64,000 bases of DNA. Origin: Asparagopsis taxiformis (Eukaryota > Rhodophyta > Florideophyceae > Bonnemaisoniales > Bonnemaisoniaceae). A program made the translations under genes and the position numbers. Positions 1-64,000 of the stretch are shown one piece after another. The stretch spans positions 1 through 64,000 of the forward strand of contig JALQPE010003011.1 of the NCBI GenBank assembly GCA_030407315.1, given 5' to 3'. Position 1 is the first letter of the stretch. Each line of letters starts with the position of its first letter. The notes below the pieces were generated by a model. The model did not search any database. It was given only the letters and a program-made list of their open reading frames with translations, and was not told the DNA's origin.

Positions 1-21
1 AATTAGTTTTTACTGTTCCTG

Positions 22-560
22 GTGGCACTTGGAAAAAGGAAAGTTCATGGTAGTGGGCTGCCGCCGTCACCCGGTTCACAAGAAGAGGAAGACAAGACGC
101 TTTGTCTCGCCAAGTCGAAAAACGACAAAAAGGCGGAGACGACTAGCGGTGAACGGAAGTCAATTTTTTATGACAGCAAAGCTGCGGTGCGCGGCTTGTG
201 GAGCTAAAGCAAGTCCTATTATCCGATTGCTGCGCGGCATATGGCAAGTGGACGCTACGCGGAAGTTACGGTATTCTCCGAGTGGCAAAGCGTGCTGCAA
301 ATGATCTCGACAGCACTCGAAACGAACGGTATCACGCATTTGAATGGGGCGCTTGAGAAAGGTCCTATGGTGTTTGCGAAGATGGTGGACAAGTTCAAAT
401 CAAGCATAGATTTCAACGTTCTTTTACTACCTCTGCATCGTGCAGGTGCTGGTCTCAATCTTACAGAAGCGAGTCATGTGGTGTTGGTGGAGCCGAGTAT
501 GAATATATCTTTGGAGCGCAGGGCTGAAGAGACGAGTCTTGCTAGGCATAGTGTAGCTGG
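22..560 (+). pseudogene. SHPRH-like SNF2 helicase C-terminal remnant
   Basis: This is the decayed end of a SNF2/RAD5-type ATPase, best resembling the C-terminal helicase domain of SHPRH-type E3 ligases. In one frame one reads FYDSKAAVRGLW, an in-frame TAA at 205-207, then VTVFSEWQSVLQMISTAL, LLLPLHRAGAGLNLTEA and SHVVLVEPSMNISLE. These match the order of helicase motifs IV and V and the 'EP.lN..LE' segment of that family. The next motif, normally a Q..GR.HR.GQ stretch, is unrecognisable (RRAEETSLARH), and the frame then enters the repeat at 577. The rest of the gene would lie left of the window. Nonsense codon plus lost motif VI make a functional product unlikely. Family call moderately sure; pseudogene status fairly sure. 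Confidence 0.7.
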
Positions 561-576
561 GATCGTCCTGAGTCTG

Positions 577-935
577 GTGAAAATAATACCGGGTATAGTT
601 CCTGGATCCAATGTCCAGGTGCAATGCACTCATTGGTCGGCAGAGCTGGCTGCTGTGCCGCCAATCAGTGCACTGCACTGGTTTGGTGATTTGAAAATAA
701 TACCGGGTATAGTTTCTGGGTTTCAATGTCCAGGTGTAGTGCGCTTATTGGCCACACCGCAACCATCTCATCCCGCCGATGATTGCAATGCACCTGGTTT
801 GGCTAAGTGAAAGTAACCTAATACCGGGTATAGTTCCTGGGTTCCGATGGACAGGTGCACTGCGCTCATTGGTATGCTAGGCTGGCTGCTGTGCCGCTAA
901 TGAGTGTACTACACCTGATTTGGTGTTTGGAGAAG
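577..935. repeat. Three tandem units of about 115 bp
   Basis: Three imperfect copies start near 582, 695 and 819, each opening with AATACCGGGTATAGTT(C/T)CTGG, which contains the palindrome ATACCGGGTAT. Each copy continues with a GTCCAGGTGCA-like stretch and a CATTGG segment. The array abuts the truncated helicase, so it either broke the gene or grew in its ruins. It encodes nothing credible. Confidence 0.75.
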
Positions 936-2302
936 TAATTGTTATTTTTGGGTTCCTATGACTAGCTGCATACAGCAGGTCATTTGCTGATAGCTGATCT
1001 CTTTGTTGTCAAAAAAATCTAAGCGCATGCATGTATGTTCTCGTATTGCGCTTGCGCAGAGTATCATCTCCACAGTCGCAGGCAGCACAATACTATGCGG
1101 GTAATGAGTCGAAAACCCGTAGAAACGAACAGAGCCAAAGCTATGATCCCATCTCTGTCGGCCATGATTATAGGTCTCAAATGAAACGATATTCATTCTG
1201 TCGATTTCTACAAAGATAAAACAGAAGAATTGTTTTATTTTATCTCTCTTTCGCACCATGGTGTTTTGAAACAGCACAGCCTTGCAGTAGTGTCACTGTT
1301 TGGTCAGGCCACTAATTTGAAGGAGAGAGCACTTTCTCGCGCTACAATAGCGTTGAGATTCATCTCCAGGGAGTATGAACGCTGCTATTCATCAAAGATG
1401 GACAATTTTTCCTCTAAATTCACAACTGTTCTCAATTGCACTTAGTACGCAGTCATCTCAAAACCGTCACTTCCCGCATTCACAATAGGTCATTTGGTTT
1501 GTTGAACTAATTGCTAGTCTCCAAGGGATCACTAGGCAGACCGCCAAAGCCCACCTCGCAGCTCCCACCAATAGTGCACGGATTATTGACTATCAGCTAC
1601 AACTAACTATTACTGTTTTATATCTCTTTAACCTTCAATGACTACAACTGCGCGCAATCCGACGCACTTTCTCAAATTTCAGCTTCCCCACACGCACTCA
1701 AGACTGCCGGACCTTCTTTATAGCTTCCAGCGCTGTTTCCGCAACAAGTTTCGCCGACACAACGAGAGTTGAAATTGAGTTACTGTTAAGATTGTTCAAT
1801 ACCTCCCTATAATTCAACCACATTCTGCACGCGGACGGAATCTTTTCGATTCAGTATTGAATACACAGTGCGATCAAAATTGCTCAAATTCTGTTTCTTC
1901 TTCGGTATACGCCTGGGCATCAGCACCAAGAATTTTAGGTTGGTTTTAAGGGGCCTGATTTCAATTACTGTTAATTTCCCGCGTCCAGAAAATTTGACAG
2001 ATCATCCGCTGCCAAATCATCTGCCACATCATCGTCTGCCAAATCATCTGCCTTCCAGTTACGACGAGGTCATTATGAGTGGATGAGCTGTCTATTTAAG
2101 GCTGTTGATGCGCGACGTATAGGACCATTTCATCATCCGGTTATCATGAAGATGACAGGTAAGGCTGGTACGTTGTCGAGTAGGTATCTTTCCCCTCTCT
2201 CATTTCTTTCCACATGCTTTCCATGAAAGATAGTGCACTAACCATAAATATCGTTCTTCGCTGATCCTATTCTAGTCTATTGATTGCAAATGATTCTGGC
2301 AT
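936..2302. other. Non-coding stretch, nothing recognised
   Basis: AT-rich DNA with only short, compositionally implausible open frames on both strands. I see no protein motif, tRNA or clear repeat. A short direct duplication (GCCAAATCATCTGCC-like) lies at about 2010-2055. Confidence 0.5.
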
Positions 2303-2371
2303 AGGTATTGGTATAGGTTGGAATGACGAAAGCTTGCAAGCTTTCGTCATTCCAACCTACAACCAATACCT
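2303..2371. repeat. Near-perfect palindrome, about 69 bp
   Basis: The arms AGGTATTGGT-(A/G)TAGGTTGGAATGACG and their complement meet at GCTTGCAAGC, centred near 2336. There is one indel and little mismatch. It would form a long hairpin and resembles the other isolated palindromes of this window rather than a terminator. Confidence 0.8.
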
Positions 2372-2884
2372 TTGCACACAAAATAGTTCAATGATGGTAA
2401 GTTTGTTCATTCCATTCATACTCATGTTCTTCTCATCCTTTACAATACTTTTCTATATCCGATTGCTAACCTGTTGCAAATCATCTGTAATGGGTTTATT
2501 TCCCTCCTGTCTGAACATCACATGTAGTTTTGAAACAGCGAGGAACTCGATTTGCTTGCACAATAGTCCTGGTTGTAGAGATAGTAAGATTTTAGATACG
2601 ATAGTTCGATTTAATGAGTAGTCTAGTCTAATGATAGAACTGAAACATTCCTTCAGGCATCGTTGTCCTTGCTACATAAAAATTCTGACATCCTTTTAGA
2701 TCACATTGGTTATCCCTATACACTTCTATGAAGACCACCGAGAGAGATACTCCATTCTGCCCGACATTTCGTAGCCAGATGCTGAACATGCGGCTGGAAT
2801 GGCATTTCCACCTCATTCTATCGTCCTGAACATCAATTGTAGGCACTAGAAAGTATTACCCTAGGCATCATATTCTACTACTTT
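2372..2884. other. Non-coding stretch, nothing recognised
   Basis: No supported gene or RNA. Short open frames here have no recognisable motif. Confidence 0.4.
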
Positions 2885-4045
2885 CCCGTTCTGTCCGAGT
2901 CAGTACCGCCAGGCACTACAATTTACTGGTTCAGTATAGACTTCCCGGCAGTAAATTGTACTGTCTCAAGCACTAGTTCCAGGTAGTGAAATGTACTGCC
3001 ACAGGTAGCACTTCCAGGTAGTACACTGCACTGCCACAGGCAGTAACTGGTACTGTCCTATGCCCCTGTCGAGTACAACACTATCAGACAGTACTTTACG
3101 CTGATCTGGACAGCTCTATAATACATCAAAATCTACTACTTTTTGTAGTGCTGTGGGGCAGCAATTCACATATCCTGGAGCAGTACAGCGTGGCAGTGAT
3201 TTACACATACGCAAGTAGTAGAGCACGGCAGCACTTTCCACCACGGCAAGTAGCACGGTACGGTAGCACTTTTCGTATCATAAAGCAGTACTATCAGGCA
3301 GCTTTTCCCAGAGACTATCAGCACCTCATTCATTGCTTTCACACATTTCGTCAGACATCATAATTTACTGTCCCCACTCGCTTCCACAGGCAGTAGAATA
3401 CACAGCCTCGAAGCATGTCTGCTGTCATCATATTCCACTGCATTACTCTACTGCCAGAACATAGACTTGTCACTACCTGTAAGTACAAAAAAAAGCAGCA
3501 CCACACAAGCAGAAATTACTGCTTTGTCCAATAATAGAATACAGTACATTCTCTGCCTCTGCCATGACCTGCAGGCAGTATCATACAGTACATCGGGGCA
3601 CTACCTAAATATAGCAAAATGTGCTGCCGTCATTCGGGCCCGCAGCCAGCACAGAACGCTGCCGGAAACACTAGCTTCTACTGCCACATGGTGCATCCCA
3701 CGCCACCAAATAGTACTGCCGTGGGCCATATTCCTGGACAGCATATTTTACTCCCTCCCCGTGCTGCCCAAGTCAGCACAATATACTACTTTATTTTACA
3801 GGCCAATGTAGCACAAATCACTGCCAGAAAGACAATCTAAATCCAGCAACTATCACTGCCTCCCACCACTGCCTCACCTCATACATCCAGGCAGTACTTT
3901 CTACTGCCGTCGGCAGCACATGGCCACTGCCTCCGGGCAGTGCACTGTACTGCCGGCAAGTAGGGCATTAATTTATATTTTTACAGTACTAAATTTTACT
4001 GCCTCAGGCAGTAAATTTTACTGCCGTACAGTACTGCCCAGGCCG
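2885..4045. repeat. CAGTA/TACTG palindrome array, left copy
   Basis: Over 1.1 kb of DNA is studded with GGCAGTA and TACTGCC in both orientations. The clearest unit is GGCAGTAAATTTTACTGCC at about 4003-4024. Others include CGGCAGTAAATTGTACTG near 2943 and GGCAGTGCACTGTACTGCC near 3937. The core CAGTAAATTTTACTG also occurs in the array at 21754-22131, with GACAGTA/TACTGTC in place of GGCAGTA/TACTGCC. The two arrays bracket the ParB gene block. They look like subterminal repeats of a transposon or a satellite of hairpins; no protein is encoded. Confidence 0.75.
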
Positions 4046-4671
4046 ATTTCAGACACAGTAAGTGAATATTGATCAACTGACGAAGAGGAAGCATTTTGAA
4101 TCGACTAGGGTAGGAACGCAATGAGATTTGGTATGCAAGAAAACTGAATCGCAGTAGTGAATAGGTAGTTGAAATGAATTCATATTGATGTTCTTTGGTG
4201 TATTGTCCATTGGAGCACATTGAAAACCATTTATATGATCACCGTTTAAATAGTCTATGAATCCTTTGCAGCCGAGTACGCCAATAGGAAGAAATTCAAG
4301 CAGTGGCCTGCACGGGAACCGTTCATTTGTGAGTAGCAAAAGTTAGTGTAGAAATGAATTTTTCAGACTTGTAGGAGAGGTGGATCGTAGTAAATGTATA
4401 AAACTCACGTAGAATCGATTGATAGGAATCAATGGTACGGAAGAAGAAGCGAGGTGGAGAGTGTGGATGAAATAGGTTGTTGGAATATGAATGATAATTG
4501 ACGTGGTGAGGTAAACGGGTTCGATTGCATTATATGCGCTAGAGGTACATACTATTAGGTGTAGATTGATGGAAAGGGCTAAACGCTTTGTGGAGGTATC
4601 AGGATCAGGTAGAGTCAGAGGTGCTGAGCGGGTGCAGCGTAAGGTTCATCAGGACTGAACGTAGGTAGGGA
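4046..4671. other. Upstream region of the first ParB-dioxygenase gene
   Basis: No coding evidence. This stretch should hold the promoter and leader of the gene at 4672. A weak AT-rich segment lies around 4530-4560; I could not pick a convincing TATA box. Confidence 0.35.
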
Positions 4672-7600
4672 ATGTCTTGTCCGGACAGTATAAGAGAGGA
4701 AGCTGAGAGACGGGAAGCGCACTCGGAGGTACCACAATTGTGGATTTCATCGTCTACACAACATTTGAACAGAGAACCGATTGAACGAACTGAGATTGCA
4801 GGGATTACAATGGGAGACAATAGTATCATGAATACTACAGCGGAGAAGAGCAATTCTCCTTCTGCTGAAGAGAAAAGCATCACTATTGCTCAGTACAGCT
4901 CTTCTAAAGTGCAAGTTGATCCTCGCAAAGTGAAATTTCCGACAGTGACCTCCCGTTTGGTGCGACCGGGTCGTGTAAACGAACTGGCCAGCATTTTCAT
5001 GGATAGAGGTTTCTCTACCACTGGAACTATGATTACAGTCTGCAAAATGGAAGATAACGAAGGAGACGAGTTTTACTGCATCGATGGCTCTCATCGCATA
5101 GCTGCTCTGCAACTATGCCTGGAGAAGTACTCAGGAAAGAACAGGGATTCCTTGGAATTGGTTTGGGTACAACAGTTGATTGCGCCGAACGGGCGTCTAA
5201 TTTTCGATGCGCTGGAGGTTCTGAAACTGTCTCTCGAAGCCAATATACAAACTCACGATGTCGCTTCTGTGAGCATTGCCGACAATGTGTGTGCGGTCAT
5301 AGAGTTTCTCAGGTTTCCAACCAGATGGATCTTCCTGTTGTCCGGCTTATTCCTATTCTGAAAGAAGTGAGCTATATTCTGCCGTCCGACAGGAACCGTT
5401 CGGAGAACTCGTATAGGCAGTACATCAACATTGCGAAGGGGTTCAATCGCACAGACAGCGTTGCTTTCGTGTACTGGAGCTCTATCCCTAGCGTTTACAA
5501 TGCTTTGGATAGGAACAGAGAAATCGAGGATGCAAGAACCGAGGGAAGAGATCCGGACTTTTCTCGAATTGACTCTGCCGATATGTACGGGTGCGTGCTC
5601 GATCTTGTCAATAACGCAATATTCCGCAATGGCACGGACGGACGCGGGACGCGCGATAAGGAGTGGTTCCAGTGGTTTGTGCTCGAGATGACAGCGTCGT
5701 GGACAAGGATGAGGAGGAAGAGAGGACTTGTCAGAAATATCGGAAGCGGAAGTCCGTTCACGATGCGCACTTGGCTACTGGCTCTGTTGGCCATCTATGA
5801 TATGGCAGAGGTCGTCCGCAAGTGGTTGAACTCTGCAACGATGGAGGAATTCGTGCGAACGGATTTGGCAGCAGAAAACGCGAAGGAGGTCGGGGATAAT
5901 GATCATCGCATTGGAGAGCGCATTGTATTCGTCCTTGTCGACTTTCATGACGACGTGGTAGACAGTAGCAGTCTGAGAACCAAGAACGGGATGTTTACAA
6001 ACAGTTTTTACGACAAACTGGAATATGCTACCGGGACAAAGGCAATGCAGGAGACGAAAGCGGAGGAGGAGAGGGAACGGAATCGCATGACCCCCGGAGA
6101 AATAGAAAAAGCACTTGTTGATGGCGCCAAAGCAGAAGACGAAGAAGCACCTACTGCCGCAGAACAGGGAAATAATTCTACAGAGAAGGAAACTGTGGAA
6201 ACTTCTGGTCCTGTTCAAGCAGAAGAAGGAGTATCTGCCGAAGCCCAAGCAGAGCAGGAAGTTTCTGCTGTTGTGGAGGAAGAACAGGAAATTACTCCAA
6301 ATGTGGTGGCTGAAGAAGTGATTCCTGCTGTCGCGACGAAAGCAATAGAAGAGGCACCTCTGAGCACCCCGAAAGAAGCAGAAGACCGTCCTGCCGCAGC
6401 AAAAGAGGGAGGACAGGAACGTCCTGCCACGCGTCTTGCAGCAGCTGAGAAGAGGGAAGCAGAACGTCTTGCTGTTCTCCAAAAAGAACAGGAACGTCTT
6501 TCAGCTTCAAGGGCAGAGCGGGAAAGTCGTGCCAGGGATAATTCGCCGGGAAGGATTGTCAGAGAAGATCTTCCTCAGGGAAGGAAACAAAGCGGCGATA
6601 CGCAAAGTCTGGATATCAACTTGGACAATAGTGGTCGCATGGACATAGACACGCCTGGACAACAAGCTGGAGATGCGCAGAACCGCTCTGTGATATTGAA
6701 ACTTCGAATCAGGACACCAGAAACTTACAGCACTAGCCCGGCCGAAGTGGACAAGGAGAATTCGGGAAGAAGCAGGAGTTCTGGTGGAAGCGGCGATGAA
6801 AACGAGTCCAGGTTGCATAAGAAGCGAAGAAGGGAAGATACTAGCGCGAAGTTTTCTGAGCCCAATACGCCGGATGACAACATTGAGATTGGGCCTCCCC
6901 GGGAAAAGAAGAGTAGAGTCAATGCAAGAAAACGAACGACTGGAGAAGAAGCACCACTCTTCACTGACGAGCAAGAAAACTCCCTTCCAGACCGCACATT
7001 CGCAGAGGACATACCTGAGAAGCTGCCTTTATGCGTTCCTTCCAACTCGAGAATGAAGTATTATATCACAGAAGAAGACATTGATACAATCCGGACGGAG
7101 ATAATGGAAGCAGCTGCAGGCTACTCTACTTTGGTATGTCCCCTCGGTTCTTGTGAAAGCCAACAATACTTCAGCTACCAGAGAAGAATGATCGACGAGC
7201 TTGGTTACGTGGTGTTGCAAGACATTTTCTCTTCTACTACAGTGGGAGCAGCTACGCACGAGTTATTCACACAGATGGCCAGCACATTCCAAGGTACTAC
7301 AAGTGGCTCAAGTGCAAGTCAGAAGAACCCGTGGAAACCACTTCGACCGAAAGACAGCACTGGTGTATTCAAGACGGACCGGAAAAGCATCTGCGATGAC
7401 CTTGAGCAAGAAAGCGCGCGGCAGTACAGGAACAAGCTGATTCTGGAGCTAGGTAAGGCGATTTGTGCGGAGAACCTGAAGCTCGGGTTTGGAAGAGAAG
7501 AAGCGGTGGTCTTTCCAGAAACGGGTCTTCGTCTGATTTTGACCGCAGAAGGTAGTCAGGAGCAACTTATGCATACCGATGTTCCCGTCCGTGAGGGAAC

Positions 7601-7931
7601 TGGAACTGGTCCTCTCAACTCGCCATCATATTTCATGATGGCTGCTGGTGCGGATGGGTTCATCATTCGTATCGCCAAGTTCAGCCATGTGTGCCTAAGT
7701 CATCCAGCGAAAGACAAGTACCGCGTGCCAGTGACGAACGTGCGCATCCCACCGTATTCCCTGCTTGTATGCCGAACGGACGTGTATCACGGAGGAATGG
7801 GATTCGCGGAGGGTCGTTCTTCGGTGAGGTACCAGCATCCTATCCGGTCCCATCTATCACTGCGAACTTCCAGGGAGAAGTTGCTACAGCCTCCCTTCAA
7901 TGTCAACTACTGGGAGCGTTTAGATATCTGA
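4672..7931 (+). CDS. ParB-like domain + 2OG-Fe(II) dioxygenase protein (one frame break)
   Basis: A multidomain protein that probably acts on DNA or chromatin. Seen: a ParB/sulfiredoxin-fold segment (VTSRLVRPGRVNELASIF) ending in IDGSHR (DGSHR at 5083-5097), the family's DGxHR motif; a helical region (YINIAKGFNRT, YWSSIPS); a long acidic/low-complexity linker (about 6040-6990) with basic clusters such as KKRRRED that look like nuclear localisation signals; and a C-terminal dioxygenase. There the iron ligands would be HTD (7572-7580) and the His of YHGG (7788-7790), and the 2-oxoglutarate-binding Arg probably lies in HPIRSHLSLRT (Arg 7845-7847). The frame changes by -1 near 5310; the neighbour at 9390 aligns straight across that point, so one protein is intended. 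Start could be 4672 or the Met at 4810. Substrate unknown; TET/JBP, AlkB or protein-hydroxylase roles are all open. Confidence 0.75.
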
Positions 7932-8153
7932 TGAAATTAGTTCTTAATAGCATTCTATGGCAGGCATCAAGGCCGCCTTCAAGTAAACGATGAAAGTTAG
8001 GCTAGTACATGACGTTTGCGTATGTAGACGGGTCGGGAGATATACAATACTCAATTTAATATGAGAAGGGGAGGAAACTATGGTGGGCACTACTAGAATA
8101 GAACAAGGTAATATCGCAGTCGTCTTTGGTTACAACATTGAGGTGAGGAAGGC

Positions 8154-8437
8154 TTACAGATGATGCAGTTTCGCTGGGGTGCTGACAGCAAAGTCATCGT
8201 TACGATGACTTTGCTGTAATGATTTGATTTCTTACAGCAAAGTCATCGTAACGATGACTTTGCTGTAAGAAATCAAATCATTACAGCGGCCACAATTTTT
8301 TACCGGGTAAAAAATTCTTGCTGATTTTTTTACCCGGTAAAATTTTCTCACCACTGTAATCAAAACTTTCCTTACAGCAAAGTCATCGTAACGATGACTT
8401 TGCTGTAAGCATCCCGGGTAAACGGCTTCGGCTGTAA
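8154..8437. mobile_element. Palindromic MITE, copy 1
   Basis: Ends TTACAG...CTGTAA. Inside are the palindrome ACAGCAAAGTCATCGT plus complement three times (8185-8217; within 8213-8287, a 75-bp perfect palindrome; 8371-8409) and an ACCGGGTAAAAA/TTTTTACCCGGT stem. It shares its inner GTAAACGGCTTCGGCTGTAA end with copy 3 in inverted orientation. It has no coding capacity. I found no clear target-site duplication. Confidence 0.75.
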
Positions 8438-8979
8438 GCGGTTGGGAGTTTCGTCCGTCTCCCACCCTGGGAAGGGTGAGAAGGGAAGTGTGGAGCCGGG
8501 AACATCGTACAACGATGGTTTGGACGACTGTTGACGGCTCTGGGGAGCACTCTGCGTCGTGCAAGCCTGGTTTGCGCTGGCTGCACTACCTGGTATTGAA
8601 CGGTTCTGTGCGCAAAGTTTACTCATGAAGGAGGTAGGGTGTTGTGTACCACACCAACCATAGTTACTAACATTTGCAGTGTACTCTAGTGATGTAATTA
8701 TTATTCTAGTTTCTAACTATACAATGATATTAAGTAAGTCAGATGTGCACAGAGCATGGTCTAAGCCTAGCACGGTAGAGAAAGATGGAAGAAAGATTGA
8801 AGGGTAGGCATGCAGAGGTATGAAGGCAGCAGTATGTGTAGACTATGGCAGTGGTAAGAAAATATTTCATGCACCAAAGGGTGGGCAGAGTGACATTAGA
8901 GAGGTGGTGTGTAGGGGGAAGGTAGGTGGAGATGATGAAGGAGGACAACAGAACGAGAGCGAGGGTTGAGACCAACGGC
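8438..8979. other. Spacer between two MITE copies
   Basis: No gene seen. The first 30 bases (GGGAGTTTCGTCC at about 8445-8457) recur inverted beside copy 3 near 13499, so the MITE flanks themselves share sequence. Confidence 0.4.
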
Positions 8980-9185
8980 TTACAGATGGAGCAGTTTACC
9001 AGGATGCTTACAGCAAAGTCATCGTAACGATGACTTTGCTGTCAGGAAACAAAACATTACAGTGGCCATGATTTCTTTACCCGGTAAAAAATTCCTGGCC
9101 TCTGTAATGAAACGTTTCCTTACAGCAAAGTCATCGTAACGATGGCTTTGCTGTAAGGATCCTTGGTAAACTGCCTGAGCTGTAA
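8980..9185. mobile_element. Palindromic MITE, copy 2
   Basis: About 206 bp with ends TTACAG...CTGTAA and subterminal GCAGTTTACC / GGTAAACTGC. The ACAGCAAAGTCATCGT palindrome occurs twice (9008-9042 and 9119-9156, the latter with one substitution), flanking a TTTACCCGGTAAAAAA stem. It lies 200 bp upstream of the gene starting at 9390 and could carry regulatory sites for it. Confidence 0.75.
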
Positions 9186-9324
9186 TTGTCGTACAACGAA
9201 AAGTGATGTGGAAGGTTCGGATTGGTCAACCGCTGAATATCATTACCAGGGTGTATACTAATAGGAATATGTCAGATCTCTAAGTTTCGCCTATCTTACT
9301 CAGCTTACGCAGCAAAACAGCTTG

Positions 9325-9389
9325 TCGTTCAGATCTTCTTCTCTCTTTCTCAATCTTTCACTCTTCTTTCCTCATTTCTCACCAAAGCA
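9325..9389 (+). promoter_or_regulatory. CT-rich leader upstream of ATG 9390
   Basis: A nearly uninterrupted pyrimidine tract (TCTTCTTCTCTCTTTCTC and on) ends just before CACCAAAGCAATGG. Such CT-rich tracts near the transcription start are typical of filamentous fungal promoters, and the ATG context is good (A at -3, G at +4). It supports 9390 as an original start codon. Confidence 0.45.
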
Positions 9390-12300
9390 ATGGCTCAACA
9401 ATCCCCCAACGCTTTCGACCGCCAGGTGCGCTCTGCCAGCCGCCGTGACAACGATTCTCCCACTCCTTCTCCCTCTCCTTCTCCCTCTCCTTCTCCTTCT
9501 CTGGCCCCCCTGTCCCCATGGACGTTTGCGAAGCTGCTGCAGCGCTGACCCAGCTCAGCCCAGCACCTCAGCCCAGCACCTAAGCCCGTCCCCTCCCCCC
9601 TTCCGCTTCCGATCCCGCGGTTGTCCCGACAATCGACGCTGGCGTTCCCGCAACTCCGCTTCCGGCTCAATCTGCCGAAGCGGCGCCAGCCGTCGAGGGA
9701 TCTGGTGCTCCTCTGCCCAGCTCGCCTGCTCCGGACATGATCATCGCGTCCGGCAGCGACTTGGCAGAGGATGCGGAGAAGGTCGATGATCACAACGCTC
9801 GTGACATCGTACCGAACAAGCCTCTCCGCAGCACCAGGCTGGCCTACCCTGGCACAGTGCCCATCCCGGTGGATGTGGACTACGACATAAGTCCGGAGAG
9901 CTGCCGAAACATTCCAGTCTTCATTTCCCCTCTGGATGTTTCTCCTCCGGCAGTCGTGTCCAGGGTGGTCAGGCCGCATCGCGTTGATGAGTTGAAGAAA
10001 ACGTTTCTCACTCAGGGATTTTCCGTGATTGCTTCACGCGTGTCCGTCTGCGAGGTGATTGATTCCAATGCCAAAGTCCGACTGCAATATGTCGATGGAT
10101 CTCACCGAGTGACCGCGTTGAAGGCCATTCTCGAGTCGGCTGGACCTGCTCCTGCGAAGGACAGTCCAGAGTGGGAGGAGTTTGTCAAGTCTGACATCTA
10201 CCGTCGCTTTGGAACTATTCCAGTCGACTTTCTCCTCCCACCGACTCGGCTTGGCCGGGATGTCTTCTGCTCCGAAGAAGTACTCCCGCTTTCACGGCTG
10301 ATGAACTTCCACACCCACAATGTCAGCGAGGTAACAGTTGCTGACAATGTGTGCTCTGTGATGGAGTTCATCAATATCCACCGCCTGGGAAAGAAGAAGA
10401 TCGAGCCGACCGTTCAATACATTAAAGAACGGAAAGCGCTGAGCTGGATTCGTCCGAGACAGCTCATGCGCTACGTCTCGATCGCGCGAGGTTTCAAGAC
10501 CATTGAAAGCCCTGCTGCTTTCAAGTACTGGTCGAGCATCCCGAACAGGCCGGAGTTCGTGCAGTTTTCTTCGACTGAGGATCTGGCTGGGTGTACGGTG
10601 AACTTGTTCAATGGGTCGTTCAGGAGTGCTCCGGATGTCCAGAAGTGTTTCATCCTGGAGATGACGGCGCGCTACACTTGTAGCCGTCGGTCGGCCGGGC
10701 TGAAACCGTACTCGGTTGGTACCATTGGGCAGGAATGGATTGCTGGTTTGTTGGAAATCTTCGGGTACGTGAAGGAGGTGGCCGAGTACTGGAACGTGTC
10801 GGATGTGTTGAGGATGCTGGATGGGTCAATTCCCAGCCGGGTGACCCGAGCAAGAGCTTCGACATTCGCTCGCGCGTTGTCGAAGTTCTTGCTCAGATGG
10901 TCCCCAAGAAGGGGTGCTGGGCAGACTTCCGTCCCAAGGAAGGCCCCCCCCGATGGTTACAGTTACGAACACATTTTTCCCCGTAAGAAGTCTGTCTTCG
11001 GGAAGGACGCCAGGAAAATGCTCCTGCGCGTCACTGGGTACCGCGACATGCAAATGCGGAAACGCTTTCACGCGATGTACCCAGACATCCCACATGCTGC
11101 GCTCCCAGCCACATGTGGTGATGATGCCCCCATCCCTTCCTCTTCCAATTCCTTGCCCATCCCTTCATCCTCCATTCCTTTGCCCCCACCACCTCAACTG
11201 GAATCTTCCAGCAATTCCGAGGTTGCCCCTGTTCCTCTCACCCCTGCCGTGTCTGCATCCTCCCCTGCGGTGACCCCGGTCAAGCCGACTGCGCGTGGTC
11301 CCCAGGATGGCAGTGAACGTCTGGTCCAGTTTCCCACGCCGGGACTGGTACCCCCAACCGTCCTGTCCAAGCCGCGCAGGAGCAGGTCTCACCGGCTTCG
11401 CAGCCTGAGCCTGCGACTCCGGCTGCCGAGCAGCACCCTGCTGCTCCGGCCCCCGCTGTCGAAGCTTCCCGTTCTGCATCTGCTAGCAGTTCGGGAAGCT
11501 CCAGCGATGACAGTTTCGTCCCTTCACCATCCGGTGGGGTTGGACAGAAGACGGTTGCGAGGATTTCGACGGAGGGCCCTACTCCCGAGAATGTGGTCGA
11601 GGGCAGCAGTGCGAAGGGCGGTGCAGATCCTGACGAAGATGTCATTGAAGTCAGTGATTCTGCACCGCCCGGAGTGGAAACTTCTGGGAGGAAAGTGATG
11701 CCCAGAAGGAGTACCCGCCTGCAAGCGAGTCGTTCCGGTCGTGGTGGAACGGCGGGTGGTGCTGTGGAGGTCGTCGAGCTGGAGAGCGCCCCCGAGGATG
11801 CGGGTGAAAACTCCATCCTCGGGAAGCGTAACTTGGAAGCGCTTCTGCGACGCCCGAGCCTTCTACCAAAAAGAGAAGGCTCGGTGAGACTTCATCAAAG
11901 TCGTCGTCAAAGAAATCCAAGTCGGCTTCCCGAGGTCGCTCTCGGGAGCCGGTTCTCCAGTTCGACGACGCCCAGGAGAATCCCATTCCCGACAGTATCG
12001 TCGATGAGAATGTGGCCGCCGTTCTCCCCAGCGCAATTGCGTCTGGCAGCCGGATGAAGTACTATATGGAAAGTACGACGGTGGAGACGGTTCGGGCGGA
12101 AATGAGGGCGGCAGCATTCCAGGCAGCTGCATCGCCGGGTGCTGAGGATACGGTGGTGGAACAGTACTTTGCGGTGAAGCGGGCGTTGCTGGAAAACTTG
12201 GGGGTTATTGTTTTGGAACGCTTGTTGGAATCGTCCACGGCTGGGGTGCGACGCATGAGCTGTTCGGTCACTTCGCTAGGCAGTTCCCGCTGGTTGAGGA

Positions 12301-13041
12301 GGTTGAAAAACCCTCCCAGCAGTCTGATTCTAACGATGACGACAGGGAGCCACAGGACGAGCCGCCAGCTTTCGCAAAGCCCGGCTTCGATCCTTCGCCG
12401 TGGCAGTTCATCCACAACGTGGGTGATGCGAAGGACCGCATCGATGGTGGTCGTGGGCGCCTCTCTCTGCCGCGGCGTGAGTTGTGCGACAAGTTGGAGG
12501 AGGGGAATTTGGAGATGTATAAGAACAAGTTGGTGGCAGAGCTTGCTCTTGGTGTTTGTGCGGAGTTCTTGAAGTTGGGAATGGAGGGTGGTGATCCTGT
12601 CTTCTTCCCGAAGACAGGATTGCGGCTGCTTCTTACAGCAGATGGGGCTGCGGACCAGGATGGGCACACGGACTTCAAGGTATCAACGAGTAGTGTTGCA
12701 GGACCTACCGAGTCTCCATCATATTTCATGATGTCGAGCGGAGCAGATGGATTCTCTATAGTAGCTGCCCCTTATAGTCATGTATGCCTGGCCAATCCGG
12801 ACGCCGATATGTGGAAGGTTCCCATTCATAGGCTTTATGTGCCACCCTATTCCGTATTGGTTGGTCGCGGTGACCTTTACCATTACGGGGTCGGCTTCAG
12901 CGCGGAGATATTCCTGCGGGCGAAAAGTTAGTCTATGGCCTGCCCACGCGCGGCCACATCTACTTGAAGACGGAGAAGGACGTCCTCACGGACCACATCC
13001 ACACCGTCGAATATTACAAGTACGATAGGAGCAATAGATAG
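9390..13041 (+). pseudogene. Second ParB-like + 2OG-Fe(II) dioxygenase gene, frame-broken
   Basis: Paralogue of the gene at 4672-7931, same domain order. Seen: ParB-like segment with VVSRVVRPHRVDELKKTFL and VDGSHRVTAL (DGSHR at 10094-10108); helical region (YVSIARGF, YWSSIPN); a proline/serine-rich linker with basic stretches; and a dioxygenase domain with HTD (12665-12673), YHYG (His 12881-12883) and TRGHIYLKT near the end, matching IRSHLSLRT of the paralogue. The frame shifts by -1 near 9507, 11348, 11855, 12240 and 12900, and there is a TAA in the ParB frame at 9581-9583. Several breaks fall at runs of G or C (C6 near 9505, C5 near 11346, G4 near 12238). The last frame ends at TAG 13039-13041. 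It may be a decayed copy or a good gene hurt by assembly errors; the catalytic residues all survive. If upstream breaks are real, translation could begin at Met 9737. Confidence 0.7.
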
Positions 13042-13517
13042 CATATCAGAAGTATTAAAACCTATACTACTGTTCCCTGCTATAAAGTTCTGTCTTTCTC
13101 ATCTCAACATTGTTACCTTAGCCCATTTTTCAGTTCTCATCTATACATCTGTCCTTCATCTCATAGTTTAGTGCTACTCAGCAGATTGCTTGCTACTTTT
13201 TAATATTAGTCTACAACGTTATATGATTTTACTAGCTAGGCCGTAGGGGGAGACTAGTTTCAACCCTTGACAACGCGCAGATTTCGACTACGAGAGCCGT
13301 CACTGTGATAAATTCTTGGTAGAATTTTCGTCTATCTTCCCACCTACACTAGGCTACCTATATATATACAGGGTATAACCTGAACAGAGACCACGTGAGG
13401 TAAAATACTCCTGAGAGCTGCTCACAGCCGTACAGACCTTTGCTGAGCAATTTACCCGACTTCAAACTTCGCTTCTTACCTTTACCAGGATGAGAGAAGG
13501 ACGAAACTCCCTGCTGC
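13042..13517. other. 3' flank of the second dioxygenase gene
   Basis: No gene seen. It contains an AT-rich TATATATATA stretch near 13361 and, near 13497, a GGACGAAACTCCC segment that is the inverted match of sequence beside MITE copy 1. Confidence 0.4.
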
Positions 13518-13828
13518 TTACAGCCGAAGCCGTTTACCAGGGTTCCTTACAGCAAAGTCATCGTACGATGACTTTGCTGTGAGGAACCGTTTCCTTGCAG
13601 TGGCCGAAAAAATTTTTACCGGGTAAAAAATCAGCAAGAATTTTTACCGGGTAAAAAAATTGTGGCCGCTGTAATGATTTGCTGTAAGAAAACGTTTCAT
13701 TACAGCGGCCACAACTTTTTTACCCGGTAAAGAAATCATGGCTGCTGTAATGATTTGTTTTCTTACAGCAAAGTCATCGTAACGATGACTTTGCTGTCAG
13801 CATCCCCGGTAAACGGCCCGCACTGTAA
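13518..13828. mobile_element. Palindromic MITE, copy 3
   Basis: About 311 bp, ends TTACAG...CTGTAA. Two ACAGCAAAGTCATCGT palindromes (13546-13583 and 13763-13800) enclose three TTTTTACCGGGTAAAAA-like stems and TTACAGCGGCCACAA segments. Relative to copy 1 the arrangement is inverted, so copies 1 and 3 form about 300-bp inverted repeats around the gene at 9390-13041. Confidence 0.75.
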
Positions 13829-14104
13829 TGGGGTGACTGCTTCTCCTACATCGCTCTCTTACTGGTGTTCTACATGCTGCGTTGCTACACAATTTCGCAC
13901 TCACATCTTTCTAGTTTCTCTCCTTTTCGTATCCATAGGTATAGCAGTAGAAAAGTGGATAGTTTGCACTCCAGGCCGCAGATGCCTTCCTGCAGTCATG
14001 TCACGATTGTTGTAGTGTAGTCTATAATGTCTAGCGCTCTTGGAAGATGATGCACAGTCTATTGTCTCTGTCAATGCGTGTTTACTCAAATCTATCAAAG
14101 TAGC

Positions 14105-17100
14105 TCAGTTAGCTGGCCAATATCTTCTACCATAGTCAGCAAATATCTCCTCATCAGCTTCAACGTCTCTGGTCAGAACGACCTTGACAGCATGGGGATT
14201 CTTGATATTCGAAGCAAAGTCCGGTTTGTCTATGGCATCGCCTTGTCGAAACTCGGCTGACTGTGTTCGACTCACCTCGGTCGCTTTCTCCGTTCCGTCA
14301 ATGACCCGACAATCATTGAGGTAGCTGGTACAATTATAGACCGCTGGAACGAGCCAGACCTTCCGAACAGGTGCACCCCTCCCTATGTACGTGGTTTCCA
14401 ATTCCATGTTGTAGTCCTGGAACCTCTGTCCTGTGCACCCAAATCCTTCCGGGCCGTACATCACTGATCTCTGCGGTTCCGAGTCTCGAATCTTCGCATA
14501 GAAAATCGTCCCGTTGTACCAGCCAATGACCGTCCCCTTCTTCAGTTTCTTCGCCGCGAATACGCCAAACCCACCACCTCTTACCTCCGATTGCGAAACA
14601 TAGACACCGTAGAATGCGGCATCAGCAGCCAGAATCGCGTCCGGGTCTATGCTCCAAAACGAGTGCATGTCCTCGGCCGGCCACTGGTCCATAGGCACCC
14701 CGCTCAATCTGTGAAGCATCGACCCGTCCTTCTTCATTGACGCAACGAACACAAGCAGATGGTTCGGCAATGCTGTCACAGCAGGCAAACCTTCTGGTGC
14801 ATCTGAGATGTGCTTCTGACGAAGCCTTGGAGCTTTTCCTGTGACCGGTACCGACTCGTCCCCAAGAATACTCTCCACCTCACGCTGCAAGATCCCCCCA
14901 TATCGCCCGGCTTTCACCTCACTGACGAAAGCATGCAGTATCCACTCCTGCGATGCATCGTGGCACCTTTTTTCCTTCTCACACCCAATGAACCGACGAT
15001 ACGTACCATCCCTCAACGTCATACACGCTATGGCTGTGCTGTATGTTCCCGAGAAGAAATCCATCACGATATCGTTCTGCTTCGAAAATCGTTCCAGAAG
15101 CTCACGAAGAGTGGTCAACGCCTTCTGCTCATGGCGCAGTCGGTTGTTCTGCCCATCGTATTGAGCTTCACCAGCCGACAACCTCGGAACGTTGTCAATC
15201 GCGTTGGTGAACCCAGGGTGCCTCGATATGTCCGGATTGTGCAACCTGTAATCCACCATATCGTATGCAGCCATACCCTTCCCCCGCTTATACGCATGGA
15301 TAACGAAATCGTGCATATTATGCAGTGTGCACGTTTTCGTCGATGGATTGGACGTAAAGCTGTGTGGTCGGCGAGATAGCACGACTGGAACACTGTCCAC
15401 AATCATCTTGCCAGGCTCGGCATTTCTGATTGCATCCATCCATGCCACGAGTTGGCGCACGCTGGAATAGATTAGAGCATGACCGCCAGGCCGAAGAACT
15501 CGAACTATTTCACACGCAACACTCGCCAACTCTTCCGGCTCCAGAATATCGTACTCCGAGTTTTCTCTGCCGCCTTCCCGCCTCGTGTTGAATGGAGGAT
15601 CAGTGAGCACAAGCTGAACACTGTCCTCCAACACACCATCTTCCAGGAAACTAATTTTGTCCTCCACCTCTTTGGCTACATCAGTAGCGTCACAATTCAC
15701 AGTGTGAATGTAACGCCCCATCACAGCTTCCAGCTTGGTGACATATTCCGGCTTGGATTCCTTTCCGACGTCAACGAGCGGTGCTTCTGTAGGCGATACA
15801 GTGTCAACCTCCATAGCGTCATCCTCGGCCGCACCTTCTCTTGTTGCTGTTTCGCTAGCAACCGCCGCATTATCGTCCTCTCCACCACCGCGCTCCAGCC
15901 TAGCCTTCTTCCTCTGTGGCTCCAGACTATCCTCTTCTATATCCTCGCTGCCATTGTTTGGCACTGCTGCGGATATTTCCATCTGCGCAGGTGCACCTTC
16001 AAGGATGCCAGGCTCGGGCGTATCCTCAAGACTGTGCAACTCATCCATGGTCAGAGGAAGCTTTCGTTGCTCTCGGGTTCGCAATAACCAAGCCTTCAGC
16101 CTCCTCTGACCATCCAGGGCATGAGACGTGTTCAACTTGGCTCGCATGAACGAGTTCAATCCGAACTTGTCAGGAGTGTCGAAAAGCAAGGCTCGAAGTC
16201 TCTGCATCAGCTGACCACGCTCGGCGAACACATTCACCTCAGTGACACATTGGCGTATCGACAGCAGGAAGGCGCTTGTCAATGATCGCAGTCTTGCATC
16301 CACAGCCACTGGAAGGTCGGCACAGAACCCGTTTTCACTGTCTACAGTTTTCGGGACAATGGTCAGGTTTTTCCGATGCTCCTCGACCGCGCAGCCATCA
16401 GACCGATTCGGGAGTGACCTGAAGCAAAGGCTCGCAGGATCGAATACCATGAACGGCCAGCACATCGATTCAACATCCTCATACCCCAACACTCTTGCCC
16501 CGGTATCCCACGCAGCTAACACACGGTCGACAACAAATCCAAGCTGGTTGGCTTGCGCACTGGATGTTGCAATTCCAACCATTCCACCACCACCAATGGC
16601 CCCGGATGTGGCTCTGGCCCGCCTAGATGGCGCACTGCCCATCTCCTTACTGCGAATAGCCAAGATACACTGGCAAATCATAACCATCAGCCTCCTGAAC
16701 CGCTTCTGGCTAGCCTGCAAAGAATCTTGCATGTCGGATGTAGCGCCGTCTAGAAAGTACCTGCTCGAAAGCAGTTCGCGGTTCAGTGGAGAGGACAATT
16801 CTCCGCGGGGTGTCTTGCCAAACATTTCGACGGCACGAGAACTAGTCACCCCCACCTGTTTCGGAAACTCAACCATCCTCGGAGAATCACCCATCTCTGC
16901 ATTGAGTCCCCATGCATGACAAAACATTTGCCACAGACGCAAATCAATCGAACTCGAATCTTCTGCTCGGTGATACGGCCGAAGCACAGCCAGGATAGAC
17001 ATGCATGAGCTGTACTGCGGTTTACCACTCAGGCTTGAAGCAATTTGGCCGCTTGGATCGCAGGATTTGATCCAGCCCAACACATCGGCCATCCTCACAG

Positions 17101-17581
17101 ACGAAATATGGGCGTACTTGTCCTTTCCGTTTTGGACCCAGTACTCGTCTCTGAGATCAACGGCGATCATCAGATACTCAACAAACATCATGCGCCTTTG
17201 CAGGCCTGCAATGTCGTTGGATGTCGTCGCTCTCACACGGTCCAGCACAACAGCAGTACTGCTGTTGGTGTCCGCCACGATAGACTCTTCTCGCATAGGA
17301 ATCGTAACGCCAGGAGGAAAGACGCCCTTCTCCATTCCACGTACAATTGCCATGCAGTGGTGCGCTCCATCCAATATCTCCAGAACGCCTTCTCGAAACC
17401 TGCCAGTCACGGGATGAGCTGTGTCATAACCGCTGTTGCGAATGCTCTCCATGAGCGCTTCCACATGACTTGCATCAACATCGCGAATCGATACGAATTT
17501 GCTGACTTGATTGGGGTCGATGAACACCCATCCGTCGTGCTTTTCACCGTGATTGTGGAACGTTCCTTCCATGGCGAACAA
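14105..17581 (-). CDS. ParB-like + beta-class DNA methyltransferase + SET domain fusion
   Basis: Intact 1158-residue protein. Residues ~20-80 form a ParB-like domain with LDGAHH (71-75; the usual DGxHR has His for Arg). Residues ~80-500 are mostly helical and unassigned. A charged linker (~505-610) carries a basic PQRKKARLER patch, a likely nuclear signal. Residues ~650-870 are an amino-methyltransferase: catalytic LTDPPFNT (DPPF 661-664; 15590-15601) comes before the SAM-binding DFFSGTYSTA (841-850), with HEQKALTTLRELLERF just upstream. Motif IV before I is the beta class, and DPP[FYW] favours N6-adenine over N4-cytosine (inference). Residues ~985-1155 are a SET domain: GGGFGVFAAKKLKKGTVIGW, NCTSYLND in place of NHSC, and EIFADYG. 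Known: ParB-methyltransferase fusions occur in phages and bacteria; I do not recall one with SET. Divergent from the gene at 18086. Confidence 0.85.
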   Translation of the reverse strand: MFAMEGTFHNHGEKHDGWVFIDPNQVSKFVSIRDVDASHVEALMESIRNSGYDTAHPVTGRFREGVLEILDGAHHCMAIVRGMEKGVFPPGVTIPMREESIVADTNSSTAVVLDRVRATTSNDIAGLQRRMMFVEYLMIAVDLRDEYWVQNGKDKYAHISSVRMADVLGWIKSCDPSGQIASSLSGKPQYSSCMSILAVLRPYHRAEDSSSIDLRLWQMFCHAWGLNAEMGDSPRMVEFPKQVGVTSSRAVEMFGKTPRGELSSPLNRELLSSRYFLDGATSDMQDSLQASQKRFRRLMVMICQCILAIRSKEMGSAPSRRARATSGAIGGGGMVGIATSSAQANQLGFVVDRVLAAWDTGARVLGYEDVESMCWPFMVFDPASLCFRSLPNRSDGCAVEEHRKNLTIVPKTVDSENGFCADLPVAVDARLRSLTSAFLLSIRQCVTEVNVFAERGQLMQRLRALLFDTPDKFGLNSFMRAKLNTSHALDGQRRLKAWLLRTREQRKLPLTMDELHSLEDTPEPGILEGAPAQMEISAAVPNNGSEDIEEDSLEPQRKKARLERGGGEDDNAAVASETATREGAAEDDAMEVDTVSPTEAPLVDVGKESKPEYVTKLEAVMGRYIHTVNCDATDVAKEVEDKISFLEDGVLEDSVQLVLTDPPFNTRREGGRENSEYDILEPEELASVACEIVRVLRPGGHALIYSSVRQLVAWMDAIRNAEPGKMIVDSVPVVLSRRPHSFTSNPSTKTCTLHNMHDFVIHAYKRGKGMAAYDMVDYRLHNPDISRHPGFTNAIDNVPRLSAGEAQYDGQNNRLRHEQKALTTLRELLERFSKQNDIVMDFFSGTYSTAIACMTLRDGTYRRFIGCEKEKRCHDASQEWILHAFVSEVKAGRYGGILQREVESILGDESVPVTGKAPRLRQKHISDAPEGLPAVTALPNHLLVFVASMKKDGSMLHRLSGVPMDQWPAEDMHSFWSIDPDAILAADAAFYGVYVSQSEVRGGGFGVFAAKKLKKGTVIGWYNGTIFYAKIRDSEPQRSVMYGPEGFGCTGQRFQDYNMELETTYIGRGAPVRKVWLVPAVYNCTSYLNDCRVIDGTEKATEVSRTQSAEFRQGDAIDKPDFASNIKNPHAVKVVLTRDVEADEEIFADYGRRYWPAN

Positions 17582-18085
17582 AGGTAGAGTTTTTAAGAAA
17601 GGGATAGTTGGTTGCTGCTTGACCAGGGTGGCGCAAAGCAGAAGTTGGTTGTTTAAAACAAAGTGTCAGCGAGTGGTAGCACTTCGGTGGCTGTTTCCTT
17701 TCCACCCCTGTCCGAACCTTTACAAGATAACTACATCGACTGTTAGCTCAATAATCAATGTAATACTAAAGTAATACTCAAAATATTTTTCCATGCAATT
17801 TATTGGGCCGCGTAACATCTCCAAGCGTATCTTTGTAGTCCAATCGTATGCATCCGACATTCACTTCTAGAACGATTATTCACATCAAATTTTATGCTGC
17901 AATCAGTTCATGGCAGACATCATCCACACTGACGTGTCAATTTTGTCAATTGTCCATTCTATTTCTACACCACCTAAACATCTCTTCTGGACCTTTCCAA
18001 TCCTCCTAGTATATACTACTCTTTAGCAGAAGGTAACGGTTAGGCTTTCACTAATACAACAATTCTATCCCATAGCTATCCCAAC
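17582..18085. promoter_or_regulatory. Shared divergent promoter region
   Basis: This 504-bp gap separates the start codons of the methyltransferase-SET gene (-) and the gene at 18086 (+), so it must hold both promoters. A TATATAC element lies near 18011, about 75 bp before the rightward ATG, within a CT-rich stretch. Co-expression of the two genes is plausible but not shown. Confidence 0.45.
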
Positions 18086-19447
18086 ATGCTTCCTCTCGCT
18101 CCAAACGACGTTATAGAAGTTCAATGGGAACTTCGGCCGTTTGGGAGGAAACGAAAAATTGTGTGGTGGTCTGCAATCGTCAAGGAAATTACTCAGGTCA
18201 AGACTGAAACAGACCCATTCCTCCATGCATTGCTCGAATACAAAGCTGAATATGGTTTCGACTCTACCCTTTCTCAAGTCAAGATTTCAGATCGTAACGA
18301 GCTCGTCGACAAGGATTCCGGAAGGGTTCTCCCGTGGCGAAGTGGTGAGCTTCGCAGTATGGACTCACCTGCATCCCCAGCAGAGAGAGACCCGGACTAC
18401 GGCATTGACCACACTCGCCACCGCCACCGCGGCATCCTTCAAGATTGCACTGCGGATCAAATGAAGAAGACCATAGCAGAAATGCTGGCAAGATTGGAAA
18501 AGCTGGAGTCAGCTGCCAAACATCCTCTTCCCCCTCCATTCGATTCCAACAGCTCCATGACCTCCTTTGCTCTGACTGTATGTAGCATTCTGTTTCAGAA
18601 GCTTGGTGTGTACACGGACAAGCCCCTCTCCCTCCGGATGACAAAATCCGAGCACTCCAGGGGAATGCGACAAACATCGCAAGAAGAAATCAGAGTACAG
18701 GCTGACTGCTCCCTTGCTCAATTCCGCACTATTGCCATTCAATGCAAGGCGAAAGAGAATCGTGATGTTCTCTTCCTGCCGTCCTTTGAGGACATCACGT
18801 TTCCCTCTGGAAATGAGTCGGATCTTTCCATCATTTTCCCCACCTTTCAGGCACTATGTGACTCCATAGGTACCTCGCAACACGGGTTCCAGAAAATATT
18901 GGTGAAGAGCAGGGCGGAACGCGATGGAGGCAGCTCATCGATTGTTCCAATTTTAGGAAATCTAGTCGACGTTGACTGCTCTCATGATGCTCCTTCTTCC
19001 GCATTTCTCGTCGGCTCATCTGCTTACGTCCTGTCCAGCCCAGACCAACGTATGACAGTTCTTTGCAGAGACTCCTACGAGTTTGACCATGTCAACAATA
19101 CATTTTTACATCCCCTATGTCTTAGCCAACTATCACAGTCTAGCATCGTGGACTCTTTCCACCTACGTGATAAGGCTACTGTTACTTATGGAGCAACGTT
19201 TTCGTTACTGTGGAGACGTATTCAGCGCCGAGCTTGTTACAGCACTTTCCAGCCTCTATCAACCGCAGAGACGTTTGGTACACTACATCTACGCTTACCT
19301 TGCTGTATTTTCAGTGGTACTACTATATGCCAGGAGCTTGAAGACATTGGCTATGAGGCTATCTCTCGTCTTGGCTTCAATGCGGATTCAGACACTACCC
19401 ACCCACCCTCTCCTCCACCTGCCACCTGCAGTCCGGAGCAAAAATGA
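18086..19447 (+). CDS. Unrecognised protein, possible Tudor/Agenet-like N-terminus
   Basis: 453 residues, one continuous frame. The first ~75 residues (DVIEVQWELRPFGRKRKIVW, WSAIVKEI, LEYKAEYGFDSTLSQVKI) have the spacing of a small beta-barrel reader of the Tudor/Agenet kind: 'valuable aromatic-rich strand, WW-A-V, then a Y..YGF turn'. This is a tentative reading. Residues ~130-150 could be a short coiled coil (MKKTIAEMLARLEKLESA). The middle (SFALTVCSILFQKLGVYTDK) weakly resembles a stretch in the 19723-21249 protein. The C-terminal half is unrecognised and the end is proline/serine-rich. It runs convergent with the coiled-coil gene (276-bp gap) and divergent from the methyltransferase-SET gene. 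A chromatin reader beside a SET writer would make sense, but that is inference. Confidence 0.5.
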   Translation: MLPLAPNDVIEVQWELRPFGRKRKIVWWSAIVKEITQVKTETDPFLHALLEYKAEYGFDSTLSQVKISDRNELVDKDSGRVLPWRSGELRSMDSPASPAERDPDYGIDHTRHRHRGILQDCTADQMKKTIAEMLARLEKLESAAKHPLPPPFDSNSSMTSFALTVCSILFQKLGVYTDKPLSLRMTKSEHSRGMRQTSQEEIRVQADCSLAQFRTIAIQCKAKENRDVLFLPSFEDITFPSGNESDLSIIFPTFQALCDSIGTSQHGFQKILVKSRAERDGGSSSIVPILGNLVDVDCSHDAPSSAFLVGSSAYVLSSPDQRMTVLCRDSYEFDHVNNTFLHPLCLSQLSQSSIVDSFHLRDKATVTYGATFSLLWRRIQRRACYSTFQPLSTAETFGTLHLRLPCCIFSGTTICQELEDIGYEAISRLGFNADSDTTHPPSPPPATCSPEQK

Positions 19448-19722
19448 TAAAGCACACCTATCCGTAGTTATCCTGTTCCTGGGTATTCCATTCTAGAGCT
19501 CCTGTGGCCATCAATTTCTAGTAAAGACGGATACCCTCGCCCCTTCCTACTTCGACTATTCCACTACCTGTCTCTGCGCTTTTCCTTCGACTTGACACTA
19601 TCGTCTGACTGGTTTCCTGATGTCTCTCATCTATCTACTTCCATCTATTACAAAATTCAACTCAACAGAAATTTTATTTCTTCATTCTTCGTCTACTACA
19701 CCGAAACTGGTTTCATCCGATA

Positions 19723-21249
19723 CTACTCCCCTTCATTCTCGATTTCATCATCGACGAATACCTTCACATATTCTGCATCTCCTCCGTCCTCTTCCATAGA
19801 CCTGAAGCTCTCCTCCAGCACTGATTCCCCCCCATCGTCTACATTCAGTTCTTCATATCTATCACGCGATATAGTCAAAACCTCCTCATTCATGAAACGA
19901 CTACTCACCCGCTCCCCGGGAAGAAGCAGTTTCACTGCTTCATTGATTTCCCGGATTTGCGCTCCTTCCACCTCTGTTCCACTTTGAAATTTCAAAATCG
20001 TTCGGAACCCGTATGCAAGTATGTAGATGAATTGCAAGGAGTATTCTGAACGTCGCAGGAACATGTTCTTATCAGAACATTGCGTGTAGGCGACTGCAAA
20101 GTTCAGTGCAACCTCTACTAAATTGATCCTCCTAGTCAAAAACCTCTTGTCCGGTTCTCCAATTATTTGAACTTCGTACTCGACTTTGAATAGCATTTCT
20201 TTTCGCACTGCAATGAAGTCGCGAAGAATCTTCATATTCTTGTCATCCATTGCTGCACGCTCCGCTGCATTCATTTTCCTCTGCGCCGAGTACAGACTTG
20301 GAACTGACTCAATGTCCAGCCCACCGTCGTGCAAATGATGCTCCATTCGGACTGAACCTTGAAACCCACTGTATAGAACGAATCCAAGATCTCGGATGAA
20401 CCGGTTTCGCACATGATCTCTGGACTTGTTCATAAACCCGGTCACTGCTGTGAGTGCCGATTTCGTCACAGTGATGCCTACCTCCTTTCTGTGCAACGGC
20501 CCATTGTCACCAACCTTTCTTCGCTTCTGCTTTCGAGCGGCCCCATCACTTCCCTCGGACGTCCCATGCATTCCATCCATGCGAGCAGAGTCCGTTCCGC
20601 GAATTGTCTCCTCAATGGTCCCGGTAGTCACATACCCCCGCGCCCTCCACCGTTCGATACCTTCCGACGTTCCATTGGAGCTGGAACGGTCTCCTCCCTC
20701 TCTGAAAGAATTGTTTTGACACGTATTCTTGATTAAAGAGGTCACAACTTGGCAGCGCAATTCAATGTGGTTCCGGCCGGCAAGCGTCCTATTGAACACA
20801 TCCTTTCGCTCATTGCTCTGCCTGGCGAACATCAGCGTATTGATTAGCTGGCATCCGTTGAAATGCCTATCCCTCTTATCCACCATTGCCTTCGTGTACG
20901 TTGGAACAACAGCACACAGCACAGCACACACCATTTCGAACGTGAACGATTTCTCCGCATCCTGCGCAATGCGGAGACGTTCCCTGTCCTTCTCGGAGGC
21001 GATCTTCTTCGGATGTCCTTGTCCCTGGCTCAGAAGCCCATCGACGATGCTCTTGACCTCCTGCATATCGGTGTTTAGCATGGAGACAGTCTTGGCGACA
21101 TTTCCGAGAGTCTCGCGTAATTGAATGGTGCTCTTCTCGACGGCATCCATTTTATCACTCAGGGCTTTCAACTCTGCAGTGATGTTCGAAAAGCCCTCAC
21201 GCGTTATTTCGGAAAATGCGGCGATGCTTACGGAGGTTTCGGGATTCAT
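19723..21249 (-). CDS. Coiled-coil protein, related to the 31995-33638 product
   Basis: 508 residues, intact. Residues ~10-75 form a coiled coil (ITAELKALSDKMDAVEKSTI, LRETLGNVAKTVSMLNTDM). A basic KQKRRKVGDN patch suggests nuclear location. The C-terminal half carries a helical domain: SALTAVTGFMNKSRDHVRNR, FVLYSGFQGSV, then FAVAYTQCSDKNMFLRRSEY. These align by eye with SALRALTKFFNNARKTVKLE, FFLLHQDFGAAL and LLSSLTQCNQRHILCYSTQS of the protein at 31995-33638, in the same order. The C-terminus is acidic. No known family recognised. Both family members lie in palindrome-bounded blocks, so the family may be a core gene of that kind of element rather than host cargo. Confidence 0.6.
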   Translation of the reverse strand: MNPETSVSIAAFSEITREGFSNITAELKALSDKMDAVEKSTIQLRETLGNVAKTVSMLNTDMQEVKSIVDGLLSQGQGHPKKIASEKDRERLRIAQDAEKSFTFEMVCAVLCAVVPTYTKAMVDKRDRHFNGCQLINTLMFARQSNERKDVFNRTLAGRNHIELRCQVVTSLIKNTCQNNSFREGGDRSSSNGTSEGIERWRARGYVTTGTIEETIRGTDSARMDGMHGTSEGSDGAARKQKRRKVGDNGPLHRKEVGITVTKSALTAVTGFMNKSRDHVRNRFIRDLGFVLYSGFQGSVRMEHHLHDGGLDIESVPSLYSAQRKMNAAERAAMDDKNMKILRDFIAVRKEMLFKVEYEVQIIGEPDKRFLTRRINLVEVALNFAVAYTQCSDKNMFLRRSEYSLQFIYILAYGFRTILKFQSGTEVEGAQIREINEAVKLLLPGERVSSRFMNEEVLTISRDRYEELNVDDGGESVLEESFRSMEEDGGDAEYVKVFVDDEIENEGE

Positions 21250-21753
21250 GTTGAACTTGCAATTGGAGTTTGCTAAAAGGAGAATTGCTTTGAAGGAAGG
21301 ATGTCACGCTTAGTACAGCAGTGTTGTAGCAAATATCATTTCAGTGGATGCATCCATCCTGGTCTACTCTACATAATAATAATGCTTCTCAGTGCTCCGT
21401 AACGGTTATTTTTCATAATTTAGTGGTGGATGGTGCGTATTCTTTCCTTTGCCACCACCCACGTCCTGTGCATACCACACCTCGCTACCAGACTGACGTC
21501 TCCTACTAGACACTTTCAATGCAAAGATAGATAAGTATAATTTGAAATGCTAAACTCAACATATTATAGCTACTCTGTACATTCTCTCCTTACGGTGAGA
21601 CAAACCAGATATGTTCTGTTCTCCCAATCTTCCTTTCTACAACTTCCTATTCAGCATCTAGCTTCCCCGCACCCAACTATCTGTAAAGCACCATCACAAT
21701 TAATATAGTCGTATACCACACACCATTCCAATATTTACCTTCACACCAACACT
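21250..21753. other. Upstream region of the coiled-coil gene
   Basis: AT-rich, no coding evidence. It should contain the promoter of the leftward gene at 21249. Confidence 0.35.
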
Positions 21754-22131
21754 ATGCTCCATATTTCCTCTAAGTCCACTCCACCAGACAGTGTTGTCAA
21801 ACAATGCACGGTACTACCCGCAGACAATACAATTTGCTATCTACACTACTGTCTACAGATTTCCCCAGACAGTGCAGTAATACAGTACAATGTATTGTCT
21901 CAGACAGTAAAATGTACTGTCTGCACATACTGTCTGGCGGCAACACTTCCGGACTGTAAAATTTACTGTTCTGGACAGTAAATTTTACTGTTTTTGGTAC
22001 TGTCCAGATTTCGTGCCAGTTTACTGCTGCAGCAGTATTCTGAAATTTCCAGACAGTAAATTTTACTGTCTCCGCGCACTGTCTTGGCCAGACAGTAATT
22101 TTTACTGTCTCAGACAGTAAATTTACTGTCT
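21754..22131. repeat. CAGTA/TACTG palindrome array, right copy
   Basis: About ten short palindromes of the type GACAGTAAATTTTACTGTC, for example near 21971-21990, 22051-22070 and 22091-22131. They share the CAGTAAATTTTACTG core with the array at 2885-4045. The array ends sharply at about 22131, where CpG-rich retrotransposon sequence begins. Confidence 0.8.
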
Positions 22132-23122
22132 TTTTTCATTCCCAACACCGTAGTGTCGTGACCGTACGTGGTAAACCCCTTTCGGGTTTGCTCGTGCGTT
22201 TCGACTAGCCGGCGGGCTTTTCGCTTTCGCGCGTCATTCGTTATGCCCGCGTGGCAGGACACCGTTGTGTCGTTCCGTGGTTGCCGTACGTGGCTACCGT
22301 GTTCGGCGTCGTGCCTCACGGTGGCGATTCGGTTCGCCGCCCGTCGTCGCGGCCTCGTTGGCTCGTCGTTCGCACGCTTTACTCGCGCGCTTCGTGCGCT
22401 GAGACCCGTTGGTCTAATTCGTCGGCTAACGTGTAGCTGCGTTCCGCTTCGTGCGGGAAGTTTCGTAATGAGGCCGTTGCCATCTTCGTTGGGGACGCGT
22501 CCGTTCTACGTCGTTTCTCCGCCTTCCGGCGTCACGTTGCCGTTAGCTCGCGAGCTGTTGGCGTTGACCACGTTGGGCGATGCGACTCATTGTCAGCGGC
22601 TGTCCACGGGGACGTACGATGGCTCACGTGACATGCCAAAATTACGAAATTTTCGGGGCACGCGTATCCCGAGATTTGGCCGGATTAGCGCACTGTAATC
22701 GGCCCGATTTTTCGTACCGTGCGTCCATGGCCCGCTGGCCCTATCGTCATTTTTCGCGCGAAAAATCTGACGTGATGTCCGTCCGTGGCCCGTGATGTCG
22801 TCATCGTTGCCTGTGGGACGGACAACACTGTCGAGCCAGTCGTGGCTCTTCACATCATGTGAATCGTCCGCGGGTGGACTCGTCGTCCAATCTTTCGTTG
22901 GCGCTCGTGCCTCCACCAACGTATGGTGTCGAAAACGAAAAGAGCTACGGCTCTAGCACCCATCGCGCCCCCCCAACGCAAGGGTGGACGTCCCAGCCAC
23001 TCGTTGTGCTGTCGCTTCTCGTTCGTGCGGCTCGTCGTCTTCGTTTGTTGCATCGTGCAACGTCGCGTACGCGTGCGCTTAACCCGACGCTCTTGTGCGT
23101 TTTCGGGGGCCGTCATGGCCTT

Positions 23123-24310
23123 TCACGTTGTTGCTCGTCGCACGCGTGCAAAGTATCGAGAGACGCTCTCTTCAGATACGTTCCGGCGGGGCTCCCACGT
23201 AGGGTTACGATACCCGACCCACTTCACGAGGAAGTCTAGTGTGCCGTCATCGTTTACGCGATGGTTGAGTAGGTCGTCTACTACATACGCCGGACCGTCG
23301 CGGTTCTTGTCGAGGTCTGCCTCGGTACCGAGCCACGTGGCATCGTATGACTCCAGCGGGGGCGCATTCGCCGGCGTTGGCGCGTACGCAACGCGGTCCG
23401 AGTTGACACGTTCGACTACGTCTCCTCGTTGGATGACGAACGTTCGTACGTCGTTACGTAGTACGCGGAACGGTCCCAACGCGTGGTTTCCGAGCTTCGT
23501 GCCCTTTGTGGTCCCGTCCGTCGGGTCGATGAATACGTATTCTCCCGCGCGGATGTTTCGATTCGAGACACGGACTCGTTTGTCGAAATTACGTTTATAA
23601 CGTGCCTGCGCGGCCTTCAGCGTTCGATAAGCGTTGTCCATCGTTGTGGCGAGCTCACGAACGTAAGTGGCTCGCCCTCCCCCGTCGGGTAGTTCGCGGT
23701 TCGCTACCGACGTGTGTAGCGCCAACGGTGGCGGTGGATTCGTGAGAATCAAGTCGAAGGGCGTCGTGCCTGTGCTCGAATGCACATGCGTGTTGTACGC
23801 AAACGTTAACGCCGATGCGTATCGATCCCAGTCGTTCTGGTTTTCGTTCACGTAATTGCGCAGCATCGCCAGGATCGTCCTGTTGTAGCGCTCCACCTGC
23901 CCGTTCGTTTGGGGGTGGTACGTCGACGTAAAGACGTTCGTCACGCCGATTTCGTTGCAGACGCGCTGGAAAAACTTAGCAGCGAACTGCTTTCCGTTAT
24001 CGCTTATGAGCGTCCGTGGGGGTCCATACGAGAAGACCCACGCGTTGACGAACGCGCTCGCCACGTTGGCGGAATCGATATTTCGTAGAGGTACGACTCT
24101 AGTCAGCTTCGTGAAGCGGTCCGTTATCACGAGAATAAATCGGTTGCCACGCGTGGTCTTCGTAAGCGGACCTAGTATGTCGATACATAGGTCTCGAAAC
24201 GGCTCCGTAGCCGGAAATAAACGTAGCGGGTTCGTCCGTTTGCGAAGCTTCACGCGGTTCTTCGCACATCCGACGCAGTTTCGTACCGTTGCGTGGATGT
24301 CGGCGGCCAT
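23123..24310 (-). CDS. Element 1 integrase with chromodomain
   Basis: Ty3/Gypsy integrase, which joins cDNA ends to target DNA. The frame opens at PAMAADIHATVRNCVGCAKN, the second half of the HHCC zinc finger; its first half is in the preceding frame, separated by one TAG. The catalytic core shows DILGPLTKT, LISDNGKQF and TNGQVERYNR (the D,D,E residues). A GPY/F-like region follows, and the C-terminus is a chromodomain (FLVKWVGYRNPTWEPRRNV), which in chromoviruses targets integration to marked chromatin. The core looks catalytically complete. Confidence 0.85.
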   Translation of the reverse strand: MAADIHATVRNCVGCAKNRVKLRKRTNPLRLFPATEPFRDLCIDILGPLTKTTRGNRFILVITDRFTKLTRVVPLRNIDSANVASAFVNAWVFSYGPPRTLISDNGKQFAAKFFQRVCNEIGVTNVFTSTYHPQTNGQVERYNRTILAMLRNYVNENQNDWDRYASALTFAYNTHVHSSTGTTPFDLILTNPPPPLALHTSVANRELPDGGGRATYVRELATTMDNAYRTLKAAQARYKRNFDKRVRVSNRNIRAGEYVFIDPTDGTTKGTKLGNHALGPFRVLRNDVRTFVIQRGDVVERVNSDRVAYAPTPANAPPLESYDATWLGTEADLDKNRDGPAYVVDDLLNHRVNDDGTLDFLVKWVGYRNPTWEPRRNVSEESVSRYFARVRRATT

Positions 24311-24316
24311 CGCGGG

Positions 24317-27300
24317 CTAGTAGTACGTCCTCCGTAGGGTATAGTACATACGCGTTTGTCCGGGGTGTCCAGCGAGGACGTGGTGGTGCGTTAACTCCAG
24401 CAGCCGCGGCCGTAACGAAGCCGGCACAACGATTTTTGTACGTTCCTCATCGTGAGGGTTCCGGCGTCGAAGTAAGCCATCGTGGCCTTCGAAGAATGCA
24501 GCGTCCTGCGTGTCGGACTGTCGTGTCAGTATCGTTTGACAGAACGCGTCCTCGCGTTGAGCTTCGATAAGCTCGTCCCTCGTAATGGGGAGCTGAACGT
24601 CAGCTGGTGGCACGCGTGCCGAATCGTCTTCAGCAGCGCGCTGTTCGTCGAGGAAATCCGGTTCCTCGTCAAGAACGTCATCGAGCGACGCGTCGCGGTT
24701 GAACTCGAGGCCATCGTGGCCAGCCGTCGTGGCTGATGTTCGTTCATCACGAGTCTCGTTCGACGGGTCGTCGTGACCCCCGGCATTCGTCGCCTTTTTA
24801 CGTACGGACGTCGTTCGTCCTTGCCCATTTCGTGTGGGTTGCCGACGACTGCGAGTCGTCACGAGGACCGCGTCCCCGTACGATGGTACGTCATCGTCGA
24901 CGGGTCGACCGTCGTCATACGTAGATATCACACGTGATAAAGCGTCAGGTACCTGGTGCACGCGCCCAGGCCTGTACGTAACTTCGAAATCGAATTCGGC
25001 AACGCGTAGCCTCCATCGTAGTAGTCGTCCGGACGCGTCCGTTAACGTCATCAGCCAGCGTAAGGCTTCGTGGTCCGTACGTACGGTAAATCGTTGACCC
25101 TCTACGTAGGGTCGGAGCGACGTTATCGTCCAGACGACGGAGTAGCACTCGCGCTCGGTCGCCGAGTAACCGCGTTCGGTTTCGTTGAGGGTCTTCGACC
25201 AGTACCCAATCGGCACCCATTCGTTGGGCTTATCTTCGTTCTGCTGCTGGAGCAACGTAGCTCCCAGCTGATACGCCGACGCGTCGGTATCGATCATGAA
25301 CGGACGTCCCGCCTTCGGAAGGTGCAATACTGGTGGCGACATCAGCATTGTCTTCAACGTTTCGAACGCATTCGTTTGCGCGTCCGTTGGGTTCGTCCAA
25401 TCGGGGGAAGCGTCCTTCTTCAACATCGTGTTGAGTGGCCGAGCGATCTCGGCATACGCCTTTACGAAACGGCGGTAAACGTTGGCCGCGCCCAAAAACG
25501 ATCGACATTGCGTCTTGTCTCGCGGGAACGTAGCCGTACGAAAGGCTTCCTTGTTCCGTGCTGCGACGTGCAGCTTCCCTGGTGTAATCACGTGCCCCAG
25601 GTAGTCAACTAGTGGTTGAAAGAACGAGCACTTCGTGAGCTTTAACGTTACTCCTTCTGCGCGTAGCAGGGAAAGCACCTGGCCAACGTGACCCAGGTGA
25701 GACTCGAGGTCTTTCGAAAAGACGATTACGTCGTCTAAGTAAACAAGGCACGATTGCCAACGTACTCCGGAGAGGATTATGTCCAACGTCCGCTGAAACG
25801 TAGCGGGGGCATTTCGTAGCCCGAATGGCATTCGCACGTAGCGATACGTTCCCATGAAAGACGTAAACGTTGTCTTATCACGGTCCTCGGCGGAGACGGG
25901 CACTTGCCAGTAACCGGCGTTACAATCGAGTGTCGTGAAGATGGCGGCGTCGCCAAGCGAATCGAGGCAATCTTCCATACGAGGAAGCGGGTACGAATCA
26001 GCGATCGTTTTCGCGTTCAGACGCCTGTAGTCGACACAGAAACGTAAGGATCCGTCCTTCTTCGGCACCAACACGATTGGTGACGCCCATTCGCTGGACG
26101 CGGGTTCGATAACCCCTTCGTTGAGCATCTTCGTGATCTGCTCCTCGGCTATCGTACGTAGAGCCGGACCCTGACGATAGGGCATTGAACGTATGGGCCG
26201 CGTGCCCGGTTCGAGTTCGATTCGATGCTCTGTAGCATTGATTTTGCCGAGGCGTCCGCTCGTCCACATTGACGAATGTGTGGCTAGCATCTCGTTGATA
26301 CTTTTTCGTAAATCCTCGTCGTCGAGGTGCGACAAATCGATTGTTGACTGCCAATTCGTGGCGGGGTCGTTCCCCTTTTCGTTGAGCAACGGGTCTGGCG
26401 TTTCGTCGCCCAATTCATTCGTATTTGTCCGCGTCGTAGCGTCGACTAGCGGTAGGTTCAAAACCTTCGCGAGGGCTTCGCCGCCCTCACGCCTGAGTGG
26501 GACGATTCCCAACGGGGAGCGTACCGCGTACGCAATCGTCGCGCCTTTCGGCAATTCGCGGTCCTTCTTCGTGAAGTTCGACACGATAATAGAGAACGTC
26601 TCTCTCGGTCCTACGTCGACCACTCCGTTGGCTATGCGCAGCCCATGCGGGAATTGCACCGACGCTTTCGGTTCGAGGAACACGAGTCCGGTCGCATCCG
26701 TCGTCACGTTGACGGTCCGTTGCGACATCGCCGGTACACGCGTGTACTTCGTCAAGCGGACCGAGAACGTTCGGCTCGGCCTATTCGAGGCCGCGTTACG
26801 CTCGCGGCGTTTCGGGAGTTCCACGTTTGGATTCGTCTCTTCCCCCTCCTCGTACGGGGTCGTCGTATCACCCTCCGCGATAATGGGTATCGTATCTCCT
26901 CGATGGAGTTCGATTGTCTGCGCTCGACAGCATATGGCATCGACATGCTTCGACATGAACGATGTACCCATTATGACGGGAACAGCCAGCGTGTTGGCTA
27001 CGAAGAATTTTACGCGGAACAGCGAGTTCCCCAACCTGACGCGAAGCAGGATGACGCCCTCGATAGGCAAACGTCGCCCGTTGGCGTCTCCGAGCTTCGG
27101 TAGCTCTTCGTCACGTAGACAGCGGTCAACCCAGTCGTAGGGTAGTAAACTTGTTCGTATCAAGTTGTAGCCGCTGCACGTATCCATCGCGATGGTAATC
27201 GCCCTCATCACGTTGAGGTCTAGTCGTATCGTTCCGGACACGATATAATGCTTCGAAGCAAGTACGCACGTGTGCCCGTCGAGAACCAACGGTTCGGTCC

Positions 27301-27724
27301 TGACCGGCGCGCAGTCTACGTCTTCGTTAGCGGTTCGTCGCTTCACCGCATGAGCCCGTATGGCTTCTTTTGCGTCGACACGCTTCGTATGAGCCGCGTG
27401 CTTGGCTTTCTCGCGTCCGGAAGCGTCGTGCTTCCGGGTAGCGCGTCTCGCTCGTCTGCGAGACTTCCTCTTCGTGTGAGGTTCGTTCGTCCCGTCGGAC
27501 TTCGTGTCTCTCCCCACGTCGGGTATCGTTTGACTCGAGTTGGCCTTCGCGGCCGTGAGTTTTTCGTAACTCTCGTTCGTCGGTGAGCCTGCGGAGGACC
27601 AATCATCGACGTCGGTCGTCCCCCTTTCACGTAAGGGTTCAGGCGATGTGGGTGGCTCGTGACCTACATCGCCTGGTCGTTTTCCGGTGCGAGGCCGTTC
27701 GACAGGTCGTCGTCGTAAGCCCAA
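24317..27724 (-). CDS. Element 1 polyprotein: protease, RT, RNase H
   Basis: 1135 residues. The aspartic protease site reads IAMDTCSGYNLI, with Cys where DTGSG is usual, so protease activity is doubtful. RT motifs: FCVDYRRLNAKTI, FTTLDCNAGYWQV and YLDDVIVF. RNase H: FMIDTDASAYQLGATLLQQ and VRTDHEALRWL. The frame ends inside the integrase zinc finger (HHHVLAGHPGQTRMYY) at a TAG that replaces the Trp of the usual YYWP; elements 2 and 3 both have TGG there. The nonsense change would separate integrase unless read through. Pol is in the -1 frame relative to gag, overlapping it by about 60 bases. Confidence 0.85.
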   Translation of the reverse strand: MGLRRRPVERPRTGKRPGDVGHEPPTSPEPLRERGTTDVDDWSSAGSPTNESYEKLTAAKANSSQTIPDVGRDTKSDGTNEPHTKRKSRRRARRATRKHDASGREKAKHAAHTKRVDAKEAIRAHAVKRRTANEDVDCAPVRTEPLVLDGHTCVLASKHYIVSGTIRLDLNVMRAITIAMDTCSGYNLIRTSLLPYDWVDRCLRDEELPKLGDANGRRLPIEGVILLRVRLGNSLFRVKFFVANTLAVPVIMGTSFMSKHVDAICCRAQTIELHRGDTIPIIAEGDTTTPYEEGEETNPNVELPKRRERNAASNRPSRTFSVRLTKYTRVPAMSQRTVNVTTDATGLVFLEPKASVQFPHGLRIANGVVDVGPRETFSIIVSNFTKKDRELPKGATIAYAVRSPLGIVPLRREGGEALAKVLNLPLVDATTRTNTNELGDETPDPLLNEKGNDPATNWQSTIDLSHLDDEDLRKSINEMLATHSSMWTSGRLGKINATEHRIELEPGTRPIRSMPYRQGPALRTIAEEQITKMLNEGVIEPASSEWASPIVLVPKKDGSLRFCVDYRRLNAKTIADSYPLPRMEDCLDSLGDAAIFTTLDCNAGYWQVPVSAEDRDKTTFTSFMGTYRYVRMPFGLRNAPATFQRTLDIILSGVRWQSCLVYLDDVIVFSKDLESHLGHVGQVLSLLRAEGVTLKLTKCSFFQPLVDYLGHVITPGKLHVAARNKEAFRTATFPRDKTQCRSFLGAANVYRRFVKAYAEIARPLNTMLKKDASPDWTNPTDAQTNAFETLKTMLMSPPVLHLPKAGRPFMIDTDASAYQLGATLLQQQNEDKPNEWVPIGYWSKTLNETERGYSATERECYSVVWTITSLRPYVEGQRFTVRTDHEALRWLMTLTDASGRLLRWRLRVAEFDFEVTYRPGRVHQVPDALSRVISTYDDGRPVDDDVPSYGDAVLVTTRSRRQPTRNGQGRTTSVRKKATNAGGHDDPSNETRDERTSATTAGHDGLEFNRDASLDDVLDEEPDFLDEQRAAEDDSARVPPADVQLPITRDELIEAQREDAFCQTILTRQSDTQDAAFFEGHDGLLRRRNPHDEERTKIVVPASLRPRLLELTHHHVLAGHPGQTRMYYTLRRTYY

Positions 27725-28368
27725 GAAGCTCGTTCGTCATTGTGACTCGTTTCCACCTCGAGTGGTGTTTCGTCAGCGGAAGTCGTCACGTAGACTCCGC
27801 TGCGGCCATTACGTTGGCCATTTCGTTCGTTCGCGCACGGGCGAGGATCACGTCGATCATTACGAAAGTCGCCGCGGCGCTTGTCGAAGGGCCTTCCCCC
27901 GTCACGATTGGGGTTTCGGAGTATCGTAGGCGGCGTGCCATACCTCCGCGAGTTCACGTTCCCTCGCTCACCAGGTCGTTCCTGATTTCGTTTGGCCATT
28001 CGTTGGCGGAAGTACTCAGCCTGCGTGGGTTGCTCTTCACGTGGAAGAGGTAGTACTTGTACGCGAAAAAGATCCGTTGATCTGGCGTCAGACGCGGACA
28101 CGTAAACGTCGAGTGGCCATCTTCGCGGCATGACCAACATGACAGGGTCCAGTAATCATTCGGGATTACGGAGTGCGCTAACTGCGTCTGCTCGCTCGTG
28201 AGCTTCGGCACGCCCTCGCATGGACGGTTCAATCGAGCTTCGAGCTCGTCCGGCTTTTCGTTTGCCGTTTTCGTATCGTTAGGCGGCGGCCCATTCGTGA
28301 AGAGTATCGCCTCTAGATTCTCGGCAACGTGAGCCGCAACGAGCGATACGTCGTCATCTATGTAGCAG
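27664..28368 (-). pseudogene. Element 1 gag C-terminal part
   Basis: Gag, the capsid/nucleocapsid protein. The zinc knuckle CWSCREDGHSTFTC fits CX2CX4HX4C. The frame must change by -1 near 28040 to pass from FFAYKYYLFHVK to the basic tail (YFRQRMAKRNQERPGERG). The N-terminal part is absent here: the sequence switches at about 28369 to the CTGGTT-rich repeat. Its counterpart lies at 45905-47741. Confidence 0.7.
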
Positions 28369-28870
28369 CACAGCATGAGCAAAAATGGCTATTTTTCCAG
28401 CCCAGATTTTAGTTCGTACAGTGGTGAAAAACCAGGCCACGTCGCTGGTTAAATCGATCCCCAACCTCTGGATAAGCGCCATCTAATATTTAAGTAAATT
28501 TGCTGGTGAAATTCCAGTGCTTGTACAGTACGAGTGGCCTGGTTGAAAACCAGTGGTTTGGATGGTTTGGCCAGGGGGTACTGGTTTGCACCAGGCCACG
28601 GCGGTGGGTCGGACAGTGGTTATGATCCAGCGTACTGTGCTGGTTAATTTCAGGAGGTGATCTGGATTTTGACCAGCCAATGAAGTGGAGTATACCAGTT
28701 TTGGTGATGGAATATGGCCAGAGGGTAGGCTGGTTGTTGGCACAGTGAGTGCTGGTTGAAAACCAGCACATCAGCTGGTTGAAACCAGCCTACCCACTGG
28801 ATTTCAACCAGACCCGACACTGGTTTGAAGCAGTCGAAAGACTGGAATAATTCCATAGTCTGAAGTAGAT
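28369..28870. repeat. CTGGTT/AACCAG palindrome array, left
   Basis: Dense CTGGTT and AACCAG in both orientations, for instance GCTGGTTGAAAACCAGC near 28751-28767, then CAGCTGGTTGAAACCAGCC. No coding capacity. The partner array is 34225-34651. Confidence 0.75.
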
Positions 28871-29753
28871 TCTACCAATGTATACACAGGTTTTTTCCAT
28901 CATATTGTATGGATTTTTGTTGTAGTGTAATGGATGCAAACCAGCAGTATAGATGGATTGTAGTACTGATTTGACTGGTAAAGTACTATCAAAGAAGGTG
29001 GTTGAAGGGCTGGAAGGATGGGAAATTTACCACCGGACGGGATGGAATGGATAGGGTGGGACGCTGACTTTCGGCTGTTGGGAAACGCCACTATTCTAAT
29101 CATAGGATCTATAGGATGGGAAGTGTAGGACTGGTAAGAACTGAACATATGACAGATTGGTCATGTCGACCAGAATTACATCTTCTTCCTGGTAGGGAAG
29201 GGGACTGCAAGTTTATTCTGAAGAGCGCTGAATTAAAGTATTGATAGTACTACCATTTCTACTCTACAAAACTGCTATCTATGTACTGTGAGCTGTAGAA
29301 AATTAAAGCCTATTTCCTATTTCGGAGTAGAGTAGAGACGAAATGAAGTATGGAGATGATGAATAGAGGAAAAAGTTAGAAATTGAAATGAACCCATAGC
29401 GGTTGAAGAGAAGGTGAAAATACGTACCGAAAGGGGAGCGGGAGGGGAGAATGAGAAGAAAGAACCGAATTATGGGAGAGAGAAAGTCTGTTAGTATTTG
29501 TTGCAGCGTCTTGGTCAGAGTAGAGATGGAGAACTTACATGGTTACATGGGAAGGGGGAGGGAATTGAGAAAGCAGAAGGAGATCCTCAATAGGGGAAAA
29601 ACCTGGGTGATAACGAGAGAGAGTGACGAGAAGAGTGGAAAAGAGTGACGGTAGGCGCTTAAATTTCGACAGAAGGTGCCCGTGGCGGTCAGAAACGACG
29701 CTTGGCACGACGCTTGGCGAAACTAAAGCGCGCACTTTTTTCTATTTCAAAAA
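28871..29753. other. Non-coding stretch, nothing recognised
   Basis: Purine-rich, AT-moderate DNA with no supported gene, RNA or clear repeat. Confidence 0.4.
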
Positions 29754-31023
29754 ATGGCGGACAATTGTGCCGGCACAATTGTCCGCCATGTGCGGCCGCA
29801 CTGCAAATGAAGACGTCCAAGATGGTCACAAATCTTACAGCGCACCATGCGCCGTGAGTACAGTAAAAGAACAAAGATGTTCAGAGAATGAGAATGAAAT
29901 CAGAAGGATGAAGTCGAAAGAACGCGGTATGGAATATGCATATTCCATACTTGTACATCCCTCTTTACACATGTGTAAAGAGGGATGTACAAGTAGTGGT
30001 TAAAAATCACAAAAAGATATTAGAGTGTAAGTACGTATAGATGGAACGAGTTATTATCAGGGAGCAGAGCAGAAAAGATTTTCACGTAAAGATTTAATGT
30101 TTTGATGTTGTGTGAGGTGGGAAAGTAGAGAAGGGCACATATATTGTTAGCAATATATAAATTTATATGAACAATATTGTACCGAGTAGTAATAGAAAGC
30201 TAGCCTGCCCTCGAAGGGTGTCTATTTCCTCTAGTGGTGATAGAAAAAGGTCCGCCATCGAGGAAAGATGGACGACCATGTGTCATAGAACGAGTAGAAA
30301 GTTGACGGAGCATATATGCTCTCACCCACAACTGTACTCCTGAACTATAGTTCAGGAGTACAGTTGTGGATGAGACAGACCTTTCAAACACCAGCGGTAA
30401 GAGGCCGAAACCAGCTTCCCATGAGCTTCTGTACCTCGCATTCTCCAGATTCATACTTTGAGACAGGATAGACTAGCGCACATGGATGTAGAGGATATGA
30501 AACGGTATCGGAAGCAGTAGTCTGATCGGTTCTCTGTTCCCGAAGAAATACTTCCAGGACTATCCAGAGTGTAGGATAAGATGACATGGAAAGAACACGA
30601 GTCGATCAACTCCTGTTCTTTCCATGTCTTCGAAGACAGAAACCGGTAGCACGCCTGAAGGACAGAACCCTTTGTGACCTCCTCGGGTTTAAAGCAATCA
30701 CGGAAAGCAGAAGTACGGGAGGTGCCGGATGTTTAACCATCCGGTACCTCCAGTACCAATTGGTCAGAAGAGGTCCACCGGACGCCTTTGGCGAGATACC
30801 CGAGAATATTCTCAGGCAAATCTACTTCTCATCCATATGGATGAGAAGCTACTCACTACTAGTAGTTTTGCTTGCACATACGTAAACAGCTGTAGAACTG
30901 GAGAGCTTCACCGTCACCCACGAGTAGTGGTTGTATAGGGAGAAGAAGCCCGGGTGGAAGGATGTGCAAAGATGGTTGAGAAATGGGTCAACGATAATGC
31001 ACCATTGTGCACTATCGTTGACC
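29754..31023. repeat. Series of unrelated perfect or near-perfect palindromes
   Basis: At least seven: 29754-29789 (36 bp perfect, centre GTGCCGGCAC); 29927-29950 (24 bp perfect) overlapping 29948-29995 (48 bp perfect, centre ACACATGTGT); 30326-30369 (44 bp perfect); 30583-30628 (15-bp stems, 16-base loop); 30718-30751 (one mismatch); 30825-30848 (24 bp perfect); 30986-31023 (38 bp, one mismatch). Smaller ones fall at 30626-30637, 30802-30813 and 30855-30866. Each has its own sequence, so this is not one repeated unit. Confidence 0.85.
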
Positions 31024-31154
31024 TACTTCACTAGAAAACCAAGATACCATATTGGATACTGGTTTACTCGAGACACATGCTCGTCCAGGAAGACGAAGAG
31101 AGGGGCAATACTCCGTTCGGAACCTCCTGACGTCGTTTTTTCCTACTCGACTTA

Positions 31155-31867
31155 GTCGAGCAAAACTCAATCTGGGTAGTAAACTAGTCCAGATTGAGTT
31201 TTGCTCGACCAGTTCCAGTATGCCAAATATTTGGCCCCTCTGCAGATTTCGCTCTAGTCTACGAATATGCTGGTAATTACAATGTAATTGAAGTAATTGT
31301 AATTACATTTTTTGGACCACACGAGATTCTCGAGACCGACTCGCTGGCGAGATAATTACTTTCCGTAATTAGTAGTTGAAATTGACACTCATTGCAATAC
31401 TTCAATTACAATGTAATTACCACCATATTCAGAAACTAGAGCAAATTCCATGGGAGGGTCAAAAAATTTGTCATACCGGAATTGGTCGAGCAAAACTCAA
31501 TCCGGCCTAGTCCGTTTCCCGGATTGAGTTTTGCTCGACCAATTCCGGTATGACAAATTGTTTGACCCCCCTGTAGATTTCACTCTAGTTTCCAAATATG
31601 GTGGTAATTACATTGTAATTGAACGAATTGCAATTGAGTGTCAACTTCAACTACTAATTACGGAAAGTAATTATCTCGCCAGCGAGTCGGTCTCGAGAAT
31701 CTAGTATGCTCCAAAAAATGTAATTACAATTACTTCAATTACATTGTAATTACCAGCATATTCGTAAACTAGAGTGAAATCTGCAGGGGCGTCAAAAATT
31801 TGTCATAAGGGAATTAGTCGAGCAAAACTCAATCTGGAAAGCAAGCAACGCCGGATTGAGTATTGCC
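31155..31867. repeat. 713-bp foldback (nested inverted repeat)
   Basis: Two long arms mirror each other about 31512. The motif GTCGAGCAAAACTCAATC(T/C)GG or its complement appears at 31155, 31189, 31485, 31519 and 31817, forming a hairpin at the centre and at the left edge and a weaker, mutated one at the right edge (31817-31867). The arms also share GTAATTACAATGTAATTGAA and CGAGACCGACTCGCTGGCGA. The arms have diverged by point changes, so it is not brand new. It may be a non-autonomous foldback transposon. Confidence 0.85.
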
Positions 31868-31994
31868 AAACTAGTCTTTGGGCTGTAACGTCCATCCATA
31901 GTCACCCACAACATGTCTACTAGTCCTCCAGCCTCACCCGCTTTGGATGCGACGCCTATGCTCTTTGCCCCTCTCCACACCATACAATTCCCTC

Positions 31995-33638
31995 ATGCCT
32001 CCTCCCAACGAAAACAACGACCTGCTCTGCGAAATAGAAGAGATGTACTCCGCACTTCTTCAACGGTTTCTCGCTCCTATCCATGATGGATTGGCCGCTT
32101 TGCGCTATCTCGCTTCAATTCTAGAGGGTACCAACACGCGTGGCGTTTCATGCCGGGACCGCGGTCCCGACATGCACATTGCTTGCCAGGTCGTGAACAG
32201 CATTTTCACCAACAAACCCACCGTCTCCCGCTTTGTAGCTCACTGCGCCATAAAGGAATTGGCGAGGACTGGCACTCCGTTCGAAAACTCCTCTGCAAAC
32301 CCTTCTCAACCTTCCAATTCATGTCCAGCTCTGCTCCTCGCCGCGTTGTCCTTCTCCCAATTCTCTTCCGCCCCTTCAGACATCACACAGTCCAAGCGGT
32401 CCCTCATCACCAGCCCTGTCGGGAAGAAACACGTCTACCTTCAGCGGTCCATCGTCGGCTCTGCTTTCTTGTCGATGGCCAATGACCATATCGTTAGGTG
32501 GAAGGATTCAACCATGCGCAAGGCAGGACTAGCAGACCCTGGAGAAGAAGATGACCTTAAAATGTCGACAGAACTCCGCAGCTATCCACTTCGAAACGCG
32601 ACTGTTGTGCCTCTGAACAAGCCCGCCTGGGTGCGCCTCCCAACTCAAGCTCTTCGCGAAGCATTTGCTCTCGCGATGCCTACCGACGAAGACAACCTCT
32701 TCGTGCCCCCTTCAAAGCGGAAAAGACTATCTACCGACTCCGACATGGAATCCATTCCAGCTCCCTCACTCTCGTCCCCCACTTTCAGAAATTCCGGTCT
32801 CGCTCCCGCCGACACTGCACCAGTTCTAATCGCTACTTCCGCGCTGCGTGCACTCACAAAGTTCTTCAACAACGCCAGAAAGACTGTGAAACTGGAGCTC
32901 CTCAAATCGTCCTTCTTTCTTCTCCACCAAGACTTCGGCGCCGCTCTCCTCGAAAATCCTGCGAGCAGAAACCATGGCTCGTTCATGACTGGAAGCAATG
33001 AGCTCCCCATTCGTCCTCCCGATTCCATTCCGACCACAACGAGAGCGTACGGAAACAGTGCCGAAGCACACAAAGTTTATGAAGAAAACGACAAAATCTT
33101 CAACGCTTTCACACTCGGCTGTGAGGAGCTCATGGTTCAGCTCACCTATACTGTTTCCGTCACAGACACAGATGCTGTCTCCTCATCCCCCAGTACCTCA
33201 AAGCAGAGAAAAGCGGTGATAAAATTCTCCTTCCTCACTACCGCCATGATTCTTCTCAGCAGTCTCACTCAGTGCAATCAACGTCACATTCTCTGTTACA
33301 GCACGCAAAGTATTCTCGCCGCTTACAAAGTTGCTCTATGTTTGAAGTCCCTCTTCTGCACAATGCTCAATGCAGAAGATTATGCAGAAGATGGCTTCCC
33401 ATGTGTTGGACATCACGGCTGCCTCGACATTCGCGACTACATCCCGGGTGGCGAGCTACTCTCCAGTTTGATTCGGAAGAAGAGGAACGTATCTGCCCAT
33501 GAATATGATAAAATCAAATTTGATGAATCTGACCTTCACTCTCCAGCGTCTGAGGACCCCAATCCTTCCTGCAACGCCACAGAAGATTTGCAACCTCTCC
33601 ACGAAGATGAACAGCTTGTAATATCCCTCGTAAAGTGA
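31995..33638 (+). CDS. Unrecognised protein, paralogue of the 19723-21249 product
   Basis: About 547 residues from Met 31995 (MPPPNENNDLL). An ATG at 31912 opens a plausible extra N-terminus (MSTSPPASPALDATPMLF) in a frame that would need a -1 shift near the CCC at 31999 to join. Helical throughout; a basic PSKRKRLSTDSD patch suggests nuclear entry. The C-terminal half aligns by eye with the 19723-21249 protein: SALRALTKFFNNARKTVKLE, FFLLHQDFGAAL, and a LLSSLTQCNQRHILCYSTQS segment. No enzyme motif seen. It is the only gene in the palindrome-bounded block, which makes it a candidate for that block's own mobility or maintenance function; this is inference. Confidence 0.55.
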   Translation: MPPPNENNDLLCEIEEMYSALLQRFLAPIHDGLAALRYLASILEGTNTRGVSCRDRGPDMHIACQVVNSIFTNKPTVSRFVAHCAIKELARTGTPFENSSANPSQPSNSCPALLLAALSFSQFSSAPSDITQSKRSLITSPVGKKHVYLQRSIVGSAFLSMANDHIVRWKDSTMRKAGLADPGEEDDLKMSTELRSYPLRNATVVPLNKPAWVRLPTQALREAFALAMPTDEDNLFVPPSKRKRLSTDSDMESIPAPSLSSPTFRNSGLAPADTAPVLIATSALRALTKFFNNARKTVKLELLKSSFFLLHQDFGAALLENPASRNHGSFMTGSNELPIRPPDSIPTTTRAYGNSAEAHKVYEENDKIFNAFTLGCEELMVQLTYTVSVTDTDAVSSSPSTSKQRKAVIKFSFLTTAMILLSSLTQCNQRHILCYSTQSILAAYKVALCLKSLFCTMLNAEDYAEDGFPCVGHHGCLDIRDYIPGGELLSSLIRKKRNVSAHEYDKIKFDESDLHSPASEDPNPSCNATEDLQPLHEDEQLVISLVK

Positions 33639-34224
33639 GTCTTGCCCCATACCTAGAGCTAGCTACTTGAAACCCTGCCGTAAAACTTTATGTTTGTTGT
33701 CACCTTCATACTTAGTAAGTGCCCATTTTACTGCTTTCACCTCCTTCCTTCTACTAGCACCTTTCTACATCCTCCTATAAGAGATCTGGTGCATGCGAGC
33801 GGGCATATTGGTCGTTCAAAATCTATCTTGGTAACTGGAAGAATTGCGTTTGTACGGATCCGTATGCATACGCGGTGGAAGTAGTGGAATGCCAATCTGC
33901 ATATATGCAGATTATGACCGCGATGCCAAACCATTTTCTGACCTACTGTACAACGTCAATCGCTCCACTCTTCATTGTAATTCCCGTGTTCACTCCGACC
34001 CCACCGCCCAATTCACCTCCCTTCCAGTACTACAATACTATACTACCTATCAATTATTTCCTAGCTTTCTACCTTCTAACCTACCTCAACATAGGAAATT
34101 TCCCTCCTTCATGGCAACACCAGAATATATTCCAAGAAACAATTTCGTACATGCACCTAGCCTACAAACAGCTCACCCCAAGACATTGCTCATGCGTAAG
34201 TTCATTTACACCATGTCCCACAAT
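33639..34224. other. Non-coding stretch, nothing recognised
   Basis: Follows the stop of the 31995 gene. Short open frames here lack motifs. A small palindrome ATCTGCATATATGCAGAT lies near 33895-33912. Confidence 0.4.
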
Positions 34225-34651
34225 ACATCTACTGTAATGGAACCACCAGAACCAGCGAAACCAGCCTCCCAAACTAGTCCATGCACTGGTTTCAGCCACC
34301 CTCCGTACTGTATCCGTCGCTGGTTTGCCATTCCCGTCATTCCATAGCCAAAATTAATAATTTCAATGGTTTTATCCCACCCCCCGCTGGCCGTCAGCGA
34401 ATGGACGGGCGCAAATCTAAAACCATCAAAAAAATCATACCCAACTACAGTACAGAACCAGCCTTTCAGCCTGGCCTGACCAATGCTTTCCTCTGGTTTT
34501 TTTCCATCATATTTCTCTACTGTATCCAGCCACGTCGCGTGGTTTTTTTCCAATAAAATTTATAAATTTTGCTCTGGCCGGCTATTCCATCGAAATCTAC
34601 TGGTTCAAACCAGTGAAATCAATGGTTTTCTCAAAAATTGCTCATGCTGTG
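34225..34651. repeat. CTGGTT/AACCAG palindrome array, right
   Basis: Looser than the left array but with the same words (ACTGGTTCAAACCAGT near 34598-34613, GAACCAGCCTTTCAGCCTGG near 34455). In inverted orientation it shares CCACG(CG)ACGTGGCTGG-like and CACAGCATGAGCAA sequences with 28369-28460. Confidence 0.6.
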
Positions 34652-34726
34652 AAGCCAATAGGCCACTTATTCGTCCCGCTTCAGGGTTTTTATCAACGTC
34701 CGTCACCGCCTCTACTGGCTTTTAGG

Positions 34727-36283
34727 ATGTCCCCTCGTGCTCCGATTCAATTCGAATCCTCTGAAGAGGAAGGAGACAATATGGGTTCGCCCAACCGTCC
34801 TACCTCACGCTCCAGCGTTCGCCGTCCCACGACTGGCCACCAAGCTTCCTCCTCCCGCACCGGGGTTCCGCCTACACCGGCTAAGTCTTCGTCGACTTCC
34901 GCGCCACGCGCGTCGTCAGCCACCGCGGCTCAATCGCAAACGCGAACGCGTTCGACTGCCGCCAAAGGCCCCGCTGACCCAGCGTCGCCTGTTGGCAAGG
35001 TTGCGAACGCACAAGCACGTTCCGAAGAGACGGTCCCCCCTACCAGGGCAAGCACACAAGAGCGAGACTCTGTTCCGGCTGAATCGCCTGCTTCCCCGAA
35101 GCCTTCCACCCCAGTGGCCATTGTAAAACCGTCATCGGTTAATCCGCCGTCACGCGAAGATGATTCATCGAAGGCCGCCGGCCGGTCCCCACAGGGAGCT
35201 ATGCCGGCCAACACCGAGGAAGTGATAGAAGTCGTCGCCGAGGGAGCCGCTACGCCCAGGCCAACAAGGCAACCGAACGTCAGGCCTTCGCCAAGTTCGC
35301 GTCCGATTACTTCTCGTCCTTCTGCCCTTGCGGCTCGTACCTCTTCTGGTCGTGACGCTTCAGCGAATCCCTATGAGGACTATGGTCGCCGCAACCAGCA
35401 GATACTGGCGGACGCTCGAAAGCGTAGGGAAGAAGAGTTGCGCCGCGAGGCCGCTCGAGCAGAAGCCGAGAAGGCAGCAGCCGAAAAGGCTAATGCTCAA
35501 CCTGTCGAGAAGGTCATAGACCCATACGCCTCTACTGGTAGAGTTACCCGAAGCGGGTCTGGTGCGGCTGCCGCCGATGCCTCTGTAGTCGTAAGACCGT
35601 CGGGCACCGCCCTAGTTGATCCTTACGCGGTTGCGTCTGCCCCAGCACCAGCTGTTACGTCACACGACACTCCCCCTCGGGCACCTAAGCCGACTGCCAA
35701 TTGGCGCTCCATGGGAGAATTCTACCCAGCCAATGCTGATGAACTGGTGGTATTCGACTCGCAAGCCTTGCCTTTCAGGCGTGAGCTCGCCGCTCCTTGG
35801 GAACACTACCCGTTTGCGCGACTCCCTCGTAGGGACTTTACGGATCGCCCGAGAAGCGAGTTACGTCGCGATATGCTTCTCATGAGCTCCCTCCGGGGTC
35901 AAAACCATCAGGTTCAAAACGAATGTTGGTCGGCTTACGCCCGTCTCCCCTCGAGTCGCCCTATGCGTCACTTCCGTGTTCCCCATACGCTATGTAGCGA
36001 CAGGACTTTCCTGCTCCATCCCGGAGATGCGCTTTACGTCGAGCGTATGAATCGTCGCTTGTTCCAAGAAGGATCGTACCAAGGCTCCGTAGCGGATCTA
36101 CCGATGGTTCGGTCACGCTGTTTTGCGTACCCTCCACGTCCCGATACGGGTAGCTACGAGCATCACATGCGTTTGCACGCTAGGGTTACTTCCCGAAGGA
36201 TGGGGCGTCAGGTGACGGCGAATGATTATCGCGGTTCGCGCACCGTCACGGTAGCTCTGCTGAGCCGGCCACTAGGCCCATGA
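34727..36283 (+). CDS. Element 2 opposite-strand accessory gene, first part
   Basis: Begins MSPRAPIQFESSEEEGDN; about 330 residues are Pro/Ser/Thr/Ala-rich and probably disordered, with a short charged helix (RRNQQILADARKRREEELRR). The folded part includes FRVPHTLCSDRTFLLHPGD and ARVTSRRMGRQVTANDYRG. These align with LAVPSNLPCDTYFLEDAAD and LRLRRTTGYFVTHRDVEFRE in the accessory gene of element 3, which has the same place and orientation. The frame ends at TGA overlapping the next ATG (ATGA), a -1 step; in element 3 the equivalent gene is one frame. No known family recognised. It could be a regulator or structural protein of the retroelement. Confidence 0.65.
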   Translation: MSPRAPIQFESSEEEGDNMGSPNRPTSRSSVRRPTTGHQASSSRTGVPPTPAKSSSTSAPRASSATAAQSQTRTRSTAAKGPADPASPVGKVANAQARSEETVPPTRASTQERDSVPAESPASPKPSTPVAIVKPSSVNPPSREDDSSKAAGRSPQGAMPANTEEVIEVVAEGAATPRPTRQPNVRPSPSSRPITSRPSALAARTSSGRDASANPYEDYGRRNQQILADARKRREEELRREAARAEAEKAAAEKANAQPVEKVIDPYASTGRVTRSGSGAAAADASVVVRPSGTALVDPYAVASAPAPAVTSHDTPPRAPKPTANWRSMGEFYPANADELVVFDSQALPFRRELAAPWEHYPFARLPRRDFTDRPRSELRRDMLLMSSLRGQNHQVQNECWSAYARLPSSRPMRHFRVPHTLCSDRTFLLHPGDALYVERMNRRLFQEGSYQGSVADLPMVRSRCFAYPPRPDTGSYEHHMRLHARVTSRRMGRQVTANDYRGSRTVTVALLSRPLGP

Positions 36284-37344
36284 AGGTAGCTAGGGAAGCT
36301 TTGGACCCGCTATGGGATGATCCCACTTGGGAAGGCAAGTCATCTCCACCGATGTGTTTGCCCGTTGCTGACCCTCCGTCGCTGGTGTATTTCCACAATT
36401 CCGCTCTTCGCGACGCGCCCGAATGGCGGATGGAAAGGTTCCGATCGTACCTCGAGTTGGAGAGGGATATCCTTATAGGGATCGAGTTGGCTCGTACCGC
36501 CGAGATGCGGGGCTTTGTGCCGGTGATGGCGGAGGAACTCCTCAATAGGGTGAGCAGTACTTGGTACGATATCCCGAAGGTTCCGGTGTCGGACGTGGTC
36601 CCCTATAGCCGGGAGTTACCTGGTTCGGTAGTGCGTCGGTTGCTGAAGGTGGCCCTTGGGGGTGATGATTATCCGCAGGAATTGGTCAGTACCAACATCA
36701 CGGGAGTGGCACCGGAGAAGGTGGTTATCTACAGGACTGTCGACTTGCCGGTGAGGGCGTTACGTATTAACGTGTTAAACCATCGAGATGGTACAGTCGC
36801 AGAGCTGCCGCCTTATCGCAGAGATGGTGAGTTCACCGAAGATGGGTATTACGGCGTGGAGCCTGACAGGTATTCCGACGGTCACCCCGACTCTTACAAA
36901 TATCAGCCTGTTGGCGAGGCATTTGTGCCGCGTCCGTGGTGGACGGCCGCCGAGGCGGGAGGCCCAGCTGGGCGTTCGCCTTACGCAGGACGGAGCTTCG
37001 CTCCTGTTGCTTCCTTACCACCCGGTGGTGCTGATGACTTGTACGAAAGTCAGGTCCCGATGACCGTCGCGCCTACCGCGCCAGCCCCTCAGCCTGCAGC
37101 TGCCCCTTCATCCCAAGTGGGTCCCGCCATGGAGGCGCTTCTGACATCAGACCAAGGCTCTGAGCCATCCGCGAACGGTGATGATGTAGTCACGCGTCAG
37201 CCTCCTGCTGTTGATATCCTACGTGGGGAATTGTCGAGTCGCGAATTGCTATCGATTCCGCATGTGCGGCGGTTGGCCGATGATCTCGGGGATGGTACGG
37301 TGGCTTCCATCTTTGCCTCTGCCAATGGGCGTTACATCGTATGA
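36280..37344 (+). CDS. Element 2 accessory gene, second part
   Basis: Starts MKVAREALDPLWDDPTWEGK. LDPLWDDPTWE and SLVYFHNSALRD align with PRYDPRDWPDAPESL and CVFHYAPSVLLG of the element 3 gene, so this is the continuation of the 34727 frame after a -1 change. The later part is Pro/Ala-rich, then PPAVDILRGELSSRELLSIP, comparable to VTVDAVLSALSSNELHVM in element 3. It ends at TGA 37342-37344, with the same frame reopening at once at 37345. Confidence 0.6.
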   Translation: MKVAREALDPLWDDPTWEGKSSPPMCLPVADPPSLVYFHNSALRDAPEWRMERFRSYLELERDILIGIELARTAEMRGFVPVMAEELLNRVSSTWYDIPKVPVSDVVPYSRELPGSVVRRLLKVALGGDDYPQELVSTNITGVAPEKVVIYRTVDLPVRALRINVLNHRDGTVAELPPYRRDGEFTEDGYYGVEPDRYSDGHPDSYKYQPVGEAFVPRPWWTAAEAGGPAGRSPYAGRSFAPVASLPPGGADDLYESQVPMTVAPTAPAPQPAAAPSSQVGPAMEALLTSDQGSEPSANGDDVVTRQPPAVDILRGELSSRELLSIPHVRRLADDLGDGTVASIFASANGRYIV

Positions 37345-37992
37345 TCCGCGTTGGATGGACTTGCATTGTCGTGCATCACGTTAGCTGCTCGCTATAAGCA
37401 AGGACGCGAACAGCGTAACATCGCCCGAGAGCGTCGCCGCACAGCGGATAGGGAGGTTGAGGCCGCACGCCTGGAGGCAGCAGAATTGCGAACCCGGATT
37501 GGGGAATTAGAAGGTGAGTTGGAGGACGCCCGGCGTCTACTGCAGCAAGCAGTTATTCCCGAAGAGGGTGGCGAGGAGGCAGTTCAGCCTGGTTACTCGC
37601 GTCGTCGCGCTAGGTCTCCCGATGAGGGTCTTCCCGAACGCAACGTGCGTACTCGTCTTCATTCCCCCGTGGGTGCTGCGGATGCTAGTAATCCTTTACT
37701 TGCGCGTCTTGATGCCCGGTTTGGGTCACCTGAATCGCCAGATGTTTCTCCGTCTCCAGCGTCCATCCCCGCAGTTGGGTTATCCGCCTCTGCGGTTGCG
37801 TCTTCGCATGGCCCTGTGCCTGCCCGTCGTCGGGGTTCTAGTGCAGTTCCGCAACGCGGTTTGCGTCGTAATCCTACCTTCGCAAGGGTTGCACCCCGCC
37901 ATCCTCGTCCTTCGACGAATGTACGCGCTCCTGCCCCTACGGCACCGTCTGCCTCTCATCGGCCTCGGCCTTCTAGCCATTATCGTCGCTAA
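37345..37992 (+). pseudogene. Element 2 accessory gene, coiled-coil tail
   Basis: Same frame as the 36280 part after one TGA. A clear coiled coil (RRTADREVEAARLEAAELRT, RIGELEGELEDARRLLQQAV) is followed by an Arg/Ser/Pro-rich tail. The element 3 gene also ends in a coiled coil and a basic tail. Either the TGA is a nonsense mutation or the tail is made by readthrough; the stop of element 3 is not at the same aligned position, which favours mutation. Confidence 0.55.
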
Positions 37993-38275
37993 GGACTGGC
38001 AATTGCCTTTGGGAGAATAACCTCTAACGGTAGTTTGAACACGCTTTTGCGTTGCGCCATTGTTCATCAGGTAGTCCTGAGGCACCTCTGAGGTACATTA
38101 AAGATGCATCATCACGCTGACGTGCGGATTTGTTTGTTGAAACCCTTTTTTGGTCGATTTTTTTTTCATTTCCTGAAATCTAAATTTCCACAGTGGCTCC
38201 GGTTGGCGGTGATAAAGTGCGCCCTTTTTGGCTTGACCCTCCGAGGTTTGGTAGCTTCACCCAGTGGGTACCTTG

Positions 38276-40468
38276 TTAGGTTCTTATCCCTGTGGGGTTA
38301 TTCTGCTTCTTCCCTCTCTTGGGTTTGCGCGTGCGCGCTCGGTGTGGTTGCCGGTCACCTCCGCGGTGTTGTCTTCGACGGAAGTACCTTGATGCCCATT
38401 CAGGGGGAACGTTCGCGCGTTGCGTCCATGTCGGCTTTCGGTAGCCATACCACTTCACCAGGAACCATTGTTCCCCGTCGTCGTCAGTGACGTAATCTAG
38501 GAGATCATCGATGGGATATTCCTCCTCTGAGGTTGCGCGTTCGGCGTCGCTACTTCCCTCTGGGGTTTCCTTCGTCCCTTCAGGGAGAGCTACTCGTTCC
38601 GAGTTCGGCTGCGTGCCCTGTGGCGCTTTCTCTTGTTCCCCATTGGGGGTGGCTTCCAAAGACCTTACGGGGTTTGCCGTGGCTATCTTCTTCGCACTTG
38701 AGCGAGTGTGTCGACCCGGTTTGGGTTTTGCCAAATGGGCGGGTGCTTGACTTGCTTGGTTCGCTATGCGAAGTTCAGCTCCCGACGGAGGGTTCGCGTC
38801 CCGTTCAGGGGAAGTCGGCGTTTGTACGCGTGCTTTGATTGAGCGTCGCCTGGTTGCGTTTGCGTTGGTCAACTGCCTTGGGGCTGAGTCTGTGGCGTCA
38901 GTGCCTGCCATAATTTGGCGAGTTGCTCGCTTGTGCGACGGGAGATCCCTGTCAGGGTTGACGTATTGGTCTTGGTCTGCATTGGCAGAGTTGTCGTGGC
39001 GTCTTTGTTGACTTCTTCGCAATTGTGTGCGATTGCGGTTGGTAGCTACCGGCTGTGTGGGTGAACGACTTGGGTCGTGTGCGTCGTTCCCAATTGTGGG
39101 TGAGTTACCGAAGGGTGAAAGACTACAAGGTCGATCCCGAGAGGGAGTTGCAAAATTTTTGCTTAAGCGCACAGCGTCGAGGGCCCCCTCCTGAAGGGTG
39201 GTTTGTCCCAAACCACTACCTTCAGGTGTTATCCTAATTGTAGGTTGGCGTGGGGACGATGGTTGATCCCTGAAGGGGTATTCCTGATTAGGAGTTGGCG
39301 GAAGTGATTCGCTTTGTGCGTTCTGTTGGCCGTCGCCTGTCGGTTGGCGTGGTTGTGTCTTTGGCGCGAGGGCGTCTGCACCTGATGGTGACGCTTGTGC
39401 GTTAGCGGCATGTAGCCGAGGTGGTAAGGTTGGTTCCTCGGTCGGTCGCGGAGCGAGTGCAACTCTATCGAGACTAACCTTTTCGGTGATACCATCGCGG
39501 TCGATGTAAACCGTTCGCCGTCCGGCACGGATAACCCTATAGGGACCTTGAGCTATTGGAGTTAGCTTGTTCCGTTCACGGACTTCTGGATTATCCAGAT
39601 AAACGTAATCATCGGTAGTGATGAGTCGTTTAGACTTCCGGATTGACCGGTCGAAGTTACGCTTGTAGCGTGCTTGCGCGCTGTGAAGGCGTTTACCTGC
39701 CATATCAATGGTATCCGTAATACGGCGTAAGAAGTCTTGCTTCGTGAACGCGTCTGGCGTTGCCCTCCTTTTCACCGAATGGTGTGTCGCATATGGCGGT
39801 GGAGGTCGTCTTAGTATGAGGTCGAAGGGTGTAGTTCCCGTTGTGCGATGTACGTGCGTGTTGTACGCATAGGTTAACGCTGATGCGTAGACGTCCCAGT
39901 CGTCCTGGTTATCATTAACGTAATTACGTAGCATGCTCAATAGAGTACGGTTATACCGTTCGACTTGCCCATTTGTCTGGGGATGGTAAGCCGTCGTGAA
40001 GACGTTCTTCGTTCCTAACTGGAGGCAGACAGCCTGGAAGAACTTCGACGCAAATTGCGGACCGTTATCGGATAGTAATGTCCGTGGAGGACCATACTTA
40101 AACACCCAATGTGTACAAAAGGCTACTGCCACATGGTAAGCCGTAATGCTTCGCAGGGGCACCACTTGGGTGAGCTTGGAGAAGCGACATGAAATCACCA
40201 GTAGGTGCACGTTACCTTTCTTGGTACGAGGTAGAGGACCGAGGAGGTCAATTGCAACGTCATCCAATGGTGTGGTAGCTGGGAACAGCTGGAGGGTACT
40301 CGCATGTTTGCGCAACCGTAATCGGTTTCTCGCACACGCTGAACAGCGTTTAACCGTTCCGGTTATATCCGCAGCCATTGCAGGCCAGTAGTACGATAGG
40401 CGCATTGTGTCGTACATACGATTTTGACCAGGATGTCCTGCCAATATGCCGTGGTGGCACATCGTCAA
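38276..40468 (-). CDS. Element 2 integrase with chromodomain
   Basis: 730 residues. Complete HHCC finger (CHHGILAGHPGQNRMYDTMR ... SACARNR with YYWPAMAAD), DDE core (IDLLGPLPRT, LLSDNGPQFAS, TNGQVERYNRTL), a GPYRVIRAGRRTVYID module, then about 250 residues of Pro/Ser/Thr/Asn-rich, probably disordered linker that is unusually long for the family, and a terminal chromodomain (FLVKWYGYRKPTWTQRANV). It is in frame with the upstream polyprotein but separated from it by one TAA at 40742-40744. Confidence 0.85.
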   Translation of the reverse strand: MTMCHHGILAGHPGQNRMYDTMRLSYYWPAMAADITGTVKRCSACARNRLRLRKHASTLQLFPATTPLDDVAIDLLGPLPRTKKGNVHLLVISCRFSKLTQVVPLRSITAYHVAVAFCTHWVFKYGPPRTLLSDNGPQFASKFFQAVCLQLGTKNVFTTAYHPQTNGQVERYNRTLLSMLRNYVNDNQDDWDVYASALTYAYNTHVHRTTGTTPFDLILRRPPPPYATHHSVKRRATPDAFTKQDFLRRITDTIDMAGKRLHSAQARYKRNFDRSIRKSKRLITTDDYVYLDNPEVRERNKLTPIAQGPYRVIRAGRRTVYIDRDGITEKVSLDRVALAPRPTEEPTLPPRLHAANAQASPSGADALAPKTQPRQPTGDGQQNAQSESLPPTPNQEYPFRDQPSSPRQPTIRITPEGSGLGQTTLQEGALDAVRLSKNFATPSRDRPCSLSPFGNSPTIGNDAHDPSRSPTQPVATNRNRTQLRRSQQRRHDNSANADQDQYVNPDRDLPSHKRATRQIMAGTDATDSAPRQLTNANATRRRSIKARVQTPTSPERDANPPSGAELRIANQASQAPAHLAKPKPGRHTRSSAKKIATANPVRSLEATPNGEQEKAPQGTQPNSERVALPEGTKETPEGSSDAERATSEEEYPIDDLLDYVTDDDGEQWFLVKWYGYRKPTWTQRANVPPEWASRYFRRRQHRGGDRQPHRARTRKPKRGKKQNNPTGIRT

Positions 40469-40741
40469 TAGACGTTGCCGTAAGGCTTTAGGTACTACGA
40501 TTTGGGATGACCCATCCAGTCTGGACTTCCTACAAAGGACACCGTCTTCATTTTCGAAGAAGAGAGAGTCAGACTTCTGCGAGGCCAGGGCCTGTTGGCA
40601 GAAGTCGTCCGTTCTTTGCTCTTCGAGCCACTCTTGGAGAGTTATCGGGCAATAGTTTTCCGTTTGCGGATGGGTTGTTAAGACGGGTGTACCGGTGCGA
40701 TTAGGCGCCTCCTCGGCGTGGTCTCTTGCTAGAGAAAGGTC

Positions 40742-43318
40742 TTAGAACCAGACATCTGTGTCGTCATCGACTTCCATTTCACCTTGTGGTGCATGCATGG
40801 CCAACAGAGTTGGAATTTCATCATCGATAATGACAGGCGTTTCGCCGTTAGTTTCAACACGCGAAAGGGCGTCTGGTAGTTGGTGAACCCGACCGGGTCG
40901 GTAGACTATTTGATAGTCAAATTCCGCAAGTCGGAGGCGCCAACGGCATATTCTCCCTGAAGGGTCATTGATATTCATAAGCCAACGCAGTGCGTTATGG
41001 TCCGTCCGGACTACAAACTTTGTTTGCTCCAAGTATGGACGTAGGATAGTAACAGCCCATACGACGGCTAGACATTCACGCTCCGTAGGGGAGTAACCTC
41101 TTTCAGGTTTAGTCAGCGTACGCGACCAATAGCCAATTGGCTTGAGGTCATTCTCTTCGTCTTGCTGTTGAAGCAGAGCGCATCCTATTTGGTATGCGGA
41201 CGCGTCCGTGTCTACGGTGTAGGGTTGAACCAACTTGGGTAGAGCCAGTATCGGTGGCTTGGTCATGACCTCCTTGAGAGCGTTCAACGCGCGTCGTTGG
41301 TCTTCGGTAGGAGGTTCTTTCCCGAATTTAGGGAGGCTGTCTTTGGTCAGCATTTCGTTCAAGGGGTGCGCAATTGCGGCATACCCTTTGATGAATCGTC
41401 GAAAGACGCCACAGCTTCCGAGGAAGGATCGCATTTGCGTAGGCGTTTGCGGAAAGATCGCGTCAGCGATAGCCGAAGTGGCGTTCTGTGAAACAGCTAG
41501 CTTTCCTGGCATCACGACATGTCCCAGGTAGTCAACCTTCTTTTCGAAGAAATGACACTTTGTCAACTTCAGGGTGACACCTGCTTCCCGTAGGAGGGAG
41601 AGTACTTGGTCCACATGGTGGAGATGTTCGGCCTCGTCCCGAGAGAATACGATCACATCGTCTAAGTAAATCAGACAGGTCTGCCAGCGAACGCTGCTAA
41701 GAATAATGTCGATGGCACGCTGAAACGTTGCCGGTGCATTCTTCAAGCCAAAGGGCAAACGCTTGAAGCGATATGTCCCCAAGTGGGAGGTGAATGCCGT
41801 TTTGACACGGTCGTCCTGTGCAACAGGTATCTGCCAATAGCCAGAATTACAATCCAATGTGGTGAATACTTGAGCATCTCCGAGGGAGTCAATGCAATCA
41901 TCCATTCGTGGAAGGGGGTACACATCATTGACAGTGATGTCGTTAAGACCCCTATAGTCGACGCAAAAGCGTAATTTACCATCCTTCTTCGGGACAAGAA
42001 CCACTGGGCTAGCCCATTCGGAGGTCGACGGTTCGATCACTCCTTTTTCCAGCATGCTGGTTATTTCCTTACGGGCAATCTCTCGGCGAGCGGGTCCCAT
42101 CCGGTAGGGTTGTTGCCGTCTAGGCTTGCTCCCTTCGACTATGTCGATTCGGTGTTCCGTAGCGCGGATGTCCCCTAGGGATCCATCCCACATAGACTCG
42201 TGTCTAGATAGCATGTTAAGGATGCGTTCCCTCAACGGGATTTGACCAAGGTGGTCTAGAGAGACTTCTTCCTTCCAACTTGATGGTTGGGTGGCCTCGG
42301 CCTTTTGCTCCTGATGGAGAGTAGTCACCATAGTGGAGGCCTCTTGGGAGGAAGGGGTAGAACGGCTGAGAGCCATGGGGCGCATTGGCCGTTCGGGTGC
42401 CCGGAGGGCATAGCCTATAATGGTCCCTTTAAGGAGGTACTTGTCGGATGTACCGAAATTGGTTAATATAGTCAGGAATTCCTGTCGCGGGATGACTTCC
42501 GCAACCCCATTCGGGATAGAGACACGATGTCGGTGAAGGATCCGATCTCTCGGTGAGAGTATACTCAAGCCGCCACCGGCGCATACAACAGTAGTTGTTA
42601 CTTGACTCCGCGGAGGAACATTCACACTTTGTGACAATCGAATGCCATGAGGCTGGCGGTCTAGGTTAATCCCATTAGAGGGTCGCGAGGCATCCACGTA
42701 GCACGAAAGGGTGGGGGATGTTTTACGCGTAGGCGACATCACTAGGATAGCTATCGACCCGCCGTCGTGAATATCAATTCGTTGGGCCCGGCACCTAATT
42801 GCATCTACGTGGGTATTCATTGCCCCAGTTCCCAAGATGAGGGGTACGGCCAACTTAGGCGCAACGAAGAATTCTTCCTCAAAGGACTTGTGGCCTAACT
42901 GTAATGACAGTATTATCTTGCCTTTTATCCGAAGAGGATTGCCGTTAGCATCGGCCAGTTGCGGAACTTTCGCCGTAGGGACTTGGAATTGTTCCCAATT
43001 GTGGGGTAAGCTCCTTTCACGGATGACCGATGGTCCGGACCCGGTGTCCATCACCATACGCATGGGCGTGAGAATTGACGGATCGAGTCCGATGGAACCC
43101 ATTACTACGTAATGGGCGGCCTTAAGCAGGCATGAGGCTTCCGGCCTTGAGGTTCGAGTCCCTGTGGGGGAACCCGAAGGGGTTGGTGTCTGGAGAAGAC
43201 TTTGGTCCCTAGAGGGAGTTGCAGCCTTTTCCTGCGGAGGTGGTTGTGGTGAGATGTCCACCGAGTAGCGTAATCGCTCCACCTCCTGACGGGAGTGCGA
43301 CACCTCACTCCCCGTCAT
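40742..43318 (-). CDS. Element 2 polyprotein: protease, RT, RNase H
   Basis: 858 residues. Protease site MVMDTGSGPSVI looks intact. RT: FCVDYRGLNDITVNDVYPLP, FTTLDCNSGYWQIP, YLDDVIVFS. RNase H: YTVDTDASAYQIGCALLQQ, VRTDHNALRWL. The tail DALSRV leads into the tether to integrase, interrupted by the TAA at 40742. The start codon overlaps the gag stop as TAATG (43316-43320 on the - strand), a -1 step that fits termination-reinitiation or -1 frameshifting. Confidence 0.85.
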   Translation of the reverse strand: MTGSEVSHSRQEVERLRYSVDISPQPPPQEKAATPSRDQSLLQTPTPSGSPTGTRTSRPEASCLLKAAHYVVMGSIGLDPSILTPMRMVMDTGSGPSVIRERSLPHNWEQFQVPTAKVPQLADANGNPLRIKGKIILSLQLGHKSFEEEFFVAPKLAVPLILGTGAMNTHVDAIRCRAQRIDIHDGGSIAILVMSPTRKTSPTLSCYVDASRPSNGINLDRQPHGIRLSQSVNVPPRSQVTTTVVCAGGGLSILSPRDRILHRHRVSIPNGVAEVIPRQEFLTILTNFGTSDKYLLKGTIIGYALRAPERPMRPMALSRSTPSSQEASTMVTTLHQEQKAEATQPSSWKEEVSLDHLGQIPLRERILNMLSRHESMWDGSLGDIRATEHRIDIVEGSKPRRQQPYRMGPARREIARKEITSMLEKGVIEPSTSEWASPVVLVPKKDGKLRFCVDYRGLNDITVNDVYPLPRMDDCIDSLGDAQVFTTLDCNSGYWQIPVAQDDRVKTAFTSHLGTYRFKRLPFGLKNAPATFQRAIDIILSSVRWQTCLIYLDDVIVFSRDEAEHLHHVDQVLSLLREAGVTLKLTKCHFFEKKVDYLGHVVMPGKLAVSQNATSAIADAIFPQTPTQMRSFLGSCGVFRRFIKGYAAIAHPLNEMLTKDSLPKFGKEPPTEDQRRALNALKEVMTKPPILALPKLVQPYTVDTDASAYQIGCALLQQQDEENDLKPIGYWSRTLTKPERGYSPTERECLAVVWAVTILRPYLEQTKFVVRTDHNALRWLMNINDPSGRICRWRLRLAEFDYQIVYRPGRVHQLPDALSRVETNGETPVIIDDEIPTLLAMHAPQGEMEVDDDTDVWF

Positions 43319-45155
43319 TAGTTTTCTGACGACGTGTCAGAGTCGTCGGAGGTTTCCAAGGTGTCGGCAACGTCTTGAGCCGTTACGGAAGATCCGTTAC
43401 GTTCTAAAACGTCTCGCCTCAGAGGGCCCGATTTGGGATGATTTTCGTCATCGGCGAACGCAACCATGCATGTTGGAGGGTTTGACCGTTGGAGAACGGC
43501 TTTAGGGTAATCCCTTTTCCGGTTGAACCGGTCGGACTGGCGCTGTTGGCGGCGCATAACCTGTTCCGGTTCTTGCTGGTAAGCGTAGTTCGCAAAGGCG
43601 AAGTAAGTTCCCACTGAGGGTGGTAGGTAAGGACAAGTGTATAACACGTGCCCTGGTTGGCGACAGCCAGAGCATCTCCAAGTAACAGCCCTTTCGGGTA
43701 TCATACTCTCAGCGAGTTTAAGATGTTCTCCCATTAGGGTAGGGGCCTGCATTGGCGCGCCCATTGGGTTCCCGGTAGGGGAAGGTAAGGTCGGCGGCGG
43801 GGTCCGCGGTATCACGGCCGGTTCTCCGGGTACGGTAGCGAGCAACGCTTTGCGTTTGCGGTCCGCGATTTCCCGAGTATGGTAAGCCTTAGGTTTCGCG
43901 GGTAGCGATGCTCGTAAAGAGTCCCCGAGTCCTTTAGCAAGGTTACGGACGGCCAGAAAATCTTCTCCGCCACTGCGGCCTATAGTCACCTTGACGGAGT
44001 GTTTAACCTCTGGGCGTAGGCCCTTGAGGTAGTAGTTGACCAAGTCTCTTTCCGAGAAGACGTTCGCACACAGGAGAGCAGCGTCCTGCAGTCTGTCTGC
44101 GTATGCAGCTTCATCTTCATCCTGCCCTTGCCGTATACGCGTTACTGCGTCATAAGCATCCGCTAGGACATTGTCCGTCGCGTAGCGAGCCAGAAGGGCG
44201 TTAACGGCTTGAGGCCAAGTGATCTGCTGATGCAGATGGTTGAGAAGCTTGTGCTTTCGCGCCTCAGCGGCGATAAACCGTTGAGGTTCTCCTTCCAGGA
44301 AATACTTGAGTAACTTGGTAGCTTCTCCCTCTGAGACTCCGCATGAATCACATGCATCTGTGTAAATTCCGCGAGGAACCGGAGGATATCGATGGGTTCC
44401 GTACCATCGAGCGGCGTGAATGACGCGTTGAAATTACGGATCTTCTCCGTTAGCTTATACAAGCTTCTTGATTTCCCCATTGGGATATCAGTCGTTAGGG
44501 ACTTGTTCTTGAGTCGGTAGTACCGATAGGAGACCACTAGGTCGAACGCGGGTTCGCGGGCCTTCAAGGGCACCAAGCCTTCCTCGAGAGGTCCTTCTTC
44601 ATCATCCCACGAGGGATTTTCCGGTATAGATCCGGTGGCACGAGTGGGCTGTCTAGCGCGAGAGATATTCCCTGTTTGGGATAGTGATTCGGCGAGGGCG
44701 TCGACACGGTCGGACAGATGTCAGGTTGCTTCTGCGACTTGATCCAATCGGGGATCTTCTTCTTCCTCCCTACCGGATGTAGGGTCAGGGAAGTCAGCCG
44801 ATCGGATGCGGCGAGCAGGAAACTCCTGTTGTCCTAATGGACTGACACTAAAGCTGTGAATCGAAAGCTCCTCCAGACGAGTTTCCAAAAGGGATACGCG
44901 TTTAGCGAATTCGGCTTTGACCTGATTCCAGGTTTCCGCTAGGAACTCGGCGTCCCGATCTTGGGTGGCTTCTCGGCTGGCGGCCATCAGCTTTGGCTCG
45001 ACCAGTTCCATGACGGTTTCGACCGTAGCGTCTACGATTTCCACCCTGCGGTCTTGAACAGTCTTCTCGACGACGGTGCTGAATTCAGCCTTGAACTCTT
45101 CCAACCGTTCGTTGAAGATTCGGTCGGCTCGGTCTTGCAGGGTGTTAATCACCAC
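43318..45155 (-). pseudogene. Element 2 gag, broken
   Basis: Gag of the chromovirus. The N-terminal third is a coiled coil (FKAEFSTVVEKTVQDRRVEI), then a capsid-like helical region (FDLVVSYRYYRLKNKSL; VNYYLKGLRPEVKH) and a zinc knuckle CSGCRQPGHVLYTC near 43640-43690. Two breaks: an in-frame TGA at 44721 and a -1 frame change near 44330. Matching segments in element 1 (VVSYRMYRL) and element 3 (ALSYRTYRL) show the gag families are related though diverged. Confidence 0.75.
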
Positions 45156-45303
45156 GCCTTCTTCGGCGATCAGATCCGAATCGGATAAGTCGCTGGCAGG
45201 CGCTATGTCCTCACTAGAGGGTCCCGCTGTAGGGTTACGGGGAATCGCGAAGATGATTGTGAAGGAAGATTTCTCTCAAAGAGACTTACCCGAGGGTACC
45301 AGG

Positions 45304-45321
45304 TTCTAGGTCGAGAGACCA
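45304..45321 (-). promoter_or_regulatory. Element 2 putative primer binding site
   Basis: On the - strand this reads TGGTCTCTCGACCTAGAA, one base after an LTR-like end (...CTACA). The same 18 bases occur at the same place in element 1 (47773-47790). It begins with TGG as primer sites do, yet its complement lacks a normal TTCRA T-loop, so the primer is unclear. Confidence 0.55.
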
Positions 45322-45322
45322 A

Positions 45323-45904
45323 TGTAGCAGGTAGAAAATCCGCTAGAGCGGCAAACCACCCGACAGGTGTCCCGAGCCTCGGTAGAGGAAGTGGTAGAGC
45401 AGATGAACCTTATAGTTACCCGGTGGGTAGTCTCGTAAGAGAGAAGCTATCGCTACCCGGAGGGGGTTGTGCGATTATAGCGCTCACGCGAGGTGCGTAT
45501 TAATGGAGCAAGATGACGTAATCCGTCGAGCTGTTGGCTAACCCTAAGGTTTTCCCGGAGAGGGGTTGAACAATAGGTATGCGAACACTGTTCCTGTGGG
45601 TCGTAATTCCACTTGAGTTTACGTTACTCTAGAAACCGTGCCTACTGGCTATTCCAGTGGCAGTTTTATACTAAGTCTACTGTAAGCTAGGGTTAGTGGT
45701 TAGGAATAAATATCCAGTTAGTGACTAATCAGAACCCAATTACTGGCGCTCGCCTACCCGCGAGGTCATTGCCAATAGGCTTACATTGTAATGTATGGCT
45801 GATCAGCCTAAGTTAAAATTTGCCCCTTGTGGGGTCTTGGCCGGGGCCGATAGGCCCGGGTGGGGTTATTTGTCAGCCTTAGCTTGTCCTAAGTATAGTA
45901 AACA
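45323..45904 (-). mobile_element. Element 2 5' LTR (right edge approximate)
   Basis: Starts TGTAGCAGG next to the putative primer site and ends near AAACA at 45904, where element 1 gag coding sequence resumes. Non-coding, with AATAAA/TATTTA-like words near 45700. No second copy is present in the window, so the right boundary is inferred only from the flank. Confidence 0.45.
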
Positions 45905-47741
45905 CGCCAGTTGGCTGGTGCCTTCTGATTGGCACATCCCGTAAGTGGGTACCCAATAGGGAAGCGACACGACTCGATCAGCGAGGACCGCCAGGCGGTA
46001 CGACAATCATCCCTCGCGGGGATGTTCGGGTTACCATCGTGGTAACTGGGCTCGTTAGCCCGTTCATTACGTAAGTACGTGGACTCATCGTAGTCCGCGA
46101 ACTTCCTCGACTCGTGGTCGGAAATAGCCAACGTAGGCTTCATCGGAAACCGCACTTTCGCTTTCGCAGCTGACGCGACAGCTGCCGTACGTGCACGGAA
46201 GGTCGTTCCTTCGGCCGTCGCCAATCGTCTCACAACGGTGAGGTCGTTCCTCTCTCGTTCGGGGAGTGACCGGAGTCGTTCCGTCACGGCTGCCTGCGTC
46301 GAGGGCAGTAAACCACGCACGTAGTGGTGAACGAGGAGTTGGTCCGTAAACACGTAGTTGCACGCCCGCGTGGCGGTGTCGAGTCTATCAGCGTACTGAT
46401 TCTCGTCCTCGTTAGGACTCTGCGTGATCATCGTGACCTTTTCGTAGGCCTCCTGCAGCACGTCGTCTTGCAGGTACCATTTAATCAACGCGTTGATTAC
46501 GTGAGGCCACGAGAACCTCTTCGTCGGATCAGTCGTGATCACGCCAGTCGTACACTGGGAATCGTAGAACCGTCGGGCGTCCCCTTCGAGGAAGAAGTGC
46601 AGCGCACGTACTGCCACTCCCTCGCACACTCCGAGTGTGCTGAACCCATCACGTATTTGGGCGAGGAATCCGAGCAATGTAATCGGATTCCGGCCGGAGA
46701 ACGGCTTTAACGTAGGGAAAAGTCCCTCCAGCTCACGTTTGAGCTTGTGCACGCTCTGGCTCTCGTTAACGTAGAGATGCTCGCGTACATCATTCAGTCG
46801 GTACATGCGGTACGACACCACGTTCGCAAATGCGTCGAGCATTGTCGTGTGCTCTGCCAACGCGTGGCAGCGGGTCGGAGGGCATTCCCTGGTAAGCGTA
46901 CCGCGTCGGCACGTTCGTTTTCGTGGACTCGCGTGTCCGTCGTGCCGAACGTACCCAGCCACGGAATGTACGTCTCACGTGGCGAGGGAGCTCTCGTATT
47001 GAATTGTGCAGCTCGTGCTGCATCCGCCGACCGCGCGTAATTGCCTTCGTGGCGTCTCGTCGGGGTTGGCGATGGCTCGTTGCACTGTCGCCCCCTTCCA
47101 ACCGTCATTGGAGTCGTGGGTCCGGGTGTTGATAGGTATCCTCCCGGGACGGCCGGGGAGGATTGCGAGTTATAGGCGCGCGAGCCTTGTTCGTAACTCG
47201 GGTCGCTTCCGCTCGGCGGAGCGGAACGTCCGGCGATGATTTCGTTAAATACTAAGACAAACGAGTCGAGTCTTCCCTCCACGGCTGAGAGGCGGTTTCG
47301 TAAGTTTTCGTTTTCCGGTTCGAGGGTCGCTGAGCTTTCACGTAACGCAGCAGCCTCGCGCTCCGAGACTCCGAGTCTCTGCCTTACGGCTTCGTCGACG
47401 GCCGCGTCGCTCGCCCTTTCGATATGACCTCGAAGGTCTTCGTACACTACACGTAGTGCCGTGGGAGTCACGTTCCCTTCGTTGAGCTGACCGCGCGTTG
47501 CGGGGTCCATACTCAAGGACTCAAACGGGCTTACCGTACGTGGTAGCTGGCCGAACGCCTCGATATCCGGCGGGATAGATCGATCGGTCGCGAAGATCGC
47601 TTCTGCTGACAAGGCCACTTCGGCTTCGGCGTCCGCTGACGTTGGCAACGGTTGCCTGGGCGACGCGCTGGGATTCGACACAGCGTAATTCATAGACCGT
47701 AGTCTGTAGCACGTAGCTTTCGTTAACGTAAAAGAGTTCAA
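45905..47741 (-). pseudogene. Element 1 gag N-terminal part
   Basis: N-terminal half of element 1 gag: a leader with a coiled coil (SEREAAALRESSATLEPENE), then, after a -1 frame change near 46880, the capsid-like region (LDAFANVVSYRMYRLNDVRE, VINALIKWYLQDDVLQEAYE, VHHYVRGLLPSTQAAVTE). It stops without a zinc knuckle. The knuckle and tail are at 27664-28368, beyond 17.5 kb of inserted DNA. Confidence 0.7.
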
Positions 47742-47772
47742 CCTCGTTGGTTGCCGTTATGCTCGTAGCAAC

Positions 47773-47790
47773 TTCTAGGTCGAGAGACCA
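47773..47790 (-). promoter_or_regulatory. Element 1 putative primer binding site
   Basis: TGGTCTCTCGACCTAGAA on the - strand, identical to the site of element 2 although the two elements are otherwise well diverged. It sits one base after the LTR end (...CCACA). Confidence 0.55.
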
Positions 47791-47791
47791 G

Positions 47792-48391
47792 TGTGGAACG
47801 TCATTAGTTCTAGAAGTAGCTGGTACGAGCCACGGACACGCTGTCCTTACGAAACGAAACGAACGAACAGTGCCACCCGCTGGTGTTTGACTGTATTGGT
47901 AGAACGGTAGAAGGTAGAGGTTAGCGAGTAGACACGAGCGTCACGACGCAACAATCCACGCGAGGATTACGTTAACGGACGAGGTGGCACGTCACCGGAG
48001 GCGCTCTCAACCAAGCCCGTAGGCACTACACGCGATCAGCCTCACGTGCGGCGATGGGTAGGGAGTACGCAGCTCGACGGAGACGAAGCCTCGTTAGGCG
48101 AAAACGTAATACGTAACGTAGAAGTCAGTCGTAGACTGGAGCCGTTGCTCGTTCGATAATTGTCCCCATTTCCCTCCCGGCACGATGCCAATACCTATAT
48201 AGCCACGATGGCATCGCTTTACAGTGTAAACACTGCTCGTAACGTCCCCGAATGGGAAAGGACCTTGTGGGTCGCACGTAGGGACCCGTTGGTCCGTTGG
48301 CCGTTGCCAGTATGTTCGTTGCACACGTGTGCCGGTTGCGCGCGCGCATGCGCCAGCAATGGTCGTGCATTGCTGTCGCCGGTTGTGTTCA
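47792..48391 (-). mobile_element. Element 1 5' LTR
   Basis: About 600 bp from TGTGGAACG to GTGTTCA. A CTATATAGG box on the - strand (48194-48202) is a good TATA candidate for the element's own transcript. The right edge is inferred from where the coding sequence of the 48392-49700 gene ends. The matching 3' LTR is not in the window. Confidence 0.55.
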
Positions 48392-49700
48392 CCGAAATTC
48401 GAATTCCGCGGAAATCGTAAATATTTGCAATTTCAGAATTGCCACGTATACTACAAGCGGCATTCTCAATCAAACAGATCATTTTGTCTTCTTGCTCGGC
48501 CAATTGGACTACATCAAGCGTTCTCCTGCGTTCGTCTCCGTTCTGAATGCTGCGCAAGATACTTGCACTTTTCTCTCCACTCATACCAGGCCTAGAAGCT
48601 TCTTCTATCTTTGTGGTCTTGGCGTCCGCCAACTTTCCCATTTTTTGACAGGCCCAAGAAAAAACGTCCTCTTCTTCATTCTTTCTGCCTACGCAACGCC
48701 TTTTCACTTGTAAGGCATTTTGAGAAGGAGAATAAGCAGAATTTCTCTTCCACCCTACCGTCTCGTTCCGTTCATCTGCCTTTTCTCCAGCGCGAAACTC
48801 GTCATATCCATTATTATCTTCTCCCGAAATATCAATTGTTTTTGACACCAGACACATGAATGTGTCATCTTGATGTGGAGTTCCAAGTCTGGCTGTGCAA
48901 AAAATGATAAATGCCCTCTTTCCACCAGTTGAAAGCTCTCCATTCTCGAGATAGCGAAGAAAATTGGGGAAGCGCTCAGGGTCATTTTGACCCGATTTCT
49001 GCCAATGGTGCTTCGGAGCTGTAAAAGCTGCTCTGCCATCTATGAAAGCATCCTTCAGCTTGGATGCTCGACGAACCTCCAGTGGCTTGGCTGTAGGATC
49101 TACATCATCCAGTCTCCCTTTAAATTCCTCTCCTCCTGTGACAATTGCGTTTTTGAAGCGATCTTCTATTATAGTCCAGAAATACCCCCTAGAAACTCCC
49201 TCATCCAAATGCCTCCTTTGAAGCAAATCTTCTGTAGCTTGCATGGCTGCAGCGCGCGCGACCTCATCATCTCTCAAAATCAACATGAGACGGGCAAATT
49301 CATTGAGCGAGAAAGGATTTTTATGTGATCCCTGATCTTCATTTGCAGGGATCATATGTGATCCCTGCTCTTCATTTCGCAACTCTGAATCACTCAATTC
49401 TAGAAGGCTCCCTTCTTTGTTCCTTTTCCTGCGCCAAGCGTTTCTCATATTTTTCTGCTCGAGTGTAGGGAGGTTTTGAAAAAGGGAATCCAGAGAAGGT
49501 GCCTTAAAAATAAGCTCAGGTGTTCTTTCATGTCTTTCCTTGAAGGCATCAAAGTTTTCGTATCCCTTGTTCTGTCTACATATGGTCTCAAGAAATGAAC
49601 CAGACTGCGATAATATGGTAGCCTTTACCATTGCCCTTGCAACTAGTACATTCTTGTTCCCACCCACCTTCATATTCCAACACTTATTAATGATACGCAA
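48392..49700 (-). pseudogene. Unrecognised gene, 3' end cut by an LTR
   Basis: About 436 residues before the frame runs into the element 1 LTR (formally open to 48219). Seen: a helical domain (NEFARLMLILRDDEVARAAA, YFWTIIEDRFKN), a possible small fold (KRAFIIFCTARLGTPHQDDT), charged segments, and an internal short repeat (EEQGSHMIPANEDQGSHKNP). The repeat coincides with duplicated GTGATCCCTG(A/C)TCTTCATTT at about 49327-49376. No family recognised; not like the coiled-coil pair by eye. Codon use and AT content resemble the 18086 and 19723 genes, not the retrotransposons. Confidence 0.45.
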
Positions 49701-50580
49701 TTATTTGTGCGTACAGTGAGAAAAAAACGAGTACAGCAAATCTGCGAAGCTGAGCAGATCTCCGAACGGCTGCCCTACCTCCGCATATCTCTAATCTTCT
49801 GAATTTGTTTGCGTCTTTTCACTGATATCGATAAACCCTTCCTGTTTGATTACACCAATGTTGTCCATTTTGAACTCTCTCTCTCCAAAGAGTTCCACTT
49901 ATGATGCGTTCCTCAGAGCCGAAGCAGTTCCGTAGCATTTAGCCATTTAAGCTTATCTACAATGCACAACATAAGTGCATTTGGAATCTGGGAGGAACCG
50001 ATTCTGTGCAGACATAACTTTGTGATGAAAATTGCGATACTACGCCCGCTGTGTCAGACATGACCGCCGTTGCACGCGCTCTCGCTTCTACCTGCGTAAT
50101 TTGCAAACATTCAGGGTACAGCCATTTTTCTCTACATCGGAGACCTGCGAATCTTGTATACAAATACACCTGAAGGTACTAATTTCCACGCAATCTCTCC
50201 TCGAGCAAAACGTGTTTCCAGAAGTCGCGGTAGCTGGTATTGAATCAGGCCAAAGGTGGCTGGGGACTGTAGGACACATTTCTAGATCTGTACTGTTGTC
50301 AGGGTATCCGTAAGGCTACTTTTCAGTTGTCTCCCAAGTGCAAGCTCGTCTGCTGATACGACAAGTGTCGCACTATCAGTCATACTTGATCTTTTCCGGC
50401 GTCAAACTTTCGTTTATACTTGTCAGGACATACAGACCTACCTTACCTGTCTCAGCCAACCAAATCCCTCTATTTGGTTGGTACACACTCATCCACGCTC
50501 ATCCAAATTCTCGTGGAATGCCCCTGAGTGGTCTGCCTTTTGATAGTGCCGTAACTCGTTTATTCATTTCTCTCTCTTGA
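49701..50580. other. Intergenic; may include a copia LTR
   Basis: No gene seen. It contains the promoter side of the 49700 gene. Its right part (about 50300-50660) lies just beyond the copia stop codon and holds AATAAA on the - strand near 50560, so part may be the copia 3' LTR; I could not fix its ends. Confidence 0.3.
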
Positions 50581-50685
50581 TCTCTCTATTATTTATGCCT
50601 CGGTATCTCTCCCGTGATACCGGCGGCGGCGTGTATTGGACAGTCTGTCTGTGTCTGCACACTGGCACAGTGAGCGCAGTGGCAG

Positions 50686-51721
50686 TCAAGCGGGTGCAGT
50701 AAGTTCTCCGATCGAAGTATTAAAGCACTTCGTCGCTCGTGCGGCGTAGTGGCAGTCCCCCTGCTTCGTGAGGAGGATAGGCTGTGCTCGCTTGTCGTTA
50801 GTCGGGGCGCTGCATAGGTGTAGTAAGTTTTTGAGATTGGTGAACGTTTGGTTCTTGAGCGGTTTGGTGAGAATGTCGGCCAACATTTTGTTTGACGGGA
50901 CGTGCTGGAGGGTGATATTGCCTTTCTGTATGTGTTCCCGCAGGTAGTGATGTCTGAGGTCGATGAATTTCCGTTTCTTAGTTGGTGCAGTGTTGTTCGC
51001 GATATATATAGCTGCTTGATTGTCCATGAATAATAATGTGGGGGTATTTGGTAAGGCATGCAGTTCAGCAAGTATTCGCCGTAGCCATTGCGTGTATTGG
51101 ACGGCTAGGGCGGCTGCGATGTATTCCGATTCGCAAATAGATAAGGCCTGCATTGTTTGTTTAGTGGATATCCAGGAGATTGGCGATCCGTTGATTAGAT
51201 GCACGGCGCCACTGGTTGATTTGCAATCCAATTTGTCTCCAGCGTAGTCTGCATCTGTGTATGTGGTGAGGGAGACTGATTTGGTTGGTGAAGGTGAGTA
51301 TAGGATTCCCGTGTTGATAGTGCCTTTGAGGTATCGGACTAGATGCTTGAGGTGGCTCCAGTGGCGCTTTGTTGGGCATTGGTTGGCACCTGCGAGTTTG
51401 CTGACTACGAAGGCTATGTCCGGAGCCGTAGAATCAGCGATATATCTGAGGGTTCCGATTATTGTGCGGTAGATTTCGGCCAAATGTGGTATGGGGGTGT
51501 CAGTGTCGTCGGGGGCGTGTAACGGGAGACCATCGGAATATGGCTTCGAGCTGGGGTTTGCGTTTGTTTGTCGCATTTCTGACAGCACTTGTAATATGTA
51601 TTGTGGACTTGAGATATGGATACCGTTCGCGCTATATTTGATTGTCCAGCCGAGGTACTTTGTGGGTTGTGTAGGACCAGCCGGGGTGGCGATCGCTAAG
51701 GGAGTTCTAGAATTGCAGCCG
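50686..51721 (-). pseudogene. Copia-type RT/RNase H fragment
   Basis: C-terminal part of a Ty1/copia polyprotein. From the break at 51721 one reads TQPTKYLGWTIKYSANGIHI (end of RT), IGTLRYIADSTAPDIAFVVS, then RNase H (TTYTDADYAGDKLDCKSTSG, SICESEYIAAALAVQ, LLFMDNQAAIYIANN, IDLRHHYLREHIQ, KMLADILTKPL). All RNase H landmarks of copia are present and the frame is open. It is cut at 51721/51722 by the LTR of element 3; the upstream part should reappear beyond the right edge of the window. Confidence 0.85.
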
Positions 51722-52461
51722 TGTCAGGGCAAGGTGAACCGTAACGCGCTGGTTGAACTTGCGTTCGCGCGTCGCTCGGTCGCGCTGGCGAACGGGTGGT
51801 ACAACGGCGGAACGCGTAGGGAACGATCGCAACACGGGATTCGCGGGCCGGCGCAAGACGTGATCTCAGGGGGAGATCACCGAGTAAACTCGAGCACAAC
51901 GCGATCCACACAGGGGTCGTAAATCCCTGGCCTAGTGGCGTGCGACGCAACGCGCGCTATCGCGGTGCGACGCGGTTCGACGATCGGTTTATGCGCAGCG
52001 CGCACGCGAACGTCGGCGATCGTGAGCAACCCGCACGCAACGTTTCAACGCAATCGGTCCTCGCGATTCGCTAAACGCTTAACTCGTAGCTGCGAAGATG
52101 CTGGCTGTTTATTGGTAAGGTGCGAAGCGGAACGACCATTAATAGCTAACTACTAAAGGACAGGCTGTCCTACCGTGGCCGGCCGGCGGCCGCTCGCTCG
52201 CACGCGAAAAAGGGAAATATTTGGGAAAAAGACTTTCGTCATAAAAAACCCAAAAAAAGGGAAATAAAGGGAAATTCGTCGAAATCGCTACACGTGGCGC
52301 CGGGTTCGCAATCGCACGCGTTCGCGCAGGTGCACCGTGACACGTAATCGGTTCGCCACGCGTACGCTCGCTTACTAACTAACTCAGCGCGGATGCACGC
52401 GGACTCAACTCGTCGATATCGCTCAGCCCGCGTTCGCGTTAGCGGCATAAATTGCACCACA
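51722..52461 (-). mobile_element. Element 3 3' LTR
   Basis: About 740 bp from TGTCAGGGC to GCACCACA on the + strand (TGT...ACA ends on either strand). The outer edge coincides with the break in copia coding sequence; the inner edge abuts a polypurine tract. High CpG, no coding capacity. Confidence 0.65.
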
Positions 52462-52469
52462 CTCCCCCC
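52462..52469 (-). promoter_or_regulatory. Element 3 polypurine tract
   Basis: GGGGGGAG on the - strand directly before the LTR start TGTGGTGC: the usual primer for plus-strand DNA synthesis. Confidence 0.7.
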
Positions 52470-52496
52470 GACTAACATCACAGCGCGTCCCCGCGC

Positions 52497-52643
52497 GTCA
52501 TCTCTTCCTGCGTATCCTTTGCCTTTTCCTTCTTTCTGTCCACTCTCCTCCTGTCGATCCTCTCTCTCTCTTTCTATCCTTCTTCTCTCCTTGGTCACTC
52601 GCATCCGTTGTTTCGCTCGTTGTCGCACGCGTTTGCTTTCGTT
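52497..52643 (+). promoter_or_regulatory. CT-rich leader of the element 3 accessory gene
   Basis: A long pyrimidine tract (TCCTCTCTCTCTCTTTC and on) precedes ATG 52644, like the leader of the gene at 9390. Transcription would run out of or beside the 3' LTR, opposite to gag-pol. Confidence 0.4.
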
Positions 52644-55466
52644 ATGGCGCACGACGGTGATACCCTTCCTAGCTGGCTGCGCGCCAGTGTCCCTTCAGGC
52701 GACGAGGCTGCGACGCCGATACGTTCGCCATCGGCGGCTCCGCGTCCCGCTTCGCCATCTCCTATGAGCCCCGAGAGCCCATTTTATCTGTCAATGGCCC
52801 AAGCTTCGTCTACCAGCGCGCCGGTTGCCGCGTCGTCAAGTGCGCATAACGCGGATAATGTCGGTGCGTCATCGGGTATCGTTGCGACAGTGGATGTAAC
52901 CGCTACACCCGCGGCTGGGAGTCGTGCCAACGTTGGCGTGCCTCTTCGTTCCGTACCTGCCCCTTCTTCCGTGTCGCTCCCTTCGGCCGCGCAGCGTGTC
53001 CCCGTCGCCGCTCCGCGTGCGCGTTACGACGACCCTTCTGCGTTCCGGTTCCTGCCGCGCGCGATGCCAACTTGGTCCGAATTGAGTCGCGTCCAATATT
53101 TTCCCCGGCGTTTCCTGTGGACGCGTATCGCCGATGTCAACCGCTATGCGGTATTGCCTGGCCACAAGAACGCGCAAGCCGTATGGGATGCGCGACGCGA
53201 GGCGGCGTGGTGCGACTTGGCTGTACCTTCGAACCTTCCTTGCGACACTTACTTTCTAGAGGACGCGGCGGACGAGTGGTTGGTGCGTCACTTGGCTCGT
53301 CTTCGCACAATGCGCCGCGACGAGTTCGCGCATCTTGACCCCTGGGCGGCGGCGCCTAGCGCCGGTTTCTTGTTGGACGGCGGCGTCCCCTGGAATGATG
53401 TTGAACGGGAGGGAGAAGTTAGTGAGCCTTGGTTTTTCGACGCGGGGATGCGCTCCGAGGCGCGTCGTGAATTGCGCCTGCGTCGCACGACCGGTTACTT
53501 CGTTACGCATCGCGACGTCGAATTTCGCGAGTTCCCAGAAGATCGCGTGAGTTCCTTCTTTCCGCGCTACGACCCGCGCGACTGGCCTGACGCTCCCGAA
53601 TCGCTGTCCGTTCCCCTGCCGTGCGTCTTCCATTATGCTCCATCGGTCCTTCTTGGTCTTGATGTTCCGGTCGAGACGCGTTCCTACTTCTGGGCCGTGG
53701 CGCTTAGCGAATGGGTCGTGATGGTGGCCTGCGCCTGGCTTCATGTCGCGTTCGTCGAGCGCCGTTTCGTTCGCTTGAGCGACCGGCTCATCGCCGGTAT
53801 CGAGAGCGTCGGCGCTGCGGCGGTCGTTCGTGGCGGCACCTATTCAGTCGCGCACTTAGAAAGTCTCTTGTCGGAGCATCGCGCGTGTCCATGGGACGAG
53901 ACGCCTGTCTTCGACGTGGCTCCCGGCGTGGACTTCAATGAAGGTGGCCAGTGGCTACCGTGGAGCGCGGAACGCGGCGTCGTGGATTGGGCGCATGGCG
54001 CGCTCGGAGTTCACAGGCATACGGAAATCCCTCACTTGCTATTGAAGTCGCCGCGCAACCCTTCGCGTAGCGCGTTCGCGCATCTAGAAGCGGGCGACGT
54101 CGTTACCGTGGATGCTGTCTTGTCGGCGTTGTCTTCTAACGAGTTGCATGTGATGCGCGCAACGAACTCGCGGGAATATGCGCAGTACCTTGGGATGGCC
54201 GCGTTGTTGGCCGTTGAGCGCCGGCGATTCCGCGATGGGCGCTACTCGTTGTTCTCCGAAGCACCACGGGCTCCTATCGACGTTGCGCAGTTGGACGCGG
54301 CGTTGCGTGCGGAGTACGTAAAGGTGTACAACGAATTACAAGAACTGAAGAAAGCCACTCAAGGGCAAGGCGCCGCCAACATGCCTGGCGAAGCGGGTGC
54401 AAGTGCGGCAACGGCTAGCGGTGCGGCATCGGGTTCGGCGGTTGTTGGCGAGAGTGCAGAAGCGCCCACGGCGGTGGCTGGTGACGACGCTGTTGCAGTC
54501 GCTGGTTCGTCGGCGGCAGACGGGTTACAAACTCAACTTTCTTCGGCCAAGCAGGGTCGAGATGAAGCGTTGGCGCGCGTGACGTCGGTCGCGCAAGCTC
54601 GCGACGAGGCTTTGGGGCGACTTAGCGCGGCCACCAGAGCGCTCGACGAGGCTATCAAGGCGCGCGATGATGCGTCTGAGGCACGTGACGAAGCCGTGTC
54701 GGTCCTGCGCGAGACTCGGAAGACGTTGGCGGAATCGGAGGAGCGCGAAGCCGCGCTAAAACGCAAGGTCGACGAAGACGCTGCGCGTATTGAGCGTATG
54801 CACGAAGACATCGGGAAGTTACAAGGTCGTGCAGCGGCGTACAGGAAGGAGGCTGAGGGTGATCGGGCGGCGCTAGCGAATCTTTGAACTCGCTGTGACG
54901 CTGCGGTGACCGCTCAGCAGACGGCGCAGCGTGTTCTCGTCGAAGTCGAAGCCAATTTGGAAGCGGAAAGGGGGCGGACGTCAGCTCGTATCGCTGCGGT
55001 GCGCGACGAATATCGCGCGCGAGAAAGGGATACCGTGCTCAAGGTTCAAGACACTATCGAACGCGCGCACCGGTTGGGTTCGGCGTTGAACGATGTCGTT
55101 GGCTTCCTGCAGCGGTCCCCGACTGGGTCCGTGGGCGAGAAAGAGTCAGCTGGCGAAACGCAGTCCGTGAGCGAGTTGCGCGCAGAAGCGGTACGTGACG
55201 TTGCGGGGAGCGTTGGCTCAGGACGCGGCGGTGCACGGCCCATGACGCGTTCGCGTGCGGCCGCAGCTTCGACGGGTCGCGCAAGTATTCCTCCCCTTCG
55301 GATTGGCGTACATGATGGGCGCGTCGTTCGGGTGTTGAATCCCGAACGGCGACGCGGTCACCAGGCAGATACGGCTTCGAGCCGCGCTCGTTCGCGCAAT
55401 ACGGCGGGTAGTTCGTCAAGCCGTCACACGCGTCGAGACGATGACACGCGCGCACCTCCGTCCTGA
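52644..55466 (+). CDS. Element 3 opposite-strand accessory gene (one in-frame TGA)
   Basis: Homologue of the 34727-37992 gene of element 2, in the same place and orientation. Starts MAHDGDTLPSWLRASV; a Pro/Ser/Ala-rich region of about 115 residues leads to the shared fold (LAVPSNLPCDTYFLEDAAD; LRLRRTTGYFVTHRDV; YDPRDWPD; CVFHYAPSVLLG), which runs in one frame where element 2 needs a -1 step. After about residue 550 it is a long coiled coil (DEALARVTSVAQARDEAL and similar heptads). A TGA at 54885-54887 interrupts the coiled coil; the same frame continues to 55466 with more coiled coil and an Arg/Ser-rich basic tail. Codon use equals that of element 3 gag-pol, so it belongs to the element. No known family recognised. 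Confidence 0.7.
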
Positions 55467-57305
55467 TTCTTGCTCCGTTCAGTTAGCACGCATTACATTC
55501 TCCTTGCAATAAACTCGTCTTGTTGGTATCTACGTGTCGCCTTTCCCGCCTCTTGGTTCCTCCACTTGGTACGCGCGCTGTAGTGTGACGCTGAGGGCCG
55601 GCTGGTACGCGGCGTGCCAGATCATGAGGCACGCAAGCGTCGGTGTGCCTTCGGTAAGGACGCGCGTGTCGTGGCTCAAAGCCGCATGTGCCCGTTGTCC
55701 ACGTCGCCGTTCGGGGGACAACCGGACGAAGTCGGCCATCAACACGCGCCGATATTTCCAGCATGCGTTGGGTTGCGTGTGTTGTGGGGCTTGAGAGGGG
55801 GGTTAACGGGGTGAGTTGGGGCGGCCGGTACGCCGAAGCGCGATCGTCGTAACGCGTTCGCTTCGTCGGTTCGTCGCGCGTGGTTCTCGCCGCCGCGGGT
55901 TAATTCCATCGCGCGTTCGCTCGCGGTCGCGTCTTCGGTTCGTTGCTACGCGCCTTCGTTTTTCGCTTTCGCGTCGCCTCGCTTGCTACCTACGTCCGTG
56001 TCTCACTATCGCATCCGCTGTTCCATGGCTAGAGCGGGGCGAAAGGGCCTTGTTCGCGGGCTCCCGTGTGGGTCGCCTCTTTCTTTTTGTAGACTAGGCC
56101 TCATTCTCCGCGCTTTCGCTGAGGGGGAGATGCGCGCGTGAATGCCACTATATTCTCGGTGGAGACCGGCGTACGTCCAGATGACTGCGTCTTTCCACCG
56201 AGTTCGAGACGCTCGCTGGAGTCTGCGCGTGTTGTCGTCCAATCAAATGACGGCAGCAAGGGACGGCTTGTCACGGCGTGGGGGTCAGTGTGGCGGCGGC
56301 GCAATCCAGGTGCCCCTTCGCCAACAATTTTCTCGTGGGACAATTTTTTCGGGACGGTCAAATTGCTATTCCGCCGGGCCAGACTGCGCACCCAATTTCG
56401 GAGCCGCTCCCCTATTTTCGCGCGAAACCCATCGCTGGTTCCAGCGCATCGCACATCTCCTAGAGTCAGTCAGGGAGTTAGTTGGTGCCGGGCTTGCACG
56501 CAATTTCCAGGTTGAGCGTCGTCACACGTGAGCGAGACTCTCAGTAGGTGAAAAAGCGCGACCTCCGCGTGGCGGTAGGCGGTTATTGTGGGTTGCAAAG
56601 CGTGAGCGAAGAGTAGCTGCTGGGTGAACAACGAGTAGTTGCGTGGCGGACGAAGAGCGGTCGAAGCGCAGGCGAGGAGTGATACGTGGTGTCTCCTGGC
56701 GGTCTTGGCGCGACTTGCGCAGCGGTTTCCGAACCTCGCGCAGGTGGTCAGCGGGCGTCGTCTAGGGCGTAAGCGAGTGGGTTCGATTCCCACGCATCGA
56801 CGGCGTTCTGCGCGACGCGTGTTAGCACCAGCAATACAAAACGTTCGTTTGTATTCTCGCGCAAGCGTTCAACTCCCAGTTAGTCTAGCCCAGTGTGGAT
56901 TGCCTCCGTGCGGATAGCTGACGCGAGTAGTAACGCGGCGCGCAAGCGACGAATCATGTGCGGCCTGTCGGACGGGTGCGTAAGCGGCTCGAGAGCGGCG
57001 TCGCTCCATTGCGTGCGGTGACCGTTCCAAATCATTCAGCGATAAGAAGTCAATTGCGCAGGGCGCGGTGAAACTTCGTCTGACGTCGCGACTGACGTTT
57101 TCGTGCGGTGTCACGTTATCTACTAAACCGGTTCGAGAATACTGAGCGCTGCGGGCACACGAAATAGACGGCAAGGATGATATGTCGGCGCGCTTTTTCG
57201 CATACGCGACGGAGCGAGCCTCATGGTCCTGGCCCGTTTTCTTCATGAGATCTGCAGGCGTCCTCCTTGATTCGTATGCCGCTCTTGGCTCGGCGGTTCT
57301 GCACG
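55467..57305. other. Element 3 gap between accessory gene and integrase
   Basis: 1.8 kb of CpG-rich DNA between two convergent genes, without a supported gene. Short open frames have the element's base bias but no motif. It contains the tRNA-like segment at about 56745-56793, and TTTTCGCGCGAAA (56412-56424), whose TTTCGCGCGAAA core recurs in element 1 at 22756-22767. Confidence 0.5.
56745..56793 (+). other. tRNA-like A/B-box segment
   Basis: GTGGGTTCGATTCCCAC (56777-56793) is a perfect T-arm with an exact B-box, preceded by an A-box-like TGGTCAGCGGG (56745-56755). The spacing is about 10 bases short and no 7-bp acceptor stem closes, so it is not an intact tRNA. It could be a tRNA relic, a SINE head or chance. 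Confidence 0.25.
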
Positions 57306-60300
57306 TTAGTTGCGTGACGGGCGATGGCGCGTCCTCTTGTCCGCTAGCCGCAAACTGGAGCGACTGGGTGGCGTCCGGCGCGGTTTGGTGACGCTTGTCG
57401 CTTTCGGCGTGCGCATCTTCGGCGGGGGTCCCCGGCGGTCGCGTGACGTAGCGCGGTCGGGCTCGGTGTCGCGTCCGGCGGCGCTCGAAGCGGTTCGCTT
57501 TAGGTCCTTGCGGAAACGTGCGACAATGGGTGCGGGTAACGAGCCCACGGGTTCCCAGGTATCATCGCGCGGCGAATATCCTTTCCAGCGCACTCGGAAA
57601 ACGGCTTCCCCAGCATCGTCAATGCCTTCGGCCACGAGTTTGTCAATCATAAATTCGCGCGTTCCGTACCCAGACTCTGGGCTAACTTTGCGCGAAGCTT
57701 CGAAGTCGCGTTCGCCGCATTGCGTAGCGTCGTTAGCGGCTTCCGTTGCGGTAGCATCTTCCTCGTCGTCTAGCGGGGAAGGCGCGGGCGTTGCAATACG
57801 CGGTGCGACGCGGATGCGGTCGGAACTAACGAGCTCGGGCACGCCATCTATCACGATCTCGTAAGTATGGCCGCGACAGCCTATTACAGGGAAAGGGCCG
57901 GAGACGGGGTAGTCCAATTTCGACGCACGCGCTCCTTCGTCTCGCTGCGCTCGAGTCGTCGCTCCCGCACGGGTATCCAAGTAGACTTGGTCACCCACCT
58001 TGATTTCCTTGTTCACTGCGCGTACGCCACAGTCGAAATCCCGTTTATACCGCGCTTGCGCCTTCTTCAACGCGTTTGCTGCGCGCGCGTAGGCGTCCGA
58101 TAATCGCGCTAGAAATTCCATGCGGAGAAACGGCGTGCTGCGGATCGTGTCCACTTGTTCCGTTCCCAACGATACGGGGTAGCGTGTGAGCGTAAGTTCG
58201 AACGGCGAAGTATTCGTCGAGCGGTGTATCGCGCGGTTGTAAGCGTACGCTAGCGCGTCTAAATGCTCGTCCCAATCTCTGCGCTCTTCATCTACATAAT
58301 GGCGCAGCGTCGCGACGATGGTGCGGTTCATGCGCTCGACTTGTCCGTTCGACTGCGGATGGTACGTCGTTGTGAATATGTTTCGCGTACCCATCAGCGC
58401 GCAAGTCTCCTGAAACAGCTTCGAGCGGAATTGCGGTCCATTGTCCGAAAGTAGCGTGCGCGGCGGTCCATAGACGAACACCCAATCGCGGCAAAATGCC
58501 TTCGCAACGGCGAGCGCGGATACGCGCCCGAGCGCGATGAGTCGGCAGAGTTTGCTATAGCGGTCGGCGATTACAAGTACGAAGCGACGTTGGCGCGGAG
58601 TCTCGGGCAGCGGCCCAAGGATGTCAATAGCGACGTCTTCGAGCGGGCGCGTCGCGGGGAATAGCTTCAAGGCGTTCGTGTGGCGATATTGCGTAACGCG
58701 GTTACGTGCGCACGCGTCGCACTGTCTCACTGTAGTATAGACGTCCACGCTCATCATCGGCCAGTAGTACGCGCGTCGAATCGCGTCATACATGCGACGC
58801 GCGCCCGGATGTCCTGCGGTTACCGCGTAATGGTTAGCTCGCAAAATACGCCCCTTAATCGCTTCGGGCACGACTATCTGCGTGGCGCCGTCGAGCGGCG
58901 CGGTCCTCATAAGTATCCCATCGGGGGACAGGTGAAAGCGCGACTGCGGCGCGGTTTCGACATCGCGTTTCGCGTTTTGGCAGAATTCATCCGTCGCTTG
59001 CTCGCGAATCCACTCGTCAGTGGACACGGGCGGTTCGATGCACGACCGAGATGCTAGTAGGCAGTCCAAACTCGGGTAGTATTCTGCGTAGTCGCATAGT
59101 AGCGCGGTATCGGTTCGCGCATAAGCGTCCGCGTGCGGTTCAACGATGTTCGCGGCGTCGAAGCAGGGTATCTCGTCCGGTATTTCCGTCTCGTCGCCGC
59201 TTCGCGTGGCCATTCGCGAGAGCGCGTCGGCGATAACATGGCGTTTACCCTTTTTATATTCGACGTCGAACTCGAACTCGGCGAGTCGCAATCGCCAGCG
59301 CGCGAGTCGTCCTTCCGCGGAGGTCATATTTAGAATCCAGCGCAGCGAATTATGGTCCGTGCGAACCGTGAACTTCCGTCCTTCTAGATATGCGCGTAAT
59401 AGTAACACAGCCCATACCACCGCGAGGCATTCGCGTTCCGTCGTCGAATAATTTCGCTCCGCGTCGTTAAGCGTGCGCGACCAGTATCCGACTGGATGTA
59501 ATGTGTCTCCATCTGCGTCTAGCTGTAATAATGCGCATCCGATTTGTCCTTGCGACGCGTCGGTATCGAGCACGTATGGGTGTCCCTCGCGCGGTAGGCG
59601 AAGAATAGGCGGAGATAGCATCGCTCGTCGCAGTGATTCGAACGCGCGCGTTTGCTCCGGCGTCGGCGCGGGTAAGCTGTCTCCTTGGTCCTTCTTTAGC
59701 AACTGCGTAAGCGGCGCCGCTACGAACGCGAATTTTTCAACGAATCGGCGGTATACGTTGCATGTCCCCAGGAAGCTGCGCAGTTGCGTTTTCGTCGTCG
59801 GGTACGTTGCATCGCGTAGCGCGTCGCATTTCGTCGTCGGCACGGATAGCTTCCCAGGCGAAATAGTATGCCCCAGATAGTCCACCGTGCGCTTGAAGAA
59901 CTCGGTCTTCGCGAATTTAAGCGAAACGCCAGCGCGTCCGAGGATTCCCAGTATCTCGTCGACGTGATGCACGTGCGCGTTTACGTCGGCGGAGAAGATG
60001 ATTACGTCATCCAGGTAGACAAGGCAATGCTGCCATTTCACGTTCGCGAGCAGGATATCGAGCGCGCGCTGGAACGTCGCGGGCGCGTTCGACAGTCCAA
60101 AGGGCATGCGGCGGAAGCGATACGTACCAACATGCGACGTAAACGTAGTCTTATCGCGGTCGGCGTGCGCTACCGGGATTTGCCAGTACCCCGAGTTGCA
60201 GTCTAGCGTAGTGAAAACCGTCGCGTTACCAAGCGAATCGACGCAATCGTCCATGCGCGGAATCGGATACGCGTCTTTCACGGTAGCGGCGTTTAAGCGG

Positions 60301-60761
60301 CGGTAGTCGATGCAGAAGCGGGAAGTCCCGTCCTTCTTAGGCACGACTACGACCGGGCTCGCCCATTCCGATGTAGCAGGTTCGATCACCCCAGCGCGGA
60401 GCATCTTATCCACTTGCGTACGGATAATTTCGCGCGACGCGTGTCCGGCGCGGTACGGCGGTTGGTTGACGGGGGTCGCCCCCGGAACCAGTTCGATGCG
60501 GTGCTCTGTCGCGTGGATGGCTCCGAGCGTGCCATTCCACATGCGCTCGTGCTTTCGAAGCATCTCGATAATTCGCGCGTGTAGGTCGTCGTCTACTCGC
60601 TCATCGCGTAGTGTCGCGCGTAAGAGGTCTTCCCAATGCGGCGTCGCGTTCGCAATTCCGTCGGCTTCGCGCAGGTCCGGCGGGTTCGTCGCGTTGCATG
60701 GCGTCGCATCGTCGGGCGGTCGGTCTTGTGGTGTCGGTGCCTCTTGTGCACTTGTAGGCAC
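57306..60761 (-). CDS. Element 3 polyprotein: RT, RNase H, integrase, chromodomain
   Basis: 1151 residues without a break. RT: FCIDYRRLNAATVKDAYPIP, FTTLDCNSGYWQIP, YLDDVIIFS. RNase H: YVLDTDASQGQIGCALLQL, VRTDHNSLRWI. Integrase: HYAVTAGHPGARRMYDAIRR with YYWPMM and CDACARN, IDILGPLPETP, LLSDNGPQF, SNGQVERMNRTI. The terminal chromodomain is FRVRWKGYSPRDDTWEPVGS, followed by a basic tail. The real upstream join is to the protease frame at 60593-61534, which overlaps by 169 bases in the -1 relation; the first Met here need not be used. Confidence 0.9.
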   Translation of the reverse strand: MPTSAQEAPTPQDRPPDDATPCNATNPPDLREADGIANATPHWEDLLRATLRDERVDDDLHARIIEMLRKHERMWNGTLGAIHATEHRIELVPGATPVNQPPYRAGHASREIIRTQVDKMLRAGVIEPATSEWASPVVVVPKKDGTSRFCIDYRRLNAATVKDAYPIPRMDDCVDSLGNATVFTTLDCNSGYWQIPVAHADRDKTTFTSHVGTYRFRRMPFGLSNAPATFQRALDILLANVKWQHCLVYLDDVIIFSADVNAHVHHVDEILGILGRAGVSLKFAKTEFFKRTVDYLGHTISPGKLSVPTTKCDALRDATYPTTKTQLRSFLGTCNVYRRFVEKFAFVAAPLTQLLKKDQGDSLPAPTPEQTRAFESLRRAMLSPPILRLPREGHPYVLDTDASQGQIGCALLQLDADGDTLHPVGYWSRTLNDAERNYSTTERECLAVVWAVLLLRAYLEGRKFTVRTDHNSLRWILNMTSAEGRLARWRLRLAEFEFDVEYKKGKRHVIADALSRMATRSGDETEIPDEIPCFDAANIVEPHADAYARTDTALLCDYAEYYPSLDCLLASRSCIEPPVSTDEWIREQATDEFCQNAKRDVETAPQSRFHLSPDGILMRTAPLDGATQIVVPEAIKGRILRANHYAVTAGHPGARRMYDAIRRAYYWPMMSVDVYTTVRQCDACARNRVTQYRHTNALKLFPATRPLEDVAIDILGPLPETPRQRRFVLVIADRYSKLCRLIALGRVSALAVAKAFCRDWVFVYGPPRTLLSDNGPQFRSKLFQETCALMGTRNIFTTTYHPQSNGQVERMNRTIVATLRHYVDEERRDWDEHLDALAYAYNRAIHRSTNTSPFELTLTRYPVSLGTEQVDTIRSTPFLRMEFLARLSDAYARAANALKKAQARYKRDFDCGVRAVNKEIKVGDQVYLDTRAGATTRAQRDEGARASKLDYPVSGPFPVIGCRGHTYEIVIDGVPELVSSDRIRVAPRIATPAPSPLDDEEDATATEAANDATQCGERDFEASRKVSPESGYGTREFMIDKLVAEGIDDAGEAVFRVRWKGYSPRDDTWEPVGSLPAPIVARFRKDLKRTASSAAGRDTEPDRATSRDRRGPPPKMRTPKATSVTKPRRTPPSRSSLRLADKRTRHRPSRN

Positions 60762-61534
60762 CCTACGGGGTTGGGCACTGCGGCGCCCACCTTCATGCCT
60801 TTGGGCAATATCTGTAGGCGGGTGCCGGCGTTGTGCACATGCACACTGAAGGGCACGTTCCTTTTAACCTGCGTTTCACCATTGGCTAGACGCAACAACT
60901 TCTGTCCGTAGAGGTCGGTCGCGGGTATCATGATGCAGCGTCCGTCAGCGCCCGTGGTGACTTCGATAGCTTGCGTCGCGTGCGGCGGAATCGACGTGCG
61001 GCGCGCAACGCGGATTGGTGCGAAATCTGTTGGTCGGGTAGTCTTGGGGGTCGGTGCGCGGCGCGGTTTCGTCGGCGTGCGTGGGAGCATCGGAACGTGG
61101 TCTCCATAGCGGGTTCGCAACGCGCGCTGCGGCCCAGTATAGATCATCCGAACCACGCGGTCGATGAAGTCTGCTCCCAGAATGCAAGGGACGGATAAGC
61201 GCGGCATCACCAGGAAAGTTTGAAGGTGCGCGCGGGCACCTAGAAGAACGCTAAGTCGCAACGACGCGTTCGGCGCGAGGCGTCGTCCATTCGCGTCGAT
61301 AATCGCGCAGCGCAGCGTTGGCGGCGTAGCGTGGCGCTTCCAATCAGCGCCTAATACGTTCTCGCGAATGAGGCTCGGGCCCGCGCCGGTATCAAGCACA
61401 GCGGTCACCGCGGTGGCCGTGCGTAGATTATATCCGACGCGTATCTCGAGTTTGTAGTTCGCGGTAGGGGTCTGAAACAGGACCACTGTTTCGGGTGGTA
61501 ACGGAGGCGGTTTTTCGCGCGGCGGTTGCGTCAT
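60593..61534 (-). CDS. Element 3 protease frame
   Basis: The retroviral-type aspartic protease has an intact site (TAVLDTGAGPSLI) and a flap/hydrophobic region (LSVPCILGADFIDRV). The sequence up to KVGAAVPNPVG (about 60770) looks real; beyond it the frame is arginine/histidine-rich read-through, so translation should pass to the RT frame by -1 there. It starts 45 bases after the gag stop, also in the -1 relation. Confidence 0.8.
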   Translation of the reverse strand: MTQPPREKPPPLPPETVVLFQTPTANYKLEIRVGYNLRTATAVTAVLDTGAGPSLIRENVLGADWKRHATPPTLRCAIIDANGRRLAPNASLRLSVLLGARAHLQTFLVMPRLSVPCILGADFIDRVVRMIYTGPQRALRTRYGDHVPMLPRTPTKPRRAPTPKTTRPTDFAPIRVARRTSIPPHATQAIEVTTGADGRCIMIPATDLYGQKLLRLANGETQVKRNVPFSVHVHNAGTRLQILPKGMKVGAAVPNPVGCLQVHKRHRHHKTDRPTMRRHATRRTRRTCAKPTELRTRRRIGKTSYARHYAMSE

Positions 61535-61578
61535 CGCGCGTCGCGTGTCCGTTGAGTGAGGAGGAGTCGGCCCACCCG

Positions 61579-63549
61579 CTACGACTCCTCGTAGGCGTTT
61601 CCCGGGTCTTCTGCGAAGCGAACCGAGTGGGGCGTGAGCTGCTCGCCGTCGTGCGCGTCGTCTTCGCGCGTGCGTTCGCTTTCGCGCTCGCGTGCGTCAT
61701 CGTCCGCGGAAACTTCGAAAACCTGAACGTTACGCTGCAGGTTCAGTTCTTCGGGCGTTAGGCGCGCGTGACTATGCATCTCGCGAATTGCGGCCTGTTG
61801 CTCGGATGAGAGCAGCGGGCAGCTTACCATGGGGTGTCCAAACTTCCGGCATATCAGACAGCGGAACGCCGCTGTGCGAGACGTGTCGGCCGGTGCCGTC
61901 TGTCTCACGATAGGCGGTGGGTAAGTTGCGCGCGGTATGTGCGCCGTGTACGGTCCCGCGCGTTCGCGTTCTCGGTCGTCGTTATGCGCAAAGCGTCGCG
62001 AGCGGTCGGCGGGCGATGCGTCGCGAGAGCGTGGCGTGCGATAATTCGACGAAGGGGTGCCCAGCGAGGTTGGACTTCGCATGGGGCTCGGGGTCGAGAA
62101 CTTCCGTTCGCGCGGAGCGTGCGGCGTCGCGGCGGAGGTTGAGACGTTTGGCGATGAGAAGCCTGATGGCGGGGTATGCCCCACGGTCAGCGCTTGCATC
62201 GTTGGTGTCTCCTCCTCTTCCACGTAGAGCGCAGGCGTTCGCCGTAATAGCGGTCGCGCGCTCGTCGTCGGCGTCATCGCTCGGTGCGTGTCCCCGTGGC
62301 TCTGCGCCATAGAGACTAGCTCTCGAAAGGTGTATCGACGCGGGTCGCGAGACAGCGCGTCCCGTACGAGGTGTTGCGCATAGGGTCGTAGACCATCGAC
62401 GAAAATAGAAACAAGCGTTCGCTCGCTAAACGCATCGCCGCAGCGCAGCGCGCGGCGTCGTAGTCTCGTAGCGAATTGCGTTTCGGTTTCCTTCGGGTCT
62501 TGCGTTTGTTGCGCCACATCACGATACGCTTGCGCGACGTCGCCTTCGCGCGCATAGGTTAGCAGGAGCCACTGAACGGCTTCCGCGTAGCACGTAATCG
62601 AATCGACGCCCGCGCGCGAGCCTCGGAACGTTCGTCCCACGTACGTTTGGAACGTGTCGCGCGCCTCGTCGGCGAGGAAATACTTGAGAATCGGCAACGC
62701 TGCGCCTTCGGATACGCCGGTGTCGTCGCATGCGCTCTTGAAATACTTCAGGAACGATAGCACGGCGATTCCGTCAGCGCCCGTGAAATTCTCTCCTTGC
62801 ATCGAATGGCGCACCATTTTCGCGGTGTTAGCCAATTCGCTCGCAATTGTTCGGTTAAACGCGCGGTCCGTATTACGCAAGCGGTACGTGCGGTACGAAA
62901 GCGCGCGCGTGAACAGCTCGTTCAACGGCTGGATCTCTACCAGCCCGGGATGTGCGGGTCCAATGTCGCTATCCGAACGCGGGTGGTCGTCGAATGACAG
63001 GTCCTGGCGCGCCAGTTCCAGCCATCCTTCGGGGTCCGCGTCGCGCGCGTAGTTCGTAGGGGTCGCGCGCGCTGCGGTTCGCGTTCGGTTTTCGCGCGCA
63101 GCGACGTTCGCGCGTTCAATATTTTGCTCCTCGCGGGAGTCCATCGTAGTGACGATTAGGTTGTGGACTTGCGCCCTCATCTGAGCGGTTAGTCCACGTG
63201 ATTGGCCCTTGATAGCGCGGTCCACTGCAGCTCGTACTTCAGCCTGGAGCATGCATTGGAACGTAGGGTCGTCCACTACTTGTCGAACCAAGCTCGGAAG
63301 CGTTGCGGACGGCGTAGCGTGCACGTCGGAAACGCGGAACTCGGCCTCGCGCTTCGTTGCGGCGCCATCGTCGGACGTTTGCGCGTCGTCGTCGATGCTC
63401 GCGAGCGCTTGCGTCGGTAACGGCGGCCACGGAGAAGCGGTAGGGTCAGGGATATGTGAAGCGACCAGCGCGTCGACTGCGTGCGTTTGCGACGCGACTG
63501 GCGGCGGTTCGGTCGGCGCGTTCGATCGCTCGGGCGCGGATGGATCCAT
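61579..63549 (-). CDS. Element 3 gag
   Basis: 656 residues, intact. Disordered N-terminus; helical capsid-like middle (LFTRALSYRTYRLRNTD, ILKYFLADEARDTFQTYVGR, VSIFVDGLRPYAQHLVRDAL), Ser/Pro/Arg-rich linker, zinc knuckle CLICRKFGHPMVSC (CX2CX4HX4C), acidic tail. Forms the particle that packages element RNA (known for the family). Confidence 0.85.
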   Translation of the reverse strand: MDPSAPERSNAPTEPPPVASQTHAVDALVASHIPDPTASPWPPLPTQALASIDDDAQTSDDGAATKREAEFRVSDVHATPSATLPSLVRQVVDDPTFQCMLQAEVRAAVDRAIKGQSRGLTAQMRAQVHNLIVTTMDSREEQNIERANVAARENRTRTAARATPTNYARDADPEGWLELARQDLSFDDHPRSDSDIGPAHPGLVEIQPLNELFTRALSYRTYRLRNTDRAFNRTIASELANTAKMVRHSMQGENFTGADGIAVLSFLKYFKSACDDTGVSEGAALPILKYFLADEARDTFQTYVGRTFRGSRAGVDSITCYAEAVQWLLLTYAREGDVAQAYRDVAQQTQDPKETETQFATRLRRRALRCGDAFSERTLVSIFVDGLRPYAQHLVRDALSRDPRRYTFRELVSMAQSHGDTHRAMTPTTSARPLLRRTPALYVEEEETPTMQALTVGHTPPSGFSSPNVSTSAATPHAPRERKFSTPSPMRSPTSLGTPSSNYRTPRSRDASPADRSRRFAHNDDRERERAGPYTAHIPRATYPPPIVRQTAPADTSRTAAFRCLICRKFGHPMVSCPLLSSEQQAAIREMHSHARLTPEELNLQRNVQVFEVSADDDARERESERTREDDAHDGEQLTPHSVRFAEDPGNAYEES

Positions 63550-64000
63550 CGGCGCGGTTGCGTTCGATCGTCGCCTAGGGAAAAGGGAAAAAGGGATGAT
63601 GGGGAAGGAGAAAGGGGAATTCGGCGCGCGTCAAAATCTCGCGTCGGCGCGTCGAAAAATTGGCAAGTAAAAAGGGAAGCGCTTCCCGAAAATTGTCTGC
63701 GTATCGGGCGCGCGTAGTAAGGGTGAGGGGGACGAGTTCGCTCGCAGGAGGGCTTCTTCCTCGCTCGGAACGCGTGAAGACGGGTCTCGATCGCTCGCGA
63801 ACCCAATATTTTCGGCACCGCCGAACCCGCGTTAGGGTTGCGAACTAGCGCGCGCACGCGCTGCGTCTTCGATCGCGTCGTTCCGCGCGGCGAATCGTCG
63901 TAGTAGAGGTAGGGTAGTTATACAAACCAGAGAGGCTATAGCACCGCTTCCGGGATAGCGATACGCGCGCACGCGTCAATCGCCCTCGCTGTCGCGCACG
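63550..64000. other. Element 3 leader upstream of gag
   Basis: CpG-rich, no gene. The primer site of elements 1 and 2 is not found here, and no TGTCAGGGC LTR start is seen, so the 5' LTR is outside the window. Confidence 0.5.

Follow-up and report, generated by a model that had tools for sequence, protein, structure and literature searches.

Proteins that join a ParB-like part to an amino-methyltransferase are already known from mobile elements of algae and from phages. The Ectocarpus element Sola1-1_Ec32, 21.5 kb in length, carries a ParB-N4/N6 methyltransferase of about 1100 aa, and similar ParB-methyltransferase proteins are cited for transposons of green and red algae (PMC12477816). ParB-N6_N4_Mtase fusions also occur in phages and prophages and are enriched in prophage regions (PMC12704722). 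Moreover, a bacterial-type amino-methyltransferase combined with a chromatin domain has been described in a eukaryote, the bdelloid rotifer N4CMT (PMC8885841).

The protein considered here is encoded in a stretch of 64,000 nucleotides from the red alga Asparagopsis taxiformis (the window), and its parts are as follows.

14105..17572, minus strand: gene for a ParB-like fold, a long middle, a predicted beta-class amino-methyltransferase and a SET domain; intact ORF, 1155 aa
17273..17536, minus strand: ParB/sulfiredoxin-like fold, residues 13-100, from the AlphaFold2 model and fold search
17357..17371, minus strand: P motif DGAHH (DGAHR in the relatives P0001 and P0002; GxxR), from the alignment
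14948..15619, minus strand: N6_N4_Mtase domain, residues 652-875, with DPPF at 15590-15601 and DFFSGT at 15044-15061; Pfam, phrog_67 and DpnA
14129..14572, minus strand: SET domain, residues 1001-1148, with N-D (14312-14317) at the NH position; Pfam and a three-sequence profile

Like the Sola1-1_Ec32 protein, it unites a ParB-like part and an amino-methyltransferase in one eukaryotic polypeptide of about 1100 aa, but it also bears a SET domain, which has 0 mentions in the main text of that report (PMC12477816), and at its locus no transposase or element ends were recognised. With the phage fusions (PMC12704722; viral loci L009-L011) it shares domain order and methyltransferase similarity, whereas it is eukaryotic, has about 550 residues between the domains and has the SET domain added. 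The rotifer N4CMT, in contrast, pairs a chromodomain (a reader) with an SPPY motif, where the window protein has a writer-like SET domain, DPPF and ParB (PMC8885841). No combination of ParB-methyltransferase with SET appears among the literature matches listed, as judged by titles and abstract openings, and Iyer 2011 and Petroll 2025 may describe SET fusions; a survey of ParB-fold proteins (PMC12704722) has 0 occurrences of the term 'SET domain' in its main text. An earlier note on this DNA, made from the letters alone, had found the triple architecture unfamiliar. Since ParB-methyltransferase proteins of algal transposons are in print (PMC12477816), the addition of SET is the sole candidate novelty.

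The minus-strand ORF at 14105-17581 comprises 1158 codons open from a TTG, and its first ATG, at 17572, yields a protein of 1155 aa that ends with the stop at 14105; the ORF quoted in the earlier note is thus real, its start including three codons ahead of the first ATG. The longest run without a stop in 20 order-1 simulations of the window came to 316 codons, which rules out a chance ORF. A protein database of 5.8 billion sequences, from which the best 8000 candidates by shared words were scored, yielded three relatives, each from a single short contig (of 6935, 7897 and 4568 bases, respectively): P0001, with 1155 aa and 5 residue differences from the window protein; P0002, with 1169 aa and 43% identity over 99% of the length; and P0003, with 953 aa and 31% identity over 46%, which has methyltransferase and SET without the ParB part. 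The latter absence may be genuine or may stem from truncation or misprediction on the contig of 4568 bases. Because these relatives keep the architecture (P0003 for methyltransferase plus SET), an assembly fusion of two genes is ruled out as well. TDPPFN, D.F.GT.ST and EEIF.DYG are invariant across the four aligned rows. Hence the claim of one intact three-domain protein was borne out: a single minus-strand frame, Pfam matches to N6_N4_Mtase and SET, ParB by fold, and an architecture recurring in relatives. Further searches with the main gene were less productive: an alignment-based second protein search returned P0001 only, phage DNA gave no match, and full-length alignment against 53 pattern-matching stretches of IMG/VR gave 0 relatives.

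The methyltransferase part matches Pfam N6_N4_Mtase (PF01555) over residues 652-875 with E 2.3e-16 and 60.8 bits against a gathering threshold of 26.7, and the phage methyltransferase family phrog_67, from a library that holds viral families only, with E 3.8e-23. Both N6_N4_Mtase and SET match 4/4 alignment members at a loose limit of E 5, and both are precomputed for 3/3 relatives. A three-sequence profile returned DpnA (E 3e-10), MboIIA, CcrM, RsrI and the N4 enzyme PvuII. TDPPFN at residues 657-662 is invariant in the four rows, as is DFFSGT at 838-843 except for residues 839 and 841. In the beta class of amino-methyltransferases, (D/N/S)PP(Y/F/W) stands before the SAM-binding F-G motif. 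By this motif order, with DPPF preceding DFFSGT as the earlier note had read it, the domain is classed as a beta-class N6/N4 DNA methyltransferase, whose predicted product would be 6mA or 4mC.

Relatives of the methyltransferase profile were present in 3 of 47 pattern-matching IMG/VR stretches and in 7 of 107 genome stretches. All three IMG/VR loci (L009-L011) show a ParB-like part at the start by eye, their catalytic motif lying 206-276 codons into the frame. In all seven loci of the genome collection the motif follows the upstream stop by 36-86 codons, which leaves no room for a ParB-like part. A scan for DG.HR-type boxes flagged none of the ten loci, including the three with a ParB-like start by eye, and is therefore uninformative. 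Plain methyltransferases were also returned by tblastn against phage and plasmid DNA, at identities of 23-42% within parts of the domain. A phage-type fusion as ancestor, with SET acquired in a eukaryote, would fit these sequence relationships without being proven by them.

Assignment of the N-terminal part proceeds mainly from structure prediction. Pfam gives no ParBc match on the window protein, so that of the three families proposed for HMM search in the earlier note N6_N4_Mtase and SET, above their gathering thresholds, were recovered and ParBc was not. The AlphaFold2 model, built on four aligned sequences, reaches pLDDT 59-82 in 10-residue blocks of residues 13-100 against a mean of 38.6 for the whole model; hence the structural check proposed alongside yielded a ParB-like fold and a poor model elsewhere. 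Residues 13-100 match ParB, Noc, KorB, serine kinase, SbnI and sulfiredoxin chains in fold searches, with a best Foldseek match of E 3.2e-3 at probability 0.99 and none at E 0.001. Among sequence comparisons, a Leptospira phage 'ParB-like protein' was matched with E 1e-3 (22.8% identity over 29% of the query), the phage ParB family phrog_1033 with E 6.2e-5 using P0002 and 0.3 using the window protein, and phrog_4272, a phage family of unknown function, with E 1.8e-4. Alignment of the ParB part with the viral fusions by hhalign was weak, though in the right register (probability 0.4%, E 0.15), and a PDB search by sequence profile of this part gave 12 matches, the best at E 0.25, with no ParB among them. 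On the strength of the model, and with weaker support from sequence, the N-terminal part is assigned to the ParB/sulfiredoxin (ParB-CTPase) fold. Taken together, L009-L011, phrog_67 and the fold matches agree with the earlier note's remark on such fusions in phages, which both parts resemble.

The LDGAHH noted earlier as a ParB sign does correspond to the P motif, but its arginine is replaced: the window copy reads GAHH, where both relatives that have a ParB part (P0001 and P0002) read GAHR in accordance with GxxR. An R-to-A exchange in this motif abolished nucleotide binding in the ParB-fold proteins tested (PMC12704722). By analogy with those proteins, the first domain, the presumed loader, may be weakened in the window copy, which, lacking the P-motif arginine, is therefore filed by fold only and not as a nucleotide-binding ParB.

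At the C-terminus, Pfam SET (PF00856) is matched over residues 1001-1148 with E 4.2e-6 and 27.6 bits against a gathering threshold of 22.4, 105 profile positions being stretched over 148 residues; Pfam gives no match to pre-SET or post-SET families. A three-sequence profile finds EZH2 chimaeras (3.5e-6), KMT5A (about 3e-5), KMT2C (6.6e-5) and the viral vSET (1.3e-3), in matches that cover the beginning or the end of the domain and not its centre. With these proteins it shares a domain start of the G.G.FA type and an end resembling EEIF.DYG, but differs from them by N-D at the NHSC-type motif. The canonical SET motif is of the NHSC type. NCTSYLND occupies the expected site, as the earlier note had pointed out, and N-D is found there in the window protein and in 3/3 relatives; the change is therefore a family trait, and decay of the motif is ruled out. 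As the NHSC-type motif is replaced by N-D, the domain is filed as SET-like and not as a canonical SET enzyme. Outside the ParB part the AlphaFold2 model is poor, the methyltransferase and SET regions lying mostly below pLDDT 50, and both folds are therefore assigned from sequence. For the same reason, the lack of methyltransferase or SET chains among the fold-search matches listed says nothing.

The surroundings of the gene include a second type of ParB-like gene and several repeats.

4672..7931, plus strand: ParB-like gene with a C-terminal oxygenase-like part, in two overlapping frames (4672-5361 and 5115-7931), from motif reading
9737..12931, plus strand: broken paralogue of the 4672..7931 gene, from sequence identity
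8152..8558, plus strand: left copy of an inverted repeat of palindromes of about 0.4 kb, bounds combined from several arms
13397..13829, minus strand: right copy of this repeat, about 275 bp from the main-gene stop codon
2862..4044, unstranded: left cluster of CAGTAAA/TTTACTG palindromic units, 6 of 21 motif matches falling in 2.8-4.1 kb
21905..22131, unstranded: right cluster of these units, 10 of 21 motif matches falling in 21.7-22.2 kb
18086..19447, plus strand: ORF of 453 aa, divergent from the main gene, no Pfam match
19723..21249, minus strand: ORF of 508 aa, no Pfam match above cut-off, with a distant relative at 31947-33638

The earlier note is silent on this mobile-element setting and on the second ParB-like gene type. 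Both plus-strand genes are broken within the window and have a ParB-like start (DGSHR) and a shared C-terminal domain with H-T-D ... Y-H ... R, the distal R being read in the first gene (4672-7931) only. Identity between them is 50% in the C-terminal part (over 149 aa) and 38% in the ParB-like part (over 152 columns), and P0004 (1086 aa) is an intact relative of the first. A pattern of H-T-D ... Y-H ... R resembles that of Fe(II)/2-oxoglutarate oxygenases. Its presence is suggestive of a putative Fe(II)/2-oxoglutarate oxygenase, a reading that derives from the motif, since structure prediction and the profile and family searches were unproductive: the AlphaFold2 model of the domain has a mean pLDDT of 33.0 and is unusable, its PDB sequence profile gave one match at E 0.73, and P0004 showed nothing near the Pfam cut-off and no NCBIfam match. 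For the ORF at 4672-5361 the restriction-enzyme domain GmrSD_N scores under its cut-off (13.0 bits, where 33.2 is required; E 0.11), in a match that lies over DGSHR and is more simply the ParB-like part. BLASTP of the main-gene ParB part against these neighbouring proteins gave E 0.86 in the expected register, and further comparisons gave nothing.

Three Ty3-type retrotransposons lie in the window, and the chromodomain-bearing Ty3 type points by itself to eukaryotic DNA. There are also 23 perfect hairpins (arms of at least 10, loops of at most 7) against 0-1 in 10 simulations. The CAGTAAA/TTTACTG motif has 21 matches in the 64 kb, of which 10 crowd into a single 500-bp interval, where 100 simulations never gave more than 2. 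The inverted repeats at 8152-8558 and 13397-13829 flank the second ParB-like gene (9737-12931), and the main gene, falling outside, is ruled out as cargo of this unit. The two palindrome clusters, about 19 kb apart, bracket the ParB-like genes together with the main gene, a bracket noticed post hoc, whose span is comparable with that of the Ectocarpus Sola1 element, 21.5 kb (PMC12477816). Repeat searches found no terminal repeats with target-site duplication around the main gene; comparison of its left side (1-14104) with its right (17582-32000) gave three matches of 18-25 bp, the best at E 0.010, all within palindromic clusters. Of the 54 unspliced ORFs of at least 150 aa, 26 were scanned with Pfam and showed no recognised DNA-transposon transposase, and, retrotransposon parts aside, no restriction or nuclease partner was above cut-off among the scanned ORFs.

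We consider it fairly probable that the main gene serves a large mobile element in an accessory role, its product being a SET-bearing form of the ParB-amino-methyltransferase proteins of algal transposons that would mark its own element. In favour are the three domains, the conservation of architecture in P0002 (43% over 99%), the viral loci with a ParB start and the mobile-DNA setting; contrary are the lack of a recognised transposase among the scanned ORFs and of terminal repeats with target-site duplication, the clear inverted repeat (8152-13829) that excludes the gene, the weak hhalign and Foldseek values for the ParB part and the poor model beyond it. Capture from an element by the host, which would now use the protein as a chromatin writer among incidental repeats, is unlikely: the frame stays intact where both neighbouring ParB-like genes are broken, and near whole-length conservation with P0002 would suit such domestication, but retrotransposons and palindrome arrays lie on all sides, and a P-motif arginine changed in the window copy and kept in both relatives with a ParB part would be odd under host selection.

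That same exchange, GAHH for GAHR at a position where tested ParB-fold proteins lost nucleotide binding upon R-to-A replacement (PMC12704722), would, together with the broken neighbours, accord with a decaying element gene that is intact by chance, already non-functional and without a present role. Against this, 1155 codons run without stop or frameshift, the methyltransferase motifs are intact and the altered SET motif is common to 3/3 relatives, so that decay appears quite improbable. A role in defence or in self/non-self modification, directed at viruses or other elements and using ParB and methyltransferase as phages do for anti-restriction, would draw on the best family score, which belongs to phrog_67 of a library of viral families only, on the enrichment of such fusions in prophage regions (PMC12704722) and on the GmrSD_N match, more simply ParB-like; given that no restriction or nuclease partner above cut-off accompanies the gene among the scanned ORFs, retrotransposon parts aside, we regard it as highly improbable.

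For the favoured reading, an accessory protein that marks its own element, we infer membership of the element, the targeted sites, both activities and the benefit to the element. The ParB fold would load the protein onto the element's own DNA in a nucleotide-gated manner, perhaps at the palindromic repeats; the methyltransferase would next put 6mA (or 4mC) on this DNA, and the SET domain would methylate a lysine of an adjacent histone or other chromatin protein. Marked copies of the element would thereby stay accessible or be recognised as self. Joint writing of DNA and histone methylation at one locus, as proposed in the earlier note, would have to proceed with a non-canonical SET motif and, in the window copy, without the P-motif arginine. 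It is a rather doubtful extension that one element carries both a writer of DNA and histone marks (ParB-DNA methyltransferase-SET) and an eraser of a methyl mark (ParB-oxygenase), which, aimed by a domain of one kind, would both load on the palindromic arrays and set and reset the element's own chromatin.

If active, the protein would bring together in a single chain a DNA clamp with the means for a bacterial-type DNA mark and for a histone-type mark, and thus offer a selfish element a direct route to shape its own chromatin. Moreover, the role proposed for the methyltransferases of algal transposons would become testable in a single protein.

Two ParB-like genes, both broken in the window, are related to each other; P0004, of 1086 aa, constitutes an intact relative:

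4672-7931, + strand: ParB-like gene, putative C-terminal oxygenase-like domain
9737-12931, + strand: ParB-like gene, putative C-terminal oxygenase-like domain

A perfect palindrome of 75 nt with a one-base loop is located at 8213-8287; its 33-nt core recurs at 8185, 8374, 9010 and 13765, while a 32-nt form of this core is found at 13549. Another perfect palindrome (46 bp, 2314-2359) is isolated, and five intergenic ones of 24-48 bp, which differ in sequence as judged by eye, lie within 29754-30848, with more long inverted repeats within 31137-31875. In addition, a fragment at 241-810 (+) resembles a helicase C-terminal domain, with a Pfam match below the cut-off (E 0.0055).

The window further comprises:

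23123-27724, - strand: Ty3-type retrotransposon
38276-43318, - strand: Ty3-type retrotransposon
57306-61534, - strand: Ty3-type retrotransposon
28723-28797: tRNA-Phe (gaa), its sole tRNA
19723-21249, - strand: ORF, no Pfam family above cut-off
31947-33638, + strand: ORF, no Pfam family above cut-off

Each retrotransposon features reverse transcriptase and integrase matches, accompanied in two of the three by a chromodomain match; LTRs were not found for them. The two ORFs are distantly related to each other (23% over 180 columns, E 7e-7).
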